In this document: positions 1-64,000 of the stretch, piece by piece
Layout of the letters: the number at the start of each line of letters is the position of its first letter
How positions within the stretch are numbered: position 1 is the first letter of the stretch
Assembly: GCF_019216885.1 (NCBI RefSeq)
Contig: NZ_JAAQRC020000001.1
Coordinates: forward strand, 1,736,001-1,800,000
DNA: 64,000 nucleotides
Origin: Methylobacterium sp. SyP6R
GTDB taxonomy: Bacteria; Pseudomonadota; Alphaproteobacteria; Rhizobiales; Beijerinckiaceae
Reading direction: 5' to 3'
The notes under the pieces: generated by a model
Database searches by the model: none
What the model saw: the letters and a program-made list of their open reading frames with translations, nothing else
Told to the model about the DNA's origin: nothing
Position numbers and translations under genes: made by a program

Positions 1-1151
1 CGACGGTCGCCCTGATGGCGGCGCGCTCCATGGCGCCGTCGGCGCCGGTGCTGCTGCGGGCCTACAAGCAGGAATCGGAGATCGAGGTTTGGAAGCGGGC
101 GGCGGATGGCCGCTTCGTCCACCTCAAGACCTTCCCGATCTGCCGCTGGTCGGGCCAGCTCGGCCCCAAGACCCGCTCCGGCGACCGGCAGGCGCCGGAG
201 GGCTTCTATGCGGTGGCGGCCCGCCAGCTGAACCCGAACTCGGCCTATTACCTCTCCTTCGACGTCGGCTATCCCAACGCCTACGACCGGGCCCATGGCG
301 GCACCGGCTCGGCGCTGATGGTGCACGGCACCTGCTCCTCGGCCGGCTGCTTCGCCATGACCGACCGGCAGGTCGGCGAGATCTACGCGCTGGTGCGCGA
401 TGCGCTGGCCGGCGGGCAGGCGGCGTTCCAGTTCCAGGCCTTCCCGTTCCGGATGACCGCCCGCGCCCTGGCGCGCCACCGCACCGACCGGCACATCGCG
501 TTCTGGCGCCAGCTCAAGGAGGGCTCGGACCGGTTCGAGGCGACCGGCCGCGAGCCCTTGGTCGGCGTCGAGGGCGGGGCTTACGTCTTTGCCCCCTATC
601 CCGACCCGGCGGTCGAGGCCCTGGCGGTGGCACGGCGCAGCGAGGAGGAGGCCCGCATCCGGGCCCTGGTCGAGGGCGGGGTCGAGGCGGTGCGCACCAC
701 CTACGCCGATGGCGGCCAGCATCCGAGCTTCACCGCGATCCTCAAGCGCGCCCAGGTCCTCGGAGCCGTCACCAGCGCCATGGCCGGCCCGGCCTCTGTC
801 ACCAGCGCCACCGCCTACGCGCCCGACGGCGCCCCGGCGGCGAGCCCCTTCTCGGCCTTCATCGTGCCGGCCGGCTTCGGCGACGTCAGCCGGCCCGAAG
901 CCCTGGCCATGGCCGGCCGCGAGGTGGTGGTGATCCCGGCCCGCCGCCGCCCGGCCCCGCCGATCCACCCGATCCAGGTCGCGGCCGCCTTCGTGCCGGT
1001 CGCCTTCGTGCCCTTGCCGGTGATCGAGACCGAGCCGTCGCCGTTCTCGCGCCTGCGCCTGGCGGAGGAGCCCTCCCGCCTCACCCTCGCCGCCTCGCCC
1101 CAGCCGGCGAGGCCATTCTTCCTGACGGCGAAGTTCGCGGCGGTGCCGTAA
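1..1151 (+). CDS. L,D-transpeptidase family protein (YafK-like), 5' end cut
   Basis: Murein L,D-transpeptidase of the YkuD superfamily, expected to act in the periplasm on peptidoglycan peptides. The reading frame is open to the first base of the window, so the true start and any signal peptide probably lie upstream; the first internal ATG is at 15. Counting from that ATG, the catalytic signature sits near residues 104-116: His104 (MVHGTCSS), the Ser-Ala-Gly-Cys block with the presumed nucleophile Cys112, then FAMTD. This is the YafK-type spacing rather than the classical HxxxG...SHGC(I)R form. After about residue 190 the protein continues as a long Ala/Pro-rich tail without recognisable motifs. 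No partner gene is visible. Confidence in the family is good; the substrate is unknown. Confidence 0.8.
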   Translation, partial: TVALMAARSMAPSAPVLLRAYKQESEIEVWKRAADGRFVHLKTFPICRWSGQLGPKTRSGDRQAPEGFYAVAARQLNPNSAYYLSFDVGYPNAYDRAHGGTGSALMVHGTCSSAGCFAMTDRQVGEIYALVRDALAGGQAAFQFQAFPFRMTARALARHRTDRHIAFWRQLKEGSDRFEATGREPLVGVEGGAYVFAPYPDPAVEALAVARRSEEEARIRALVEGGVEAVRTTYADGGQHPSFTAILKRAQVLGAVTSAMAGPASVTSATAYAPDGAPAASPFSAFIVPAGFGDVSRPEALAMAGREVVVIPARRRPAPPIHPIQVAAAFVPVAFVPLPVIETEPSPFSRLRLAEEPSRLTLAASPQPARPFFLTAKFAAVP

Positions 1152-1283
1152 GGCGTCCGCGCGCTGTCCGGCCCGCCGGCCCGAACCGGTGATTCCTGTC
1201 GATCGGGCAGGAGGAGGGCTGCGTCGCCATGATCCCCGGTGACGAGATCCCCGGTGAGGAGCCACGGACAGCACGAGAGGGCG

Positions 1284-2240
1284 ATGGACCAAGCCGCATC
1301 TCACAGGCACTGCTCGCTCAAGTGTCTCCTCGCTGCGGCTTCGCGCGTCGCGGTGATCTATCGGCGGGGGCCGTCCGGGCAGACCTGTCTGATCCGCTGG
1401 GATCGCGCGCACGACACATTCGAGATCGGGCAGTGGTTCAAGGGGAGCGTCTATCCCGACCGGTCATCCCTGGCGCCCGATGGCGAGCACCTGCTGACCT
1501 TCATGGGCTCGTTCCGGCCGCCCTTCTCGACGTGGACGGTGCTCTCGCGTCCGCCGTACTTCACTGCCCTCGCGCTCTGGCCCAAGGGCGACACATGGGG
1601 CGGCGGCGGCACGTTCCTGTCGGACCGGACATTTGCCCTCCACCATGGCGCTTGGCCCGCCTCGCTCGGCCCCGGCTTCAGCATGCCCGAAGGCTTCACT
1701 CTCCTCCCGCCCGGTCCGGCGGCCGATGAGCGGATCGCACGCGCGGCCAGCCGGGATCCGCAGGCGTGGCGCCTGATCGAGGGCACGGGATCGCCCGCTC
1801 CGACGCAAGCCGTGACCTGCGATGGGCCATCCGGATTCAGGCTCCTTGCCGACTGGAAGGCCGATGACCCTCGCGAACCACGGCGATGGGAGCGGTGCGT
1901 CGAGGTGGTGCGGGGTGACCGGCATGTTCCGCTGGCGGGCGTCGGCTGGGCGGCCTTCGATGGAACCGGCGATCTGCTCCTCGCGCGGGGTGGCCGTCTG
2001 TTGCGCTGCATGGCCGACGACCTGCCCGCCGCTGTCGATGCGGGTGACGTGGTCGCGCGCTCGCGTCTTCTGGCCGACTTCACGGATCTGACGTTCCGGC
2101 CGCTCGCCGCGCCCTACGCGGCAGCTTCGCACGCGGATCGCCATCTGCCGGTCCTCGACAGCGTGACCAAAACCGATCGGCAGGCACGCAAGACGATGCG
2201 ACGGCTCATGAAGCGGCAAGCCGCGCGGAGCGATGGTTGA
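1284..2240 (+). CDS. conserved hypothetical protein
   Basis: About 318 residues with no recognised catalytic motif. I placed the start at the ATG at 1284, behind the purine-rich stretch gagaggg; an in-frame alternative start lies upstream at 1239. The sequence is rich in Trp and Gly and has repeating stretches such as LIRWDRAHDTF.IGQWFKG, followed by SLAPDGEHL, which read like a beta-propeller or WD-type structural protein that describes ordered blades. It has no signal peptide and no membrane segment. Its codon use matches the neighbouring genes and the frame is uninterrupted over nearly 1 kb, which is why I call it over the competing frames. Function is not assigned. Confidence 0.6.
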   Translation: MDQAASHRHCSLKCLLAAASRVAVIYRRGPSGQTCLIRWDRAHDTFEIGQWFKGSVYPDRSSLAPDGEHLLTFMGSFRPPFSTWTVLSRPPYFTALALWPKGDTWGGGGTFLSDRTFALHHGAWPASLGPGFSMPEGFTLLPPGPAADERIARAASRDPQAWRLIEGTGSPAPTQAVTCDGPSGFRLLADWKADDPREPRRWERCVEVVRGDRHVPLAGVGWAAFDGTGDLLLARGGRLLRCMADDLPAAVDAGDVVARSRLLADFTDLTFRPLAAPYAAASHADRHLPVLDSVTKTDRQARKTMRRLMKRQAARSDG

Positions 2241-2360
2241 GAGGCTCGTGCGGGACCAGGACGAGTGCCTGGCATGAAGCAGCAATGCGCGGATGTGCGG
2301 ATGATCGTGGGTCGAAGCGGCCGCCATCCGTCGCCGCCCCGCGAAGAGCGAGCCAAAAAA

Positions 2361-3629
2361 TTACCAATACAACTGCGCCCGCCCGATGAACGCATCCGCG
2401 TCGATGGTCCGGCGGTTGAAGTTCAGGCTCGTCGGCGAGGGCGAGGTGTGCGAGCGGACGTAGTCGAACACGAAGCGGATGTTGCGGTCCGGGTACCAGT
2501 TCACGCCGGCGGTGACGTCATGCTCGATGCCGCCGCGGATCGAGCGGTCCTCGAGGTCGATGGCGCTGTAGCGCAGGCCCAACTCGAACACCCCGGTGCC
2601 GCCGCGGCTGACGCGTTGCGCCTCCTCGACCTGCACGCCGCCGAACACCGCGTATTCGGTGGCATAGTTGGGGGCGATCTGGTAGCGGCGGCCCTTGCCG
2701 TTGAGGATCAGGCCGGCCTGGATGTAGCCGCCCTGGAAGCTCAACGACGGCGCACCACCGAAGCGGTCGATCGCGGTCAGGATGTACTCGGCCTGGAGCC
2801 GGAACGGCCCGGCCTGCCACGCCGCCTCGAGCCCGACGCGGCCGATGCTCGCCGCGTCGCGGATGCCGCCGGTATTCACGAATTGCCGCGCGAACAGGAA
2901 GGCCTCGGAGCGGCTCGACAGGGTGAGCGCGCTGCCGTCGTTCGGCAGCGAGCGGTAGCTGCCGGCGAGCCCGACATGCAGGACGTCGTACCCGTCCTCG
3001 CTGAGGTAGGGCGCGTAGGTGACCCGGGTGGTCGAGGCGATGCCCTGGTCGCCGATGGCGGCGTTGTTGATGTTGCCGCCGAACACGCTGGTCACCGCGG
3101 TCCAGTTCCGGCCGTAGGTCCCGACGGCGAAGCCGAAATTGCGGGCCGGCGCGAAGGCGTCGGCGAGCGAGCGCTCGGTGAACAGGGTGTTGTTGTCGGA
3201 GATCAGCTGGTCGAGGCTGAACGGCTCCTTCATGTTGCCGAGCGCGACGATGACGTTCTTGAACCCTTTGTAGGCGACGACCGCGTCGTTGATCGGCCGG
3301 TTCGGCTCGGCGAAATCGTACTGGAAGGCGAGTTCCAGCTCCTTGCCGAGGGTCAGGTAGCTCTCGATCCAGGAGCGGCGCACGGCGATCGGCGTGTCGA
3401 ACACCGTGCCGAAGCCGCGCTGCTGCACCCGCCCGGTGCCGAAATCGAGCTGCAGGCGCCCGCCGATCCGCAGGGTGGCGGCGTCGTCGGGGAATTTGAG
3501 GGTGATGCCCTTCTCGTCGATGGTCAGCTTTTCGCCGAAGGGGCCCGGCGGTCCCTCGATGGCGGCGGCGGGCAGACTGACGGACGCGAGCAGGAAGGCG
3601 GCGAGCGGCCAGGAACGGAGATGCGGCAT
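2361..3629 (-). CDS. outer-membrane porin, OprO/OprP-like
   Basis: Predicted beta-barrel porin of 422 residues. The start at 3629 gives a clean signal peptide (MPHLRSWPLAAFLLASVSLP, then AAA), preferred to the longer frame that reaches 3770. The mature part has alternating aromatic strands, e.g. LRIGGRLQLDFG near residue 55, WIESYLTLGKELELAFQYDF, and a C-terminal strand ending in Tyr-Trp, the aromatic residue recognised by the BAM machinery. The pattern matches phosphate-selective porins O and P, which carry anions or polyphosphate across the outer membrane, but the substrate cannot be read from sequence. It is divergent from the beta-propeller gene at 3806, with about 175 bp between the two starts. 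Confidence 0.82.
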   Translation of the reverse strand: MPHLRSWPLAAFLLASVSLPAAAIEGPPGPFGEKLTIDEKGITLKFPDDAATLRIGGRLQLDFGTGRVQQRGFGTVFDTPIAVRRSWIESYLTLGKELELAFQYDFAEPNRPINDAVVAYKGFKNVIVALGNMKEPFSLDQLISDNNTLFTERSLADAFAPARNFGFAVGTYGRNWTAVTSVFGGNINNAAIGDQGIASTTRVTYAPYLSEDGYDVLHVGLAGSYRSLPNDGSALTLSSRSEAFLFARQFVNTGGIRDAASIGRVGLEAAWQAGPFRLQAEYILTAIDRFGGAPSLSFQGGYIQAGLILNGKGRRYQIAPNYATEYAVFGGVQVEEAQRVSRGGTGVFELGLRYSAIDLEDRSIRGGIEHDVTAGVNWYPDRNIRFVFDYVRSHTSPSPTSLNFNRRTIDADAFIGRAQLYW

Positions 3630-3805
3630 GGACCGGGTCCTCGCGACGGGTGTCCGGATATCTGCCCGTTGTCGCGTGACGGCGATGCGACCATCGATGG
3701 GTCCGGTGACGATCGCCGGCCGATGTGGCGGGAGCGCCACGCGCGCGCGCGGGGAGAACCCTTGCGTCACCTCCGGGTTGTGTCGGGGACGATCGAGGAA
3801 CCGCC

Positions 3806-4858
3806 ATGCCCCCCGCCATCGACCGCCGCACCTGCCTGTCCGGCCTCGCCGCCCTCGCCCTGAAGATCGGCTCCGCCCGGGCCCAGACCGGTCCGATCCC
3901 GAGCGGAGACCCCCGGACCGGCGAAGCCGGCCGCTCCGACACGCTCCTGGTGATGGAGAAGGGCGACCGCGCCTTGAGCTTCTACGAGCTCGCCAGCGGC
4001 CGGCGCACCGGCCGGGTCGAGCTGCCGGGAGAGTACCCGCACGAATTCGTCGTCGACCGGGCCGGGGCGCGCGCCTACGCGGCCCTCTACGGCGCCAAGT
4101 CCTCGACCACGCCGGGCCCGGGGGGACATGCCGTCTTCGTCGTCGATCTCGCCGCGCGGAGCCTCGCCCGTACGATCGACTGCGGGCCGTTCCGGCGCCT
4201 GCACGGGATCCGGCTCGACGCGAAGGACCGGCTGTTCGTGCTGAGCGAGGACCGCGACGTGCTCCTCGGCTTCGACGCGCCGGAGCGGGCCGAGCGGCCG
4301 GACCGGGCGGTGGCGACCGGCGGCCTCAAGGGCCACCTCTTCTCGCTGTCGCGGGACGGCGAGACGGCCTACGTCGCCAACATCCTGTCGAACACCGTGA
4401 GCCGGGTCAGGCCTTTCGCGCCGGCCGAGAGCCCGCGCCTCGCCGCGACCGGGCTGTGGCCGGAGGGCAACGCCCTCTCCCCCGACGAGGCCACGCTCTA
4501 CGTCGCCAACCGCCGCAGCGCGACGCTGACCGCGCTCGCCGCCGAGGCGATGACGGTCGCCCGCTCCGTGCCGACGCGGGGGGATGTGGTGCGGGTCGAT
4601 TGCGGGCCGGAGGGCGACCTGATCCTGGCGAACTACGCCGAGAAGAGCCTGTCGCTCCTCGATCCGGCGCTTAAGGAGATGGCGGTGGTGCCGCTCGGGG
4701 CCGCGCCGGTGGCGCTCGCCCGCCACCCGTCGAGCCCGCTGGCCTTCGCGGCCCTGGAGGACGACCGCATCGCGGTCGTCGACCTCGACGCGCGGCGCGT
4801 CCAGGGCACTCTCGCCACCGGACGCGAGCCGGACGTGATGGTGGTGCTGCCGGGATGA
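3806..4858 (+). CDS. exported YncE-like beta-propeller protein
   Basis: A 350-residue protein made of repeated blades typical of the YncE / lactonase-like seven-bladed propeller group: LLVMEKGDRALSFYEL, VVDRAGARAYAALYG, LSRDGETAYVANIL, LSPDEATLYVANRR and so on. The start at 3806 leaves an N-terminus DRRTCLSGLAALALKIG..ARAQ with a twin Arg and an AxA-type cleavage site, which suggests Tat export to the periplasm. Blades often end in the VAN motif seen in YncE proteins. No catalytic residues are evident, so it may be a binding or scaffold protein. It lies next to a divergent porin, so the two may share an envelope role. Confidence 0.75.
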   Translation: MPPAIDRRTCLSGLAALALKIGSARAQTGPIPSGDPRTGEAGRSDTLLVMEKGDRALSFYELASGRRTGRVELPGEYPHEFVVDRAGARAYAALYGAKSSTTPGPGGHAVFVVDLAARSLARTIDCGPFRRLHGIRLDAKDRLFVLSEDRDVLLGFDAPERAERPDRAVATGGLKGHLFSLSRDGETAYVANILSNTVSRVRPFAPAESPRLAATGLWPEGNALSPDEATLYVANRRSATLTALAAEAMTVARSVPTRGDVVRVDCGPEGDLILANYAEKSLSLLDPALKEMAVVPLGAAPVALARHPSSPLAFAALEDDRIAVVDLDARRVQGTLATGREPDVMVVLPG

Positions 4859-4887
4859 CGGATGCGGGCCCCTGTCGGGGCCCGGAT

Positions 4888-4989
4888 GGAGCATTTTCCG
4901 ACGAAGCGGAAACCGGTCCGTCGTAGAAAATGCCGCAAACTCAAAGACCGGGAGTACTTCACGATCGCCGCGATCGTGAAGTACTCCCG
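4888..4989 (+). repeat. intergenic repeat family, copy A
   Basis: Starts with GGAGCATTTTCCGACGAAGC, contains ACCGGTCCGTCG and GAAAATGC (itself an inverted partner of GCATTTTC), and ends in a perfect 18-19 bp hairpin (4950-4967 with 4971-4988, 3-nt loop). Copies B (23471-23571, opposite strand) and C (34359-34460) share the core but carry different, equally well-paired stems. It fills the gap between the propeller gene and the GcrA-like gene, so it may also end transcription. Confidence 0.8.
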
Positions 4990-4992
4990 ACA

Positions 4993-6150
4993 TCAGGCCG
5001 CCCGCATCGGCCGCTTCGGCGGCTCGAACACGGTGGCGTAGTGGGTGTGGCACCAGCGCTTGCCGGTGAGCACCCGGCAGCCGCAGACGCGCTTCGACTC
5101 GATCGCCGTGCCGTCGCCGTCGGCCCAGAGCGGGAAGGTGCAGTCGAGGAGGCCCGCCTTGAGGAACAGCACCCCGTCGCCGCCATCGGCCGCCGCCGCC
5201 GGCACCCGGCGGGACATCGGCAGCGCCACGATGCTGCCGCCCTCGGCCGTCTCGGCCATGGCGGGAGCGGCCATCACGGGCTCGGGAGCCGCCTGGACGA
5301 CCGGGGCGACCGGACGGACAGGCGCCTCGACGGGGCGCGGCGGAGTCTGCACCCGGGGGGCCTCGGGCCTGGCTGCCACTGCCGGGGCGGCCTTCGGGGC
5401 GGGCGGCGCCTTGCGGGACGGCGCCGTGTTGGCGGCCAGGAACGCCCGGGTGGCCTCCTCGAGGGCGCGTGCGCTCATCACCGGCGCCTCGACGCGGGGT
5501 GCCGGCGGCGCGACCGCCGGCTTGGCGACCGGCTTCTCGGCGACCGGCTTCTCGGCGACCGGCTTCTGGACGGGCTTGGTGAAAGCTGCCGCCGGTTGGG
5601 CGACCGGCGCCGCCGCGGGCTTGGCGACCGGAGTCTTGGCGACCGGAGTCTTGGCGATCGGCGTCTTGGCGACCGGAGGCTTGGCCGGGGCCGCCTTGGT
5701 CACGACCTTGGTGGAGACGGGAGCGGCCTCCGCGGTCAGGATCCGGGAAGGCAGGATCCTGGGGGCCGCCTTGACGGGTTCGGCCTTGGCGGCCTCCGCT
5801 CTGGCAGGCTCGATCTTGGCAGGCTCCACCTTGGCGACGGCCTGGACCGGCTCTGCCCGCACGGGCTCGACCCAGGCGGCCTGCTCTACCCTGGCGGGGG
5901 CGGCAGGAACTGCCGCCGCCTTGACCTCCGGAGCCTTGATCTCCGGAGACTTCATTTCCGGAGACTTGGCCGCCGCGGCCTTCTCGGCCGCCTTGGCCTG
6001 CTGCCGCGCCAGGGCGGCCTGCGCGACACGGCCGATCACATCGGTGACCGTCGTGCCGATCGCGCCGGCGATCTCCGCCGGGTCACGTCCATCGATCCAC
6101 AGCGCGACCGCCTTCTCGGTCGCCTCAGCCGTCCACACCGCGTCGTTCAT
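4993..6150 (-). CDS. GcrA-like cell-cycle regulator with long Pro/Ala/Lys linker
   Basis: 385 residues from the ATG at 6150. The N-terminal 50 residues (VWTAEATEKAVALWIDG, AEIAGAIG, VTDVIGRVAQAAL) match the helix-turn-helix of GcrA, the alphaproteobacterial sigma70 cofactor that binds methylated promoters. A very long low-complexity linker follows (about residues 60-290) with short tandem units such as PVAKTPIAKTPVAK and PVAEKPVAEKPVAK. The C-terminal 60 residues (AGLLDCTFPLWAD, CGCRVLTGKRWCHTHY) match the GcrA RNA-polymerase-contact region with its Cys/His set. Classical GcrA is about 170 residues, so this is an expanded relative, perhaps not the essential copy. The family is well supported; its DNA targets are inferred. 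Confidence 0.75.
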   Translation of the reverse strand: MNDAVWTAEATEKAVALWIDGRDPAEIAGAIGTTVTDVIGRVAQAALARQQAKAAEKAAAAKSPEMKSPEIKAPEVKAAAVPAAPARVEQAAWVEPVRAEPVQAVAKVEPAKIEPARAEAAKAEPVKAAPRILPSRILTAEAAPVSTKVVTKAAPAKPPVAKTPIAKTPVAKTPVAKPAAAPVAQPAAAFTKPVQKPVAEKPVAEKPVAKPAVAPPAPRVEAPVMSARALEEATRAFLAANTAPSRKAPPAPKAAPAVAARPEAPRVQTPPRPVEAPVRPVAPVVQAAPEPVMAAPAMAETAEGGSIVALPMSRRVPAAAADGGDGVLFLKAGLLDCTFPLWADGDGTAIESKRVCGCRVLTGKRWCHTHYATVFEPPKRPMRAA

Positions 6151-6287
6151 TTCCAAGGGGGCTCTGTTCCAGTTCGAATCGGAAAGGCGGGATATACGGT
6201 GAGTCTGGTCACCAAGTCCCTTCTCTTGACGCAAGGGTGGGCTGCGACCGATCGCCAGCCCGCCCCGTTCGCGGCCACGCTCTCGCC

Positions 6288-7556
6288 TCAAACCGGCGTC
6301 CGGGCCGATTCGATGCCCGGATCCGCGCCAGCCGGGCGATGCGCGGCCTCTGTCTTCTCATCCGTGCGGTGCGCGGCCTGCTTCGCCTTCAACGCCTGCG
6401 CCGCCCGCGCGTAGCCGCCATCCTCGCCGTCGACGAAGTGGACGTGGTCGCGCAAGGCCGCGACCGGGGTGATGCAGGTGGTGAGCGCCGCGGCTTGGCG
6501 GTGCAGGCCGAACCGCACCAGCCCCGCCGCCTCGGCCGCCTCCAGCCGCGCCTCGATCCGCGCCGCGAGATCGGGCCCGCAATCGACGGTCATGCGCAGG
6601 CCGTCGTCGTATTTCCGGAAATCGGCATTCGCCACCAGTTCGTCGAGGTAGCGCGGGGCCGAGAAGCCGCCGACCCGCAGGCCGAAGCGGAAGATCAGGT
6701 GGGCGAGGATCGTCGCACCGAGGAGGTGGAGGCGCCGCAGCAGCAGGGAGCCCCACAGGGGCCCGCGCGCCCGCACCTCGTGGGAGAAGCCGGGCGGCGG
6801 CCAGCGTAAGCGCGGCCCGCCCGGCGGCAGGGGATGGCCGCGGGCCGGCGCCTCGGCCGCGAGCCGCACCACGTCGGCGATCGCCGCCCGCGCGGCGTCC
6901 CGGTCGGCGCCCTCGGCCGCCACCACCAGGATCGACAGGATCAGGCCGTGGCGCGCCCTCGCCGGCTCGAACCGGCAGGTCAGCCCGGTCAGATCCGGCT
7001 GCGTGCCCGCCGGCGCCGGGGCGACCGCGTAGAGCCCCTGCTTCAGGGCGCGCTCGGCGAAGGCGAGGCCGCCGCCCATGAACATCGCGTAGGCGACGTC
7101 CGGCGACGGCGCATAGCGCGCCACCTCGACCGCGTGCCCGGCCGCCCGGATCGCCGCCACCGGCACCAGGGCGGCGCGTAAGGACAGCCCCATCGCGTCG
7201 CGGGCCCAGGTCACGGTCGCGGCGAGCGCCTCTCGCGCCGCCGCTTCCTCCCCCGGCGCGACCAGCACGCTCGCCCCGTCGCCGCCGAACACGAAAGGCA
7301 AGTCTCGGGGCATCCCGCGCCGCCCCAGCGCGTTGCGCAGGGCCGCGATCACCGCCGCCCCGACGAAGTTCACCGCCCGGTAGCGCCCCGCCGCGATGGC
7401 GCCGGTCGAATCGACCACGTCGGTGACCGCCACCCACCAGCCGTCCGGGACGGCGCAATAGTGTGCGTCCTCGAGGATACTGAGGAAGTCGGTCGCCGGA
7501 GTGAGGTCGGCGTAGCGGAAGCCGTCTGCGGGCTCCGGGGGCGTCGGTGTCTCCAT
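6288..7556 (-). CDS. DUF3095 domain-containing protein
   Basis: About 422 residues, covering the full length of the DUF3095 family. I chose the ATG at 7556 over the TTG nine bases upstream. Recognisable blocks are the N-terminal LEDAHYCAVPDGWWVAVTDV (D.V.ST follows), then VFGGDGASVLVAP, and a C-terminal YLDELVANADFRKYDDGLRM. The DV-ST and FGGDG elements resemble the two metal-binding Asp positions of class III nucleotidyl cyclases, and the family has been noted as adenylate-cyclase-like; activity is not proven. No signal peptide or membrane span is seen. It is transcribed toward the GcrA-like gene with a gap of about 137 bp. Confidence 0.8.
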   Translation of the reverse strand: METPTPPEPADGFRYADLTPATDFLSILEDAHYCAVPDGWWVAVTDVVDSTGAIAAGRYRAVNFVGAAVIAALRNALGRRGMPRDLPFVFGGDGASVLVAPGEEAAAREALAATVTWARDAMGLSLRAALVPVAAIRAAGHAVEVARYAPSPDVAYAMFMGGGLAFAERALKQGLYAVAPAPAGTQPDLTGLTCRFEPARARHGLILSILVVAAEGADRDAARAAIADVVRLAAEAPARGHPLPPGGPRLRWPPPGFSHEVRARGPLWGSLLLRRLHLLGATILAHLIFRFGLRVGGFSAPRYLDELVANADFRKYDDGLRMTVDCGPDLAARIEARLEAAEAAGLVRFGLHRQAAALTTCITPVAALRDHVHFVDGEDGGYARAAQALKAKQAAHRTDEKTEAAHRPAGADPGIESARTPV

Positions 7557-7611
7557 CCCTGCCAAACGTTCGTCGATGCGGCGGTGTTTCCTTCAGGGAC
7601 GCCGGGGGGCC

Positions 7612-7884
7612 TTAAGCCATCCCCAGCGCCTGCATGTACAGCTCCAGGATCGCCTCTTCCTCCTGGCGCTCCGAATGGTCCTTCTTGCGCAGGCGCAGGA
7701 TGGTGCGGACCGCCTTCACGTCGAAGCCGCGGCCCTTGAGCTCGAGCATCACGTCCTTGATGTCGCCCTGGAGGCCGGCCTTCTCCTCCTCCAGGCGCTC
7801 GATGCGCTCGATGAACTGCTTGAGCTCCTCGGCGGCGACGCCCGACGAGGCGACGTCGGCGTCCGGCATGCTGTGCGCGTTCAT
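7612..7884 (-). CDS. gapR: GapR-family nucleoid protein (DUF2312)
   Basis: 90-residue homologue of GapR, the alphaproteobacterial protein that binds overtwisted, AT-rich DNA ahead of replication forks and helps topoisomerases. The body [64 protein letters not shown] is the hallmark long antiparallel coiled coil with basic patches. Family length is about 80-90 residues, so it is intact. The N-terminal 15 residues are Ala/Ser-rich and variable. The upstream region carries a perfect 18-bp tandem duplication (7898-7933). It sits in a gene neighbourhood conserved in Rhizobiales (DUF1244, N-formylglutamate amidohydrolase, DUF1036, pyruvate kinase). Confidence 0.93.
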
Positions 7885-7897
7885 TCACGGTCTCCTT

Positions 7898-7933
7898 GCC
7901 GATGGGTCTGTCGTGGCCGATGGGTCTGTCGTG
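7898..7933. repeat. 18-bp perfect tandem duplication upstream of gapR
   Basis: GCCGATGGGTCTGTCGTG occurs twice head to tail (7898-7915, 7916-7933), starting 14 bp upstream of the gapR start codon. It lies in the leader or promoter, so it could be a duplicated binding site or a recent slippage event. Confidence 0.85.
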
Positions 7934-8137
7934 CCGCCGGGGGCGGACGCGGCCATCAGGCACCCCAACCCACTGACGGATGGCGGCCTTCGCGGCGCGC
8001 CCTCCCGGATCTTGATAGATGCGCAACCTTACCGAGTTCTTGCGCGTCCGGATTCGGGGTGGTCCGATCCCATCGGGATTCGTTCGCCAACCGCCCGGCG
8101 CGCGGCTGTTCGGCACGAGGAGGAGGCGCGGGTTTCC

Positions 8138-8405
8138 CCTCTCCCCGACAGATCCCGGGCTTGCCCGGGATCTGCAAGCGCTAGACGAAGTCGGGCCTGC
8201 CCGACTTCGTTGCGGGGAGAGGCCTGAGCTCCGAAGGGGCTCAGGAAGCCCGCGCAGCGAACCGCAGGTTCGCCGCGGGGGAGAGGGGGGTGTTTCCGCA
8301 GGAGCCTCACGCGTCGAGACCCCCTCACCCTCGCTCCGGCTTTCGCCTCCGCTTGCTGTGTTCCCTGAACGGGAACACAGCCCTCTCCCCGCCCGCGGGG
8401 AGAGG
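8138..8405. repeat. block of nested intergenic palindromes
   Basis: The 577-bp gap between gapR and the DUF1244 gene has no convincing gene. Its centre is packed with hairpins. An outer 10-bp stem (8138-8147 with 8213-8222, CCTCTCCCCG / CGGGGAGAGG) encloses two 12-bp hairpins with 2-nt loops (8149-8160/8163-8174 and 8185-8196/8199-8210). Downstream are CCTGAGC..GCTCAGG, GCGAACC..GGTTCGC, a 10-bp stem at 8356-8365/8371-8380, and an 11-bp stem at 8382-8392/8395-8405 that repeats the CTCTCCCC motif of the outer stem. This looks like a mosaic of short palindromic repeats. Confidence 0.8.
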
Positions 8406-8461
8406 AGAGAACCCACGCCACATCTTTCCCCGGACGGCCCTGCCCCGCGCGGGCGGACCCC

Positions 8462-8767
8462 TCAATGCGTCTCCGCCCGCGCCGCGAAGGCGGCCGCCTG
8501 CTCGGGCGTCGCTTCGTTCTGGTGGCGCGCCTTCCACGCGTCGTAGGGCATGCCGTAGACGTGCTCGCGGCTCTGGTCCTTCGTGAGGGGCAGGCCGCGG
8601 GCGTCGGCCGCGTCCTTGAGCCAGTTCGACAGGCAGTTCCGGCAGAACCCGGCGAGGTTCATCAGGTCGATGTTCTGCACGTCGGTGCGCCCCTGGAGGT
8701 GCGACACCAGGCGGCGGAAGACCGCGGCCTCGAGTTCGGTGCGGGTGGTCTCGTCGATGCCGTCCAT
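8462..8767 (-). CDS. DUF1244 domain-containing protein
   Basis: 101 residues, the full length of the DUF1244 family of small soluble proteins. Diagnostic stretches are LVSHLQGRTDVQNIDLMNLAGFCRNCLSNW and the C-terminal EHVYGMPYDAWKARHQ. The FCRNCL pair of cysteines is conserved in the family and might bind metal, but no function has been established. Genes of this family commonly lie beside N-formylglutamate amidohydrolase and gapR in Rhizobiales, as here: the amidohydrolase stop is only about 55 bp from this start codon and both genes are on the same strand. Confidence 0.88.
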   Translation of the reverse strand: MDGIDETTRTELEAAVFRRLVSHLQGRTDVQNIDLMNLAGFCRNCLSNWLKDAADARGLPLTKDQSREHVYGMPYDAWKARHQNEATPEQAAAFAARAETH

Positions 8768-8822
8768 CGAAAAATTCCTCAGATCCAGTGCAAACGGGAA
8801 GTCGGGGCGCGCGCCCGTCCGG

Positions 8823-9587
8823 TCAAGCGCGGGCGACCAACGGCCCCAGCAGGGCGGCGAATCGCGCGGCCCAGTCCTCGGCCCCGGCCTCGTCGCCGAT
8901 CAGGTCCTGGCGGATCTCGATGAGCGCGTTGGGCAGGCCCCGGGCGATGGCGTGCCGGTCGATCGTGTCGCCGGGCAGGCCGCCGCCATAGGGCTGGTTG
9001 TCGCCGACCGTGAACCCGGCCGGGTCCGCCCGGAGGCCGGCGATCAGCGGCCCGGCGAGGCGGTCGTCCCGGTCCCACAGGATGCCGACCTGCCAGGGCC
9101 GCGCGACCCCGCGCCAGGCCGGGGTGAAGCTGTGCACGGTCACGATGGCGGGCGGCGCGCCCGCGGCGAGAGCGGCGGTGACGGCCGCGTCGATCGCCCG
9201 GTCGTAGGGGTCGTAGAAGCGGGCGAGCCGCTCGGCGACGCCGTCGGGCCCGATCCGGGCGTTGCCCGGCACGATCGCCCCGTCCGAGAGGCGCATCACC
9301 AGGGTCGGGTCGGTGCGGCCGCGATTGGGATCGATGATCAGCCGGGAGAAGGTGGTGAGGAGCGCCGGCGCCCCGAGCCGCCGGGCGAGCGCGCGGGTCA
9401 CCGAAGCCGCCCCGATGTCGTAGGCGATATGCCGCTCGAAATGGGGTGCGGCGACGCCGAGGTTGTCGAGGTCCGGCGGCACCGCGTTCGAGGCGTGGTC
9501 GCACAGGAGGAGGAGCCCGCAGGCCGGATCGCCGGGAATCGTCTCGACGGGCTGGGGCGGGTGGCGGAGCGAAGGGGCGGTGGTCAT
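8823..9587 (-). CDS. N-formylglutamate amidohydrolase
   Basis: 254-residue cytosolic zinc hydrolase of the HutG / FGase family, which releases formate and glutamate from N-formylglutamate at the end of histidine breakdown. I used the ATG at 9587; the open frame extends further upstream but without homology. Family blocks visible: [12 protein letters not shown] near residue 25 (the D-H-A-S-N metal/substrate motif), [32 protein letters not shown], and the C-terminal [11 protein letters not shown]. The hut genes are absent nearby, so this may be the Rhizobiales housekeeping paralogue found beside DUF1244 and gapR rather than part of a hut operon. Confidence 0.88.
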
Positions 9588-9788
9588 CGGGCGATCGGTC
9601 TTTTGGGGGGAGTGGCGGCGGCGGCGTGGCGGGTATCGAGGGCGGCGGCGGGATCCGGCCGCCCTCCATACCCAAATGGCGGGGCGGCCTCCATCGGCGC
9701 GAACCGGTGACGCCGGGCGCGACATGCCATAGTGACGGACACGCCCGACAGATTTCCGCACCGGGAGCGCCCCGCGCAAGGCCCGCCG

Positions 9789-10754
9789 ATGTCCCGCACT
9801 CCCCTGCCTGACCTCGCCGCAGGCTCCTCCCTCGGCCCATCGGCCGATGCCCAAGCCGGCCCTGTTACGACCGGTCTCGGTCCGGCCTTCGCCGCCCTCG
9901 TCCTCGGCGCGCTGGCGATGGGCCTGTCGCCGGTGCTGGTGCGGTTCGTCAGCCCCGAAATCGGGCCCTTCGCCAGCGCGTTCTGGCGCGTCGCCCTGGC
10001 CCTGCCGGCGCTCTACGGCTGGATGCGCTGGGAGGAGGCGCGGGCGCCGCGCTTACGCCGCGCCCTCACGCCCTCGGTGCTGCTCGCCGGCCTCGCCTTC
10101 TCGGGCGACCTGCTGTTCTGGCACCTCGCCATCCTGGGCACGACGGTCGCCAACGCCACCTTCTTCGCCACCACCGCACCGGTCTTCGTGGTGCTGTTCT
10201 CCTGGATCGGCCTCAGCCGCCGGCCCGCCGGGCGCACGCTCGCGGGCCTCCTCGTCTGCCTTCTCGGCGGCGCCACCCTGGTCGGGCAGTCGGTGCAGGT
10301 CGATCCCACGCGCCTTTCCGGCGACCGGGACGGAGTGATCACCGCATTCTTCTTCGCCCTCTACTTCCTGACCGTGGAGCGCGCCCGGGCCCGGGGCCTG
10401 GGGGCCGCCCGCGTCACCTTCGTGGCCTCCTGCGTCACCGCCCTGGTGCTGCTCGGCGCGGTCGCCTGGCTCGAGACCCGGCCGGTGCTGCCGCGATCCT
10501 GGACCGCCGCCGCCGGGCTCCTGGCGCTCGCCCTCGTCAGCCATGCCGGCGGCCAGGGCCTGCTCGCGGTGGCGCTCGGGCGCCTGCCCGCGAGCTTCTC
10601 CTCCCTGGTGATCTTCCTGGAGGCGGTGGCCGCCGCGATCCTCGCCTGGATCCTCCTCGGCGAGGCCCTGGGACCCCTCCAGGTGCTCGGCGGCGGCCTG
10701 ATCCTGGCCGGCATCGCCGTCGCCCGCCCCCGGCGTTCCGGCCCGGCGGTCTAA
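9789..10754 (+). CDS. EamA / DMT-family membrane transporter
   Basis: About 321 residues with ten hydrophobic segments arranged as two EamA repeats, the layout of drug/metabolite transporters that export amino acids, purines or unknown metabolites across the inner membrane. First repeat: [21 protein letters not shown] with the following [14 protein letters not shown]. Second repeat: [21 protein letters not shown], then [25 protein letters not shown] and a final glycine-rich helix. The start at 9789 follows an AAGG stretch; an in-frame GTG at 9732 would add 19 residues. Substrate unknown. The next gene, glycerate kinase, starts about 70 bp downstream and may be co-transcribed. Confidence 0.88.
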
Positions 10755-10827
10755 CTCTAACAAATTGGAACGAGACCGGCACGAAGCCGGTCCGAAGCGT
10801 GACCATACCCTTGAGAGGAGCCGCCTC

Positions 10828-12123
10828 GTGACCGATGCCCCCGTTGCGGAGACCCGCGCCCTGCTGCTGCGCCTGCTCGATGCGGGCGTCACCGCCGCCC
10901 ATCCGCGCGGCTGCCTGGTGCCGCACCTGCCCCCGGTGCCGGCCGGACGGCTGGTGATCCTCGGCGCCGGCAAGGCCGGGGCGAGCATGGCGGCTTTGGC
11001 CGAGCGGCATTACCGGGCGCACGGGGTCGATCCGTCCCGCATCGCAGGACTGGCGGTGGCCCGCCACGGCTACGGCGAGCCGGCCGGGGTGATCGAGGTG
11101 GTGGAGGCCGGCCACCCGGTGCCGGACCAGGCCGGCATCGCGGCGACGCAACGCGCGCTCGATCTCGCGGCCTCGGCCGGCCCCGACGACCTCGTGCTGG
11201 TGCTCCTCTCCGGCGGCGGCTCAGCCAACTGGATCGCCCCGGCCGGCGCCCTGACGCTGCCCGAGAAGCAGGGCATCACCCGGGCGATGCTGCGCTCGGG
11301 CGCGGCGATCGACGAGATCAACTGCGTGCGCAAGCACCTCTCGCGCATCAAGGGCGGGCGCCTGGCCCAGGCCGCGCACCGGGCCGGCCGGATCCTGACG
11401 CTCGCCATCTCCGACGTGCCCCGGGACGATCCCGCGGTGATCGCGTCGGGCCCGACGGTGCCGGACCCGACCACGCTGGCCGATGCCCGGGCGATCTGCG
11501 CGCGGCGCGGCATTCCCCTGCCGGCTTCCGCCGAGGCGCTGCTGAACGATCCGGCCAACGAGAGCCCGAAGGCCGGCGATCCGGCCTTCGCCCGCAGCGA
11601 GTTCCGCATCATCGCCCGGCCGGTCGACGCCATCGAGGCCGCCGCGGCGGCGGCGCAAAAAGCCGGCTACGAGCCGGTGCTGCTCGGGGCCGATCTCGAG
11701 GGCGAGGCCCGCGAGGTCGCAGCGGCCCATGCCGCCCTCGCCCGCGAGATGGCGGCTGCGGGCCGCAAGGTGGCGCTGATCTCCGGCGGTGAACTGACCG
11801 TGACGATCCGCGGCGAGGGCCAGGGCGGGCCGAACCAGGAATACGCGCTGGCGCTGGCCCTCGCCCTCGACGGCGCCCCCGGGATCTCGGCGCTGTCGGC
11901 CGATACCGACGGCACCGATGGCGGCCGCGGCGAGGCCACCGACCCGGCCGGCGCGACGATCGATCCCACGACGCTCGCCCGTGCGGCGGCGGCGGGGCTC
12001 GACGCGGGGGCGAGCTTGGGAGAGAACGACTCGACCCCGTTCTTCGACCGGATCGGCGACCTCGTCCGGCCCGGGCCCACCCGCACCAACGTCAATGACC
12101 TCCGCATCATCCTGGTTGGCTGA
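10828..12123 (+). CDS. gckA: glycerate 2-kinase (MOFRL family)
   Basis: 431-residue kinase that makes 2-phosphoglycerate from glycerate with ATP. In methylotrophs using the serine cycle this step feeds enolase. The GTG at 10828 is preceded by GAGAGGAG at proper spacing, so it is preferred to the upstream in-frame ATG. Family marks: LVILGAGKAGASMA near residue 45, LLSGGGSANW near 130, CVRKHLSRIKGGRLA near 165, LAISDVPRDDPAVIASGPTVPD, and the C-terminal MOFRL part with GGELTVTIRGEGQGGPNQE and DTDGTDG. It lies upstream of pyruvate kinase, the same pair (ttuD/ttuE) seen in tartrate gene clusters, with DUF1036 overlapping its 3' end. Confidence 0.9.
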   Translation: MTDAPVAETRALLLRLLDAGVTAAHPRGCLVPHLPPVPAGRLVILGAGKAGASMAALAERHYRAHGVDPSRIAGLAVARHGYGEPAGVIEVVEAGHPVPDQAGIAATQRALDLAASAGPDDLVLVLLSGGGSANWIAPAGALTLPEKQGITRAMLRSGAAIDEINCVRKHLSRIKGGRLAQAAHRAGRILTLAISDVPRDDPAVIASGPTVPDPTTLADARAICARRGIPLPASAEALLNDPANESPKAGDPAFARSEFRIIARPVDAIEAAAAAAQKAGYEPVLLGADLEGEAREVAAAHAALAREMAAAGRKVALISGGELTVTIRGEGQGGPNQEYALALALALDGAPGISALSADTDGTDGGRGEATDPAGATIDPTTLARAAAAGLDAGASLGENDSTPFFDRIGDLVRPGPTRTNVNDLRIILVG

Positions 12124-12553
12124 CTTCCTCTCCCCCCGCCGCGCCGCCCTGCTCTCGCTCCCGCTCCTCGCCCTGCTCGGGGCCGGGCCGGCGCGGGCGG
12201 ACCTGCGGATGTGCAACATGACCGGCAGCCGCATCGGCATCGCGCTCGGCTACCGGGATTCCGGCGGCTGGGTGACGGAGGGCTGGTGGAACCTGTCCGC
12301 CAAGGGCTGCGAGACCCTGCTCAAGGGCGCGCTCGCCGCCCGCTTCTACTACGTCTTCGCGGTCGATTACGACCGCGGCGGCGAGTGGAGCGGCCGTTCC
12401 CTGATGTGTACCCGCGACCGCGAGTTCACCATCCGGGGCGTCGAGGATTGCCTGGCCCGCGGCTACGACCGCAACGGCTTCTTCGAGGTCGATACGGGCG
12501 AGCAGAAGAGCTGGACGATCCAGCTGACGGATCCGGGACGGGCGGGGCCGTGA
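12095..12553 (+). CDS. DUF1036 domain-containing secreted protein
   Basis: About 152 residues: an N-terminal signal sequence (AALLSLPLLALLGAGPARA) followed by a DUF1036 domain of roughly 120 residues (LRMCNMTGSRIGIALGYRD, WVTEGWWNLSAKGC, LLKGALAARFYYVFAVDYD, MCTRDREFTIRG). The ATG at 12095 overlaps the end of glycerate kinase by 29 bp; a TTG at 12116 would shorten the leader. The domain has conserved Cys and Trp positions suggestive of a disulfide-stabilised periplasmic fold. Function is unknown. DUF1036 genes are regularly found beside pyruvate kinase in Rhizobiales; here a toxin-antitoxin pair and two small genes lie between them. Confidence 0.85.
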   Translation: MTSASSWLADFLSPRRAALLSLPLLALLGAGPARADLRMCNMTGSRIGIALGYRDSGGWVTEGWWNLSAKGCETLLKGALAARFYYVFAVDYDRGGEWSGRSLMCTRDREFTIRGVEDCLARGYDRNGFFEVDTGEQKSWTIQLTDPGRAGP

Positions 12554-12669
12554 GGCGGGCCGGACGAGGGGATTTCAGGGCCGGTTGACCGGCCCCGGGA
12601 CGGGTGCGGACCGTCGGTGCGCTGTCTGATCGCGTGAACCGCCACGCGCATCAATCACTTCGAGAAGGA

Positions 12670-12698
12670 GTGTTCCCCGCAGGCGCGGGGATGAACTG
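12670..12698 (+). repeat. solitary type I-E CRISPR-repeat-like sequence
   Basis: A 29-nt element beginning GTGTTCCCCGCAGGCGCGGG and ending GATGAACTG. The length, the CCCCGC..GCGGGG stem and the GATGAAC tail match type I-E repeats. No second copy occurs at the about 61-bp spacing of an array, so it is a single relic or chance integration product. A four-mismatch relative lies at 30238-30266. Confidence 0.65.
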
Positions 12699-12726
12699 TC
12701 CGGCACCTGGCGCCGAGAAGGTTGTT

Positions 12727-12843
12727 CTATCGGTCGGTCGATCCGGATCGCGTCTCACGCTCGTTGAGGCGCATTGCGCCGTAGCCCATGGCAAGGACGA
12801 CGAAGGGCAGCACCACGTAGGCGTAAATCCAGAGTCCCGTCAC
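12727..12843 (-). CDS. 38-residue single-span membrane protein
   Basis: A tiny gene that starts at a GTG (12843) overlapping the stop codon of the preceding 77-residue gene in a GTGA arrangement. A strong ribosome site GGGAGG lies five bases upstream of this GTG, which is the main reason to call it. The product has one hydrophobic helix (WIYAYVVLPFVVLAMGYGA) followed by a short basic/polar tail rich in Arg and Glu. Family not recognised. Coupled translation implies a stoichiometric partner of the upstream membrane protein. Confidence 0.55.
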   Translation of the reverse strand: MTGLWIYAYVVLPFVVLAMGYGAMRLNERETRSGSTDR

Positions 12844-13073
12844 TTCAGCCTCCCGAGCGTCCGTCGCGCCATCGCGTGCAGCCCACCAGCGACCACCAGC
12901 CAGAAGAGGCTCCCGATTGCGAGGATGATACCATGGGCGCCGGCGGCCGTCGCTCCCACCCCATATAGGGAGGCGACGATCGGTCCGACGACGCCCACCG
13001 TCACGCATGCCGTCGATGCCCGATCCAGGGCGTTCGCCGTCAGGTTCGTGCGCTCGTTGTCGATCAGACTCAT
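12840..13073 (-). CDS. 77-residue double-span membrane protein
   Basis: Small protein with a polar N-terminus (MSLIDNERTNLTANALDRAS) and two hydrophobic helices, VTVGVVGPIVASLYGVGATA and GIILAIGSLFWLVVAGGLHA, ending in a short basic tail. The family is not recognised. It overlaps the 38-residue membrane gene by four bases, forming a two-gene unit on the minus strand just downstream of the BrnTA pair. It could be a small membrane complex, a respiratory accessory subunit or a membrane-acting toxin unit; none can be chosen from sequence. Confidence 0.5.
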   Translation of the reverse strand: MSLIDNERTNLTANALDRASTACVTVGVVGPIVASLYGVGATAAGAHGIILAIGSLFWLVVAGGLHAMARRTLGRLK

Positions 13074-13090
13074 TCGTCGTCCGGTTGATG

Positions 13091-13411
13091 TCAGATGCGA
13101 TTTGCAGCCCGCAACGTCCGCGCCGCCTCCGCCAGCACCTCGTTCATCCGGGTCTGCCAGCCCGGCCCCGTCGCCTTGAAGGCCTCGATCACGTCCGGGT
13201 CGAGCCGCAGGCTCACGAGCTGCTTGGGGCGCTCGGCGCGCGGCCGGCCGCCGCGGCTCGGGAGGGCCGCGTAGACCTCGGGAGGAAGGGCGTCCCGGGC
13301 GGGACGCAGCTGAGACAGTTCCTCATCCGTCAGTTCGGGAGAATCGACGGCATCCCAGTCCTCTTGCGTGTAAGTGGGCGGATTCGCGTCAGCCTTCGAG
13401 GCGGCGGGCAT
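13091..13411 (-). CDS. brnA: BrnA-family antitoxin
   Basis: 106-residue antitoxin of the type II BrnT/BrnA system. The N-terminal half (PPTYTQEDWDAVDSPELTDEEL) is the acidic toxin-binding part; the C-terminal half (KQLVSLRLDPDVIEAFKATGPGWQTRMNEVL) is the ribbon-helix-helix DNA-binding domain typical of BrnA. It overlaps the 3' end of brnT by 23 bp, so the two are co-translated in the usual toxin-first order. BrnA dimers are known to repress their own promoter; a perfect 18-bp palindrome lies directly in front of brnT at 13676-13693. Confidence 0.85.
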   Translation of the reverse strand: MPAASKADANPPTYTQEDWDAVDSPELTDEELSQLRPARDALPPEVYAALPSRGGRPRAERPKQLVSLRLDPDVIEAFKATGPGWQTRMNEVLAEAARTLRAANRI

Positions 13412-13673
13412 AAGCGTTCCTTTCCTTCGGGCTCGCAGCGCGCAGGCTCACGAGGGACAAAGCCTCGCTGCCGAGAGGTGACACAACGGCGAGGACGATG
13501 ATCTCGTCGTTCCAGCGACCAATGAGGTTGAAGCGGGGCCTTCCTGTTTCACTCGGCCGCGTCGGGGCCTCCATCGCGCTCTCACGGTCGAAACAGCGCT
13601 CGAAATCGGCGAAGTCATAGCCATGCTTCGCGAGGTTCGCCTGACGCTTCGGCTCGTCGAACACGATCGTCAT
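13389..13673 (-). CDS. brnT: BrnT-family ribonuclease toxin
   Basis: 94-residue toxin related to RelE-fold ribonucleases. The start at 13673 (ATG followed by TIVFDEPKRQANLAKHGYDF) fits the family N-terminus; the open frame continues upstream without homology. Landmarks: W/FDE.K...N..KHG.DF at the N-terminus, DFERCFDRES, then RFNLIGRWNDEIIVLAVVSPLG and the C-terminal LVSLRAASPKERNAY, which carries the Arg/Glu/Tyr residues expected of the catalytic face (SLRxAxxxExxxY). It precedes and overlaps brnA. The pair interrupts the DUF1036-pyruvate kinase neighbourhood, suggesting later insertion. Confidence 0.85.
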   Translation of the reverse strand: MTIVFDEPKRQANLAKHGYDFADFERCFDRESAMEAPTRPSETGRPRFNLIGRWNDEIIVLAVVSPLGSEALSLVSLRAASPKERNAYARRLEG

Positions 13674-13675
13674 GG

Positions 13676-13693
13676 TTTTTGTATCTACAAAAA
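13676..13693 (-). promoter_or_regulatory. palindromic operator in front of brnT
   Basis: TTTTTGTATCTACAAAAA is an inverted repeat of two 8-bp arms around a 2-bp centre. It ends two bases from the brnT start codon and is the most AT-rich stretch of the area, so it can cover both the promoter and the ribosome site. It is a strong candidate binding site for the BrnA repressor. Confidence 0.7.
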
Positions 13694-13849
13694 TCGGGTT
13701 GGACAAGAGACCACAAGGGTACTCGGGCCATCCTATCCCGTCACTCGCGATTGGCGCTTGGCCCCAAAACGCCAATTGACCCCGGCCCGCCAACCGGCTT
13801 TCCGTACGGTCCATCCTCCCCCATCGCTTGACCCCCGGACGACACCCCC

Positions 13850-15286
13850 ATGAAGCGCGCCCGCCGCACCAAGATCGTCGCGACCCTTGGCCCGGCCTCC
13901 GAGGATCCGGCGGTGATCGAGGCGCTGTTCGCCGCCGGTGCCGACGTGTTCCGCATCAACATGAGCCACCTGCCCCGCGAGCGGCTGAGCGAGCGGGTGG
14001 CGACGATCCGGGGCATCGAGCAGAAGCTGAAGCGGCCGATCGCCGTGCTGGTCGATCTCCAGGGCCCGAAGCTCCGGGTCGGCCGCTTCGCCGGCGACGC
14101 GGCGGTGATCGAGAACGGCCAGAGCTTCGTCCTCGACGACGATCCGACGCCTGGCGACGCGACCCGGGTCCACCTGCCCCACCCCGAAATCCTCTCGGCC
14201 CTGGAGCCCGGCCACGCGGTGATCGTCGATGACGGCAAGCTGCGCCTCGTCGTCACCGAGGTCTCGCCCGGCCGGGCGGTGACCCGGGTGGTGACCGGCG
14301 GAAAAATCTCGAACCGAAAGGGCGTGTCGCTCCCCGACACCACGATCCCTGTGGCTGCGATGACCGAGAAGGACCGCCTCGACCTGGAGGCCGGCCTCGC
14401 CGCGGGCGCCGACTGGATCGCGGTGTCGTTCGTGCAGCGCCCGGAGGACGTGGTCGAGGTCAAGGCGGTGGCGCAAGGGAAGGCCCTGGTGATGGCCAAG
14501 ATCGAGAAGCCGCAAGCCGTGGCCGCCCTCGACGCGATCATGGCGGTGGCCGACGGGCTGATGGTCGCCCGCGGCGATCTCGGGGTCGAGATGCCGCTGG
14601 AGCAGGTGCCGGGCGTGCAGAAGCGCATCACCCGCGGCGCGCGCCGCCTCGGCAAGCCGGTGGTGGTGGCGACGCAAATGCTCGAATCGATGATCTCCGC
14701 CCCGGTGCCGACCCGGGCCGAGGTCTCGGACGTGGCGACCGCGGTCTACGAGGGGGCGGACGCCGTGATGCTCTCGGCCGAGAGCGCGTCGGGGGATTTC
14801 CCGGTCGAGGCGGTCTCGACCATGAACCGCATCGCCGAGCAGGTCGAGCAGGACGGGATCTACTGGTCGATCATTGCGGCCCAGCGCAACCAGCCGGAAT
14901 CGACCGCCTCCGACGCCATCGCGGCGGCGGCCCACCAGATCGCCGACACGCTCGGGCTCAAGGCCGTGATGGCCTGGACCGCCTCCGGCTCGACGGCCCT
15001 GCGGCTGGCCCGCGCCCGGCCCGACGCCACGGTGATCGCGCTTACCCCGAAGCGCGAGACGGCGCGGCGCCTCGCGCTGGCCTGGGGCACCCACCCGATC
15101 GTCACCAACGACGCCAGCGACATCGACGACATGTCGTTCCGCGCCTGCAAGTTCGCGGTGCGGGAGAATTTCGCAGGGATCGGCGACCGGGTGATCGTGG
15201 TGGCGGGCCTGCCCTTCGGCACGCCGGGGGCGACGAACCTCGTGCGGATCGCGACCGTGACGCCGGAGCATGCCGCCAAGGCGTGA
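13850..15286 (+). CDS. pyk: pyruvate kinase
   Basis: 478-residue pyruvate kinase, converting phosphoenolpyruvate and ADP to pyruvate and ATP in the cytosol. Classic blocks: RRTKIVATLGPAS at the N-terminus, FRINMSH, VLVDLQGPKLRVG near residue 70, the flexible B domain, then TEKDRLDLEAGLAAGADWIAVSFVQ, VMAKIEKPQAV with the catalytic Lys, DGLMVARGDLGVEMP, and PTRAEVSDVATAVYEGADAVMLSAESASG. The C-terminal domain ends after residue 470 and has normal length. It is probably the rhizobial TtuE-type enzyme, as a glycerate kinase lies 1.7 kb upstream. A GC-rich hairpin follows the stop codon. Confidence 0.95.
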   Translation: MKRARRTKIVATLGPASEDPAVIEALFAAGADVFRINMSHLPRERLSERVATIRGIEQKLKRPIAVLVDLQGPKLRVGRFAGDAAVIENGQSFVLDDDPTPGDATRVHLPHPEILSALEPGHAVIVDDGKLRLVVTEVSPGRAVTRVVTGGKISNRKGVSLPDTTIPVAAMTEKDRLDLEAGLAAGADWIAVSFVQRPEDVVEVKAVAQGKALVMAKIEKPQAVAALDAIMAVADGLMVARGDLGVEMPLEQVPGVQKRITRGARRLGKPVVVATQMLESMISAPVPTRAEVSDVATAVYEGADAVMLSAESASGDFPVEAVSTMNRIAEQVEQDGIYWSIIAAQRNQPESTASDAIAAAAHQIADTLGLKAVMAWTASGSTALRLARARPDATVIALTPKRETARRLALAWGTHPIVTNDASDIDDMSFRACKFAVRENFAGIGDRVIVVAGLPFGTPGATNLVRIATVTPEHAAKA

Positions 15287-15310
15287 GCCGGCTGCAAGGC
15301 CGACCCTGAA

Positions 15311-15331
15311 TCCGCGGCGCTAGGCCGCGGA
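15311..15331 (+). terminator. hairpin after pyruvate kinase
   Basis: TCCGCGGC (15311-15318) pairs with GCCGCGGA (15324-15331) across a 5-nt loop, 25 bp after the pyk stop. There is no run of T, so it may be a processing or Rho-assisted site rather than an intrinsic terminator. Confidence 0.5.
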
Positions 15332-15371
15332 CCTTAACCCGATGTTCTGCTTAATGAAAATCCGTTATGGC

Positions 15372-15391
15372 TTGACTTGTGAATTATTCAC
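15372..15391 (+). promoter_or_regulatory. promoter/operator of the HicBA-like pair
   Basis: TTGACT at 15372 resembles a -35 element. It is followed by the near-perfect palindrome GTGAATTATTCAC (15379-15391), placed about 40 bp before the antitoxin-like gene. This is where an autoregulating antitoxin would bind. Confidence 0.45.
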
Positions 15392-15432
15392 TGGATGCGG
15401 GAGAATGAGGGCGCTAGCGTGAAGGCATGTTC

Positions 15433-15750
15433 ATGAGCCGAATAGCGCCCAACGATCCCAGCCGACGGTTCTTCAAGGTGGTCGTCTGCTTCGAGCGGCG
15501 GCCTGACGGGGGGTTGCGGGCCTGGAGCGAGGACGTTCCGGAGTTCGTCTTGTCTCATAAGACCATCGATGCGCTGCTGGCCGACATCAAGCCTGCGCTT
15601 GAGGTCATCCTGTCAGCCAAATTCGGCGAAGATATTCTTGCGGAGCCGCTCGTCGATTTGCGGGAAGCGCTCGAGGAACGTGGAATCATCGAAAAACGTG
15701 CCGAGATGCCCTTGAGTTGGGAATATGTGGCGCATTATGCTCAAGCATGA
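15433..15750 (+). CDS. HicB-like antitoxin / DUF1902-like protein
   Basis: About 105 residues. The ATG at 15433 has GAAGG seven bases upstream and is preferred to the ATG at 15427, which has almost no spacing. The core FFKVVVCFERRPDGGLRAWS, DVPEFVLSHKTIDALLADIK follows the partial RNase-H fold of HicB/DUF1902 antitoxins (strand, gap, SxDVPG-like turn, helix). No obvious ribbon-helix-helix is present at the C-terminus. It overlaps the next small gene in an ATGA arrangement, as toxin-antitoxin pairs often do. Identity as an antitoxin is inferred from fold pattern and context. Confidence 0.6.
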   Translation: MSRIAPNDPSRRFFKVVVCFERRPDGGLRAWSEDVPEFVLSHKTIDALLADIKPALEVILSAKFGEDILAEPLVDLREALEERGIIEKRAEMPLSWEYVAHYAQA

Positions 15751-15980
15751 TCCGCTCGCCTTGGCTCGAACGCTCCGAATGGGAAGCCAAACTTCGGAGG
15801 AACGGCTGCGAGCCTCTTCCCGGCAAGGGGCGGCTCAACACTGCGGAATGGTGGTGCCGCCCCAGCAAGGGGCCGCCCTTCACGGTTCCGGTCGAGGAGG
15901 ACGGGCGCAGCGACTTCCGGGCGATCCAGCGGATCTGCGATGCCTTTCGCGATGTGCCGCGTCTGCCACTGGATGATTAG
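15747..15980 (+). CDS. HicA-like small protein, catalytic His not seen
   Basis: 77 residues, start codon overlapping the stop of the HicB-like gene (ATGA). The pattern WEAKLRRNGCEPLPGKG, then TAEWWCRP..GPPFTVPV, then a C-terminal helix RAIQRICDAF resembles the double-stranded-RNA-binding-like fold of HicA toxins. HicA normally needs a His in a GSHH turn; this protein contains no His at all, with AEWW at that place. It may be an inactive or differently acting relative. Its stop codon overlaps the stop of the convergent alpha/beta hydrolase by three bases. Confidence 0.5.
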   Translation: MIRSPWLERSEWEAKLRRNGCEPLPGKGRLNTAEWWCRPSKGPPFTVPVEEDGRSDFRAIQRICDAFRDVPRLPLDD

Positions 15981-16966
15981 TTCTCCACTCTCTCCCGCGC
16001 CGCCAAGGCCTCGATCTCCGCCACCACCGTATCGGCGGCGATGTATTGGAGCATGTGGCCCACGCCCGGCAGCACCACGAGCTTCGCACCGGGCACCTCG
16101 CGGGCGAGCGCCCGCGCATGCACGTCGGTCTTCACCACCGGGTCGATATCGCCCGCGATGATGACGGTCGGGGCGGTGATCTCCGGATAGCGCGGGCTCT
16201 GCCGCTCCAGGAAGGCGTAGAGCCCGTCGAGATCGCGAAGATTCGCCCCGAAGGTCGAGGGGCGCAGGATCAGCGGCACCCGCGCGCCGTCGAGATAGCC
16301 CTTCGGCAGCCCTTGCGGGCGAAACACCACCTCGGCGAAGCGGTCGAGATACGTGAAGCCCAGCGGCGCCGCGACCGTGTAGGTGGCGAGCGTGAGGAGC
16401 ATCCGCCCGGGGAGCGAGCGGTACCAGCCGGCATATCCCCCAACCGAGCCGCCCGGCCAGGGATGGCTCACCGGCGCCAGCAGTGCCAGGCCGGCGACCC
16501 GCTCCGGGTGATCGAGGGCAAGCGCGGTGGCGAGCGCGCCGGACCAGGAATGGCCGACGATCAGGGCGGGGCCGACCTTCATCGCCGCCAGCGCCTCGCC
16601 GATCAACCGGGCCTGCACCGCCGGCGAGGCGGCGTCCGGGGTGATGCGGTCGCTGTAGCCGAAGCCGGGCCGGTCGAAGGAGAGTACCCGGAACCCGTCG
16701 CCGGCGAGCCGACGGCCGATCGCCTGCATCGGGTCCATGGCGTTGGCCGAGGCCCCGTGCAGGAGCACGACGGTGCCGCGGCTCGGGGCGCCCTCGCCCG
16801 GGCCGGCCTCGATCACCGCGAGGTGCCCGCTCTCCACCGCCACGCGCCGGCCCGCCGGGGGATAGCGCGCCTCGACCACCAGGGTGATGATCCAGGTCGC
16901 CAGCAGGCCCACGGCGACGAGCGCCAGCACGAATCCGGCCGTGAGGCCGGCGATCAGGGTCAGCAC
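15977..16966 (-). CDS. alpha/beta-fold hydrolase, membrane-anchored
   Basis: About 329 residues from the GTG at 16966, the only plausible start in the frame. An N-terminal hydrophobic helix (LIAGLTAGFVLALVAVGLLA, then TWIITLVV) should anchor it in the inner membrane. Then comes a canonical alpha/beta hydrolase: VVLLHGASANAMD (oxyanion region), SFDRPGFGYSD, the nucleophile elbow GHSWSGALA, an acid in AGDIDPVV, and GVGHMLQY with the catalytic His. The cap segment between about residues 195 and 255 is typical of epoxide hydrolase/haloperoxidase-like members. Substrate unknown. It lies directly downstream of a TPR gene on the same strand. Confidence 0.82.
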   Translation of the reverse strand: MLTLIAGLTAGFVLALVAVGLLATWIITLVVEARYPPAGRRVAVESGHLAVIEAGPGEGAPSRGTVVLLHGASANAMDPMQAIGRRLAGDGFRVLSFDRPGFGYSDRITPDAASPAVQARLIGEALAAMKVGPALIVGHSWSGALATALALDHPERVAGLALLAPVSHPWPGGSVGGYAGWYRSLPGRMLLTLATYTVAAPLGFTYLDRFAEVVFRPQGLPKGYLDGARVPLILRPSTFGANLRDLDGLYAFLERQSPRYPEITAPTVIIAGDIDPVVKTDVHARALAREVPGAKLVVLPGVGHMLQYIAADTVVAEIEALAARERVEN

Positions 16967-17007
16967 GCGGGAAATCCGTTGTCGAAGCCGGCGCGGAGGC
17001 CGGCCGG

Positions 17008-17613
17008 TCACAGGTCGCGGCCGTCGACGTCGGGGGCGAGGCGCTCGATCGCCTCGTGGACCTTGCCCATGCGGGGATAGATCGCCTCGGCGCGGCGGAA
17101 GGCGGCGAGCGCGCGGGCCTTGTCGTCGCTCGCCATGTAGATATGGGCGAGGGCCGCCCAGGCCTCGAAGTGGCGCGGCTCCAGGGTCAGGGTCTTGTGC
17201 AGGTCGGCGAGCGCGCTCGCCTGGTCCTCGAGCAGGTAGAAGGCGGTGGCGCGCCGGCTCCAGCCCTCGGCCCAAGCAGGCTCCAGCACGGTCACCCGGT
17301 CGAGGAGCTCGACGGCGAGGGGATAGTCCTTGGCCTGCATCGCCTCCGCGGCGCGGCTCGCCAGGAGGTCGACGGTGTCGCTGCCGGAGCGGTCGAGGCG
17401 GCGCTCGATCAGCTGGGCGACGCCGCGGGCCTCGGCATCGTCCTTGGCAGCCTTGAGCCGCGCGTAGAGGTCGTCGAGGGTGACGGGCGGGCGCGGCGCT
17501 TCTTTCGGCGCATCCTTCGGGGCCGCGGCCACCGGCACGGTCGCCAGAACGACGAAAGCCGGCGCTCCGAGGAGGCCGGCCATCATGCAGATCGGAAGGG
17601 AGAGACGGCGCAT
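17008..17613 (-). CDS. secreted TPR-repeat protein
   Basis: 201 residues with a signal peptide (MRRLSLPICMMAGLLG, then VATVPVAAA) and three to four tetratricopeptide repeats: ASRAAEAMQAKDYPLAVELLDRV, EGWSRRATAFYLLEDQASAL, EAWAALAHIYMASDDKARAL. TPR domains mediate protein-protein contacts, so it is likely a periplasmic scaffold. The start at 17613 was chosen because it gives the signal peptide; the frame opens further upstream. It ends about 40 bp before the hydrolase start, so the two probably share a transcript. Confidence 0.8.
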   Translation of the reverse strand: MRRLSLPICMMAGLLGAPAFVVLATVPVAAAPKDAPKEAPRPPVTLDDLYARLKAAKDDAEARGVAQLIERRLDRSGSDTVDLLASRAAEAMQAKDYPLAVELLDRVTVLEPAWAEGWSRRATAFYLLEDQASALADLHKTLTLEPRHFEAWAALAHIYMASDDKARALAAFRRAEAIYPRMGKVHEAIERLAPDVDGRDL

Positions 17614-17692
17614 GCCGGCACTGTCCGGCGCCGGCGCAATCCCGTCAACGCGATGGCTTGCCGCGGCTTGGCGCCGGCAAACCCCACGCCCT

Positions 17693-17818
17693 TTAGCCCT
17701 GGCGGGCCTTGTAGCGCTTCTGGGTCTTGTTGATGACGTAGACCCGGCCCTTGCGGCGCACGAGTTGGTTGTCACGGTGCCGGCCGCGGAGCGACTTCAG
17801 CGAGTTGCGGATCTTCAT
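17693..17818 (-). CDS. rpmJ: 50S ribosomal protein L36, cysteine-free form
   Basis: 41-residue L36 beginning [20 protein letters not shown] and ending [12 protein letters not shown]. The zinc-binding Cys3-His set of the classical L36 is absent, as in the zinc-independent type usual for Alphaproteobacteria. The start at 17818 gives the exact family N-terminus; the open frame upstream is not homologous. Confidence 0.95.
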
Positions 17819-18003
17819 CGGTCTGGTCTCACGTCGGTGCGCCGGAACGCCCGGGCGCGGATGGGGAAACGGGCTCGCGGCATCCGCCCGAAAAGACGAA
17901 CGCCGACGCCGGGCGATGCGGAGCACCGCCCGTGCGGAGGCGCGTGACTTACCCGGCGGGGGCCTGAAAAGTCAACCGGACCGGGGCGAAAACGTCGCGG
18001 CTT

Positions 18004-18309
18004 TCAGGGCCGGGCGAAGGGCGCGTCCGGTGTTGCGGCCGGCGAGCCGGGGGCCAGCGGTTCGTCGTCGCCGATCACGCTGGTGGTGCCGCCGGGCGGT
18101 CCGTCCCAGCCGACGACGCCCATCGGGTTGCTCGGCGTGACGTTCGGGTTCGGCCTGAGCGGCCGGACGCTGCCGGTCACCAGCGGGTCGACCGGTGCCG
18201 CGCGTGGGCTCACGGTGATGTCGAGGGCCTCCTGAGCGAAAGCCGGGCCGGCGAGGCCGAGGAGGCCGACGCTCAGGAGGCCGATGCGGGCGAGGGTCGT
18301 CGTTTTCAT
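18004..18309 (-). CDS. small secreted protein, function unknown
   Basis: 101 residues. The start at 18309 yields a good signal peptide (TLARIGLLSVGLLGLAGPAF, AQ cleavage). The mature part is short, Pro/Gly/Asn-rich and apparently disordered (RPLRPNPNVTPSNPMGVVGW). Family not recognised. It is divergent from the carotenoid-type desaturase gene, with about 200 bp between starts. Confidence 0.6.
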   Translation of the reverse strand: MKTTTLARIGLLSVGLLGLAGPAFAQEALDITVSPRAAPVDPLVTGSVRPLRPNPNVTPSNPMGVVGWDGPPGGTTSVIGDDEPLAPGSPAATPDAPFARP

Positions 18310-18508
18310 GGAGCTGTCTCCGGGATGTCTCCGTCGTGGCGGCGACGTCGTGCTCTGCGGAATCAAATCCCAGGAGACGGGACCGGGTTCCTGACCCCGA
18401 CGGCATGCCTGCGGCGCGGCAACATGGACCGGGTCCGACGCGTTGACCGATCCCGGCACGGGCCTAGCTTGTCCGAAACGGGCGCTTCGCCCGCTCGGGA
18501 GGGGCGTG

Positions 18509-20041
18509 ATGGCGGGGTCCTCGGTCGCGGTGGTCGGCGGCGGGTTGGGCGGTCTGGCGGCGGCCTGCGTGGCCGCCGCGCGGGGGCACGACGTCACCCT
18601 CTACGACAAGAATGCGTGGATCGGCGGCAAGGCCGCGGTGCTGCACGAAGGCGGCTTCCGCTTCGACATGGGGCCGACCATCCTGACGGTGCCCCGCGTG
18701 CTGGAGCGGATTTTCGCCGAATCCGGCCGCTCGGTGCACGACTACATGGACCTGCGCCGGCTCGATCCGCAATGGCGCTGCTTCTTCGACGACGGCAGCC
18801 GCATCGACCTGATGGAGAACGTCTCGGCGATGGCGGCCGAGATGGACCGCTTCGCCCCGGGCCAGAAGGCCGGCGAGGGTTACAAGCGCTTCCTGGCGCT
18901 CTCCGAGCACCTGCACGGCGTTTCCGAAAAATTCTTTTTCTGGAAGCCGGTGCAGGACCTGTTCGACACGATCGACATCCGCGCCAACCTCAATCCCGGT
19001 ACCCTGCGCGACGTGCTGTCCTTACGCATGCACGCCTCGGTCGCCGGCACCATCCGGGGCAAGGTGCGGGATGCCCGCCTCGCCCAGATGCTCGACCACT
19101 TCGTGCAATATGTCGGCTCCTCGCCCTACGGCGCGCCGGCGGTGCTCTGCGCCATCGCCCATATGCAGACCGCGGACGGGGTCTGGTACCCGATGGGCGG
19201 CACGCGGGCGGTGGCCGAGGGGCTGATGAAGCTCGCCGGCGATCTCGGCGCCACCCTCAAGGCCCACAGCGAGGTCGAGGGCGTCGCCATCGAGAACGGC
19301 GCGGTGAAGGGCGTGCGGGTCGGCGGGAGCGTGGTGCCCTACGATCGTGTCATCTCCAACATGGACGCGGTGCGGACCTACCGCGAGCTGGTCGGCGGCG
19401 AGGTCGGGCGCGCTTACGAGAAGCGCAGCTTCGAGCCGGCCTGCTCGGGCGTGGTGCTCTATCTCGGCCTGAACAAGCGCTACGACCACCTCGCCCACCA
19501 CGATTTCGTGTTCTCGCGCGACCCCGAGGAGGAGTTCGACGCGATCTATCGCAAGGGCGAGCCGGCCCCGGACCCGACCGCCTATCTCGCTGCGCCCAGC
19601 ATCACCGACCCGTCTGTGGCGCCCGAGGGCGGCGAGGCGCTCTACGTGCTGGTCCACACGCCTTACTTGCGCCCGCACCACGACTGGTCGCAGATGCTGC
19701 CGGCCTACCGGCAGAAGATCCTCGACAAGCTGAAGCGCACCGCCGGCATGCCGGACATCGAGGACCGCATCGTCGTCGAGCGCCACCTGACCCCGGCGGA
19801 CATCCATTCGCGCTACAAGGTGCTCAACGGCGCGATCTATGGGCTGGCCTCCCACGGCCGGATCATGGGGGCGTTCAAGCCCGGCAACCGCTCGCGGGAG
19901 GTGCAGGGCCTCTACCTCGCCGGCGGCGCCGCCCATCCGGGGCCCGGCATGCCGATGGTGATGATGTCGGGCTGGATCGCCGCCGATGCCCTCGACCAGG
20001 ACGCCCGCGGCGGCGGCGAGGCCCTGAAGGCCGCCTCGTGA
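18509..20041 (+). CDS. CrtI-family carotenoid desaturase/oxidase (CrtN/CrtP-like)
   Basis: 510 residues from the ATG at 18509, which has GGAGGGG upstream. The N-terminal FAD dinucleotide fold reads VAVVGGGLGGLAAACVAAARG and is followed by DKNAWIGGKA and FRFDMGPTIL, a phytoene-desaturase signature. The C-terminal flavin motif is LYLAGGAAHPGPGMPMVMMSG. These enzymes desaturate or oxidise acyclic carotenoids. Because the next two coupled genes are an acyltransferase and a glycosyltransferase, the best model is the C30 branch (diaponeurosporene/diapolycopene oxidation, CrtP-like, as in staphyloxanthin-type pathways). Desaturase versus oxidase cannot be decided from sequence alone. The stop overlaps the next start. 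Confidence 0.85.
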   Translation: MAGSSVAVVGGGLGGLAAACVAAARGHDVTLYDKNAWIGGKAAVLHEGGFRFDMGPTILTVPRVLERIFAESGRSVHDYMDLRRLDPQWRCFFDDGSRIDLMENVSAMAAEMDRFAPGQKAGEGYKRFLALSEHLHGVSEKFFFWKPVQDLFDTIDIRANLNPGTLRDVLSLRMHASVAGTIRGKVRDARLAQMLDHFVQYVGSSPYGAPAVLCAIAHMQTADGVWYPMGGTRAVAEGLMKLAGDLGATLKAHSEVEGVAIENGAVKGVRVGGSVVPYDRVISNMDAVRTYRELVGGEVGRAYEKRSFEPACSGVVLYLGLNKRYDHLAHHDFVFSRDPEEEFDAIYRKGEPAPDPTAYLAAPSITDPSVAPEGGEALYVLVHTPYLRPHHDWSQMLPAYRQKILDKLKRTAGMPDIEDRIVVERHLTPADIHSRYKVLNGAIYGLASHGRIMGAFKPGNRSREVQGLYLAGGAAHPGPGMPMVMMSGWIAADALDQDARGGGEALKAAS

Positions 20042-20850
20042 GCGGGAAACGGGTCCTGCCGTCGGACCCGGTCGCGGCCCGCTCCCCCGCCATCTGGCGC
20101 TTCATGGGCGTGTATTTCGCCCGCTACGTGAGGCGCCACCTCAACGCGCTCCGGCTGGCGCAGTGGGGCCAGCCCCCGGCCGCGCCGCAGGCCGGCCCGG
20201 TGGTGGTCTACTGCAACCACCCGGCCTGGTGGGACGCCGCCGTCATCATCCTGCTCGCGCAGCGCTTCTTCCCCGCAGCCGAGAGCTACGCGCCGTTCGA
20301 CGCCGCGATGCTCGCCCGCTACCGCATCTTCTCCCGCATGGGCGCCTTCGGGGTCGACCTCGAGTCGCCCCGCGGTGCCGCGTCGTTCATGGCCGCCTCG
20401 CGAAACATCCTCGCCCGGCCGGGCCGGGTGATGTGGATCACCGCGCAAGGCCGCTTCAGCGACGTGCGCGAGCGGCCCCTCGGCCTGCGCCCCGGCGTCG
20501 CGCGGCTGGCCGAATTGGCGCCCGACGCCCTGTTCGTGCCGCTTGCCCTCGATTACGCCTTCTGGGAGGAGCGCGGGGCGGAGGCCTGCGCCGCCTTCGG
20601 GCCGGGGATCGCGGCCCGCGACCTCCTCGCCCTGCCCCGCCCGGGCCGCCTCGCCCGCCTGGAGGCCGACCTGACCGCGACCCTCGACCGTCTCGGTGCC
20701 GACGTGCGCAGCCGCGATCCCGCCCGCTTCACCTCCCTGCTCGACGGGCAGCGCGGGGTCGGCGGCGTCTACGACCTGTGGCACCGGCTGACGGCGGCGC
20801 TCACCGGGCGCCGCTTCGTCGCCGGTCACCGCGCGGGCCGGGCGCCGTGA
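20038..20850 (+). CDS. lysophospholipid-type acyltransferase
   Basis: 270 residues from a GTG that overlaps the desaturase stop (GTGA). It has the PlsC-like fold, but the usual HxxxxD box appears as CNHPAWWDAAVII (NHPAWWD), the variant seen in carotenoid and ornithine-lipid acyltransferases. A second block, GAFGVDLESPRGAASF, and a later ITAQGRFSDVRERPLGLRPGV correspond to the substrate-binding motifs (the usual FPEGTR is ITAQGRFSD here). It has no strong membrane span. Position between a carotenoid oxidase and a glycosyltransferase suggests that it acylates the sugar of a carotenoid glycoside (CrtO role), an inference from context. Confidence 0.8.
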   Translation: MSGKRVLPSDPVAARSPAIWRFMGVYFARYVRRHLNALRLAQWGQPPAAPQAGPVVVYCNHPAWWDAAVIILLAQRFFPAAESYAPFDAAMLARYRIFSRMGAFGVDLESPRGAASFMAASRNILARPGRVMWITAQGRFSDVRERPLGLRPGVARLAELAPDALFVPLALDYAFWEERGAEACAAFGPGIAARDLLALPRPGRLARLEADLTATLDRLGADVRSRDPARFTSLLDGQRGVGGVYDLWHRLTAALTGRRFVAGHRAGRAP

Positions 20851-21986
20851 CCGTGCTGACGCTCCTCGCGCTGGCCCTGGCGCTGCTGCCGGCCATGCTC
20901 GCGCTCGCCAACCTGCTGGCCTTGCGCAAGACGCCCGGTAGGAAGTCCGGCGAGAAGCCCGGGATGCCCGCGCCCGGCGGCCTGGTGTCTATCCTGATCC
21001 CGGCCCGCAACGAGGCCGGCAATATCGGCCCGACCCTGGCGGCGGCCTTGGCCAGCACCGGCGTGCCGATCGAGGTCATCGTCGCCGACGATCATTCGAC
21101 CGACGGGACGGCAACGATCGTCGAGGAGGTCGCTGCCCGCGACCCCCGCCTGCGCTTGGTCCAGGTGCCGCCCCTCCCCTCGGGCTGGACCGGCAAGAAC
21201 CACGCCTGCCACGTCCTCGGGCAAGCCGCGACCGGGCGCCACCTGCTGTTCATCGATGCCGACGTGCGGCTCAGCCCCCACGGCGCCGCGTCCCTGGCGG
21301 GGGCGGCCGCGGCGGCCGGCGCGGCTCTGGTCAGCGGCGTGCCCCGGCAGGTCACCGGCTCCCTCGGCGAGCGCCTGACCGTGCCGATGATCAACTTCCT
21401 GCTGCTCGGCTACCTGCCGATCCCGCTGATGCGCACGCTGCGCGATCCCGCCCTCGGTGCCGCCTGCGGCCAGCTGGTGCTGGTCGAGGCGGACGCCTAT
21501 CGCCGGGTCGGCGGCCATGGGGCGATCCGAGCGAGCCTGCATGACGGCGTGCGCCTGCCCCGGATCTTCCGCCAAGCCGGCCTCGCCACCGACCTCGTGG
21601 CGGCCGCCGACCTCGCGACCTGCCGGATGTACACGGATTTCCGCCAATGCTGGGCCGGCTTCTCGAAGAACGCCCATGAGGGCCTGGCGACGCCCCGCGC
21701 CCTGCCGGTCTGGACGCTGCTGTTAGGGGGCGGTCACGTCCTGCCCCTGGTCCTCGTCGTCGCCGCGCTCCTCGGTGCCGGCAGCCTGCCCGTCGCCGGG
21801 GCAGCCCTCGCCCTCTCCCTGTTCACGCGGGCGGCGATCACGCTCGCCACCCGCGAAGACCCCTGGACGATCCCGCTCCATCCCCTCACCGTGGCGTTGG
21901 CGCTGGCCTTGCAATGGAACGCGCTCCTGCGCCCGGCCCGGGCCGGGGTCGCCACCTGGAAGGGGCGCACCTATCCGGCCGGGTGA
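20847..21986 (+). CDS. membrane family 2 glycosyltransferase (CrtQ/HpnB-like)
   Basis: 379 residues, GTG start overlapping the acyltransferase stop (GTGA). An N-terminal hydrophobic helix is followed by a GT2 domain: VSILIPARNEAGNIGPTLA, EVIVADDHSTDGTA, the GKNHAC stretch, FIDADVRLSP (the DxD-type metal site), then a Q.W-like block AGFSKNAHEG and three C-terminal hydrophobic helices. The layout resembles CrtQ and hopanoid-associated HpnB transferases. With the two preceding coupled genes it likely adds glucose to an oxidised C30 carotenoid. No carotenoid synthase (CrtM/CrtB) lies nearby; hpnCDE are 37 kb away in this window. Confidence 0.82.
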   Translation: MTVLTLLALALALLPAMLALANLLALRKTPGRKSGEKPGMPAPGGLVSILIPARNEAGNIGPTLAAALASTGVPIEVIVADDHSTDGTATIVEEVAARDPRLRLVQVPPLPSGWTGKNHACHVLGQAATGRHLLFIDADVRLSPHGAASLAGAAAAAGAALVSGVPRQVTGSLGERLTVPMINFLLLGYLPIPLMRTLRDPALGAACGQLVLVEADAYRRVGGHGAIRASLHDGVRLPRIFRQAGLATDLVAAADLATCRMYTDFRQCWAGFSKNAHEGLATPRALPVWTLLLGGGHVLPLVLVVAALLGAGSLPVAGAALALSLFTRAAITLATREDPWTIPLHPLTVALALALQWNALLRPARAGVATWKGRTYPAG

Positions 21987-22004
21987 GTCGATGAGGGAGA
22001 GAGC

Positions 22005-23420
22005 ATGACCGAGATCCGCGACCTCGACGGCACCGCGACATCGGCCGCCTACCGCGACCGCACCCTCTCGCCCCGCGAGGCGGTGGCCGATGCGCTCGCG
22101 CGCATCGACCGGTTCGGCCCGGACCTCGACGCCTTCGTGCTGGTCGACCGCGATCGCGCGATGGAAGCGGCCGCCGCCTCCGAGGCGCGCTGGGCGCGTG
22201 GTGAGCCGCTCGGCCCCCTCGACGGCATCACCTTCACGGTGAAGGACAACATCGCCTGGGCCGGTCACCCGATGCGCCGCGGCTCGCTCACCACCACCGA
22301 CACGCCCGCCGCCGAGAACGCCCCGATCGTCGACCGGCTGCTGGAGGCCGGTGCCATCCCGCTCGCCAAGACCACGATGCCGGAATTCGGCTGGAAGGGC
22401 CTCGGCGACTCGACCCATACCGGCTCGACCCGCAACCCCTGGGATACGCGGACCACCACCGGCGGCTCCTCGGCCGGGGCCGCGGCCGCGGCGGCGCTCA
22501 ATCTCGGCCTCCTCCATATCGGCACCGACGGGGCGGGCTCGATCCGCATCCCGGCCGCCTTCTGCGGCATCTACGGGCTCAAGCCCAGCTTCGGCCGGGT
22601 GCCGGCCTTCCCACCCTCGCCCTTCGGGCCGGTGGCGCATCTCGGCCCGATGACCCGGGGCGTGCGCGATTCCGCCCTGATGATGCAGGCGATCGCCCGG
22701 CCCGATTCCCGCGACATGGCGGCGTCGCTTGCCGAGCCGCCGGACTATCTCGCCGGCCTGGAGGACGGGGTGCGCGGCCTGCGCGTCGCCTGGAGCCCCC
22801 GACTCGGCTTTGCCGCCACCGTCGATCCCGAGGTGGCCCGTCTGACCGAGGCGGCGGCCAAGCGCTTCGCCGACCTCGGCGCGATCGTGGAAGAGGCCGA
22901 TCCGGGCTTCTCCGATCCGGTCGAGACCCTGAACGGGATCTGGCTCGTCGGCGCCTGGTGCGTGCTGCGGGCGATCCCGGAGGAGAAACGCGGCCTCGTC
23001 GAGCCGGCCCTGAGGGCTGCGGCCGAGCGCGGGCGCGAGATCGCGGCGCCCGACTTCGTCGCCGCCCTCAACGCCCGCGGCGCGCTGTTCACCGCCATGG
23101 CGCGGTTCCACCGGAGCTACGACCTGCTCCTGACGCCGTCGCTCGCCACCCCCGCCTTCACGGCCAGCAACCTGACGCCGCCCGACGGACGCTTCGGCGA
23201 CGACTGGCTGAACTGGACGCCGTTCTCCTACCCCTTCAACCTCACCGGCCAGCCGGCCGCGACCGTGCCTTGCGGGCCGACGGAGACCGGGCTGCCGGTC
23301 GGCTTGCAGATCGTCGGCCCGATGGGCGCCGATGCCCGGGTGCTCTCGGCCTCTCGCGCTTACGAGGCGGCCTATCCCTGGCCGGTCCTGGCCGCGCCGC
23401 GGGTGACGCATCGCGCGTGA
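22005..23420 (+). CDS. amidase (amidase-signature family)
   Basis: 471 residues. The amidase-signature triad is visible: the Lys in FTVKDNIAWAG near residue 83, the cis-Ser in TTGGSSAGAAAA near 158, and the nucleophile Ser in GTDGAGSIRIPAAFCG near 182. The C-terminus TEWTPFSYPFN..GQPAA-type stretch appears as NWTPFSYPFNLTGQPAATVP, typical of short-chain amide or indoleacetamide/mandelamide hydrolases. It lacks partner GatB and GatC genes, so it is not GatA of the transamidosome. The start has AGGGAGAG upstream and lies 18 bp after the glycosyltransferase stop, but a functional link to the carotenoid genes is not implied. Confidence 0.88.
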   Translation: MTEIRDLDGTATSAAYRDRTLSPREAVADALARIDRFGPDLDAFVLVDRDRAMEAAAASEARWARGEPLGPLDGITFTVKDNIAWAGHPMRRGSLTTTDTPAAENAPIVDRLLEAGAIPLAKTTMPEFGWKGLGDSTHTGSTRNPWDTRTTTGGSSAGAAAAAALNLGLLHIGTDGAGSIRIPAAFCGIYGLKPSFGRVPAFPPSPFGPVAHLGPMTRGVRDSALMMQAIARPDSRDMAASLAEPPDYLAGLEDGVRGLRVAWSPRLGFAATVDPEVARLTEAAAKRFADLGAIVEEADPGFSDPVETLNGIWLVGAWCVLRAIPEEKRGLVEPALRAAAERGREIAAPDFVAALNARGALFTAMARFHRSYDLLLTPSLATPAFTASNLTPPDGRFGDDWLNWTPFSYPFNLTGQPAATVPCGPTETGLPVGLQIVGPMGADARVLSASRAYEAAYPWPVLAAPRVTHRA

Positions 23421-23747
23421 GGGGATCGTCGCGGCCGGTCCCGTCCGGGACGGCCGCCGGCGACGTGACGGGAGCAGCGCTCGATCGCACTGCAATCGAG
23501 CGCTGCTCCAGGCCGTTAATCTTGCGACATTGTCTACGCCGAACCGGTGTCCGCTTCGTCGGAAGATGCCCGAGGTGGCCGTACCGGCGGGCCGTCCCCG
23601 TCGCGCCTGCGTCCCGTTCAGGTCGAAACGGCCATGTCACGAAGCCGCGAGCGATGCGCGCAGGCTCCACCGGCTCCGAACCGCCCCTGTTCGCCGGCGT
23701 TGTTCGACCCTGAGGAAACTCTTCCTTCGCAATCAGGAGATGGTGCC
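23421..23747. other. intergenic region with repeat copy B
   Basis: 327 bp without a supported gene. Its first third holds copy B of the repeat family; the remainder is plain GC-rich DNA, ending in the AGGAGA ribosome site of the glycine-rich gene. Confidence 0.6.
23471..23571 (-). repeat. intergenic repeat family, copy B
   Basis: Reverse orientation relative to copies A and C. On the minus strand it reads CTTCCGACGAAGCGGACACC, GGTTCGGCGTAGACAATG and a final hairpin of 15 bp (23471-23485 with 23495-23509). The stem sequence differs from copies A and C but pairs perfectly. Confidence 0.8.
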
Positions 23748-24263
23748 ATGAGGCATCTCGTTCTCGCATCCGCGCTCGCTGCCGGTGCCCTCGCCCTGTC
23801 CACGGCCGGGGCCGATGCTCGCGGCTTCGGGGGCGGCGGCTTCCGGGGCGGCGGTTTCGGTGGGGGCGGCTTCCACGGTGGTGGCTTCCATGGCGGCGGC
23901 CTCGGCGGGGCCGGGTTCCGAGGCGGCGGTTTCGGCGGCGGCTTCCGGGGGGCGGGCCTCGGCGGAGGCTATCGCGGCGTCGGTGTCGGCGGGTACCGGG
24001 GCGGCTATGGCGGGTACCGTAGCGCCGGCTTCGGCGCCTATCGGGGTGGCTATGGCGGCTACGGTTATCGCGGGGGCTACGGGCGCGGCCTCGGATACGG
24101 CCTCGCCGGGGTCGGCCTCGGCCTCGGGCTCGGCTACGGCCTGTCCAGCGTCGGATATGATGGCGGCTACGGCGGCTATGGCGGCACTTACGGCGGCTGC
24201 GGTCCCTATGCCTATTTCGACGACGTCTACGGGACCTGCGTCTCGTACGGTTACGGCTACTGA
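23748..24263 (+). CDS. glycine-rich secreted protein
   Basis: 171 residues. A signal peptide (MRHLVLASALAAGALALSTA, GADA) is followed by about 140 residues that are nearly half Gly with recurring GGGF, GGGFRGG, GGYRGGYGGY units and many Tyr. The last 25 residues (CGPYAYFDDVYGTCVSYGYGY) carry two Cys that may pair. This is a typical alphaproteobacterial surface or periplasmic low-complexity protein; function unknown. The ribosome site AGGAGA sits eight bases before the ATG. A stem of 8 bp starts at the stop codon itself. Confidence 0.8.
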   Translation: MRHLVLASALAAGALALSTAGADARGFGGGGFRGGGFGGGGFHGGGFHGGGLGGAGFRGGGFGGGFRGAGLGGGYRGVGVGGYRGGYGGYRSAGFGAYRGGYGGYGYRGGYGRGLGYGLAGVGLGLGLGYGLSSVGYDGGYGGYGGTYGGCGPYAYFDDVYGTCVSYGYGY

Positions 24264-24316
24264 CGCGGGACGCGGCCTCTCCGCGTCATGAGGAGGCCGG
24301 GCGCATGCGCCCGGCC
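24261..24316 (+). terminator. double hairpin after the glycine-rich gene
   Basis: TGACGCGG (24261-24268, containing the stop codon) pairs with CCGCGTCA (24281-24288). Immediately after it comes a perfect 22-bp palindrome at 24295-24316. Two successive hairpins between convergent genes suggest transcription termination without a T-run. Confidence 0.5.
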
Positions 24317-24392
24317 AGCATCCGGGGGAAGATCCCCGGCCGCCGCATCCGGGCCGGGATCGGCCTTTCTGCGAAGCACTTCGTTGCACCCG

Positions 24393-24620
24393 TCAGGGCG
24401 CCAGGATGATCTCTGCGAGCGCCAGGGCCTTGGCCAGGGCGGCCTCCGTCTTCGGAGTCGGCGGGGCCGGGACCTGGGCTTCGCGCCGCAGCGCCGCCAG
24501 CACGGCATCCCGCGCGTGCGGGTCCCGCTCCGCCCGCTCGCGCAGGAGGGCGGCGACGATCAACTCAAGGGCACCCAGGCGCGCCTCGACGTCGTCCTCG
24601 AACGTGAGCGGCGCGCTCAT
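24393..24620 (-). CDS. small hypothetical helical protein
   Basis: 75 residues, mostly predicted helix (VEARLGALELIVAALLRERA, AALAKALALAEIILAP). No family recognised. It has codon bias like the neighbours and lies 36 bp from the LprI-like gene on the same strand, so it is probably the last gene of the MucR-like / LprI-like unit. Confidence 0.5.
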   Translation of the reverse strand: MSAPLTFEDDVEARLGALELIVAALLRERAERDPHARDAVLAALRREAQVPAPPTPKTEAALAKALALAEIILAP

Positions 24621-24656
24621 CGGCCCTCCCGGCGCTTCCTTCGCTGACTCACGGTA

Positions 24657-25118
24657 TCATTCCCGCAACTCGTCGATCCGTGCCGCGAGGAGCCGGATCT
24701 TGCACGACGAGGCGAGCTGTCCCGCCGCCGAGCCGCCATGATAGTCGAAATCGTAGAGACTGTCGCAGTGGCGCCGGGCATACTCCTCCCAGGCGCCTTG
24801 CGCGGCGAGAAAGGCCTTGCGCCAGTTCTCCGCATCCTCGCGGCCGGCGAGGCTGCCGGGGCTCGGCGCCCGTGTGGCGACCGCCGCGATCGTGGCGAGC
24901 TTGCGCTCCACCAGGGTCCCGAGCCGCCCGCGCAGCGTCGTGACGGCCTCCTCCAGGCACGCGCCCTTCCGGTATTCCGGCAGATCCTTGCCGGTACAGG
25001 CCCGGATCGCCGCCGCCGCGGAGACCGGCTTGTCCGCGGGGGCGGCCGCCGGAACCGCCGCGGCAGGGACGGCCGCGAGGACGAGCGCGAGGCCCGCCGC
25101 GCACAGGTCGGGCTTCAT
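24657..25118 (-). CDS. LprI-like (DUF1311) periplasmic protein
   Basis: About 153 residues. An N-terminal signal sequence (LCAAGLALVLAAVPAAAVPAA) precedes a DUF1311 / lysozyme-inhibitor LprI-like domain with the family pattern: EYRKGACLEEAV, W.KAF-type AQGAWEEYARRHCDSL, and GGSAAGQLASSCKIRLLAAR, including four Cys expected to form two disulfides. The ATG at 25118 overlaps the stop of an upstream 48-residue gene (ATGA), which favours it over the ATG nine bases upstream. Proteins of this family can inhibit lysozyme, but most are uncharacterised. Confidence 0.75.
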   Translation of the reverse strand: MKPDLCAAGLALVLAAVPAAAVPAAAPADKPVSAAAAIRACTGKDLPEYRKGACLEEAVTTLRGRLGTLVERKLATIAAVATRAPSPGSLAGREDAENWRKAFLAAQGAWEEYARRHCDSLYDFDYHGGSAAGQLASSCKIRLLAARIDELRE

Positions 25119-25261
25119 CCGAGCCATGGCCCCAGCCAGTCGCCGCCGGCCAGCGCGATGCCGAGCGCCGCGATCGCCGCTCCGGTCAGGAGCAGCAGCA
25201 CCTGCTCGCGCGACGGCCGGCGGCGTCCGCGCGCATGCCGCCAGGGATTGACCAGTTCCAT
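25115..25261 (-). CDS. 48-residue single-span membrane protein
   Basis: An unlisted small gene between the MucR-like regulator and the LprI-like gene. It begins MELVNPWRHARGRRRPSREQ and continues with one hydrophobic helix (VLLLLTGAAIAALGIALAGG) and a short WLGPWLG end. The start lies one base after the regulator's TAG stop and the stop overlaps the LprI-like ATG, so all three are coupled. The very basic N-terminus predicts an N-in topology. Family not recognised. Confidence 0.55.
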   Translation of the reverse strand: MELVNPWRHARGRRRPSREQVLLLLTGAAIAALGIALAGGDWLGPWLG

Positions 25262-25262
25262 C

Positions 25263-25781
25263 CTACTCGGCCGCGGCTTTGCGCGCGCGGCGGCGCGGGG
25301 CGGGCTTCTCCTCCGGGGCCTCGGGCAAGGCGGGGGGCGGCGCCTCGGCCGCTTCCTGCGGCACTGCGGCGTCCCGCCGGCGCTGCCCGAGGCCGAGGCT
25401 CTTGGCCAGGGCCGAGCGCTGGGCGGCGTAGCTCGCCGCGACCATCGGGTAATCGTGCGGCAGGCCGAATTTCTGCCGGTAATCCGCCGGCGTCAGGCCC
25501 TGCGACGTGAGATGGCGCTTGAGCGAGCGGTAGGACTTGCCGTCCAGGAAACTGATCAGGTGGTCGGGCGTGACCGACTTGCGGATTTGCGCCGGGGTCG
25601 CCCTTATCTCCTCGACCGCCGGCGCTGCCGGCTGGCCGAGCGCCGCCAGCGAGGCGTGCACCGACGCGATCAGTGCCGGCAATTCCGCTGCCTGAAGATT
25701 GTTGTTCGCGACATAGGACGAGACGATGTCGGCCGCGAGGCCGACGAACTCAGACTGCTGCTCCAGGTTGACGTCCGACAC
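25263..25781 (-). CDS. MucR/Ros-family transcriptional regulator lacking zinc ligands
   Basis: 172 residues from a GTG at 25781, chosen because MucR-family homology (SEFVGLAADIVSSYVANNNL) begins there. The DNA-binding core is present: VTPDHLISFLDGKSYRSLKR, HLTSQGLTPADYRQKFGL, DYPMVAASYAAQRSALAK. MucR/Ros proteins bind AT-rich promoters and repress exopolysaccharide, motility and cell-cycle genes. The two zinc-binding Cys (normally CxxC just before the DGK) read SFLD here and the second His is also missing, so the domain would be zinc-free like some Mesorhizobium relatives. A basic, Pro/Ala-rich C-terminal tail (RRRARKAAAE) is unusual. It heads a coupled three-gene unit. Confidence 0.82.
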   Translation of the reverse strand: MSDVNLEQQSEFVGLAADIVSSYVANNNLQAAELPALIASVHASLAALGQPAAPAVEEIRATPAQIRKSVTPDHLISFLDGKSYRSLKRHLTSQGLTPADYRQKFGLPHDYPMVAASYAAQRSALAKSLGLGQRRRDAAVPQEAAEAPPPALPEAPEEKPAPRRRARKAAAE

Positions 25782-26257
25782 GAGGTTCCATCCCGATCTG
25801 AGCAACCCGGTTCGTTCCGAGTCGTCCAGGCATATCGGACAAAGCGCGCCGCCATCAAGTGCAACCATGCGACCTTCAAGGAAAAACTGTGTATCGCGGG
25901 CGGGGTGTGGTTTCGTCCGACCGGTCTTCTCCCTGCCGTCGCCGGTTGCACCGCGAGTCACGTGCCGCACGGCCGGCCTGTTGCACCGCCTCCGCCCCAC
26001 ATCAGCCTTCCCGTCCTGACAAGGAAACCGGCACGGCCGGGCGCCGGCGCGCCGAAACCTTTCCGGCAATCGCCCCGGCATGGTCTGATCCCCCACGGCT
26101 GGCATCCGACCCTGCGTCCTCCACCCTTTCGCGATCGCCCTGCAAGAAGGCCTTGACCGGTTCGGCGAACCAGCCTATCAGCACCGCACCCGAGGCGGTG
26201 ACGCGCCACCCTGGACAGACGGAGCTCTCCTCTGGTCCACGGCGCTCAATACCTCGA
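25782..26257. other. 476-bp intergenic region before tRNA-Gln
   Basis: Holds the presumed promoter of the MucR-like gene and the tRNA-Gln promoter. The part next to the MucR-like gene (25790-25960) is less GC-rich than the surroundings. No gene I can support; open frames here lack coding character. Confidence 0.5.
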
Positions 26258-26331
26258 TGGGGGATAGTTTAACGGTAGAACAGCGGACTCTGACTCCGTT
26301 AGTCGTGGTTCGAATCCACGTCCCCCAGCCA
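26258..26331 (+). tRNA. tRNA-Gln (anticodon CTG)
   Basis: 74 nt with encoded CCA. The acceptor TGGGGGA pairs with TCCCCCA; the anticodon stem GCGGA/TCCGT encloses the loop CTCTGAC, giving CUG for CAG codons; the T arm has GGTTCGAATCC. A hairpin with a T-run follows. Confidence 0.97.
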
Positions 26332-26340
26332 ACCGTTTTG

Positions 26341-26371
26341 CCCGTCAAGTCGATGACTTGGCGGGTTTTTT
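26341..26371 (+). terminator. intrinsic terminator of tRNA-Gln
   Basis: CCCGTCAAGTC pairs with GACTTGGCGGG (one G-T pair) around a GAT loop, directly followed by six T residues. It starts ten bases after the tRNA end. Confidence 0.9.
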
Positions 26372-26889
26372 CTTGCGTGCGGCCGTCACGGGCGGGTCTT
26401 GCAATGGTGGCTGCCCGTCATGTGATGGGCGCCGCAGCGCGGACCGGACGATTGTGCCTTACGCCGGGGTCGTGGTTCCCTCCGTCGTCGGACGCGGCCA
26501 CGAGGATCGCCGTGCCGTCCGGGGTCGGCGGTTCGACATGGTCGACGGACGCTCGCTGGATGTGAATATATTCCTTGGATGAGCGGTCGCCGGGAGTGAG
26601 CGGTCCTTGAGGTTCCGGGCCGGAGGACAGTGCCGTCCTTGGCTCGCCCCGAGTCTTGTTGACCGGCGTGGAGCGGTGCGATGCGCGGCCTCGCCGCATG
26701 CCTTGTCGGCAGCCGGTCCGGTCCGTGTGAGAGCGAGGCGTTCGACGATCGCTCCGGCAGCGTCCCGCATCCATGCCGGCCGACGTAAGCCTCACGTCGG
26801 CCTCGGCGCGGATGCAGGGCGCGGGAGCCCCGCCGACGAGGCGGATGGACGGGCGGGAGCGGGTGAGCGCTCGGCGTGACCGCGGGCCG
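26372..26889. other. 518-bp region without supported gene
   Basis: Several overlapping open frames, none with recognisable homology or a convincing start. A short minus-strand stretch around 26500-26570 (EPPTPDGTAILVAASDDGG) looks protein-like but has no start or full domain. Confidence 0.4.
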
Positions 26890-27096
26890 TCAGCCCACGG
26901 CCGCGCGCAGCGAGCGGGCGCAAGCCGAAAGGATCGCCCGTGCCGTGTCCGGATCATCGTCCTGCAGCACGGCTTCGAGGGTGCCGACGGTCTCGGCCAG
27001 CAGCTTTTCGCCGTCGGCGACGCCCTGCTTGTGCAGCGCGACCGCGAGCGCGGTGGCCAGGGTGGCGAAGGCGACGCCCACATCCTGATCGGTCAT
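26890..27096 (-). CDS. small hypothetical protein
   Basis: 68 residues (start at 27096; a second ATG lies nine bases upstream). Mostly helical and mildly acidic: VGVAFATLATALAVALHKQG, then LLAETVGTLEAVLQDDDPDT. No family recognised, and no membrane span despite the Ala-rich start. It lies just downstream of tRNA-Val on the same strand. Confidence 0.45.
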   Translation of the reverse strand: MTDQDVGVAFATLATALAVALHKQGVADGEKLLAETVGTLEAVLQDDDPDTARAILSACARSLRAAVG

Positions 27097-27134
27097 GGGG
27101 GGCATCCGAATCTGGCGAAGGAGAAGGGGGATGA

Positions 27135-27209
<75 letters not shown>

Positions 27210-27288
27210 ATCAACCGGCTTGGCGACGCATGACGCAATCGCCTCGCGACCTGTTCCGGCAACCTTCGAAACCGAGGCGCCATCTGGC

Positions 27289-27320
27289 ATTATATAGACA
27301 CTCCGGACCATTCGGTCCGG
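27289..27320 (-). promoter_or_regulatory. possible promoter and hairpin between the tRNA-Val copies
   Basis: On the minus strand a hairpin CCGGACC..GGTCCGG (27303-27320), which could end the first tRNA transcript, is followed by TATAAT (27289-27294), a good -10 element for the downstream tRNA copy. No clear -35 is visible. Confidence 0.4.
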
Positions 27321-27360
27321 CACCGCTCCGAGGGAAAACCCTGACATTCCGGAGTGGCAA

Positions 27361-27435
<75 letters not shown>

Positions 27436-27577
27436 TCGGCGCCGCGTTTGGCGGCTCCGGTGTGAGAGGGCGTATAGAGGCAGTTGCGGCGGGTGACAAG
27501 CGGGTTCCTGCGGCAACGCAGTTTTCCATTGCCGGCTCTCGCATGCCGTTCACCCGGCCCGGGCCCACGGCCCCGAC

Positions 27578-29048
27578 ATGGCCGTCGCCCGCCGGGCGCT
27601 GTTGCGGGCGCGGCCCCGGGCGGCCCGGGCCCTGGCGGCGGGGCTCGGGCTCGAGGTTCCGGCCTTCGACGCCTGGTGGCTGCACCTGCTGGCCTTGCGC
27701 GACATCGGCAAGGTCTCGGTCGCGTTCCAGGCCAAGGTGCCGGCGTTCTTCCCCACGCACCGGCCGCCGCCGTCAACGCGCCTCATCGATCCCGGCCATC
27801 CGGCGGCGGGCCTGCTGCCTGCTGCAGCCGATCCTCGGGCATCACGGCCGCCCGGTGACGATCCCGGAGATCTGGCAGCCGGAGGACTGGCGCCCCCACT
27901 TACCCGCCGGCTTCCGCCGAGGCCGCTCTCGCCTACTGGGTGGCCGTGGAGGCGCTGTTACCGGCGCCGGAACGTCCCACACCCGGAACCCGGCCGCCCA
28001 AAGGGCGAGCTGGCCGCTCGCCGATTGGATCGGCTCCAACCCGGCCTGGTTTCCCTGCGCCGCGCCGGAGGCCCACCTCCCCGCCTATTGGGACGAGGTC
28101 TGCAGCCGGGCCGAGGCGGCTTTGCGCGCGGCCGGCCTGGTCCCGGCGCGTCCCGGCCCGCGCCGCACCTTTGCGGCACTGACGCGCCTGCCCTACGCAC
28201 CGACTGCGATCCAGACCTGGGCCGAGAGCGTGTTCGAGAGCGTGTTCTTGCCGGACGGGCCGCTCCTGATCCTGATCGAGGACGTGACCGGGCGCGGCCA
28301 GACCGGGGCGGCCCTGATGCTCGCCCATCGCCTCCTCGCCGCCGGCCGGGCCGACGGCCTCTACCTGGCCCTGCCCACCACCGCGACCGCCAACGCCAAG
28401 GTCGACCGGATCATGCCCCTCGCCGGGGGCCTCTACGCCGAAGGCGCGCCCGTCCCTCGCCCTGGCCCACGTCCGCGCCGACCTGCACCCGCGCCGACCT
28501 GCACCCGCGCTTCCGCGCCGCCGCCGAGGGGTTTGCGGAGTCCGAATCCGGGGCCAGGAGTCGGAGTCGGGCGCCGTCGCCGAGGCCTGGCTCGCCGGAG
28601 AGCGCCGCTCGCCGAATCTCGGAATCGGCACCATCGACCAGGTGGTGCTGGCCGTGCTGCCGAACCGCTACGGCACGGTCCGCCTCGCCGGCCTCGCCGG
28701 CAAGGTGCTGATCGTCGACGAGGCCCATGCCTACGACGCCTATGTGAGCGCCGAGCTCGTCACCGTCCACGCCGCCGGCGGCGGCACCGTAATCCTCTCC
28801 GCCACCCTGCTCTCCGCCGCCAAGGCCAGGCTGGTGACGAGCTGGCGCCGCGCCGTCGGCGCGGCCGGGTGCTGGTGGCGCCCCAGGTCGCCGAGGGCTC
28901 CCTCGACCCCGATTTCGACCTCATGGTCACCGATCTCGCGTCGATCGACTCGGCGCTCCGGTGCGCCGGCCGCCTGTGGCGCCACGAGGGGGCGTGGCGC
29001 CGGGAGGGCCGCATCCGGCCGATCATCTGCCCTTGTCTCGAAGGGTGA
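27578..29048 (+). pseudogene. cas3: degraded type I-E cas3 (HD nuclease/helicase)
   Basis: Cas3 motifs are scattered over three reading frames. Part of the HD domain (WLHLLALRDIGKVSVAFQAK near 27680) is followed by a shift, then LADWIGSNPAWFP near 28020. Helicase motif I is decayed (EDVTGRGQTGAALMLAHRLL instead of E.PTGSGKTEAAL, near 28280), then LPTTATANAK. After another shift come GIGTIDQVVLAVLPNRYG and VLIVDEAHAYDAY (motif II, near 28710) and VILSATL. Then an internal deletion and a shift precede VAPQVAEGSLDPDFDLMVTD and CAGRLWRH (motif VI). The C-terminal part is missing. At least four frameshifts make it non-functional. No other cas gene is present. Confidence 0.85.
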
Positions 29049-29061
29049 GCGTCATCGAATG

Positions 29062-29076
29062 GCGTTCCCCGCAGGC
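29062..29076 (+). repeat. half CRISPR-repeat-like fragment after cas3 relic
   Basis: GCGTTCCCCGCAGGC differs by one base from the first 15 bases of the repeat-like element at 12670, then similarity stops. It lies 13 bp after the cas3 relic. It may be a truncated repeat or chance. Confidence 0.3.
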
Positions 29077-29113
29077 CTCAGGCGCAACCCGTCGATGCCG
29101 CCTCAATGCGCGT

Positions 29114-30070
29114 CTAGACGGAGACGGCATCCGGGAGACGGATCCCTCCGAAGATGGAAGGTGCAACATCGTCTCCATGACGGGAGCGAATCATCATGTC
29201 GACGAGGTGGGAAATCTTCTCTTTCCAGTCTATATGAAACCCGAATTTGATACCGAGGCGATGGATGTCTTGAGGAATGTAGGGTCCTCCCGTATATGTC
29301 AGCTGATTATCGATTTTTACCAAAGATTGGAGACGGCGATCATCGTGCGGAGTGCCGATGATTTTTAAAATCTGCTCTATTATATTTGCAAATATAAATT
29401 TTGTTGGGTGATTGTGCGTTATCATAAGAAATTCGTCCTGATACGACTCGCGCATCAGGCCGGAGATGGTCACGTCGAGGGATTTTTCTTTCACTATCAG
29501 CTGGTCGATACAGTCGTGAAATCGACCGACGCTTCCAAGATCGTTTCCGTTCTCGATTTCTGCGATGACGGCCGCTGCGCTCTCGGTTCGATCGAGAATT
29601 TTTGCAATTTCTTCGTGCCCGTAAATTTCTCCATATGAAAATTTGGGAGACATCGGCGCGTAACCAATGATGGTTATGCCGGAGATGAATATATAAGGTG
29701 CGGTAATGATTGGTTTCTGCGGAAAATTTGATCTTAGCTGGTGTGTCGACAACAGCCCATGCGTCTCATCCAGATGCTGACAAGCAATGATATCGGATGA
29801 TTGCAGATGTTTATAAATTTCTTCTGCTCCTAGAAAGTCTCCATTTCTTACGTTGTCGCTAGCATGGATCGATTCGCAATTTTCGCAAACAATAATTATG
29901 TAATGTGATACGGCGGCGAGCTGACAATTCCCAAAAATGCAATTTTCATTCTTCGCCTCCAAAAATTTCAGATGTCGGGAAAAACCACTGAATGTCGTGC
30001 CGAACCGATAGCCGAGCTTCGCCAAATTTCGATCTGATTCGCCCCGGGAGGCCAGACGAGGTTCCGTCAT
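29114..30070 (-). CDS. WcbI-like polysaccharide biosynthesis protein
   Basis: 318 residues from the ATG at 30070. The segment NCIFGNCQLAAVSHYIIIV near residue 40 matches the GNCQ motif that starts WcbI, a capsule-associated protein of the putative acetyltransferase/SGNH-like type. Later marks: LLSTHQLRSNFPQKPIITAPY, and MITHNHPTKFIFANIIEQIL, which are conserved in WcbI-like proteins. Base composition is strikingly lower in GC than both sides, with many Ile, Asn, Lys and Phe codons, so it was probably acquired by transfer. It sits between a dead cas3 and the polysaccharide region. The reaction is not known. Confidence 0.7.
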   Translation of the reverse strand: MTEPRLASRGESDRNLAKLGYRFGTTFSGFSRHLKFLEAKNENCIFGNCQLAAVSHYIIIVCENCESIHASDNVRNGDFLGAEEIYKHLQSSDIIACQHLDETHGLLSTHQLRSNFPQKPIITAPYIFISGITIIGYAPMSPKFSYGEIYGHEEIAKILDRTESAAAVIAEIENGNDLGSVGRFHDCIDQLIVKEKSLDVTISGLMRESYQDEFLMITHNHPTKFIFANIIEQILKIIGTPHDDRRLQSLVKIDNQLTYTGGPYIPQDIHRLGIKFGFHIDWKEKISHLVDMMIRSRHGDDVAPSIFGGIRLPDAVSV

Positions 30071-30237
30071 CTCCACCGCGGATATCCTCGTGTGAGAACC
30101 CAGCGTGTAGCACGACGGTCCGGCGGTAGGGAACGAGGCCTGTGTCGAGGCAGCGGGAGAGGCGCGGTCTCGACAGGAGGCGCGCGAGTCCGGCCCGACA
30201 CGCGATCCGGTCACCCGGTCGGACATCCGGCGAGCCC

Positions 30238-30266
30238 GTGCTCCCGGCAGGCGCGGGGATGGACTC
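30238..30266 (+). repeat. degenerate type I-E CRISPR-repeat-like sequence
   Basis: 29 nt beginning GTGCTCCCGGCAGGCGCGGG. It matches the element at 12670-12698 at 25 of 29 positions. No neighbouring repeat lies at array spacing. It lies about 1.2 kb beyond the cas3 relic, between the WcbI-like gene and the glycosyltransferase. Confidence 0.5.
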
Positions 30267-30338
30267 TTGCCAGCCACGCCGCCCCCCTGCTACACGGGCC
30301 GCCATACGGATCGATCTAACCAATTGATTTCATTGGTG

Positions 30339-32606
30339 ATGATGGCGCTGCCGCCCGGGTGGCGGCCAGAGGCGCGAGGACAGGTGACAGCCCAGACCCC
30401 TTCCCCTTCCGTGCCCCCTCATCCCTTGCGCGCCGCTCTCCGTCTCGGGCGCGGGCGCATGGTCGCGCGGGACTTTTCCCGCCTCAAGCTCGAGTTCGGC
30501 GCCGAGGGCTTGAGCCTCGACGTGGCGGATCTCGGGATCGGCGGGCGCTGGGTGTCGATCGCCTTCAAGGACGAGAACCATGGCGCCTTCAGCCGGGTCG
30601 AACTGACGGCCGTCGTCGACGGGCCGGAGGGGCCGGAAGCCACCAGCCTGTCCGAGCGCGCCTTCGGCCACGGGCGTTTCACCTGGCTCGGGCGGCTGCC
30701 CGCCGGCACCACCGCCCTGACGCTGACGCCGATGCTCGGCGAGGCGGCTTTGAGCATCGCCGAGTTCACCGTCACGGTGAGGAGCCGCCTCGCGCTGGTC
30801 GGCCGGGCGGCCCTGCGCCGGCCCGTCCTCACCGGTCAGGCGCTGTTCTGGCGCGCGGTCGGCAAGAGGGTGCGCTCGCAGCACCGCCTCGCCCGCGCCC
30901 TCGTGCCGCCGGGACTCACGGGTTACGACACCTGGGTCCGCCACTTCGACACGTTGAGCGAGGCCGACCGCGTCCGGATCGCCGCCGAAGTGGCGCAGTG
31001 GCGCGACGTGCCGCTGATCTCGGTGGTGATGCCGGTCTACAATCCGGGGCCCAAGGTGCTGGAGGAGGCTCTGCGCTCGGTCCGCGCGCAGCTCTACCCG
31101 CATTGGGAATTGTGCATCGCCGACGACGCCTCGACCGATCCGGCGGTGCCGCGCCTGCTCGCCCGGGCGGCGGCCGAGGATCCCCGCATCCGGGTCGAGC
31201 GCCGGCCCGAGAACGGCCACATCGCGGCCGCCACCAACACGGCGCTGGGGCTGGCGCGGGGCGCCTACGTCGCCTTCATGGACCACGACGACGTGCTGCC
31301 GGCCCACGCCCTCTACGAAGTGGCGAAGGCGATCCGGCGCGAGCCGGACCTCGACCTGATCTACAGCGACGAGGACAAGATCGACGCCGAGGGGCGGCGC
31401 TTCGAGCCCCACTTCAAGGGCGACTGGAACCCCGAGCTCCTCTACGGCCAGAACTACCTCAACCACCTGACGGTGGTGCGCCGCAGCCTGGTCGAGGCGG
31501 TGGGGGCCTTGCGCCCCGGCTTCGAGGGCAGCCAGGACCACGACCTGCTCCTGCGCCTGAGCGACCGGCTCGATCCTGCCCGGGTGCGCCACCTGCCGGT
31601 GATCCTCTATCATTGGCGCACCGCGATCGGTTCCGGCACCTTCTCGGATGCGTTCCTCGCCCGGGCCGAGGCGGCGCGGCTGCGGGCGCTGGAGGAGCTG
31701 GTGGCGCGGCGCGGCTGGCCGCACCGGGTCGAGCGCGGCCCGCTCGGCTTCAACCGGCTGGTGCGCGCCCTGCCCGATCCGGCCCCCCGCGTCTCGGTGG
31801 TGATCCCGACGAAGGACCGGGCCGAGTTGCTGCGCGTGGTCCTCGACGGGTTGCTGACGAAGACCGATTATCCCGACATCGAGGTCGTGGTGGTCGACAA
31901 CGGCAGCACCGAGCCCTCGGCCACGGCGCTGCTCCGGAAGGCCGCGACCGACGGGCGGGTGCGGGTCCTGGCGCGCCCCGGCCCGTTCAACTTCTCGGGG
32001 CTGTCGAACGACGGCGCCGCAGTTGCGAGCGGGCCGCTGCTCCTGTTCCTCAACAACGACATCGAGGTGCGCGAACCGGGCTGGATGACCGAGATGGCCT
32101 CGATCGCGGTCGAGGCCGGGGTCGGCGCGGTCGGCGCCAAGCTGTCCTATCCGGACGGGACCCTCCAGCATGGCGGCGTGGTCCTGGGCGTGGGTGGCGT
32201 GGCCGGCCACAGCCACCCGGATATCGGGCCCGACGATCCGGGCTATTTCGGCCGCATGGTGATCGCCCAGGAGGTCTCGGCGGTGACCGGCGCCTGCCTG
32301 ATGATGCGGCGGGAGGTGTTCGAGGCGGTCGGCCGCTTCGATGCCGAGCGCCTCGCCGTGGCCTTCAACGACATCGATCTGTGCCTGCGGGTGCGCAAGG
32401 CCGGCTACCGCGTGATCTGGACGCCGCACGCCGCCCTGACGCACCACGAATCGAAGAGCCGCGGCAAGGAGGACACGCCCGAGAAGCGCGCCCGCTTCGA
32501 GGCCGAGGTCGCCACCATGACCGAGCGCTGGGGGCCCGAACTGCGCAACGACCCCTATTATAACCCCAACCTCGCCCGGGCGAAGGCGCTGTTCCGGCTC
32601 TGGTGA
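30339..32606 (+). CDS. glycosyltransferase with two GT2 domains
   Basis: About 755 residues. The N-terminal 200 residues form a beta-rich non-catalytic domain. The first GT2 domain starts near residue 225 (LISVVMPVYNPGPKVLEEAL, IADDASTDPAV, FMDHDDVLPA, then YSDEDKID). The second starts near 490 (RVSVVIPTKDRAELL, VVVDNGSTEPSA, LFLNNDIEVREPGW, and a terminal AFNDIDLCLRVRKAGYRVIWTPHA). Tandem GT2 proteins of this type build O-antigen or capsule chains in the cytoplasm. The start is uncertain: ATG at 30339 or GTG at 30384, the latter with GAGGA close upstream. It opens the polysaccharide region and precedes UDP-glucose dehydrogenase by about 85 bp. Confidence 0.87.
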   Translation: MMALPPGWRPEARGQVTAQTPSPSVPPHPLRAALRLGRGRMVARDFSRLKLEFGAEGLSLDVADLGIGGRWVSIAFKDENHGAFSRVELTAVVDGPEGPEATSLSERAFGHGRFTWLGRLPAGTTALTLTPMLGEAALSIAEFTVTVRSRLALVGRAALRRPVLTGQALFWRAVGKRVRSQHRLARALVPPGLTGYDTWVRHFDTLSEADRVRIAAEVAQWRDVPLISVVMPVYNPGPKVLEEALRSVRAQLYPHWELCIADDASTDPAVPRLLARAAAEDPRIRVERRPENGHIAAATNTALGLARGAYVAFMDHDDVLPAHALYEVAKAIRREPDLDLIYSDEDKIDAEGRRFEPHFKGDWNPELLYGQNYLNHLTVVRRSLVEAVGALRPGFEGSQDHDLLLRLSDRLDPARVRHLPVILYHWRTAIGSGTFSDAFLARAEAARLRALEELVARRGWPHRVERGPLGFNRLVRALPDPAPRVSVVIPTKDRAELLRVVLDGLLTKTDYPDIEVVVVDNGSTEPSATALLRKAATDGRVRVLARPGPFNFSGLSNDGAAVASGPLLLFLNNDIEVREPGWMTEMASIAVEAGVGAVGAKLSYPDGTLQHGGVVLGVGGVAGHSHPDIGPDDPGYFGRMVIAQEVSAVTGACLMMRREVFEAVGRFDAERLAVAFNDIDLCLRVRKAGYRVIWTPHAALTHHESKSRGKEDTPEKRARFEAEVATMTERWGPELRNDPYYNPNLARAKALFRLW

Positions 32607-32691
32607 CCGCCCGGCCGTTGCTCGTTTTGCACTGCAACGCTACAGCGGTGCCCGCGGGCGCCGGGCCGCGCGGCTGCCGGGAGGACGTGAG

Positions 32692-33996
32692 ATGCGCGTT
32701 GCGATGGTGGGAGCGGGCTATGTCGGCCTGGTCTCGGGGGCGTGCTTCGCGGATTTCGGCCATACGGTCGTGTGCGTCGACACCGCGCCGGAGAAGATTA
32801 CCGCCCTGAAGGACGGCCGCATCCCGATCTACGAGCCTGGGCTCGACGCTCTGGTGGCCGAGAACGTCCGCCAGGAGCGCCTGACCTTCACCACGAACCT
32901 CGCCGAGGCGGTGGCCGGGGCCGATGCGGTGTTCATCGCCGTCGGCACGCCGTCGCGCCGCGGCGACGGCTTTGCCGATCTCTCCTACGTCTATCAGGCG
33001 GCGCGCGACATCGCCGGGGCGGTCACCGGGCCGACCGTCGTCGTCACCAAGTCCACCGTGCCGGTCGGCACCGGCGACGAGGTCGAGCGCATCGTCCGCG
33101 AGGCCCGGCCGGACATCGCCATCGCGGTCGCCTCGAATCCGGAATTCCTGCGCGAGGGCGCGGCGATCTCCGACTTCAAGCGCCCCGACCGTATCGTCAT
33201 CGGCGCCGACGACCCGAACGCCGCGGCGGTGGTGAGCGAGCTCTACCGCCCGCTCTACCTCAACCACGCCCCGATCCTGGTGACGAGCCGGCGCACCGCC
33301 GAGCTGACCAAGTACGCGGCCAACGCCTTCCTCGCCACCAAGATCACCTTCATCAACGAGATCGCGGATCTCTGCGAGCAGGTCGGCGCCGACGTGCAGG
33401 AGGTCGCCCGCGGCATCGGGCTCGACAACCGCATCGGCCGCAAGTTCCTGCATGCCGGTCCCGGCTACGGCGGCTCGTGCTTCCCGAAGGACACGCTGGC
33501 ACTGGTCAAGACCGCGCAGGATGCAGGCAGCCCGGTGCGGCTCGTCGAGACGGTGGTGGCGGTCAACGACAGCCGCAAGCGCGCCATGGCCCGCAAGGTC
33601 GTGGCGGCTTGCGGCGGATCGGTGCGGGGAAAGCGGATCGCGGTGCTCGGCCTCACCTTCAAGCCGAACACCGACGACATGCGCGAGGCGCCGTCCCTGT
33701 CGATCATCACCGGCCTGCAGGATGCCGGCGCCAGGATCGTGGCCTACGACCCGGAGGGCGTGGAGCAGTCCCGCCCGCTGCTGGCCGAGGTCGAGTACGC
33801 CGCCGATCCTTACGCCTGCGCGGCCGGGGCGCACGCTCTCGTGATCGTGACCGAATGGGACGCGTTCCGGGCCCTCGATCTCAAGCGCTTGCACGGCGCA
33901 ATGGCCGAGCCGGTGCTGGTCGACCTGCGCAACGTCTATCGGCCCGAGGATGCCCGCCGGCACGGCTTCACCTATGCCAGCGTCGGCCGGCCCTGA
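32692..33996 (+). CDS. ugd: UDP-glucose 6-dehydrogenase
   Basis: 434 residues, full length for the family. It oxidises UDP-glucose to UDP-glucuronate with two NAD, supplying an acidic sugar for capsule or exopolysaccharide. Marks: MRVAMVGAGYVGLVSGACFA (NAD fold), FIAVGTPS, TKSTVPVGTGDEVE, NPEFLREGAAI, the catalytic Cys263 in GYGGSCFPKDT, and GLTFKPNTDDMREAPS in the C-terminal sugar-binding domain. The rhizobial homologue in the K-antigen region is called rkpK. It probably shares a transcript with the preceding glycosyltransferase. Confidence 0.95.
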   Translation: MRVAMVGAGYVGLVSGACFADFGHTVVCVDTAPEKITALKDGRIPIYEPGLDALVAENVRQERLTFTTNLAEAVAGADAVFIAVGTPSRRGDGFADLSYVYQAARDIAGAVTGPTVVVTKSTVPVGTGDEVERIVREARPDIAIAVASNPEFLREGAAISDFKRPDRIVIGADDPNAAAVVSELYRPLYLNHAPILVTSRRTAELTKYAANAFLATKITFINEIADLCEQVGADVQEVARGIGLDNRIGRKFLHAGPGYGGSCFPKDTLALVKTAQDAGSPVRLVETVVAVNDSRKRAMARKVVAACGGSVRGKRIAVLGLTFKPNTDDMREAPSLSIITGLQDAGARIVAYDPEGVEQSRPLLAEVEYAADPYACAAGAHALVIVTEWDAFRALDLKRLHGAMAEPVLVDLRNVYRPEDARRHGFTYASVGRP

Positions 33997-34109
33997 CCTG
34001 CGAGTTGAGCCCGGGATGGCGCAGCGTTTCCGTCGCGGTCATCAGACGGCGTGCTACGCCGTCGAGAGTTTTTCCGATACCCGTTCCACCGATCGCCGGG
34101 AGCCCGCCG

Positions 34110-34346
34110 ATGCAGACCTTCTTCGTCGAGATCAAGTGCCGCCTGGGCAAGACCTATACCGTGGCTAGCGCTCTGGCCGATCGCGAGATCGCTTCCGAGA
34201 TCTATTCCACCGCTGGTCATTACGACGTCCTGGCCAAGTTCCACGTCGATGACGGGGTGGATATCGGGCATTTCGTGGCCGAGCATGTGCAGACCATCGC
34301 GGATATCCAGGATACCCGCACCATCATCACCTTCAAGGCATTCTGA
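34110..34346 (+). CDS. stand-alone Lrp/AsnC ligand-binding (RAM) domain protein
   Basis: 78 residues that equal only the C-terminal RAM domain of Lrp/AsnC regulators (MQTFFVEIKCRLGKTYTVAS, GHYDVLAKFHVDDGVDIGHF, IADIQDTRTIITF). The helix-turn-helix is absent. Such SraA-like proteins form rings, bind amino acids and may modulate full-length Lrp proteins. Located between ugd and the repeat copy C; no direct partner is evident. Confidence 0.85.
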   Translation: MQTFFVEIKCRLGKTYTVASALADREIASEIYSTAGHYDVLAKFHVDDGVDIGHFVAEHVQTIADIQDTRTIITFKAF

Positions 34347-34358
34347 CCGCAACCGCTG

Positions 34359-34460
34359 GAGCATTGTCCGACGGAGCGGAGACCGGTTCGTCGCGGAAAA
34401 TGCGGAAAAATCAAAGACCTGGAGCACGGCCCGATTGCGACGCGATCGGGCCGTGCTCGA
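34359..34460 (+). repeat. intergenic repeat family, copy C
   Basis: Begins GGAGCATTGTCCGACGGAGC, contains GAGACCGGTTCGTCGCGG and ATCAAAGACC, and ends in a hairpin of 14 bp (34423-34436 with 34446-34459). It shares the core with copy A in the same orientation. It starts 13 bp after the RAM-domain gene stop, so it may serve as its terminator. Confidence 0.8.
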
Positions 34461-34818
34461 GCGCGGGCGGTGCCCGCGCCGGTCTGCCCCAATGCGACCC
34501 GATTCATCGGGTCTAACGCATCTGGCGCGCCCCGGTCCGGCCCGGGTCGCGTCAAGCTCGATCGGATGGTGTGCGGGGTCTGGCAAATCTTCTCAATGAC
34601 AGTGTTGTGTCGCGTGTAAGGGCTTTGTGCCTGGTCGTGCGGCAGGACTTTGACTGATGAAGGGATGTCACACTTGGACCAAGTCTTGCTTCTTCGGGAT
34701 GGCCCGCGCCGTTCCGGGGTTGGCGCGGCGCGGCCCTCATACTATGGGTTGGGTTGAATGCCCGGGTGCGGCGCCGCCGCGTCCGGTCCTCCGTAAATGA
34801 GCGTGTAGCGAATCGAAC
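34461..34818. other. upstream region of the large synthase gene
   Basis: 358 bp without a gene; presumably carries the promoter of the synthase gene. The part around 34575-34690 is less GC-rich than the flanks. I see no clear -35/-10 pair. Confidence 0.5.
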
Positions 34819-37800
34819 GTGACACAGCGTCCTGACATCGCGATCATCGGTCGGGCCTGCCGGCTTCCGGGCGCCTCCGGCGTCGACAGCCTCTGGCAGA
34901 TGCTCATCGAGGGACGGTGCGCCGTCTCGCGCATCCCGGAGGACCGGTGGTCCCTGGAGCGCATGGGCCACCCCCGGGCGCAGGAGCGCGGCAAGAGCTA
35001 CACCTGGGCTGCGGGCGTCATCGACGATCCGTGGTCGTTCGACCCGTCCGTGTTCGGCATCTCCCCTCGCGAGGCCGAGCAGATGGACCCGCAGCAGCGC
35101 CTGCTGCTGGAACTGACCTGGGAAGCCCTGGAGAGCGCGGGCCTGCGGCCGTCGGCGGTGGCCGGCAGCCCGATCGGCGTGTTCGTGGGCGCGTCCTCGC
35201 TCGATTACGGCAACCTGCGCGTGCTCGACACCGCCTCGGGCGACGCCTACGCGGCGACCGGCAACACGCTGTCGATCCTGTCGAACCGCATCTCCTACAT
35301 CTTCGACCTGAAGGGGCCGAGCTTCACCCTCGACACCGCCTGCTCGTCGTCCCTCGTCGCGCTGGACGCCGCGGTCGCGGCGATCGCCTCGGGGCGGATC
35401 GACACGGCGGTGGTGGCCGGCGTCAACCTGCTGGTCAGCCCGTTCAACTTCGTGTCGTTCTCCAACGCCTCGATGCTGTCGCGCACCGGCCTGTGCCAGG
35501 CCTTCTCGGCCAGCGCCGACGGCTACGTGCGCGCCGAAGGCGGCGTCGTCCTGGTGCTGCAATCAGCCGCCGCCGCCGCCCGCAACGGGTCGACGGTGCG
35601 CGGCGTGATCGCCGCCTCGAAGGTCAATTCGGACGGGCGCACCACCGGCATTTCCCTGCCGTCGGGCTACGCACAAGGAGCCCTGCTGGAGGAGATCTAC
35701 CGCGAGGCCGGGGTCGCCCTCGACGCGATCACCTTCATGGAGGCGCACGGCACCGGCACTCCCGTCGGCGACCCGATCGAGGCCGGCGCCATCGGCGGCA
35801 AGCTCGGCCGCGGCCGCGCGACGCCCCTGCCGATCGGCTCGATCAAGACCAATATCGGCCATACCGAGCCGGTCTCCGGCCTCGCCGGCCTGCTCAAGGC
35901 CAGCCTGGCGCTGGAGCACGACCTGCTGCCGCCCTCGCTGCACAGCGCCGAGCTCAACCCGGCGATCCCGTTCGACGAGCTGAACCTCGCGGTCAACCGT
36001 ACGCTGCTGCCCCTGCCCCGTACCGGCCAGGCGCGCTTTGCCGGCGTCAACTCGTTCGGCTTCGGCGGCACAAACGCCCACGTCATCCTGACCGACCCGG
36101 CGCCGGTCGCGGTCGCCGCGGCCTCGGCGCAGCCGGCAGCGGAAGTGCTGCTGGTCTCGGCCCAGACCAAGGCGGCGCTCGCCGACCTCGCCCAGGATTA
36201 CGCGACCCGCCTCGACGGCGCGGATGCGGCCGAGATCGCCCGCGTCGCGGCGGCGGCGGCGCATCGCCGCGAGCGCCTGCCGGTCCGCGCCGCGATCCCG
36301 CTGCGCGACCTCGATGCGGAAGCCGTGACCGAGGCCCTGCGGGCCATCGCCGAGGGTGAGGAGAGCCCTGCGGCGGTCGTCGCAACCGCGGTCGAGCGTG
36401 CCGGCGGCGTCGCCTTCGTGTATTCGGGCAACGGCAGCCAGTGGGCTGGGATGGGCCGGGATGCCTATGCCCTCAACCCGGTCTTCCGCGCCCGCTTCGA
36501 CGAGGCCGATGCGCTGTTCAAGCCGCTCGCCGGCTGGTCGCTGAAGGACGCGCTCTTCGCCGACGACCTGGAGAAGCGTCTCGCGCTGACCAGCGTGTCG
36601 CAGCCGCTGATCTTCGCGATCGAGGCCGCCTCCACCGCGGCGCTCAAGGCCGTCGGCCTGACGCCGACCGCGATCGTCGGCCACTCGGTCGGCGAGATCG
36701 GCGCGGCGGAGGCCGCCGGCATCCTGACGCTCGAACAGGCGGTGAAGGTCATCTTCTACCGCTCGAAGCACCAGGAGGCGACCCGCGGGCTCGGCACCAT
36801 GGCGGTGCTGCTCGCCCCCGTCGAGGAGGTGCAGACCTTCCTCGCCGATTACCCCGAACTGGATATCGCCGCCTATAACAGCCCGAAGGCCGTGACGGTG
36901 GCGGGTCCCGTGGCGGCGATCGACGCCGCCATGAAGGCGCTGGCGCGCAAGCGCCGCCGCGGCCGCAAGCTCGACCTCGACTACGCCTTCCACGGCCGGC
37001 TGATGGACCCGATCGAGGCGCCGCTGCGGCGCGACCTCGCCGGGCTCAAGCCCTCCGCCGGCACCGTGCCGCTCGCCTCGACGGTGACCGGCGACGTGCT
37101 CGTCGGCACCGCCTTCGACGCCGGCTACTGGTGGCGCAACATCCGCGAGCCGGTGCGGTTCAGCGCGGCGGTCCAGGCCGCGGCGCAAGCCGGTGCCCGG
37201 ATCTTCGTCGAGGTCGGCCCGCGCCCGACCCTGCTGCCGCATATCGGCGACTGCCTCGAGCCGCTCGGCCTCGACGGCGCCACCGTCGGCGTGCTGCCGA
37301 AGAAGACCCTGGAGGTCGACCCGTTCCGCCGCGCGCTGGCGGCGGCGCTCGCCGCCGGTGCCGCGATCGACGAGGCGGTCGCCTTCGGCGCCGATCCGGC
37401 GGGCAGCGTGGCGCTGCCGCACTACCCCTGGCAGCGCAAGGTCTTCCGCCTGCCTGAGACCACCGAGGCGGTGAACCCGGCGAGCGCCCGGCCCTACCAT
37501 CCGCTGATCGGCGCCCGCCAGGGGCCGGACGGGCTGGAATGGCTCGCCCATCTCGACGTCGCGACGGTGCCGGAACTCGACGACCACCGCATCGACGGCC
37601 AGGCGATCCTGCCCGGTGCGGGCTTCGCCGAGATGGCTTTGGCGGTCGGCCGCGAGATCGTGCGCTCGGAGAGCGTGACGCTGGCGGATCTCGAGATCCA
37701 GCAGCCGATGGTCTTCGCCGAGGAGGCGGTGCGCGAGGTGCTGTGCCGCTTCTCGCCCGGCGCCAACCTGGTGCAGATCCTGTCCCGGCCGCGCCTGAGC

Positions 37801-40800
37801 CAGGCGCCCTGGCAGCTCCACGCCGTCGCCAAGCTGGTCGAGGGCGAGACGCCGCTGCCGCCGCGCCTGACCGGCCGCGACATGGCCGCCCTGCCCTCCG
37901 AGACCACGGTCGACGGCGAGGCGCTCTATGCCCGCGCCAAGGCCTCCGGCCTCGGCTTCGGCCCGTCCTTCCGCCAGGTCGCCCGCTCGGCCCGGCTCGA
38001 CGATGCCACCATCGTCTCCGATCTCGTGCCCGCCGAGGCCCATGCCCGCTACGGCGTGGTGCCGGCGCGCCTGGATTCCTGCTTCCACGGCCTGATCCTG
38101 CTCTTCGCCGACCTTCTCGGCGAGGCGGCGAGCCGGGCCTACGTGCCGATCCGCTTCGGCGAGATCCGGCTCGTGCGTCCCGGCGCGGCGATCGCCCGGG
38201 CGGTGATCCGCACCCGGCGCTGCAACGAGCGCAGCATCCTGGCCGACTTCACCCTGGTGGACGAGGCCGGCGAGGTGATCGCCACACTGCGCGAGGGCCG
38301 GTTCCAGGCCCTGCGGATGAAGGGCGGCAACGACCTCGACGCCTTCGCGATCCGCCAGTTCACCGAACTCGCCACCGAGCCGACGGCGATCGCGCTGGAG
38401 CCGCAGCCGGCCGTCGCGGCCCTGGTCCGTCGCCAGGCCGGTTCGGTCACCGCCACCGGCGAGGCGGCACTCGGCGCCGGTCACATGCTGCTCGAAGGCT
38501 GGGCGACCTCGCTCGCCGACCGGCTCGCCCGCGGCCTCGCGGTCGGCAGCGTCGTCGACGTCGCGGCCTCGCGCCGGCTGCCGGCGGCGCTTCGCCCCTG
38601 GCTCGTCAACCAGCTCCTGGCGCTGGAGGTCAGCGGGCTCGCCGATGCCGCGGGCGACGGGCGCTGGCGCCTGCGCGCCGACGTGACGCTGCCCGAGCCC
38701 GACGAGATCATGCGCTGGATCGCGGCGGATCATCCGGAGCTGTCGGCGGAACTCCTGCTCTGCGCCGATCTCGGCGCCGTGGTCTCGCGGGTGCTGGCCG
38801 GCTCCCTCGCCGACGCGCCGTCCCTGCCGCAGGCGGCGCTCGACGCCTTCTCGTTGCGCGGCGCCACCGTCCGGGCCTCGGCCGACACGGTGATGCGGCT
38901 CCTTGACGACAGCGTCGCGTCGCTGCCCCGCGACCGGGCGCTCCGCCTGCTCCAGGTCGGGTTCGGCCCGCTCTCGGCCCAGGTCGCGACCTTCGCCGGC
39001 CTCAACGAGGCGCGCCTGACGGTGTTCGAGGCCGACCGGCGTCTCGCCGAGCGCGCCCGCCTCGCCCTGCCCGCCGGCGTCACGATCGTCGAGGATCCGG
39101 CGGCCCTCGGCCACGCCGCCTTCGACGCGGTACTGGCGAGCGACGTGCTCCACCGCGCCTCCCGCGACCTCCTCAGTCCCCTGGCGTCGAGCCTCGCGGC
39201 CGGCGGCCTGTTCGCGGCGGTCGAGCCCGGCGCCTCGCTGTTCCGCGACATGGTGTTCGGCCTCGATGCCGGCTGGTTCGAGTCCCACGGCGACGTGCCG
39301 GTCGGCCGCCTCGACGACGTGGCGGGCTGGCAGCGCTCCTTGAGCGCCGTCGGCCTCGTCAAGGTCGCGGCGGACCGCGCCGTCACCCGCAACGGCAACG
39401 ATCTCCTGCTGCTGGCGGAAGCCCCGCCCCGGCCGAAGGCCGCCGCCGGCCAGACTTTCGCCTTCGTCATCGGCTCCGAGGACGAGTTCGCGGCCGAGAC
39501 CGCGTCGTCGCTCGCCACGCTGCTCGTGGCGAGCGGGGTCCACGTCTCGATCATCCTCGATTCCGAGGCCTCCTTGCGCGAGCTGGAGCGCGAGACGCCC
39601 GACACGGTGGTCTATCTCGCCGGCGCCTTCAACCGCGGCGGCGAGCCGGCCGAGCGGCTGCGCGAGCGTTGCCTCGGGCTCAAGCGCTGCGTCGAGCATC
39701 TCGGCACACGTCCGACCCGGCTCTGGGTCGTCTGCCCCGGCGCCACCCGCGACCGCGGCGGGCTCGCCTGCGGCGTCGAGGCCGGCATCTGGGCCTTCAC
39801 CCGGACGCTTGCCAACGAAGTGGCCTCGCTCGACGTGCGCCGCATCGACCTGTCGACGGCGATCTCCTCGAAGCGTGCCTCGGAGCGCCTGCGCGACCTG
39901 ATCCTGTCCGGCACGCCCGAGACCGAGATCGTGGTCGACGACGACGCCACCCGCGTCGTCCGCTTCTCGCAAGGTGCGCGCCCGGCCCGGCGTTCCGGCC
40001 CGGCGGCGCCGGCCGCGCGGCTCGAACGCAGCACCACCGGCGGCCTCAACGAGATGCATTGGGGCCCGGCCGAGCGCGTCGCGCCCGGTCCCGGCCAGAT
40101 CGAGATCGCGGTCGAGGCCACCGGCCTCAACTTCCGCGACGTGCTCTGGGCCCTGTCGATGCTGCCCGAGGAAATCCTCGAGGACGGCTTTGCCGGCCCG
40201 CGGCTCGGCCTCGAATGCGCCGGCCGCGTCGCCGCGGTGGGTGCGGGCGTGACCGCCTTCAAGCCCGGCGACCGGGTGGTGGCCTTCGCCCAGTCGGGCT
40301 TCTCGACCCACATCGTGGTGCCCGAGATGGTCGTGGCGGCAGCACCCCAGGGGCTGTCCTCCGAGGCCGCCGCCACCACGCCGGTGGCCTTCCTCACCGC
40401 CTTCTACGGCCTCGTGACGCTCGCCCGCCTCAAGGCCGGCGAGTGGGTGCTGGTCCATGGCGGCGCCGGCGGCGTCGGCCTCGCGGCGCTCCAGATCGCC
40501 CGGATGCGCGGCGCCCGGGTCATCGCCACCGCGGGCTCGAACGAGAAGCGTGCGCTCGTCAAGGCGCTCGGCGCCGAGCATGTGCTCGATTCCCGCTCGC
40601 TCGCCTTCGTCGACGACATCCGCCGCATCACCGGCGACGGTGTCGACGTGGTGCTCAACAGCCTGTTCGGCGAGGCGATGGAGCGCAGCCTCAATGCGTT
40701 GAAGCCCTTCGGGCGCTTCGTCGAACTGGGCAAGCGCGACTACGTCGCCAACACCCATATCGGCCTGCGGCCATTCCGTCGGAACCTGTCCTATTTCGGC

Positions 40801-42264
40801 GTCGACCTCGACCAGCTGCTCCAGTTCCAGCCCGATGAGGGCAAGCGGCTGTTCCGCGAGGTGATGGCTCTGTTCACCGACGGCAGCCTGAAGGCGCTGC
40901 CCTATCAGCCCTTCGCCGCAGAAGAGGTCTCGGACGCGTTCCGGCTGATGCAGCAATCGGGTCACATCGGGAAGATCGTGATCGCGCCGCCGAAGGCCGG
41001 CACGATCCTGGCCGAGACGACGAAGCCCTTCGTGGTGGCGCCCGACCGCGTCCACCTCGTCACCGGGGGCTTAGGAGGCTTCGGCATCGAGGCGGCGCGC
41101 TGGCTCGCCGAGCGTGGTGCGCGCCACATCGCCCTCGTCGGCCGCAAGGCGCCGACCGGCGAACCGGCGCTCTCGACCATCGCCGAGCTCAAGGCCCGCG
41201 GCGTCGCCGTCCAGGTGGAATCCTGCGACATCACCGACCGCGCCTCGGTCCAGCGCCTGCTGGAGCGGGTGGAAGCCAAGGGCGTGAAGCTTGCCGGCAT
41301 CATCCACGGCGCGATGGTGCTGCAGGACGGCCTGATCGCGAACCTCGATCCGGCGGCGCTGGAGGCGGTGATCGCCCCCAAGGTGATCGGCGCCGGCCAT
41401 CTCGACGCGCTGACCCGCGACCGGGCGCTCGACTACTTCGTGCTGTTCTCCTCGGCCACGACCTTCATCGGCAATCCGGGCCAGGGCTCCTACGTCGCCG
41501 CCAACGGCTTCATGGAGGGTCTGGCCCGCCAGCGCCGCCGCCTCGGCCTACCGGCCCTGGCGGTGGCCTGGGGCGCCATCGGCGATGTCGGGGTGCTCGC
41601 CCGCAACAAGGCGGTGATGGAGACCCTCGCCGGCCGCGTCGGGGTGACCCCGGTCGATGCCCGCAAGTCCCTCGACCTGATGGCCGAGGCGCTGGGCGTG
41701 CAGGGCACGGCGCCCGACGACGCGGTGATCGCCATCGCGGCGATGCACTGGGGCAAGGCCCGCGAGCGCCTCGCCACCCTGCGCTCGCCCAGCTACGCCA
41801 GCCTCGGCTCGGAGCAGCAGGCGGAGGCCGGCGGCCAGGTCGCGATCAGCATCGCCGGCTTGCTCCGCGCCCACGACCTCGACGACGTCCGCAAGACCGT
41901 GGCGGATGCCATCGTGGAGGACATCGCCCGCATCCTGCGCCTGCCGAAGGACGACATCAGCCGCGTGCGCCAGCTCTCGGAGATCGGCCTCGACTCGCTG
42001 ATGGGCGTCGAGCTCGGCGCGAGTCTGCAGGAGCGCTTCGGCCTCGACGCGCCGCCCTCCGGTGTGTCGAGCGGCCAGACCGTGACCGAACTCGCCGACA
42101 CCCTGATCCAGTCGGTGGCGGCCCCGGTCGACGAGAGCGCGGCGGCGGTGGTCAGCCTGTCGCAGCGCCACGGCGGGGTCGAGTCGGCCGATGCCGAGGC
42201 GCTGCAATCCCTCCAGGCGCTGGTCGAGAAGAACAGCCAGGACATCAAGGTCATCACCCAATGA
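34819..42264 (+). CDS. rkpA: type I modular polyketide/fatty-acid synthase, RkpA-like
   Basis: 2481 residues from a GTG. Domain order by motif: KS (Cys175 in TACSSS, His310 in HGTGT, His348 in NIGHTE); AT (Ser623 in GHSVGE, His725 in YAFH); DH (His923 in HRIDGQAILP, Asp1086 in LDSCFHG); a degenerate methyltransferase-like stretch (about 1375-1480, with VGFGP in place of a SAM-binding glycine loop); ER (GGAGGVG near 1881); KR (TGGLGGFG near 2082, Tyr2225, Asn2229); ACP (Ser2393 in GLDSL). All reducing domains look intact, so it should make a saturated chain iteratively. No thioesterase is present. Size and downstream partners match RkpA of Sinorhizobium K-antigen synthesis. It overlaps the next gene (ATGA). 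Confidence 0.9.
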   Translation: MTQRPDIAIIGRACRLPGASGVDSLWQMLIEGRCAVSRIPEDRWSLERMGHPRAQERGKSYTWAAGVIDDPWSFDPSVFGISPREAEQMDPQQRLLLELTWEALESAGLRPSAVAGSPIGVFVGASSLDYGNLRVLDTASGDAYAATGNTLSILSNRISYIFDLKGPSFTLDTACSSSLVALDAAVAAIASGRIDTAVVAGVNLLVSPFNFVSFSNASMLSRTGLCQAFSASADGYVRAEGGVVLVLQSAAAAARNGSTVRGVIAASKVNSDGRTTGISLPSGYAQGALLEEIYREAGVALDAITFMEAHGTGTPVGDPIEAGAIGGKLGRGRATPLPIGSIKTNIGHTEPVSGLAGLLKASLALEHDLLPPSLHSAELNPAIPFDELNLAVNRTLLPLPRTGQARFAGVNSFGFGGTNAHVILTDPAPVAVAAASAQPAAEVLLVSAQTKAALADLAQDYATRLDGADAAEIARVAAAAAHRRERLPVRAAIPLRDLDAEAVTEALRAIAEGEESPAAVVATAVERAGGVAFVYSGNGSQWAGMGRDAYALNPVFRARFDEADALFKPLAGWSLKDALFADDLEKRLALTSVSQPLIFAIEAASTAALKAVGLTPTAIVGHSVGEIGAAEAAGILTLEQAVKVIFYRSKHQEATRGLGTMAVLLAPVEEVQTFLADYPELDIAAYNSPKAVTVAGPVAAIDAAMKALARKRRRGRKLDLDYAFHGRLMDPIEAPLRRDLAGLKPSAGTVPLASTVTGDVLVGTAFDAGYWWRNIREPVRFSAAVQAAAQAGARIFVEVGPRPTLLPHIGDCLEPLGLDGATVGVLPKKTLEVDPFRRALAAALAAGAAIDEAVAFGADPAGSVALPHYPWQRKVFRLPETTEAVNPASARPYHPLIGARQGPDGLEWLAHLDVATVPELDDHRIDGQAILPGAGFAEMALAVGREIVRSESVTLADLEIQQPMVFAEEAVREVLCRFSPGANLVQILSRPRLSQAPWQLHAVAKLVEGETPLPPRLTGRDMAALPSETTVDGEALYARAKASGLGFGPSFRQVARSARLDDATIVSDLVPAEAHARYGVVPARLDSCFHGLILLFADLLGEAASRAYVPIRFGEIRLVRPGAAIARAVIRTRRCNERSILADFTLVDEAGEVIATLREGRFQALRMKGGNDLDAFAIRQFTELATEPTAIALEPQPAVAALVRRQAGSVTATGEAALGAGHMLLEGWATSLADRLARGLAVGSVVDVAASRRLPAALRPWLVNQLLALEVSGLADAAGDGRWRLRADVTLPEPDEIMRWIAADHPELSAELLLCADLGAVVSRVLAGSLADAPSLPQAALDAFSLRGATVRASADTVMRLLDDSVASLPRDRALRLLQVGFGPLSAQVATFAGLNEARLTVFEADRRLAERARLALPAGVTIVEDPAALGHAAFDAVLASDVLHRASRDLLSPLASSLAAGGLFAAVEPGASLFRDMVFGLDAGWFESHGDVPVGRLDDVAGWQRSLSAVGLVKVAADRAVTRNGNDLLLLAEAPPRPKAAAGQTFAFVIGSEDEFAAETASSLATLLVASGVHVSIILDSEASLRELERETPDTVVYLAGAFNRGGEPAERLRERCLGLKRCVEHLGTRPTRLWVVCPGATRDRGGLACGVEAGIWAFTRTLANEVASLDVRRIDLSTAISSKRASERLRDLILSGTPETEIVVDDDATRVVRFSQGARPARRSGPAAPAARLERSTTGGLNEMHWGPAERVAPGPGQIEIAVEATGLNFRDVLWALSMLPEEILEDGFAGPRLGLECAGRVAAVGAGVTAFKPGDRVVAFAQSGFSTHIVVPEMVVAAAPQGLSSEAAATTPVAFLTAFYGLVTLARLKAGEWVLVHGGAGGVGLAALQIARMRGARVIATAGSNEKRALVKALGAEHVLDSRSLAFVDDIRRITGDGVDVVLNSLFGEAMERSLNALKPFGRFVELGKRDYVANTHIGLRPFRRNLSYFGVDLDQLLQFQPDEGKRLFREVMALFTDGSLKALPYQPFAAEEVSDAFRLMQQSGHIGKIVIAPPKAGTILAETTKPFVVAPDRVHLVTGGLGGFGIEAARWLAERGARHIALVGRKAPTGEPALSTIAELKARGVAVQVESCDITDRASVQRLLERVEAKGVKLAGIIHGAMVLQDGLIANLDPAALEAVIAPKVIGAGHLDALTRDRALDYFVLFSSATTFIGNPGQGSYVAANGFMEGLARQRRRLGLPALAVAWGAIGDVGVLARNKAVMETLAGRVGVTPVDARKSLDLMAEALGVQGTAPDDAVIAIAAMHWGKARERLATLRSPSYASLGSEQQAEAGGQVAISIAGLLRAHDLDDVRKTVADAIVEDIARILRLPKDDISRVRQLSEIGLDSLMGVELGASLQERFGLDAPPSGVSSGQTVTELADTLIQSVAAPVDESAAAVVSLSQRHGGVESADAEALQSLQALVEKNSQDIKVITQ

Positions 42265-43631
42265 GCAGCGGATCCTCCCACGGCGCGGGCGGGCGCGAGG
42301 CCCTGGCGGGCTTCGTCGCCGCCCGCCTCGGCAAGGCTCCCTCCCGCCCCGCCCCGGTCCGGCCGGCGCCCAAGCCGGCTCTGGCCCAGGCCCAGAGCTT
42401 CGACAGCCTGCCGGCCTACAAGGAGCTGAAGCTCCAGCGCTCGGCAGCCGACCTGATCGGCCTCGGCAACCCGTTCTTCCGCGTCCACGACGCCAAGGCC
42501 GGCGCGACGACGCGGATCGAGGGGCGGACCTTCACCAATTTCTCGTCCTACGACTACCTCGGTCTCAACGGCCATCCGGAGGTGAACGCGGCGGCGCAAA
42601 GCGCGCTCGCCGAGTACGGCACCTCGGCCTCGGCGAGCCGGATCGTCGCCGGCGAGCGCCCGGGCCATCTCGTCCTCGAGAAGGCGATCGCCGCGCATTA
42701 CGGCACCGAGGCCTGCGTGGTGATGGTGAGCGGGCACGCCACCAACGTGGCGACCATCGCGGCCCTGCTGGAGCCTGGCGACGTGATCTACCACGACGCC
42801 CTGATCCACAATTCGGTGGTCACCGGCGCGCAGCTGTCGGGCGCCCAGCGCCGCAGCTTCGCCCATAACGACCTCCAGGCGCTGGAATCGCTGCTGCACG
42901 CCACGCGCCACGAGCATCGCCGGGCGCTGATCGTGATCGAGGGCCTCTACAGCATGGACGGGGACGCCCCCGACCTCGCCGGATTCGTCGCCCTCAAGGA
43001 GCGCTACGGCGCCTGGCTGATGGTCGACGACGCCCACGGTCTCGGCGTGCTGGGGAAGGATGGCCACGGCCTGCACGAGCATTGCGACGTGCCTCCCGGC
43101 AGCGTCGACATCTGGATGGGCACGCTCTCGAAGACGCTGTCCTCCTGCGGCGGCTACGTCGCGGGGGCCGGCGCTCTGATCGAGCTTCTGAAGTGCACCG
43201 CCGGCGGCTTCGTCTACTCGGTCGGCCTGTCGCCGCCGCTCGCCGCTGCCGCCACCGCCTCGCTGGCGCTGATGCGACGGGAGCCCGAGCGGGTGGCGCG
43301 ACTGCGCCGCAACGGCGCGCTCTTCCTCGCCACCGCCCGCGAGCGCGGCCTCGATACCGGCACCAGCCTCGGCCTCGCCGTGGTGCCGGTGATCCTCGGC
43401 GATTCGCTGAAGGCGGTGACCCTGTCCGACCGGCTGTTCAAGCGCGGCATCAACGTGCAGCCGATCATCCATCCGGCGGTGCCGGAGCGCTCGTCGCGCC
43501 TCCGCTTCTTCATCACCTCGGAGCATAGCCCCGAGCAGATCCGCGAGACCGTGACGGTGCTGGCGGACGAGCTCGACGAGCTGAATCAGGGCGGGTCGCT
43601 GGTCGAGCGGCTGATGTCGCGGCGGGCGTGA
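42261..43631 (+). CDS. rkpG: alpha-oxoamine synthase, RkpG-like
   Basis: 456 residues, ATG overlapping the synthase stop. A PLP enzyme of the family containing AONS (BioF), serine palmitoyltransferase and KBL. It decarboxylatively joins an amino acid to an acyl thioester to make an amino-ketone. Blocks: NFSSYDYLGLNGHPEV, YGTSASASRI, the IEGLYSMDGD loop, LMVDDAHGLGVLG, and the PLP Lys291 in GTLSKTLSSCGGY. An extra 60-residue Ala/Pro-rich N-terminus is present. Since the partner synthase has no thioesterase, this enzyme is the likely chain-releasing step, taking the chain from the ACP. The homologue in rhizobia is RkpG. Confidence 0.9.
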   Translation: MSSGSSHGAGGREALAGFVAARLGKAPSRPAPVRPAPKPALAQAQSFDSLPAYKELKLQRSAADLIGLGNPFFRVHDAKAGATTRIEGRTFTNFSSYDYLGLNGHPEVNAAAQSALAEYGTSASASRIVAGERPGHLVLEKAIAAHYGTEACVVMVSGHATNVATIAALLEPGDVIYHDALIHNSVVTGAQLSGAQRRSFAHNDLQALESLLHATRHEHRRALIVIEGLYSMDGDAPDLAGFVALKERYGAWLMVDDAHGLGVLGKDGHGLHEHCDVPPGSVDIWMGTLSKTLSSCGGYVAGAGALIELLKCTAGGFVYSVGLSPPLAAAATASLALMRREPERVARLRRNGALFLATARERGLDTGTSLGLAVVPVILGDSLKAVTLSDRLFKRGINVQPIIHPAVPERSSRLRFFITSEHSPEQIRETVTVLADELDELNQGGSLVERLMSRRA

Positions 43632-43757
43632 GAGGCCGTCATGTCGCCCCGGGGATGCGTAGCAGAACCCGGGGTGATGAAGGCTGCGGTCTTCTCTCTT
43701 CCACCGGATGAAGTCATGGGCGGGACGAATGCTGGGACGTAAGTCCCGAGAAAATTC

Positions 43758-44606
43758 CTACGGCTTGAGCGACAGGCTCAAGGCCTCTCTCAAATCCCCC
43801 GCATCGACGAGTCTCCTCCCCCGCCGCTTCAAGTCGCGCAGCTGCGCCGGCGTCGGGAAGCCGCAATAGGGCAGGACCGGGACGCTCCGCCCTTCCGGCA
43901 ATGCACCCGCCCGCTCGGCCTCGGCCAGCACGCCCTCCAGCAGCGGCCGCCCGGCCTCGTGCAGCAGGATCGCCGCCCGCGAGGCGGTGACGTCCTCGGG
44001 CAAAGTCACCGGCGCCTGCGCCAGGATCCCGCCGGCATCGATCGCCGGGGCCAGCCGGTGCACCGTGACGCCGAAATCCGGCCTGTCCTCCAGCAACGCG
44101 TGCAGCGTCGGCACCGGGCCGCGGTGGCGCGGCAGCAGCGAGGGATGGACGTTGAGCCCGCCCTTCGGGGCCGCCGCCAGGGTCGCGGCGTCGAAGATCT
44201 GGTCGAAATGGAACGACAGGATCAGGTCGGCCCCGTGCTCCCGCAAGAGCCCGGTCGTCGCCGGTCCGTTCACGTCGGTGATGGTGGCGTGCGGCAGGCC
44301 GAGGCGCCGGCACAGGGTGCGCAGCGGCGTCGCCTCCGGCACGTCGCGGCTGCCCGACAGCGCCTGCGTTGCGGGAGCGAGCCCCCGGACGAGGTCGGGC
44401 AGGCCGAAATTCACCGCCAGGTAAGGCAGGAAGCCGGGCCCGGAGCGCATCAGGTGGCGCCGCACCTGGCCGGTGAGCCCGCCGGTGCTCGGTCGCTCGG
44501 GGTCGGACAGGCCGACGAAGGCGATCCGCGCGGCGTTGTCGGCGACGAAGCGGCGCACCGCCCGGGCATTGGGCAGGGCTTCGAGGGTGAACAGGGCGAT
44601 CCGCAC
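43758..44606 (-). CDS. formyltransferase-family protein
   Basis: 282 residues from a GTG at 44606. It carries the formyltransferase core used with 10-formyl-tetrahydrofolate: GADLILSFHFDQIF, then GGLNVHPSLLPRHRGPVPTL with the Asn and His of the active site, and AIDAGGILAQ with the catalytic Asp. The C-terminal domain of methionyl-tRNA formyltransferase is missing, so it is not Fmt. Sugar-nucleotide formyltransferases and GART are relatives. It is the second gene of a minus-strand pair with the SDR, 30 bp after it. A target on the capsule sugar or on the amine made by the oxoamine synthase is a guess from position. Confidence 0.8.
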   Translation of the reverse strand: MRIALFTLEALPNARAVRRFVADNAARIAFVGLSDPERPSTGGLTGQVRRHLMRSGPGFLPYLAVNFGLPDLVRGLAPATQALSGSRDVPEATPLRTLCRRLGLPHATITDVNGPATTGLLREHGADLILSFHFDQIFDAATLAAAPKGGLNVHPSLLPRHRGPVPTLHALLEDRPDFGVTVHRLAPAIDAGGILAQAPVTLPEDVTASRAAILLHEAGRPLLEGVLAEAERAGALPEGRSVPVLPYCGFPTPAQLRDLKRRGRRLVDAGDLREALSLSLKP

Positions 44607-44635
44607 CGGACTTCACGTCTCCATAACCGTCAGGG

Positions 44636-45409
44636 TCAGCGCTGCTGGCGCTCGCTCATCCGGAAGCTGAAGCCGCGCATGCCGAGGCGGCGCCAGGATT
44701 CCGGGATCAAGGCGGCGCCCCGCGCCGCCGCGGCGAGCAGGCCCGGGAAGGCGACCACCGCCTCGTCGCGGGCCAACCCCCTGGCGATGCGCGCGGCCGC
44801 CGCCTCGGCGCTCATCTCGAGCGGGCGCCAGCCCTCGTAATCGGCGCCCATGGCTGTCTTCACGTAGCCGGGGCAGACCACGTTCATCCGCACGCCCTGC
44901 GGCGCCAGCTTCTCGCGGAGCGCCAGGCCGTGGGCGAGGAGCGCCGCCTTGGTGCCGCTATAGGCGGGCGCGTCGGGCAGCGGCGCGTAGGCCGCGAGCG
45001 AGGAGATCAGGGCGATCTGGCCCTGGCCCCGCGCGGCCATGAGGGCGACCGCCGGCAGCGCCACGTTGAGGGCGCCCATCAGGTTGACGTCGAGGACCAG
45101 GAAGGCGGTCTCCTCGGTCTCCAATCCGCCCTCCGGATGGCCGCCATTGACCCCCGCATTGGCGATGACGAGATCGAGGCCGAGGCGCCCGGCCACGTCG
45201 CCGATCCAGGCCCGCACCCCCTCCCGGTCGCGCACGTCGAGGGGCCGGGTCTCGACCGCGGCGCCCTTGCGGCGGCAGAGATCGGCCACCGCCTCCAGGC
45301 GCTCCGCGCCCCGTGCGTTCAGCACCAGGGTGGTGCCGGGGGCGGCGTAATGCTGCGCCAGCGCCGCGCCGATGCCGCTCGAGGCGCCGGTGATCAGGAT
45401 GACGGGCAA
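44636..45409 (-). CDS. rkpH: short-chain dehydrogenase/reductase, RkpH-like
   Basis: 257 residues. The start is a TTG at 45409 with GGAG upstream; an in-frame TGA eight codons upstream excludes a longer protein. SDR marks: LITGASSGIGAALA, IANAGVNGG, the Ser in ISSLAAYAP, and AYSGTKAALLAH with the catalytic Tyr and Lys. Near the oxoamine synthase it is expected to reduce the keto group of the aminoketone to the amino alcohol, as 3-ketodihydrosphingosine reductase does. The C-terminus is basic with hydrophobic patches (AARGAALIPESWRRLG), suggesting membrane contact. RkpH in rhizobia is also an SDR next to RkpG. Confidence 0.85.
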   Translation of the reverse strand: MPVILITGASSGIGAALAQHYAAPGTTLVLNARGAERLEAVADLCRRKGAAVETRPLDVRDREGVRAWIGDVAGRLGLDLVIANAGVNGGHPEGGLETEETAFLVLDVNLMGALNVALPAVALMAARGQGQIALISSLAAYAPLPDAPAYSGTKAALLAHGLALREKLAPQGVRMNVVCPGYVKTAMGADYEGWRPLEMSAEAAAARIARGLARDEAVVAFPGLLAAAARGAALIPESWRRLGMRGFSFRMSERQQR

Positions 45410-45691
45410 GGACGGGTCTCCGGGGATCGATCACGCGGCGGCACGGCCCGCGCCTGTAGCACGGCGGCCCTCGTCGAGCGCGAAAAAATCCGTGAGCTGC
45501 GTGACCGGAAAATCAGATCGACTTTAACGAAAACCAGTGCAGGACAGGGCCCCACCCATCGAGGCCCGGTCTCCCGCACGCAGGGCGCGTGCTTGACGGG
45601 GCCGGAGCGATGTGGAACGGCGCCTGCTCCGGGTTGCATCGCCTGGGCGGGCAGGGCTGGGCGGGCACGGTCCGCAGTGAGTGAGAGGCGG
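45410..45691. promoter_or_regulatory. divergent promoter region between SDR and kpsC
   Basis: 282 bp between divergent starts. A clearly AT-richer patch around 45480-45540 (containing AAAAAATCCGTGAG and TTTAACGAAAACC) is the probable promoter area. No factor site can be assigned. Confidence 0.4.
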
Positions 45692-47659
45692 ATGGATCGC
45701 GGCAAGCTGAAGCGGTTGTGGCCCCGGATGCCGTCGGAGTCGGAGGGGCCCGGTCCGCGGCGCTCGCGCCGCCTGGGCAGCGAGCCGACCTCGCGGCGGG
45801 TGCGCCTGAGCGACCGGTGGGACGAGGGCTTCCTGCGACTCGGCGACCCCCGGCCCGACCGGTCCATGAGCTACATCATCGACGGGCTCGGCATCCATTA
45901 CGATGCCACGGCACCGAGCGAGCTCGAGGTGATGCTCGAGGAGGGCGGCTGGGAATCGGACGAGCTGATGGCTCGCGCCCGGGACGGCATCGCGCGCCTG
46001 CGCGAGGCGCGGCTGAGCCTCGACAACGACCCGCGCCGCCGCGACCTGCCGGCGCGGACGGACGGGGCCCGCCGGCGGGTGGTGATCGTCGACCAGGCGG
46101 CCGGCGACCCGACGGTCGGGTTCGGCCTCGCCGGCGCCAGTGCCTTCTCGGCGATGCTGGCGGCGGCCGCCGCCGACGCGCCGGAGGCCGAGCGCCTGGT
46201 GGTGATGGATCCCGGCGCTCCCGTGGGCCGGCGCGGCCATATCGATGCGGCGGCGGCGGAAGCGGCCGGCGCGCGCCTGGTGGGCGACCCCGTCACCGCC
46301 TGGTCGGTGGCCGAGGGGTGCGACCGCGTCTACGTCGTCTCGGCCCATGCCGGCTTCGAGGCGGCGCTCGCCGGCACGCCGGTGACTTGCTTCGGCCTGC
46401 CCTTCTATGCCGGCTGGGGCTTCACCGACGACCGGCTGCACCTGCCCCGGCGCACCCGCCGGCGCCGGCCGGACGAGGTCTTCGCCGCCGCCTACCTCGT
46501 CTGCTCGCGTTATTTCGACCCCTATACCGGGGCGCCGGCCCGGTTCGAGGACGCCGTCGCGACCCTCGACCTCGTCGCATCGCGCTGGCGCGAGAATGCG
46601 GTCCCGACCCTGTGCGTCGGCTTCTCGGCCTGGAAGCGGGACTGGATCACCAGAACCCTGTCGGCGCCGGGCCATCGCCCGGTCGTCCGCCGCGGCGACG
46701 CCCCCGTGACGCCGGCCGAGCTGTCGGAGGTCCGGCGCGTCGTGACCTGGGCCAGCCGGATGCCGGCCGGCCTTGAGACCGCCTGCCGTACCGCGGACGT
46801 GCCGCTCCTGCGGATGGAGGACGGCTTCCTGCGCTCGATCGGCCTCGGAGTCGCCCTGCGGCCGGGCGCCTCGCACGTCCTCGATGCCACCGGCGTCTAC
46901 TACGACGCCACGGGGCCGAGCGACCTCGAGCGCCTGCTCGAGACAGGGACGTTCTCGGATGATCTCCTCGCGCGAGCGGCCGCTTTGCGCGAGGCGGTGG
47001 TCGCCGCGCGGGTGAGCAAGTACAATGTCGGCAGCGCCGCGATGCCGAAGATGCCGCGGCCGGGCCCGGTGGTGCTGGTCGCCGGCCAGGTCGAGAACGA
47101 TGCCTCGATCCGCCTCGGCGGTGCGACCGTCTCGGGCAATGCCGCGCTCCTGCGGCTGGCCCGCGAGCGCAACCCCGATGCGGTGATCGCCTTCAAGCCG
47201 CATCCCGACGTCGAGGCGGGCCTTCGTCCCGGCTGGGTGCCGCCGGACGAGCTCGCCGCCCATGCCGACGTGGTCCTGCGCGACGTCTCGGCGATCGACG
47301 CCATCGAGGCGGCGGACCGGGTCGAGGTCGTGACCTCGCTCATCGGCTTCGAGGCACTGCTGCGCGGCAAGGCCGTGACGACCCACGGCCTGCCCTTCTA
47401 TGCCGGTTGGGGCCTGACCGACGATCCGGGCTGTCCCCGCCGTACCCGCCGCCTGACGCTCGACGAGCTGGTGGCCGCCGCGCTGATCCTCTATCCGCGC
47501 TACGTCGATCCGCGCACCGGTCTGCCCTGCCCGCCCGAGGTGCTGGTGCAGCGCCTCGCCGAGGGCGACCCGGAGCTGGCGCGCCGCGCCCTGACCCCGG
47601 AGGCCGTCCTCAAGCAGGTCTGGTCGGTGGTCTGGCGCCGCGTGCTGCGGCGGGGGTAA
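45692..47659 (+). CDS. kpsC: KpsC-like capsule beta-Kdo transferase
   Basis: 655 residues with two homologous halves, as in KpsC, which adds the first beta-Kdo residues to the lipid acceptor of group 2 capsules. Each half contains the GLPFYAGWGxTDD motif (near residues 238 and 569) and a GIHYDAT or GVYYDATGPSDLERLLE stretch. The second half is complete (GFSAWKRDWITRTL, MEDGFLRSIGLG, KPHPDVEAG). The first half begins abruptly: only WDEGFLRLGD precedes SYIIDGLGIHYDAT, so its N-lobe is missing compared with family members. The frame upstream has no homology. The start ATG at 45692 has GAGAGGCG before it. Confidence 0.85.
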   Translation: MDRGKLKRLWPRMPSESEGPGPRRSRRLGSEPTSRRVRLSDRWDEGFLRLGDPRPDRSMSYIIDGLGIHYDATAPSELEVMLEEGGWESDELMARARDGIARLREARLSLDNDPRRRDLPARTDGARRRVVIVDQAAGDPTVGFGLAGASAFSAMLAAAAADAPEAERLVVMDPGAPVGRRGHIDAAAAEAAGARLVGDPVTAWSVAEGCDRVYVVSAHAGFEAALAGTPVTCFGLPFYAGWGFTDDRLHLPRRTRRRRPDEVFAAAYLVCSRYFDPYTGAPARFEDAVATLDLVASRWRENAVPTLCVGFSAWKRDWITRTLSAPGHRPVVRRGDAPVTPAELSEVRRVVTWASRMPAGLETACRTADVPLLRMEDGFLRSIGLGVALRPGASHVLDATGVYYDATGPSDLERLLETGTFSDDLLARAAALREAVVAARVSKYNVGSAAMPKMPRPGPVVLVAGQVENDASIRLGGATVSGNAALLRLARERNPDAVIAFKPHPDVEAGLRPGWVPPDELAAHADVVLRDVSAIDAIEAADRVEVVTSLIGFEALLRGKAVTTHGLPFYAGWGLTDDPGCPRRTRRLTLDELVAAALILYPRYVDPRTGLPCPPEVLVQRLAEGDPELARRALTPEAVLKQVWSVVWRRVLRRG

Positions 47660-47730
47660 GTCTCGTGGGAGACGTCCGGCGCGCCGGCGTCTCGTCGACG
47701 CAGGCCGATGATCGAACCCTGGAAACGAAA

Positions 47731-47752
47731 ACGGGGCCGTCGCCGGCCCCGT
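47731..47752. terminator. bidirectional terminator between kpsC and kpsS
   Basis: ACGGGGCC pairs with GGCCCCGT across a 6-nt loop, preceded by AAAA and followed by TTCTGT, between convergent genes. The lead-in GGAAACGAAAACGGG is shared with the terminator at 51095. Confidence 0.75.
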
Positions 47753-47784
47753 TCTGTCGTCCATCTCGTGGTTCTTCGATGGGC

Positions 47785-49173
47785 TCAGGCGTTCTGCAGT
47801 GCCTCGATGCCCGGCATCTCGTCGCCGGCATCATTGGCGCTGCGGGCCCGGGAGCGGACCTCGAGCCAGGCGCCCTGCGTGAGGTCGAGGCGCGAAGCCG
47901 TCGCCTCCACCGCCGCCGCCATGCCCTCGCCCTTGTAGTAGACGCCGCGGATCTGGATGTTGGCGACGATCGCCTTGATGAAGGCGTCCCAGAGGTCGCG
48001 CCGGGGCGGCTCGGCCTTCGTCCAGAACGTCTCCAGCGCGCCCTGATAGGTCAGTCCCTGGATGTCGTAGATCGCGGCACCCAGCGTCATGGTCGGCTTG
48101 TTGGCGCGCATCGACCACAGGCCGACGGTGCTGTTGACCGTGACGACGCCGCGGCAGCCGTCCAGCATCTTGCCGAGGTCGCCGCCATCGGCGAAGTCGA
48201 CTCGGTCGGTGACGCCCCACTTCTCCGCCGAGCGCCGCACGATGCGCGCCCAGTTGCGGATGCCCGGATCGAGGGGGTGGATCTTCACGAGCAGGCGCGA
48301 CCCGGCCGGTGCGTGCTCGGCGAAGGATCGGATCACCGCGTGGATCGGCGTCTTCAGGTCGAAGAACGGCGAGTAGGCGCGCAGCTGGAAGTCGTTCTCC
48401 ATCTGCAGCGGCAGCACGTAATAGGTCGTGCCGGCCTCGCGCAGGCGGCGCACCAAGGCGTCGACCCGCGGACCGGTGCGCTTGGCGCGCACCATGTGCA
48501 GGGCGGTGCCGAGATAGATCAGGGCGTTGTGATGCACCTGATGCGACTTGTAGCCGGGATAGAGCCACCAGAGCCAGTTGCTCATCAGGTGGTAGGCCAT
48601 GTCCCACACCGCCTGGAGCCAGAAGCTGTCGCGGTAGCGCGGCACCAGGTCGGGCTCGGGCGCCTGGGCGGCCAGCGCCAGCACGGCCTCCGGATCCTTC
48701 GGGAAGCAGCTGTCGCCCGACATGCCGTCGCGCTCCAGCGTGATCCAGTCCGGACGCAAGTAGCCGAAATCCGTCACCGTGACGTTCAGGCCGCGGGCCT
48801 TGGCGGCGGCGACCGCGACCTTGTGGTAGTAGCGCTGCTCGCCGAGCAGCATCAGGTCGGTCACGCCCTCGCGGTCGATCAGATCGGCGATGAAGGCCGG
48901 CCAGGTCTCGCGGGTGCCGCGGAAATTGACGCCGTTGGCCCGGCGCCAGAACATCCAGTCGCCAAAGCAGAGATTCACCCGCAGGCAGCGGTGACCCCGC
49001 GCCTCCAGCGCATCGGCGACCCGGGCGAAGAACGGCGTGATCGGGCCCTGGAGGAACAGGAAGACCTGACGCCCGCCAGTGCGGGCTTCCTGGCGGGCGT
49101 CCTGATGGCGCGTGTCTCCGTGATGGGTGTCTCGGCGGCTCGGTTCGACGTTTCGCGCGGGATCAGCTCTCAC
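47785..49173 (-). CDS. kpsS: KpsS-like capsule polysaccharide protein
   Basis: About 462 residues from a GTG at 49173 with GAGG upstream. It belongs to the capsule Kdo-transferase/export family KpsS: FLFLQGPITPFFARVADALE (typical N-terminal FLQGP motif), INLCFGDWMFWRR-like NLCFGDWMFW, MLLGEQRYYHKVA, TDFGYLRPDWITLERDGMS, LLVKIHPLDPGIRNW and VVTVNSTVGLWSM. KpsS and KpsC together build the poly-Kdo linker on phosphatidylglycerol in E. coli. It is convergent with kpsC and divergent from the export lipoprotein gene. The rhizobial counterpart (RkpZ) influences K-antigen chain length. Confidence 0.87.
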   Translation of the reverse strand: MRADPARNVEPSRRDTHHGDTRHQDARQEARTGGRQVFLFLQGPITPFFARVADALEARGHRCLRVNLCFGDWMFWRRANGVNFRGTRETWPAFIADLIDREGVTDLMLLGEQRYYHKVAVAAAKARGLNVTVTDFGYLRPDWITLERDGMSGDSCFPKDPEAVLALAAQAPEPDLVPRYRDSFWLQAVWDMAYHLMSNWLWWLYPGYKSHQVHHNALIYLGTALHMVRAKRTGPRVDALVRRLREAGTTYYVLPLQMENDFQLRAYSPFFDLKTPIHAVIRSFAEHAPAGSRLLVKIHPLDPGIRNWARIVRRSAEKWGVTDRVDFADGGDLGKMLDGCRGVVTVNSTVGLWSMRANKPTMTLGAAIYDIQGLTYQGALETFWTKAEPPRRDLWDAFIKAIVANIQIRGVYYKGEGMAAAVEATASRLDLTQGAWLEVRSRARSANDAGDEMPGIEALQNA

Positions 49174-49827
49174 GGGCACACCTCGGCTCTGGGCGGGATC
49201 CGGCGACCGCGTGCGGCCTGCCGGTGGAGCCCTTAAGACGGCGAAGGCCCGAGCACGCTGCTGCCAGCTTGCCCGGACGGACATTCGGGGCGCGCAACCT
49301 CGCGCGCGAGCCGCTGACGACGCGGACAGTATCGCCAGACCCGGTGTGGACAATGGCGAGCCTGCAACACTCATGGAAAATCGCAGTGCCATCATCGCAG
49401 GCTGCTGCGGGTTCCGTCGCGGTCGTCCGGCGGACGAGTACCGCCATAAGGCCGACGATCTGGGCAGGAACGTGGACGGGCCGGAACTTATTCCCGCGAT
49501 TCACACGCCATCCCCAGGCTGCGTTGCTTCCGTGCCACAGCGGGACCCCCGCCGCCACGCTCGCGACGCATTTGCGGCCGAGTTGCCGGATGTTCGGGCT
49601 CTCGGGCGTGGGCGCCGTGCAACACCGGCGCCGCTTGTGCATGCGGAGCGCCGCGCTCATCGCTCCCCGCATCCCGGGATGGTAGGGAGAAGCGGCGAAG
49701 CGTGGCCGAATACGGCCGCGAGCGCGCGGACGATCGAACGGGACGGATGCCGGCGCGCCGGCATCGATGGAGCGGGAAGACCGGCAGGGCCGTCGCGGAC
49801 GGCCCGGGTGGTTTCGGAGGGTGGTGC
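49174..49827. other. 654-bp divergent region upstream of kpsS and the export gene
   Basis: No supported gene. It contains a perfect 20-bp palindrome GATGCCGGCGCGCCGGCATC (49746-49765) about 62 bp before the export-gene start, which could be an operator, and a GGAGG ribosome site at about 49816-49820. The middle part holds less GC-rich stretches that may contain the two promoters. Confidence 0.5.
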
Positions 49828-51057
49828 ATGGTGCGCGTCGGTATGCCAGCGGTCCTGGCGGCTGCTTGCCTCATCGGAGGATGCAGCAGCTTCCTGCCCG
49901 CGGCCGGTCCGACGGCGAGCGCGGTCGTGGAGGGTGCCGACGTGGCGACCGACCAGGGACTGCTCGCCCGCTACGAGATCGTCGACGTCGACGCCGCGGT
50001 GGTCGAGGCCCTGCGCGGCAGACCCCTCGACAGCCTGCTCGCCTCCTTCGGCGACCGCCGCCCCTCGGTGCAGCCGGTGATCGGCGTCGGCGACGGGATC
50101 ACGGTGACGATCTGGGAGGCCGGTAGCGGCGGCCTGTTCTCCGGCCCCATGATCGGGGGCATGTCCACCGGCTCGAAATCCTCCAGCATCCCCGAGCAGA
50201 TCGTCGCCCGCGACGGCACGATCTCTGTGCCCTATGCCGGCCGCATCAAGGTCGCGGGCAAGCGCGCGGCCGACGTACAGGCGCAGATCGAGCAGGATCT
50301 CGCCGGCAAGGCGATCCAGCCGCAGGTGCTCATCACGGTGAACTCGCCGCTCAGCACCAGCGTCACGGTTCTGGGCGAGGCGGCGTCCACGGGCGGCGGG
50401 GCCCGCCTGGCGGCGGCCCGCGGTGGCCCGGCCTCCAGCCTCGGCGGCGGCCGCGTGCCGCTGACCGAGAAGGGCGACCGGCTGCTCGACGTCATCGCCA
50501 CGGCGGGCGGCGTCTCGGCGCCGGTGAACGAGACCTTCGTGCGTCTCTCGCGCGGCTCGGCCACGGCGACGGTGCCGCTCACCGCGGTCGTCTCGAACCC
50601 GCGCGAAAACATCTTCCTGCGCCCGGGCGACACGCTGACCCTGGTGCGCGACCCCCAGACCTTCCTGGCGGTCGGGGCCACGGGGGCGAATTACGAGATC
50701 CCGTTCTCGGCCGAGGGCATCACGCTGGCCCAGGCGCTCGCCAAGTCCGGGGGGCTGCGCGACTTCCAGGCCGATCCGGCCGGCGTGTTCGTGTTCCGGT
50801 TCGAGCCGGCCTCGGTGGTGCGCCGCCTGCGTCCGGGCAGCCCGCTCCTGTCCTCGAACTTCGTGCCGGTGGTCTACCGGATCAACATGCGCGATCCCAA
50901 CAGCCTGTTCGTCTCCCAGGCCTTCCGGATGCGCAACCGCGACCTCGTCTACGTCTCGAACGCCCCCTTCACCGAGGTGCAGAAGGTGCTGAGCGTGTTC
51001 TCCACCGTCACCGCGCCGGTCTCGGCCGGTGCCTCGCTCTACCAGGTGGCCAAATAG
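49828..51057 (+). CDS. polysaccharide export outer-membrane lipoprotein (Wza/KpsD-type)
   Basis: 409 residues. The N-terminus MVRVGMPAVLAAACLIGGCS is a lipoprotein signal with the Cys at residue 19. A polysaccharide-export (PES) domain follows: VIGVGDGITVTIWEAG, EQIVARDGTISVPYAGRIKV, ADVQAQIEQDLAGKAIQPQV. Next come SLBB domains (DVIATAGGVSAPVNETFVRL, and YEIPFSAEGITLAQALAKSG). These proteins form the outer-membrane channel for capsule export. Together with kpsC and kpsS it marks an ABC-exporter type capsule, but the kpsM, kpsT and kpsE genes are not in this window. It ends just before a strong terminator. Confidence 0.9.
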   Translation: MVRVGMPAVLAAACLIGGCSSFLPAAGPTASAVVEGADVATDQGLLARYEIVDVDAAVVEALRGRPLDSLLASFGDRRPSVQPVIGVGDGITVTIWEAGSGGLFSGPMIGGMSTGSKSSSIPEQIVARDGTISVPYAGRIKVAGKRAADVQAQIEQDLAGKAIQPQVLITVNSPLSTSVTVLGEAASTGGGARLAAARGGPASSLGGGRVPLTEKGDRLLDVIATAGGVSAPVNETFVRLSRGSATATVPLTAVVSNPRENIFLRPGDTLTLVRDPQTFLAVGATGANYEIPFSAEGITLAQALAKSGGLRDFQADPAGVFVFRFEPASVVRRLRPGSPLLSSNFVPVVYRINMRDPNSLFVSQAFRMRNRDLVYVSNAPFTEVQKVLSVFSTVTAPVSAGASLYQVAK

Positions 51058-51094
51058 GCGGCGATCGAGCGGTCCCGGCCCATCCCGGAAACGA

Positions 51095-51118
51095 AAACGG
51101 GCCCCGCGGGGCCCGTTT
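51095..51118. terminator. bidirectional terminator between export gene and ettA
   Basis: Perfect 11-bp stem AAACGGGCCCC / GGGGCCCGTTT with a GC loop, with A residues before and T residues after. It serves both convergent genes. Confidence 0.9.
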
Positions 51119-51167
51119 CTCTTCGTGTCGATGACGGGGCGGCGGAAACGCCGCCCCCGGTTTTCGT

Positions 51168-52820
<1,653 letters not shown>

Positions 52821-53019
52821 GGGCCGGTCCTTTCGGAGTGTCTTGCGCGCGGGTCCGGCCGGATGCGGGGCGGGGCGGGCGGATGGTCCAGGCTTGTCGG
52901 AAATCCTGGCGACGATCCTGCCCGACGGGCGCCGGCGCGGGCGGCCGCGCGTCGGAATTGGGAGTGCTCCCGCGCTTACCAGGGCCGTCGGGGGGGTGCA
53001 AGGCGGCCCGGGGACGCCC

Positions 53020-53292
53020 TCACCCGAACGGGTTCCTGACCTCCGTCGTCGCCACCCGGACCTCCTCGGCCCGCTCGGGGAGATCGGTCTCGCCCTCCAG
53101 GGCCGCTACGATCGCCGCCAGGGTCTTGGCCAGCGCCCTCGCCCGCTCCAGGCTCTCCCGGTCGCGGGCAAGGTCGAGGGAGCCGTGCAGCGCGATCCGC
53201 GCCGTGCCGTTCTCGAGCGTCAGGCCGCCGAGGGTCTGGACGGCGGCATCGTCGGCGAAGGGGGTGAAGGCGGGCTTCGCGTGCGCGGGCAT
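53020..53292 (-). CDS. small conserved hypothetical protein
   Basis: 90 residues. It opens [20 protein letters not shown] and has a beta-hairpin-like segment ([20 protein letters not shown]) followed by a long helix ([20 protein letters not shown]) and an acidic linker. It is a common short hypothetical of Rhizobiales; no function known. It is 30 bp downstream of the endonuclease gene on the same strand and probably co-transcribed. Confidence 0.65.
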
Positions 53293-53322
53293 GGGAGGCT
53301 CGTATGGGTTGGGCGGGGCTCG

Positions 53323-54231
53323 TCAGAACAGCGAGCGGAGGAAGTCGCGCCAGGCGCGGCGGGCGGCGCGGCGCAGCTCGGCGGCGAGCCAGTCGAGGAT
53401 GCTCGGCTCGCGGCGGCTGCGCGGGCCGCCGGCATATTCGTCGCGCCGCGGCTCGGGCAGTTTCATGATGCGGCGGCGGACCGAATCCGGCAGGTCCGGG
53501 AAGGCGACGATGCCGCCGAGGCCTGCGAGCTGGTCGAGGGAGATCGCCTCCCAGGTCTCGCCCGGGGCGGCGTTGCGGGCGAGGTAGACTCCCGCCTCGC
53601 CGCGATTGGCGTCGTAGACCGCCTTGAACAGGCGGGTCGGGATCAGCACCCGGCCGCGCAGCGACTGCACGCTCGTGCCCTCGAACAGCGGCCCGGTGAC
53701 GACGAAGAGGTCGCCGCGCTCGATCGCCAGCGCCCGCACGCTGCTCTCGATCCCGGCCCAGAGCCGGCGGTTGAGGTCCGGGTCCTGCGGCACGATGTTG
53801 GCGAGGGTGAAGGATTCGGCTTGCGTGCTCGGGCTCGGCATGTCGCCGGAAGGCGCCATGTGGCCCCGGTCCCAGCCGCTGCCGGCGTAATCCGCGAGGT
53901 CCGAGCGCACCGCCTCCGGCAGCCTGTCCTCCTCGTGGAAGGCATCGACCCGGTCGATCCGGCGGGCGGCCTCGACCCGCGCGGCGGTGAGGTGCTCGGC
54001 GGCGTAGAGCGGCGTGCGCGACAGGCCCGAATAGAGGACCGCGAAGGCCTGGTAGCATAGGAGCGTGGTGTCGGCGGACAGCCGCGGATTGGTGAGGACC
54101 GGGGGCGTGCCGCCGGCGAAATGCTCCGGGCAGTTCCGCGCCAGCGCCGGGGCGGCCGAGACCACCAGGAGCAGCAGGAGGGCGCGGCCGGCCGGCGACA
54201 CCCGCGAGCGGAGCGGAGCGATGCTCGTCAC
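53323..54231 (-). CDS. secreted DNA/RNA non-specific endonuclease
   Basis: 302 residues from a GTG at 54231 that overlaps the stop of the upstream small gene (GTGA). A signal peptide (AGRALLLLLVVSAAPALA) precedes a NUC1/Serratia-nuclease type domain. The signature YAGSGWDRGHMAPSGDM carries the catalytic His of DRGH, and the metal-binding Asn follows in FTLANIVPQDPDLN (NxxPQ). The C-terminal 40 residues are Arg-rich and amphipathic (WLAAELRRAARRAWRDF). Such enzymes degrade extracellular nucleic acid for nutrition or defence. Start choice is supported by coupling and signal peptide; the longer frame is not homologous. Confidence 0.88.
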   Translation of the reverse strand: MTSIAPLRSRVSPAGRALLLLLVVSAAPALARNCPEHFAGGTPPVLTNPRLSADTTLLCYQAFAVLYSGLSRTPLYAAEHLTAARVEAARRIDRVDAFHEEDRLPEAVRSDLADYAGSGWDRGHMAPSGDMPSPSTQAESFTLANIVPQDPDLNRRLWAGIESSVRALAIERGDLFVVTGPLFEGTSVQSLRGRVLIPTRLFKAVYDANRGEAGVYLARNAAPGETWEAISLDQLAGLGGIVAFPDLPDSVRRRIMKLPEPRRDEYAGGPRSRREPSILDWLAAELRRAARRAWRDFLRSLF

Positions 54232-54485
54232 GCGCAGATCCGGACCCGGCGCAGGCCCTCGGGCGTCGGGCGCACCCGCCAGGTGCACACCGGAACCCGG
54301 CGCCGCGAGACGGTGTCGCAGGTGCGGTCGGACCGCGTGCAACGAGGCAGGTGCGGCAGCCAGGCGGGATCGAGCGCCGGATAGAGCGGCACAGCCCGCG
54401 CGTCTCCCGACAGGCCCGGCAGGAGGCTCTGCGCCGTCAGCAGAACGCCGAGGACGAGCCAGCGTACCGGTATCGACCGTCCCAT
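54228..54485 (-). CDS. small secreted Cys-containing protein coupled to the nuclease
   Basis: 85 residues: signal peptide (IPVRWLVLGVLLTAQSLLPG) and a short mature part with four Cys (LPRCTRSDRTCDTVSRRRVP, VCTWRV, RICA). It could fold with two disulfides. Overlap with the nuclease start suggests the two are made together; it might inhibit the nuclease or aid its export, but no family is recognised. Confidence 0.5.
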   Translation of the reverse strand: MGRSIPVRWLVLGVLLTAQSLLPGLSGDARAVPLYPALDPAWLPHLPRCTRSDRTCDTVSRRRVPVCTWRVRPTPEGLRRVRICA

Positions 54486-54735
54486 CTGACCTCCGAGGGG
54501 AGTGCGTATTGGCCCAATCGCGCCGTCTCTCGCACATTCTAGGGCATCCCCGCGCAGGTGTCGCCTCGGGGTTGGAATTCACCGTGAGTTCAGAATGTTC
54601 TTCGGAGTTGCTACGTCGCGCACAACCGCAACCGGCGCGTCAGCGCGCGGCCGATGGCGCGATCGGCCGCTTGCGGTATAACGGCCGCCATCTGCGAGGA
54701 TCCCCGGCGTGCCGCCGCGCGGGATCCGCCCCCGA

Positions 54736-56727
54736 ATGAGCGAGTGTCACGACGTGTCCGATCTGGTCCTTCCCCTCCTCGACCGCGTCCGCATTCCTGC
54801 GGACCTGCGCCAGCTGCCCGAGAGCGACCTGACGCAGCTCGCCGCCGAGCTGCGCGCCGAGACCATCGATGCCGTCTCGGTCACCGGCGGCCATCTCGGC
54901 GCGGGCCTCGGCGTCATCGAGCTCACCGTCGCCCTCCACTACGTCTTCAACACCCCCGACGACCGCATCATCTGGGATGTCGGCCACCAGGCCTATCCCC
55001 ACAAGATCCTCACCGGCCGCCGCGACCGCATCCGCACGCTGCGCCAGGGCGGCGGCCTGTCGGGCTTCACCAAGCGCTCCGAGAGCCCCTACGATCCCTT
55101 CGGCGCGGCGCACTCCTCCACCTCGATCTCCGCCGGCTTGGGCATGGCGATCGGCCGCGACCTCTCGGACGCCGCGGCACGAGCCCGCGGCGAGACGCCG
55201 CCGCGCCGCAACGTGGTGGCGGTGATCGGCGACGGCTCGATCTCGGCCGGCATGGCCTACGAGGCGATGAACAATGCCGGCGCGCTGAAGTCCCGCCTGA
55301 TCGTCATCCTCAACGACAACGACATGTCGATCGCGCCCCCCGTCGGCGCGATGTCGTCCTACCTCGCCAAGCTCGTCTCGGGCGACACCTACCGCTCGCT
55401 CCGCGACACCGCCAAGCAGTTCGGCCGCCTGCTGCCGAAGGCCCTCTACGACACCGCCGCCCGCGCCGAGGAATATGCCCGCGGCATGCTCGCCGGCGGC
55501 GGCACGATGTTCGAGGAGCTCGGCTTCCACTATGTCGGGCCGATCGACGGCCACAACCTCGACCACCTGCTCCCCGTGCTCAAGAACGTGCGCGACGCGC
55601 CGGACGGCCCGGTGCTGGTCCACGTCGTGACCCAGAAGGGCAAGGGCTACGCACCCGCCGAGGCCGCCGCCGATCGCGGCCACGCGGTGGTGAAGTTCGA
55701 CGTGGTGTCGGGCAAGCAGACCAAGGCCAAGCCCAACGCGCCGGCCTATACGCGGGTGTTCGGCGAGAGCCTGATCAAGGCGGCCGACATCGACGACAAG
55801 GTGGTGGCGATCACCGCCGCGATGCCGTCGGGCACCGGCGTCGACCTGTTCGCCAAGGTGCATCCGGAGCGGACCTTCGACGTCGGCATCGCCGAGCAGC
55901 ACGCGGTGACCTTCGCGGGCGGCCTGGCGACGGAGGGGTTCAAGCCGTTCTGCGCGATCTACTCGACCTTCCTGCAGCGCGGCTACGACCAGCTCGTCCA
56001 CGACGTGGCGTTGCAGAACCTGCCGGTGCGCTTCGCCCTCGACCGGGCCGGCCTGGTGGGGGCGGACGGGGCGACCCATGCCGGCGCCTTCGACCTGGCG
56101 TATCTCTGTTGCCTGCCGAACATGACGGTGATGGCGGCGGCCGACGAGGCCGAGCTGGTGCACATGGTGGCGACCGCGCACGCGCATGATACGGGGCCGA
56201 TCGCGTTCCGCTATCCGCGCGGCGAGGGCGTCGGCGTCGAGCTTCCCGAGAAGGGCGAGGTCCTGGAGATCGGCAAGGGCCGGGTGATCCGCCGTCCCGA
56301 GGGCGCGCGGGTGGCCCTGCTGAGCCTCGGCACGCGTCTGGCGGAGGCGCTGAAGGCGGCCGAACGCCTGGAGGCGGCCGGCATCGCCGTGACGGTGGCG
56401 GATGCGCGGTTTGCCAAGCCGCTCGACGAGGCGCTGATCCTGGATCTGGCATCGAGCCACGAGGTTCTGGTGACGCTGGAGGAGGGGTCTGTCGGCGGGT
56501 TCGGTGCGATGGTGCTGCACCTCTTGTCGTCGCGCGGGGCGCTCGACGACGGCAAGGTGCGGGTGCGGACGCTGACCTTGCCGGACAGCTACCAGGACCA
56601 CGACTCGCCGGAGCGGATGTATGCCGAGGCCGGGCTCGATGCGGCCTCGATCGTCAAGGTCGTCGAGGCCACGCTGCCGGCGCGCGAAACGGCGGCCGAA
56701 CGCGGGGGGCGCCTGCGCCTCGCCTGA
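54736..56727 (+). CDS. dxs: 1-deoxy-D-xylulose-5-phosphate synthase
   Basis: 663 residues from the ATG at 54736 (an in-frame GTG at 54709 would add nine). It makes DXP from pyruvate and glyceraldehyde 3-phosphate with thiamine diphosphate, the first step of the MEP isoprenoid route. Blocks: [57 protein letters not shown] (ThDP Mg site), [20 protein letters not shown] with the catalytic Glu, and [15 protein letters not shown]. It lies 195 bp upstream of hpnA on the same strand, a logical arrangement to push carbon into hopanoids and carotenoids. Confidence 0.97.
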
Positions 56728-56850
56728 GAGATCGCACCGACGGGTTCATCCCGGTGGCAGGTCGCTGATGCGCGGGCGGCACGCCCATCCGCGATCGGTC
56801 GCGCATGCCTTGCGGGCATGGCGCCGGGCTGGCAGAAGCGGCCCGGCTTC

Positions 56851-56874
56851 CCGAATTGATGTCCGAATTGATGT
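56851..56874. repeat. 12-bp tandem repeat upstream of hpnA
   Basis: CCGAATTGATGT occurs twice in succession (56851-56862, 56863-56874), 48 bp before the hpnA start. Locally AT-rich; possible duplicated regulator site or promoter element. Confidence 0.7.
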
Positions 56875-56922
56875 CATTGTCGGACGAGCGGGCCCACCGC
56901 CCGAGCCGCCGAGAAGGAACGC

Positions 56923-57960
56923 ATGAACGAGGCCCAGCACAGCAGCGCATCCACGTCCGGATTCGAGCCCGGCCCGGTGCTGATCACCGGCGCCAGCGGC
57001 TTCCTCGGCCCGGCGCTCGTGGACGTGTTCCGCGCCGCCGGCTTCCCGGTGCGGGTGCTGGTGCGCGCCACGAGTCCGCGCACCAACCTGACTTGGCCCG
57101 ACGTCGAGATCGTCGAGGGCGACATGCGCGACCCCGAGGCGGCGGCGGCCGGCATGCGCGGCATGCGCTACCTCGTCCATGCGGCGGCGGATTACCGGCT
57201 CTGGGCGCCGGACCCGGACGAGATCGTGCGCACCAACCGCGACGGCACCCGGGCCCTGATGCGGGCGGCGCTCGAGGCTGGTGTCGAGCGGGTCGTCTAT
57301 ACGTCGAGCGTCGCCACCATCAAGCCGCACGACGACGGCACCCCGGCCGACGAGACCCGGCCGCTGACACCGGAGACCGCCATCGGCGCCTACAAGCGCA
57401 GCAAGGTGGTGGCCGAGCGGGTGGTCGAGGAGATGGTGGCCCGCGAGGGCCTGCCGGCGGTGATCGTCAATCCCTCGACCCCGATCGGCCCCCGCGACGT
57501 CAAGCCGACCCCGACCGGGCGGATCATCGTCGAGGCGGCGAACGGCAAGATGCCGGCCTTCGTCGATACCGGCCTCAACCTCGTCCATGTCGACGACGTG
57601 GCGAAGGGCCATCTGCTGGCCCTGCACAAGGGCCGGATCGGCGAGCGCTACATCTTGGGCGGCGAGGACGTGCTGCTGTCGCGCATGCTCGCCGACATCG
57701 CCGGCCTCGTCGGGCGAAAGCCCCCGACCGTGCGGCTGCCGCGGGCGGCGGTCTATCCCGTCGCCTTCGTGTCCGAACTCGCCGCCCGGATCACCGGCAA
57801 GGCGCCGCTCGCCACGATCGACGGCATCCGGATGTCGCGCTACCGGATGTTCTTCTCCGACGCCAAGGCGCGGGCCGAACTCGGCTACGCGGCCCGGCCC
57901 TACCGCGACGGCCTGTCGGACGCCGTCGCCTGGTTCCGTCAGGCGGGATACATCCGATGA
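56923..57960 (+). CDS. hpnA: hopanoid-associated sugar epimerase HpnA
   Basis: 345 residues, an extended SDR. It begins with PVLITGASGFLGPALVDVFR, has YTSSVATIKPH around residue 128 and YKRSKVVAERVVEEM with the catalytic Tyr/Lys, and VNPSTPIGPRDVKPTPTGRI typical of HpnA. Knockouts in other bacteria point to a role in making side-chain-modified hopanoids, but the reaction is not settled. It heads a tight operon; its stop overlaps the hpnC start (ATGA). Confidence 0.93.
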   Translation: MNEAQHSSASTSGFEPGPVLITGASGFLGPALVDVFRAAGFPVRVLVRATSPRTNLTWPDVEIVEGDMRDPEAAAAGMRGMRYLVHAAADYRLWAPDPDEIVRTNRDGTRALMRAALEAGVERVVYTSSVATIKPHDDGTPADETRPLTPETAIGAYKRSKVVAERVVEEMVAREGLPAVIVNPSTPIGPRDVKPTPTGRIIVEAANGKMPAFVDTGLNLVHVDDVAKGHLLALHKGRIGERYILGGEDVLLSRMLADIAGLVGRKPPTVRLPRAAVYPVAFVSELAARITGKAPLATIDGIRMSRYRMFFSDAKARAELGYAARPYRDGLSDAVAWFRQAGYIR

Positions 57961-58841
57961 CCACCGTCACCGAGGCGCGCTCCGGCAAGGGGCACCGCGA
58001 CGAGAACTTTCCGGTCGCCTCGCACCTGATCCATCCGCGCCACCGCGGCCCGATCCTGGATTTCTACTATTACGTCCGCGCCGGTGACGATGTCGCCGAC
58101 AATGCGGGTCTGTCGCCCGAGCAGAAGATCACGCTCCTCGATCGTCTCGCCGACGCGCTGACGGCTGAGGGCCCCGACGATCCGGAAGCCGCGCCCTTGC
58201 GCCGCTCGCTCGCCGAGCGCGGTCTGCCGCCGCGCCACGCACTCGAACTGCTCGACGCGTTCCGGATGGACGCCCACAAGACGCGCTACGAGACCTGGGA
58301 CGAGCTGGCGCATTACTGCCGCTACTCGGCCGTCCCGGTCGGCCGCTTCGTCCTCGACGTGCATGGCGAGGATCCGGGCCGCACCTGGCCGACCTCGGAC
58401 GCGATCTGCACCGCTCTCCAGGTGATCAACCACCTCCAGGATTGCGGCAAGGATTTTCGCAACGTCGACCGGGTCTACCTGCCGCGGGAGACCCTGGAGA
58501 AGCACGGCGCCCGGATCGAGGATCTGGCCGGTGAGCGCGCCACCCCGGCGCTCCGCGCCGTGATCAAGGACCTGGCGCAACGCTGCCTCGATCTCCTCGA
58601 GGAGGGCCGGCCCCTGCCGGATCTCATCGACGACACCCGGCTCGCCATGGAGATCGCGGCGATCCACCGCCTCGCGGTGCTGCTCGCCCGCGGTCTGCTG
58701 GTGCGCGATCCGCTGAGCGAGAAGGTCCATCACGGCAAGGCCGCCTTCGCGCTGACCGCGCTCGGCGCCGCCGCCACCACGCTCGCCCGGCGGCCGTTCC
58801 GCCGCCATCTCCATCCGGCCCTGCGGGGAGCCCGTTCGTGA
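57957..58841 (+). CDS. hpnC: squalene synthase HpnC (hydroxysqualene synthase)
   Basis: 294 residues, ATG overlapping the hpnA stop. A squalene/phytoene synthase-fold protein; HpnC converts presqualene diphosphate to hydroxysqualene. Aspartate-rich region DFYYYVRAGDDVADNAGL near residue 35 and the second site ALQVINHLQDCGKDFRNVDR near residue 155 are visible. The HPRHRGPILDFYYYVR entrance is typical of HpnC rather than HpnD. It overlaps hpnD by four bases (GTGA). Confidence 0.94.
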   Translation: MTTVTEARSGKGHRDENFPVASHLIHPRHRGPILDFYYYVRAGDDVADNAGLSPEQKITLLDRLADALTAEGPDDPEAAPLRRSLAERGLPPRHALELLDAFRMDAHKTRYETWDELAHYCRYSAVPVGRFVLDVHGEDPGRTWPTSDAICTALQVINHLQDCGKDFRNVDRVYLPRETLEKHGARIEDLAGERATPALRAVIKDLAQRCLDLLEEGRPLPDLIDDTRLAMEIAAIHRLAVLLARGLLVRDPLSEKVHHGKAAFALTALGAAATTLARRPFRRHLHPALRGARS

Positions 58842-59698
58842 CCGCCCTCGCCTCCCAGACCCCAGCCCAGGCCGAGGCGTCCGCCGAGGCCCCGGCCCTG
58901 CCGGCTGCCGGCTCGTCGTTCTACACCGCCATGCGGCTGCTGCCGGCCGAGCAGCGCGACGCGATGTACGCGGTCTATGCCTTCTGCCGCGCCGTCGACG
59001 ACGTGGCCGACGATGGCGGTGCCCGCGAGGTCCGCGCGGCCGAGCTCGACCGCTGGCGCGCCGATATCGACGCCCTCTATGCCGGCCGCCCGGTGCCGCG
59101 GACACAGGCCCTCGTCGGCCCGGTGCGCCAATTCGGACTCAAGCGCGAGGACTTCCAGGCGGTGATCGACGGCATGGCGATGGATGCCGAGGCCGACATC
59201 GTCGCCCCCGATTCGGCCACCCTCGACCTCTATTGCGACCGCGTCGCCAGCGCCGTCGGCCGGCTCTCGGTGCGGATCTTCGGCCTTCCCGAGGAGCCCG
59301 GCATCAGGCTCGCCCACCATCTCGGCCGGGCGCTGCAACTCACCAACATCCTGCGCGACATCGACGAGGATGCCGAGCGCGGCCGGCTCTACCTGCCGGC
59401 CGAGCCGCTGGCGGCGATCGGGCTGTCCCATCCTACCCCGGAATCGGCCCTCGCCCATCCGCGTCTCGGGGAGGTCTGCGCCCGGCTCCTCGACGAGGCG
59501 CAAGGGCATTACGATGCGTCCTGGGCGATCATGAACCGCGAATCGCGCCGGGCCACCAAGGCGCCCCGGATCATGGGCGCGGCCTATCACCTGATCCTCG
59601 TCGGCCTGCGCAAGCGCGGCTGGGCGGCGCCCCGCGTGCGGGTCAAGCCCGGCAAGCTCGCGCTGATCGGCGTTCTCCTGCGTCACGCGATCGTCTGA
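58838..59698 (+). CDS. hpnD: presqualene diphosphate synthase HpnD
   Basis: 286 residues from a GTG overlapping the hpnC stop. It joins two farnesyl diphosphates to presqualene diphosphate. Motifs: FYTAMRLLPAEQRDAMYAVY, AFCRAVDDVADD (first Asp-rich site), GMAMDAEADIV, YCDRVASAVGRLSVRIFG, and LTNILRDIDEDAERGRLYLP (second Asp-rich site). Length and all metal-binding Asp are normal. The stop overlaps the hpnE ATG by one base. Confidence 0.95.
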   Translation: MTALASQTPAQAEASAEAPALPAAGSSFYTAMRLLPAEQRDAMYAVYAFCRAVDDVADDGGAREVRAAELDRWRADIDALYAGRPVPRTQALVGPVRQFGLKREDFQAVIDGMAMDAEADIVAPDSATLDLYCDRVASAVGRLSVRIFGLPEEPGIRLAHHLGRALQLTNILRDIDEDAERGRLYLPAEPLAAIGLSHPTPESALAHPRLGEVCARLLDEAQGHYDASWAIMNRESRRATKAPRIMGAAYHLILVGLRKRGWAAPRVRVKPGKLALIGVLLRHAIV

Positions 59699-60978
59699 TG
59701 GGCACAGTCCATGTTCTCGGCGCCGGCCTTGCCGGCCTTTCGGCGGCCCTGCGGCTGGCCAAGGCCGGCCAGCGCGTCGTGGTGCACGAGGCGGCCAAGC
59801 AGGCCGGCGGGCGCTGCCGCTCCTATTTCGATCCGACCCTCGGGCTGACGATCGACAACGGCAACCACCTGCTGCTGTCGGGCAACCGCGACGCCCTCGA
59901 CTTCCTGACGCTCGCCGGCGCCCCCGAGGGCGTGCTCGCCGGGCCTGACGAGGCCGCCTTCGCCTTCGCCGACCTCGCCACCGGCGAGCGCTGGACCCTG
60001 CGGCCGAATGCCGGGCGCCTGCCCTGGTGGGTGCTCGATGCCCGCCGGCGGGTGCCGGGCAGCCGCGCCCGCGACTATCTCGCCCCCCTCGGCATCTTCC
60101 GCGGAGCGACGCGCTCGGCCACGATCGGCGAGAGCATGGCATGCGAAGGACTGCTGTGGGACCGGCTGTGGCGTCCGGTGCTGCTCGCGGCCCTCAACAC
60201 CGAGCCGCAGGAGAGCGATGCGGGGCTTGCCGCCACCATCCTGCGCGAGACCCTGGGGGCCGGCGGCCGGGCCTGCCGGCCGCTCGTTGCCGTCGAGGGC
60301 CTGTCGGCGGCCTTCGTCGATCCGGCTCTGGCAGCCCTGGCGAAGGCCGGCGCGGAGGTGCGTCTCAGTCGGCGCCTGCGGGCGCTCGGGATCGAGAACG
60401 GGCGCCTGACCCGGCTCGAGTTCACGGATGGCGCCGAGGAACTCGGGCCCGACGACGCGGCGGTGCTGGCCCTGCCGCCCTGGGTCGCCGCCGACCTGAT
60501 GCCGGGTTTGGAGACGCCGCAGAGCCACCGCTCGATCGTCAACGCGCATTTCGCGGTTCCCCCGAAGCCCGGGGCGCCGCTGCTCCTCGGCGTCGTCGGC
60601 GGCGTGACCGAGTGGCTGTTCTCCTATCCCGACCGGCTCTCGGTGACGATCAGCGGCGCCGACCGCCTGCTCGACGTGCCGCGCGAGGAGCTTGCCCGCA
60701 CGATCTGGGACGAGGTTTCGCGGCTCTCTGGCTACGCCGGCGAGCCCCTGCCGCGCTGGCAGATCGTCAAGGAGAAGCGCGCCACCTTCGCGGCAACGCC
60801 GGCAGAAGCGGCGCGCCGGCCGGGGGCGCGCACGCAGATCGAGAACCTGGCGCTCGCCGGAGACTGGACCGCGACCGGGCTGCCCTCGACCATCGAGGGC
60901 GCGATCCGGTCCGGGGCGACGGCGGCGCAGGTAATGGTCAGTAACCGTAGCAACGCTGCGTTGCGTGGAGCCGCTTGA
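59698..60978 (+). CDS. hpnE: hydroxysqualene dehydroxylase HpnE
   Basis: 426 residues, start sharing one base with the hpnD stop (TGATG). An FAD amine-oxidase-fold enzyme that reduces hydroxysqualene to squalene. FAD motif VHVLGAGLAGLSAALRLAKAG, then GGRCRSYFDPTLGLTIDNGNH, and the C-terminal LALAGDWTATGLPSTIEGAI. With HpnC and HpnD it forms the three-step bacterial squalene route. It ends 125 bp before the cyclase start. Confidence 0.94.
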   Translation: MGTVHVLGAGLAGLSAALRLAKAGQRVVVHEAAKQAGGRCRSYFDPTLGLTIDNGNHLLLSGNRDALDFLTLAGAPEGVLAGPDEAAFAFADLATGERWTLRPNAGRLPWWVLDARRRVPGSRARDYLAPLGIFRGATRSATIGESMACEGLLWDRLWRPVLLAALNTEPQESDAGLAATILRETLGAGGRACRPLVAVEGLSAAFVDPALAALAKAGAEVRLSRRLRALGIENGRLTRLEFTDGAEELGPDDAAVLALPPWVAADLMPGLETPQSHRSIVNAHFAVPPKPGAPLLLGVVGGVTEWLFSYPDRLSVTISGADRLLDVPREELARTIWDEVSRLSGYAGEPLPRWQIVKEKRATFAATPAEAARRPGARTQIENLALAGDWTATGLPSTIEGAIRSGATAAQVMVSNRSNAALRGAA

Positions 60979-61103
60979 CGCCAGGGCCCGGTTTCGGGAA
61001 CAGCGTGAGCGTGCGCGGCGTTTTGTGCACTGCGAAAATATACCGGGATGGCATCATGGGCGGCGGGGCGGAGCCGCCCTCACCAGAGGAAGGCAGAGAC
61101 ACC

Positions 61104-63095
61104 GTGGGCAAGGTCGAGACGCTGCAACGCAAGAGCACGCAGGACATCACCCTCGACGAGGTCGAGCGGCGGGTCTCGGCCGCGTCCCGGGCGCTGACGC
61201 AGCTGGCGCATGCCGACGGGCATTGGTGCTTCGAGCTCGAGGCGGACGCCACCATCCCGTCCGAGTACATCCTCTACCACCACTTCCGTGCGTCGATCCC
61301 GCCGCGGGAGCTGGAGGAGAAGATCGCCGTCTACCTGCGCCGGACGCAGAGCCCGCTGCATCACGGCTGGGCCCTGGTCCACGAGGGGGCGTTCGACATG
61401 AGCGCGTCCGTCAAGGCGTATTTCGCCCTGAAGATGATCGGTGACCCGATCGACGCGCCGCACATGCGCCGGGCCCGCGAGGCGATCCTCCAGCGCGGCG
61501 GCGCGGCGCATGCCAACGTCTTCACCCGCACCCTCCTCGCCCTCTACGGCCAGGTGCCGTGGAGCGCCGTGCCGGTCATGCCGGTCGAGGTGATGCTGCT
61601 GCCGCGGTGGTTCCCGTTCCACCTCGACAAGGTGTCGTACTGGGCCCGTACCGTGATGGTGCCGCTCTTCGTGCTCCAGGTGAAGAAGCCCCGGGCCAAG
61701 AACCCGCGCGGGATCGGCGTGCGCGAGCTGTTCACCCAGGATCCGGAGCGGATCCGGCGCTGGCCCTCCGGCGCCCAGGAATCCTCGCCGTGGCGTCCGG
61801 TCTTCGCGGTCATCGACGACATCCTGCGGGTGGTCGAGCCGTTCTTCCCGAAGAAGCCCCGGGCCCGCGCCCTCGACAAGGCGGTGGCCTTCGTCAGCGA
61901 GCGGCTGAACGGCGAGGATGGGCTCGGCGCCATCTACCCCGCCATCGCCAATTCGGTGCTGATGTACGAGGCACTCGGCTACCCGGAGGACCACCCGCTG
62001 GTCGTCACCGCGCGCTCGGCGGTGGAGAAGCTCGTCACCGTCAAGGAGCACGAGGCCTACGTCCAGCCCTGCCTGTCGCCGGTCTGGGACACGGCGCTCG
62101 CCGCCCACGCGCTGATGGAGGCTGGCGGGCCGGAGAACGAGCGCCAGGCCCGCGCCGCCCTCGAATGGCTCAAGCCCCTCCAGGTGCTCGACATCAAGGG
62201 CGACTGGGCCGCCCGCAAGCCGGACGTGCGCCCGGGCGGCTGGGCGTTCCAGTACAACAATGCCCATTACCCCGACCTCGACGACACCGCCGTGGTGGCG
62301 ATGGCGATGGACCGGGCGCAGACCCGCCTCGGTCCCGGCGAGGGCGGCTCGGACTACACCCAGTCAATCGCACGCGCCCGCGAGTGGATCGAGGGCCTGC
62401 AGAGCCGCGACGGCGGCTTTGCCGCCTTCGATGCCGACAACACCTATCACTACCTCAACTACATCCCGTTCTCCGACCACGGCGCGCTGCTCGACCCGCC
62501 GACCGCCGACGTCACTGCCCGCTGCATCTCGATGCTGGCGCAGCTCGGCGAGACCAAGGAGACGAGCCCCGCCCTCGCCCGCGCCGTCGACTACCTGCTG
62601 GCCGACCAGGAGGAGGACGGCAGCTGGTACGGCCGCTGGGGCATGAACTACATCTACGGCACCTGGTCGGCGCTCTGCGCGCTGAACGCCGCCGGACACG
62701 ACCCGGCCTCCGCGCCGGTCCGCAAGGCGGTGGAGTGGCTGGTCGCGATCCAGAACCCGGATGGCGGCTGGGGCGAGGACGCGGCGAGCTACAAGCTCGA
62801 ATATCGCGGCTACGAGCGGGCCGGCAGCACCGCCTCGCAGACCGCCTGGGCGCTGATCGCCCTGATGGCGGCGGGCGAGGCCGATCACCCGGCGGTGGCC
62901 CGCGGCGTCAATTATCTCGCCCGCACGCAAGGAGCCGACGGGCTGTGGGGCGAGGAGTTCTACACCGGGACCGGCTTCCCGCGGGTGTTCTACCTGCGCT
63001 ATCACGGCTACGCGAAGTTCTTCCCGCTCTGGGCGCTGGCGCGCTACCGCAACCTCCAGCGGGGCAACAGCCGCAAGGTCGCGGTGGGGATGTAG
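61104..63095 (+). CDS. shc: squalene-hopene cyclase
   Basis: 663 residues from a GTG at 61104, with AGAGGAAGG about 10-15 bases upstream; the frame is open further but without homology. It cyclises squalene to hopene and hopanol at the inner membrane. The catalytic acid motif DLDDTA is at residues 391-395. Several QW repeats are seen (DGGFAAFDADNTYHYLNYIP region, QEEDGSWYGRWGMNYIYGTW, QNPDGGWGED, ADGLWGEEFYTGTGFPRVFY). Also called hpnF. It completes the dxs-hpnACDE-shc series. Confidence 0.96.
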   Translation: MGKVETLQRKSTQDITLDEVERRVSAASRALTQLAHADGHWCFELEADATIPSEYILYHHFRASIPPRELEEKIAVYLRRTQSPLHHGWALVHEGAFDMSASVKAYFALKMIGDPIDAPHMRRAREAILQRGGAAHANVFTRTLLALYGQVPWSAVPVMPVEVMLLPRWFPFHLDKVSYWARTVMVPLFVLQVKKPRAKNPRGIGVRELFTQDPERIRRWPSGAQESSPWRPVFAVIDDILRVVEPFFPKKPRARALDKAVAFVSERLNGEDGLGAIYPAIANSVLMYEALGYPEDHPLVVTARSAVEKLVTVKEHEAYVQPCLSPVWDTALAAHALMEAGGPENERQARAALEWLKPLQVLDIKGDWAARKPDVRPGGWAFQYNNAHYPDLDDTAVVAMAMDRAQTRLGPGEGGSDYTQSIARAREWIEGLQSRDGGFAAFDADNTYHYLNYIPFSDHGALLDPPTADVTARCISMLAQLGETKETSPALARAVDYLLADQEEDGSWYGRWGMNYIYGTWSALCALNAAGHDPASAPVRKAVEWLVAIQNPDGGWGEDAASYKLEYRGYERAGSTASQTAWALIALMAAGEADHPAVARGVNYLARTQGADGLWGEEFYTGTGFPRVFYLRYHGYAKFFPLWALARYRNLQRGNSRKVAVGM

Positions 63096-63178
63096 CGAGG
63101 GGCCGGGCCCGCGGCGCAACCGCGCCGGCCCGGAACGACCGCCCGGGCTCGGGCATTCCCCGGGCCGGGAGCCCCGCG

Positions 63179-64000
63179 ATGACCCTGTACAGCTACCACA
63201 TCTCCCACGAGCAATGCCCGCCCCGGGCGCTGCTCGCGCTGGCCCAGCGGGCCGAGCAGGCCGGCTTCGACGGGGCCTTCTCCTCCGACCATCTCCAGCC
63301 CTGGTCGGCGAGCCAGGGCGAATCCGGCTTCGCCTGGGCCTGGCTCGGTGCCGCGCTCCAGGCGACCGAGCGGCTGACCTTCGGGATCATCTCGGTGCCG
63401 GGGGGGTGGCGCTACCATCCGGTGGTGCTGGCGCAGGCCGTGGCGACCCTCGGGCAGATGTTTCCCGGCCGGGTGCCCTGGGTGGCGCTCGGCAGCGGTC
63501 AGGCGATGAACGAGCGCGCCACCGGCGGGCCGTGGCCCGACAAGGCCGAGCGCAATGCCCGTCTGCGCGAGGGCGCCGAGATCATGAGGGCGCTGCTTGC
63601 CGGCGAGACCGTGACCCAGCGCGGGCGCCTGACGGCGGTCGACGCCAGGGTGTGGTCGCTGCCCGAGACTCCGACCCGCCTCGTGGGTGCAGCCACCAGC
63701 GTCGAGACCGCTGCCTGGCTCGGCACCTGGGCCGACGGGCTTCTCACCGTCGGGACGAGCCCCGAGACCCTGGGGCCGATCGTCGACGCCTTCCGGGAGA
63801 ATGGCGGCGCCGACAAGCCGGTCTTCCTCAAGATGGATCTCAGCTACGCCCCCGATCCGGCCGAGGCCCTGCACCAGGCCCACGCCGAGTGGCGCTTCAA
63901 CGCCCTGCCCGCCTCGGTCGCCTGGGAGCTGCCGCGCCCAGCCGATTTCGAGGCCGCCGCCCGGTTCCTGCGGCCCGAGGACATGCACGAGGCGGTGCTG
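63179..64000 (+). CDS. LLM-class flavin-dependent oxidoreductase, 3' end cut
   Basis: The frame is open from the ATG at 63179 to the last base, 274 codons. It is a luciferase-like (LLM) TIM-barrel flavoprotein: MTLYSYHISHEQCPPRALLA, AEQAGFDGAFSSDHLQPWSA, RLTFGIISVPGGWRYHPVVL, ALGSGQAMNE, then LVGAATSVETAAWLGTWADG. The sequence resembles the TIGR03557/TIGR03885 glucose-6-phosphate-dehydrogenase-like branch that in proteobacteria probably uses FMN rather than F420. Substrate unknown. It lies 83 bp after shc but has no known hopanoid role. Confidence 0.82.
   Translation, partial: MTLYSYHISHEQCPPRALLALAQRAEQAGFDGAFSSDHLQPWSASQGESGFAWAWLGAALQATERLTFGIISVPGGWRYHPVVLAQAVATLGQMFPGRVPWVALGSGQAMNERATGGPWPDKAERNARLREGAEIMRALLAGETVTQRGRLTAVDARVWSLPETPTRLVGAATSVETAAWLGTWADGLLTVGTSPETLGPIVDAFRENGGADKPVFLKMDLSYAPDPAEALHQAHAEWRFNALPASVAWELPRPADFEAAARFLRPEDMHEAVL

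Follow-up and report, generated by a model that had tools for sequence, protein, structure and literature searches.

The window, a stretch of 64,000 nucleotides from Methylobacterium sp. SyP6R (contig NZ_JAAQRC020000001.1, positions 1,736,001 to 1,800,000), carries a large reducing synthase (PKS), an alpha-oxoamine synthase (AOS), a short-chain dehydrogenase/reductase (SDR) and a formyltransferase at 34819-45409, flanked by ugd on one side and by kpsC, kpsS and kpsD on the other (Table 1). The PKS and AOS reading frames share 4 bp, and the codirectional SDR and formyltransferase genes are separated by a 29-bp gap. Open reading frames and Pfam profiles bear out the layout given by the first-pass annotation, namely a synthase, an overlapping oxoamine synthase and an opposite-strand SDR and formyltransferase with capsule genes as neighbours. 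The capsule-type genes KpsC, KpsS and KpsD are all present in the locus, as judged from Pfam and from relatives, and none of the ABC exporter components KpsM, KpsT and KpsE was recognised there; two KpsE-like places lie elsewhere in the same genome, at only 27-31% identity. The apparent truncation of KpsC was dismissed as a sign of damage, since the same compact N-terminus is found in relatives.

Table 1. Genes of the capsule locus, in window coordinates.
Feature	Position	Strand	Basis
Two-domain GT2 glycosyltransferase, possibly in the capsule set	30267..32606	+	Pfam
UDP-glucose 6-dehydrogenase (ugd)	32692..33996	+	Pfam
Type I PKS/FAS, KS-AT-DH-(degenerate MT)-ER-KR-ACP, 2481 aa, SgaA/RkpA/WcbR kind	34819..42264	+	ORF, Pfam, motifs
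Alpha-oxoamine synthase (AOS), PLP type, 456 aa, SgaB/RkpG kind	42261..43631	+	ORF, Pfam, AOS tree
Formyltransferase, 282 aa	43758..44606	-	ORF, Formyl_trans_N
Short-chain dehydrogenase/reductase (SDR), 257 aa, RkpH/SgaC role	44636..45409	-	ORF, adh_short
KpsC-like protein, two Capsule_synth stretches	about 45692..47659	+	Pfam; start chosen from relatives
KpsS-like protein, AOS-linked side of KpsS tree	47785..49395	-	Pfam, KpsS tree
Wza/KpsD outer-membrane polysaccharide export protein	49702..51057	+	Poly_export, SLBB

The synthase, its partner and related systems

Pfam profiles in the PKS include ketoacyl-synt (295 bits), Acyl_transf_1 (220), KR (209) and PP-binding (41), together with PKS_DH_N/PS-DH and ADH_N/ADH_zinc_N, and motifs are found for KS (DTACSS, EAHGTG, KTNIGH), AT (GHSVGE, YAFH), DH (HRIDGQAILP), ER (GGAGGVG), KR (GGLGGFG) and ACP (GLDSL). 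No thioesterase family is among the 15 Pfam families listed. These results agree with the earlier description of a fully reducing KS-AT-DH-ER-KR-ACP synthase without thioesterase and add to it a stretch that resembles a methyltransferase and lies between the DH and ER domains. In the window PKS this stretch lacks a simple SAM-motif pattern, as it does in 130 of the 131 PKS scanned, and the idea of a chain branched by the methyltransferase domain was dropped on that ground. Of 156 AOS loci, some genomes being counted twice (e.g. L070/L106, L086/L110, L027/L133 and L117/L179), 135 have a codirectional PKS immediately 5' of the AOS, while in the other 21 the PKS is apart, inverted or outside the stretch; the arrangement is therefore not chance.

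The AOS (Aminotran_1_2, 160 bits; the SDR matches adh_short at 140) falls inside a single group of 37 AOS labelled PKS-linked, separate from 12 SPT-like and 2 BioF-like AOS, with an SH-aLRT of 84 that is moderate and comes from a quick tree. The AOS of a Pseudomonas plasmid (L012) belongs to the same group, two members of which (L130, L131) show no PKS in their stretch; L120 is unplaced, and SgaB itself was left out of the tree. In Pseudomonas, SgaB is a serine palmitoyltransferase that uses L-Ser almost exclusively and yields 3-ketosphinganines, and deletion of sgaA or sgaB leads to loss of C24/26/28 sphinganines (Peters et al., 2025, PMC12134224). The accessible text of that paper attributes to SgaA/SgaB the C24-C28 sphinganines and probable phosphoglycerol-sphingolipids, the latter being species 154 Da heavier that were assigned by mass, and proposes a reductase role for the SDR SgaC (PMC12134224). 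As such, the capsule cluster of Methylobacterium has enzymes of the kind recently shown to make sphingolipids. The first-pass annotation had proposed that an amino acid condenses with the chain to release it and that the SDR then reduces the product; because release has been demonstrated for the homologous AOS and reduction has been proposed for the homologous SDR (Peters et al., 2025), this chemistry appears, by analogy, well founded for the window enzymes. Its remark that the chemical product is undefined has been overtaken, as sphinganines have been shown for the homologous Pseudomonas system (Peters et al., 2025, PMC12134224).

The SgaA-SgaB-SgaC system of P. fluorescens MYb115, compared here through its description and the Pseudomonas plasmid relative L012 rather than the MYb115 sequence, has like the window a monomodular reducing PKS followed by an AOS, with an SDR in the cluster. 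The domain order without thioesterase and the AOS directly 3' place the window with SgaAB-type systems, whereas its SDR and formyltransferase lie on the opposite strand. In the accessible text of the sga paper neither a capsule gene nor an enzyme for the head group nor a formyltransferase is named, capsules, rkp and LTA synthase go unmentioned, and attachment to polysaccharide is not discussed (PMC12134224), while the window locus has both capsule genes and a formyltransferase. According to the available text, the AOS and SDR locus tags are five apart in MYb115, as they are in L012, and this spacing points to a capsule-type locus of the same kind in MYb115.

Similarly, the rkp-1 region of the Sinorhizobium K-antigen, whose gene names and order we take to be rkpA/G/H/I/J, unites PKS, AOS, SDR and KpsS in one locus with KpsD near, as does the window. 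The earlier match to rkpA, rkpG and rkpH stands as regards the AOS, which shares 51% identity with L009, the copy on pSymB of S. meliloti, and the PKS-AOS-SDR order in S. meliloti; it does not extend to the orientation of the SDR, which in the window is on the other strand, and the window locus differs further in having KpsC and a formyltransferase, a gene recognised in none of the rhizobial loci examined. KpsC, KpsS and KpsD are common to the window and the E. coli group 2 capsule, for which we know of no PKS or AOS. Group 2 capsules are, in the accessible literature, taken to sit on phosphatidylglycerol, and it is already known from a review that rkp-1 makes a lipid carrier, its structure unstated in the accessible text, for secretion of the rhizobial K-antigen (PMC4881576). 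The wcb and rkp genes are akin (PMC3908369), and, as with the wcbR/wcbT-type genes of Burkholderia capsule loci, PKS and AOS lie in or near capsule genes in the Burkholderiales relatives L010, L016 and L098 and in L111; unlike the window, all four have an LpxC-like gene separating PKS from AOS, and three of them a GNAT gene after the AOS.

KpsS and a phosphoglycerol transferase follow the AOS

PF05159 (KpsC/KpsS) genes are found in 19 of the 20 genomes with this AOS type and in 67 of the 377 without it, that is, with no AOS match at 1e-75 (Fisher 7e-13, uncorrected for kinship); G012 is the single AOS genome without them. Of at least 587 places in one match list of the survey, the best 80 were kept; among 53 weaker AOS matches, 20 were looked at (L223-L242). 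Scores are high by construction because the search models were built from the same loci. The AOS-negative comparison covers 40 loci out of the 67 such genomes, with a KpsS row from 38. In the KpsS tree, which keeps 84 of 117 rows after removal of near-copies at 80%, one branch (support 98/90) places all 48 rows from AOS genomes and 3 others on one side and the remaining 33 outside. This branch thus parts the window KpsS from 33 of the 36 AOS-negative rows, in a tree that includes no named E. coli KpsS, and the three AOS-negative rows on its side are those with an LTA-synthase-like transferase within the stretch. Rows from AOS genomes of other classes (Pseudomonas L012, Paraburkholderia L016, G362, G831, G254, G341 and G050) group with the alphaproteobacterial AOS rows rather than with AOS-negative rows from outside that class, and the split persists when KpsS and AOS are on different contigs (G095, G346).

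This transferase, a gene of many rhizobial loci that is missing from the window and hence was invisible to the first-pass annotation, is an LTA-synthase-like phosphoglycerol transferase and probably RkpI. Its profile (11 sequences) matches phosphoglycerol transferase GacH at 5e-32, LTA primase at 1e-21 and LTA synthase at 8e-12, and T266, E228, D431 and H432 are invariant in the family. It is present in 42 of 156 AOS loci, and in 24 rhizobial loci it is the membrane gene between SDR and KpsS that the window locus lacks. Near KpsS, KpsC or PKS-AOS it occurs in 10 of 20 AOS genomes versus 4 of 40 AOS-negative loci (Fisher 0.001), with up to two stretches per AOS genome and one per AOS-negative genome. 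The ten AOS genomes in which it was not seen include Stappiaceae-type loci, and also G117, which lies outside the survey, and G217 and G270, represented by the AOS locus only. Neither the window locus nor the stretches of its clade (L023-L027, L029, L103/L173, L132-L134) contain it; the only candidate in the same genome, a weak match (C1:5348000, 41.5 bits), was not accepted, having by eye no TxRTE stretch. Four AOS-negative genomes (G249, G263, G273 and G344) combine this KpsS type with the transferase, and a canonical SPT as their explanation was dropped, as the best AOS of G249 and G273 adjoins bioA/bioB-like genes (by eye).

The association of the AOS type with KpsC/KpsS genes and the KpsS split that follows AOS status are new, as are the transferase in many PKS-AOS/KpsS loci but not the window clade and a formyltransferase group tied to AOS genomes. 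A literature search that mostly covered sources other than subscription papers and preprints turned up no paper that links a PKS-AOS sphingolipid of this kind with capsules.

A sphinganine as candidate capsule acceptor or anchor

In the model that we favour, the PKS would work iteratively, its ACP carrying an acyl chain that is saturated and unbranched; the overlapping AOS would condense this chain with an amino acid, most probably L-serine, with decarboxylation, and so free it as a 3-keto long-chain base; and the SDR would reduce this to a (very) long-chain sphinganine. In many relatives a phosphoglycerol head would probably be added by the LTA-synthase-family transferase, and the single-chain lipid would serve, instead of (lyso)phosphatidylglycerol, as the acceptor or anchor for the Kdo-linked capsule, which a matched pair of KpsS and KpsC makes. 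In the window's clade, where the transferase is missing, the base amine may be modified by the formyltransferase whose gene follows that of the SDR. Comparison with other bacteria suggests that the capsule is assembled on this lipid or held by it, a role already proposed in the first-pass annotation and now supported, short of proof, by the AOS-KpsC/KpsS co-occurrence and the KpsS tree. On balance we lean towards a PKS-made sphinganine that serves a group-2-like capsule as its acceptor or its anchor. The fuller proposal is on the doubtful side: a KpsS/KpsC capsule class of rhizobia, Methylobacterium and pseudomonads that sits on a PKS-made phosphoglycerol-sphinganine, a lyso-PG mimic formed by the RkpI/LTA-synthase-like transferase, with a co-evolved KpsS and, in Methylobacterium, an N-formylated base. 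Counted against the model are the missing transferase in the window clade and in 10 of 20 AOS genomes, the AOS genome without KpsC/KpsS, AOS-negative genomes with the transferase, PKS-AOS loci without a recognised Kps gene, the extractability of the P. fluorescens lipids, and a requirement of rkp-1 for secretion, as a study title has it, which need not mean an acceptor. A further point against it is that LTA synthases work outside the cytoplasmic membrane and KpsS inside, so that a phosphoglycerol lipid would need flipping.

Other products and other roles for the lipid have also been weighed. Were the window AOS to take alanine or glycine, a 1-deoxy base without primary hydroxyl would result, which would explain why the transferase is not seen in the clade, and amino acid choice does vary among AOS enzymes; this is very improbable in view of the strong serine preference described for the Pseudomonas AOS and of the sister AOS of M. 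bullatum, 78% identical, whose locus has the transferase. The outward topology expected of the transferase would suit a periplasmic lipid, one that receives its phosphoglycerol there and takes over or escorts the exported capsule while KpsS starts on ordinary PG, and rkp-1 is reportedly required for secretion of the Kdo polymer. The lipid carrier for secretion described in the review (PMC4881576) points the same way, but the tree that follows the AOS is that of KpsS, a cytoplasmic enzyme, which makes this course of events quite unlikely. A sphingolipid free in the membrane, or a secondary metabolite, aiding capsule export or retention through the envelope and unjoined to the polysaccharide, would fit the extractable sphinganines and phosphoglycerol sphingolipids of P. 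fluorescens (PMC12134224), the stretches around PKS-AOS in which the models recognise no Kps gene (L028, L031, L035, L037, L039) and the hopanoid-type genes beside the pair in L037, L039 and L048. We consider it unlikely, as both the co-occurrence in 19 of 20 genomes and the KpsS split exceed what a general envelope role would predict.

The lipid under the capsule is an old open question in rhizobia. A PKS-derived sphingolipid carrier would join the product of rkpA/G/H/I (and wcbR/T), the phosphoglycerol source in Pseudomonas and the distinct KpsS, and sphingolipids reported as secondary metabolites could then be capsule precursors.

The formyltransferase

The formyltransferase matches Formyl_trans_N at 61 bits, its closest similarity to enzymes of solved structure spans about residues 87-240, and its first 67 residues are covered by none of the 60 solved sequences listed. 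A basic, amphipathic helical insert lies at 44-81. N152, H154 and D190, which we take to be the formyltransferase triad, are invariant in the alignment, and the protein thus has both the Formyl_trans_N fold and the N-H-D catalytic residues of ArnA, Fmt and WbkC, the similarity to these being mainly over the catalytic domain. The window form and those of another class are 24-26% identical over their full length and have end features in common; two independent recruitments were set aside on this evidence, common descent being as likely.

N-formylation of the long-chain-base amine in Methylobacterium is plausible from the sequence comparisons, and formylation of an amino sugar of the capsule, unrelated to the lipid, is a serious contender that we lean slightly against. 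Its nearest folds and sequences, ArnA, Fmt and the sugar enzyme WbkC, speak for a sugar substrate, sugar formyltransferases are frequent in capsule loci, and 13 of 20 AOS genomes have no high-scoring member of this divergent group. However, members above 350 bits occur only in AOS genomes (7 of 397 genomes, the profile containing these very sequences), and PKS, AOS and formyltransferase are consecutive and codirectional, with stop-to-stop frames that touch or overlap, in three genomes of another class, G362 and G831 (one genus) and G832. The basic amphipathic insert likewise argues for the lipid, as do the GNAT genes that elsewhere occupy the slot after the AOS. These GNAT proteins have a tandem GNAT fold; their naming as the bacterial ceramide synthase (Caulobacter CC_1154) was dropped, and among solved sequences a profile search matched just one, an unrelated protein. 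If N-formylation of the base is borne out, it would count as a new type of modification among sphingolipids.

The PKS-AOS locus and its probable lipid product

The polyketide synthase (PKS), alpha-oxoamine synthase (AOS), formyltransferase and SDR described in the first-pass annotation are real genes, and the capsule genes said to flank them (ugd, KpsC, KpsS and KpsD/Wza) were also found. The window locus is the Methylobacterium version of a known kind, represented by the rhizobial K-antigen (rkp), Burkholderia capsule (wcb) and Pseudomonas fluorescens MYb115 (sga) genes. The new elements are the link drawn between the sphingolipid result and the capsule system, the LTA-synthase-like transferase, the split among KpsS proteins and the formyltransferase association.

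Features of the window locus and two neighbouring regions
Feature	Position	Strand	Remark
PKS	34819-42264
AOS	42261-43631
Formyltransferase	43758-44606	-
SDR	44636-45409	-
KpsC	about 45692-47659		capsule gene flanking PKS-AOS
WcbI-like protein (PF18588)	29114-30277	-	local G+C dip (61%); two tRNA-Val genes near
dxs, HpnA-like epimerase, squalene/phytoene synthase	54709-59698		after the capsule genes

The KS, AT, DH, ER, KR and ACP motifs of the PKS are all intact, and its AT carries GHSVGE and YAFH, which we take to be malonyl-type; no thioesterase was found in the protein, and a methyltransferase-like stretch between DH and ER lacks the SAM motif. The genome measures 7.5 Mb, and its AOS shares 95-97% identity with its counterparts in Methylobacterium tarhaniae, platani, frigidaeris, nonmethylotrophicum and variabile. 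In the MYb115 study, the iterative PKS SgaA and the AOS SgaB, arranged as in the window, yield sphinganines of C24, C26 and C28. Purified SgaB acts as a serine palmitoyltransferase that takes L-serine almost exclusively, ketone reduction is ascribed, as a proposal, to the SDR SgaC, and lipids heavier by 154 Da were interpreted from their mass as phosphoglycerol sphingolipids (PMC12134224). The terms 'capsul', 'rkp' and 'LTA synthase' do not occur in its text.

When 52 AOS were placed in a quick tree, the window protein fell within a group of 37 labelled PKS-linked (SH-aLRT 84), which also takes in rhizobia, Burkholderiales and a Pseudomonas plasmid, and which stands apart from 12 SPT-like AOS without PKS (99) and two BioF-like AOS; for two of the 37 (L130, L131) the fetched stretch shows no PKS, and a further PKS-linked row, L120, is placed on its own. 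Given the MYb115 chemistry and this placement, the product with the best support for the window pair is a long-chain base, and the window genes very probably make a sphinganine-type lipid. The window AOS would presumably use serine. As the nearest solved relatives of the SDR by sequence are general SDRs, its presumed substrate is read from gene position.

WcbI is a Burkholderia capsule gene, and a WcbI-like gene lies upstream of the window PKS. In three other loci (L037, L039, L048) PKS-AOS adjoins genes clustering with squalene-hopene cyclase, an amine-oxidase-like protein and an epimerase, identities taken from the annotation of the L048 representatives. Together with the dxs, HpnA-like and squalene/phytoene synthase genes of the window, these suggest that the pair may once have neighboured hopanoid genes.

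Association with the capsule system

Among 397 sampled genomes of the same phylum, an AOS of the window type (>430 bits) was called in 20, with weaker matches in seven more. KpsC/KpsS (PF05159) was found in 86 genomes, comprising 19 of the 20 with AOS and 67 of the 377 others, one of the seven with weak matches among the latter (Fisher 7e-13, uncorrected for kinship). The sole AOS genome without it (G012) has KpsE/M/T-like genes at an AOS locus (L112). Since most KpsC/KpsS genomes are without this AOS, the PKS-AOS system is a variant added onto the capsule pathway.

In total, 117 KpsS sequences were collected, from AOS genomes (sampled mostly via AOS loci) and from 40 AOS-negative loci, which represent 40 of 67 AOS-negative genomes with KpsC/KpsS and of which 38 yielded a row. 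Dropping near-copies left 84 rows, 48 from AOS genomes and 36 AOS-negative. In the resulting unrooted tree, which has three long AOS-negative branches and no named reference KpsS, one supported branch (98/90) has all 48 AOS-genome rows on one side together with only three AOS-negatives (G249, G273, G263). These three are the tree's negatives with an LTA-synthase-like gene near KpsS; a fourth such locus (G344) was removed as a near-copy. AOS-genome KpsS of other classes (Pseudomonas, Paraburkholderia, G362, G831, G254, G341, G050) group with alphaproteobacterial AOS rows, apart from AOS-negative KpsS of other classes. The split is kept where KpsS and AOS lie on different contigs (G346 and the 7-contig assembly G095), so linkage alone does not explain the pattern. 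On balance, we favour the sphinganine-type lipid as acceptor or anchor of the capsule.

Four AOS-negative alphaproteobacterial loci (L194, L195, L196, L212) carry the LTA-synthase-like gene near KpsS, which is of AOS type in the three in the tree. Stappiaceae-type loci (L049, L053, L056, L057, L068, L075, L086, L090) have two tandem KpsS beside PKS-AOS, on different sub-branches wherever the tree includes both; an LTA-synthase-like gene was not seen in their fetched stretches. Near PKS-AOS in L053, L055, L086, L115, L116 and L118 are genes of clusters with CysD-, CysN/C- or CysQ-like representatives (PAPS supply), which suggests sulfated capsules or lipids.

A candidate head-group transferase

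An LTA-synthase-family protein is encoded in 42 of 156 AOS loci. Twenty-four loci from Rhizobiaceae or 'Rhizobiales' records have its gene between SDR and KpsS, by gene order presumably the place of RkpI; it was not seen in rhizobial loci L062, L079 and L097, and Shinella (L011) carries it upstream instead. A profile of 11 members matched the solved phosphoglycerol transferases GacH (5e-32), LTA primase (1e-21) and LTA synthase (8e-12), and the invariant T266, E228, D431 and H432 are read as nucleophile and metal ligands. Of 20 AOS genomes, 10 have the gene near KpsS, KpsC or PKS-AOS (G117 not fetched; G217 and G270 viewed at the AOS locus only); of 40 AOS-negative loci, four have it near KpsS (Fisher 0.001, with wider coverage for AOS genomes). 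Its product is a natural candidate for the enzyme that adds phosphoglycerol to the Pseudomonas lipids, and phosphoglycerol-sphinganine would be similar to lyso-PG. However, LTA synthases act outside the membrane and KpsS inside, which speaks against a simple scheme. The fetched stretches of the window clade lack the gene, and five loci of other Methylobacterium (L014, L104, L140, L141, L174) have it.

The formyltransferase and other genes after the AOS

The window formyltransferase lies 29 bp downstream of the SDR on the same strand and has the ArnA/Fmt/WbkC fold (AlphaFold pLDDT 84.9; Foldseek E about 1e-12). Against solved enzymes, its best sequence matches span about residues 87-240, and the first 67 residues are reached by none of the 60 solved matches listed; residues 44-81 form a basic, amphipathic helical insert under the usual cut-off for a membrane span. 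In three genomes, G362, G831 (both of one genus) and G832, a related formyltransferase (24-26% identity) comes after PKS and AOS on the same strand, and the stop-to-stop frames of the genes touch or overlap. A profile built with the top-scoring sequences included, and scored on the best few candidates per genome, exceeded 350 bits in only seven of the 397 genomes, each of which has AOS: six Methylobacterium and G362. The score after these was 131 bits.

Elsewhere the gene after the AOS can encode a GNAT, either of a tandem-GNAT-fold kind (18 of 156 loci) or of a second kind (L016, L098 and L111, three of 156). The tandem-GNAT kind is present, too, in L121 and in all 20 SPT-like loci L223-L242, though not in L122. 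The next recognised gene is an SDR in 35 AOS loci, and none was recognised in 89. The pattern of a GNAT or formyltransferase following an enzyme that makes an amine thus recurs, and it is a reasonable, if tentative, guess that the window long-chain base is N-formylated; the rival reading is that the enzyme acts on a capsule amino sugar rather than on the long-chain base.

In the window's own GTDB family, Beijerinckiaceae, loci L223-L242 pair an SPT-like AOS, without a recognised PKS, with a tandem-GNAT protein of 380-410 aa, directly adjoining in 18 of 20; this is possibly an unreported sphingolipid or ceramide-type cluster. In L010, L016, L098 and L111, PKS and AOS are separated by a gene for an LpxC-like deacetylase. 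On Planktothrix plasmid p3 (L013 9584-17182) the AOS match lies at the C-terminus of a PKS protein, with a fatty acyl-AMP ligase and glycosyltransferases nearby.
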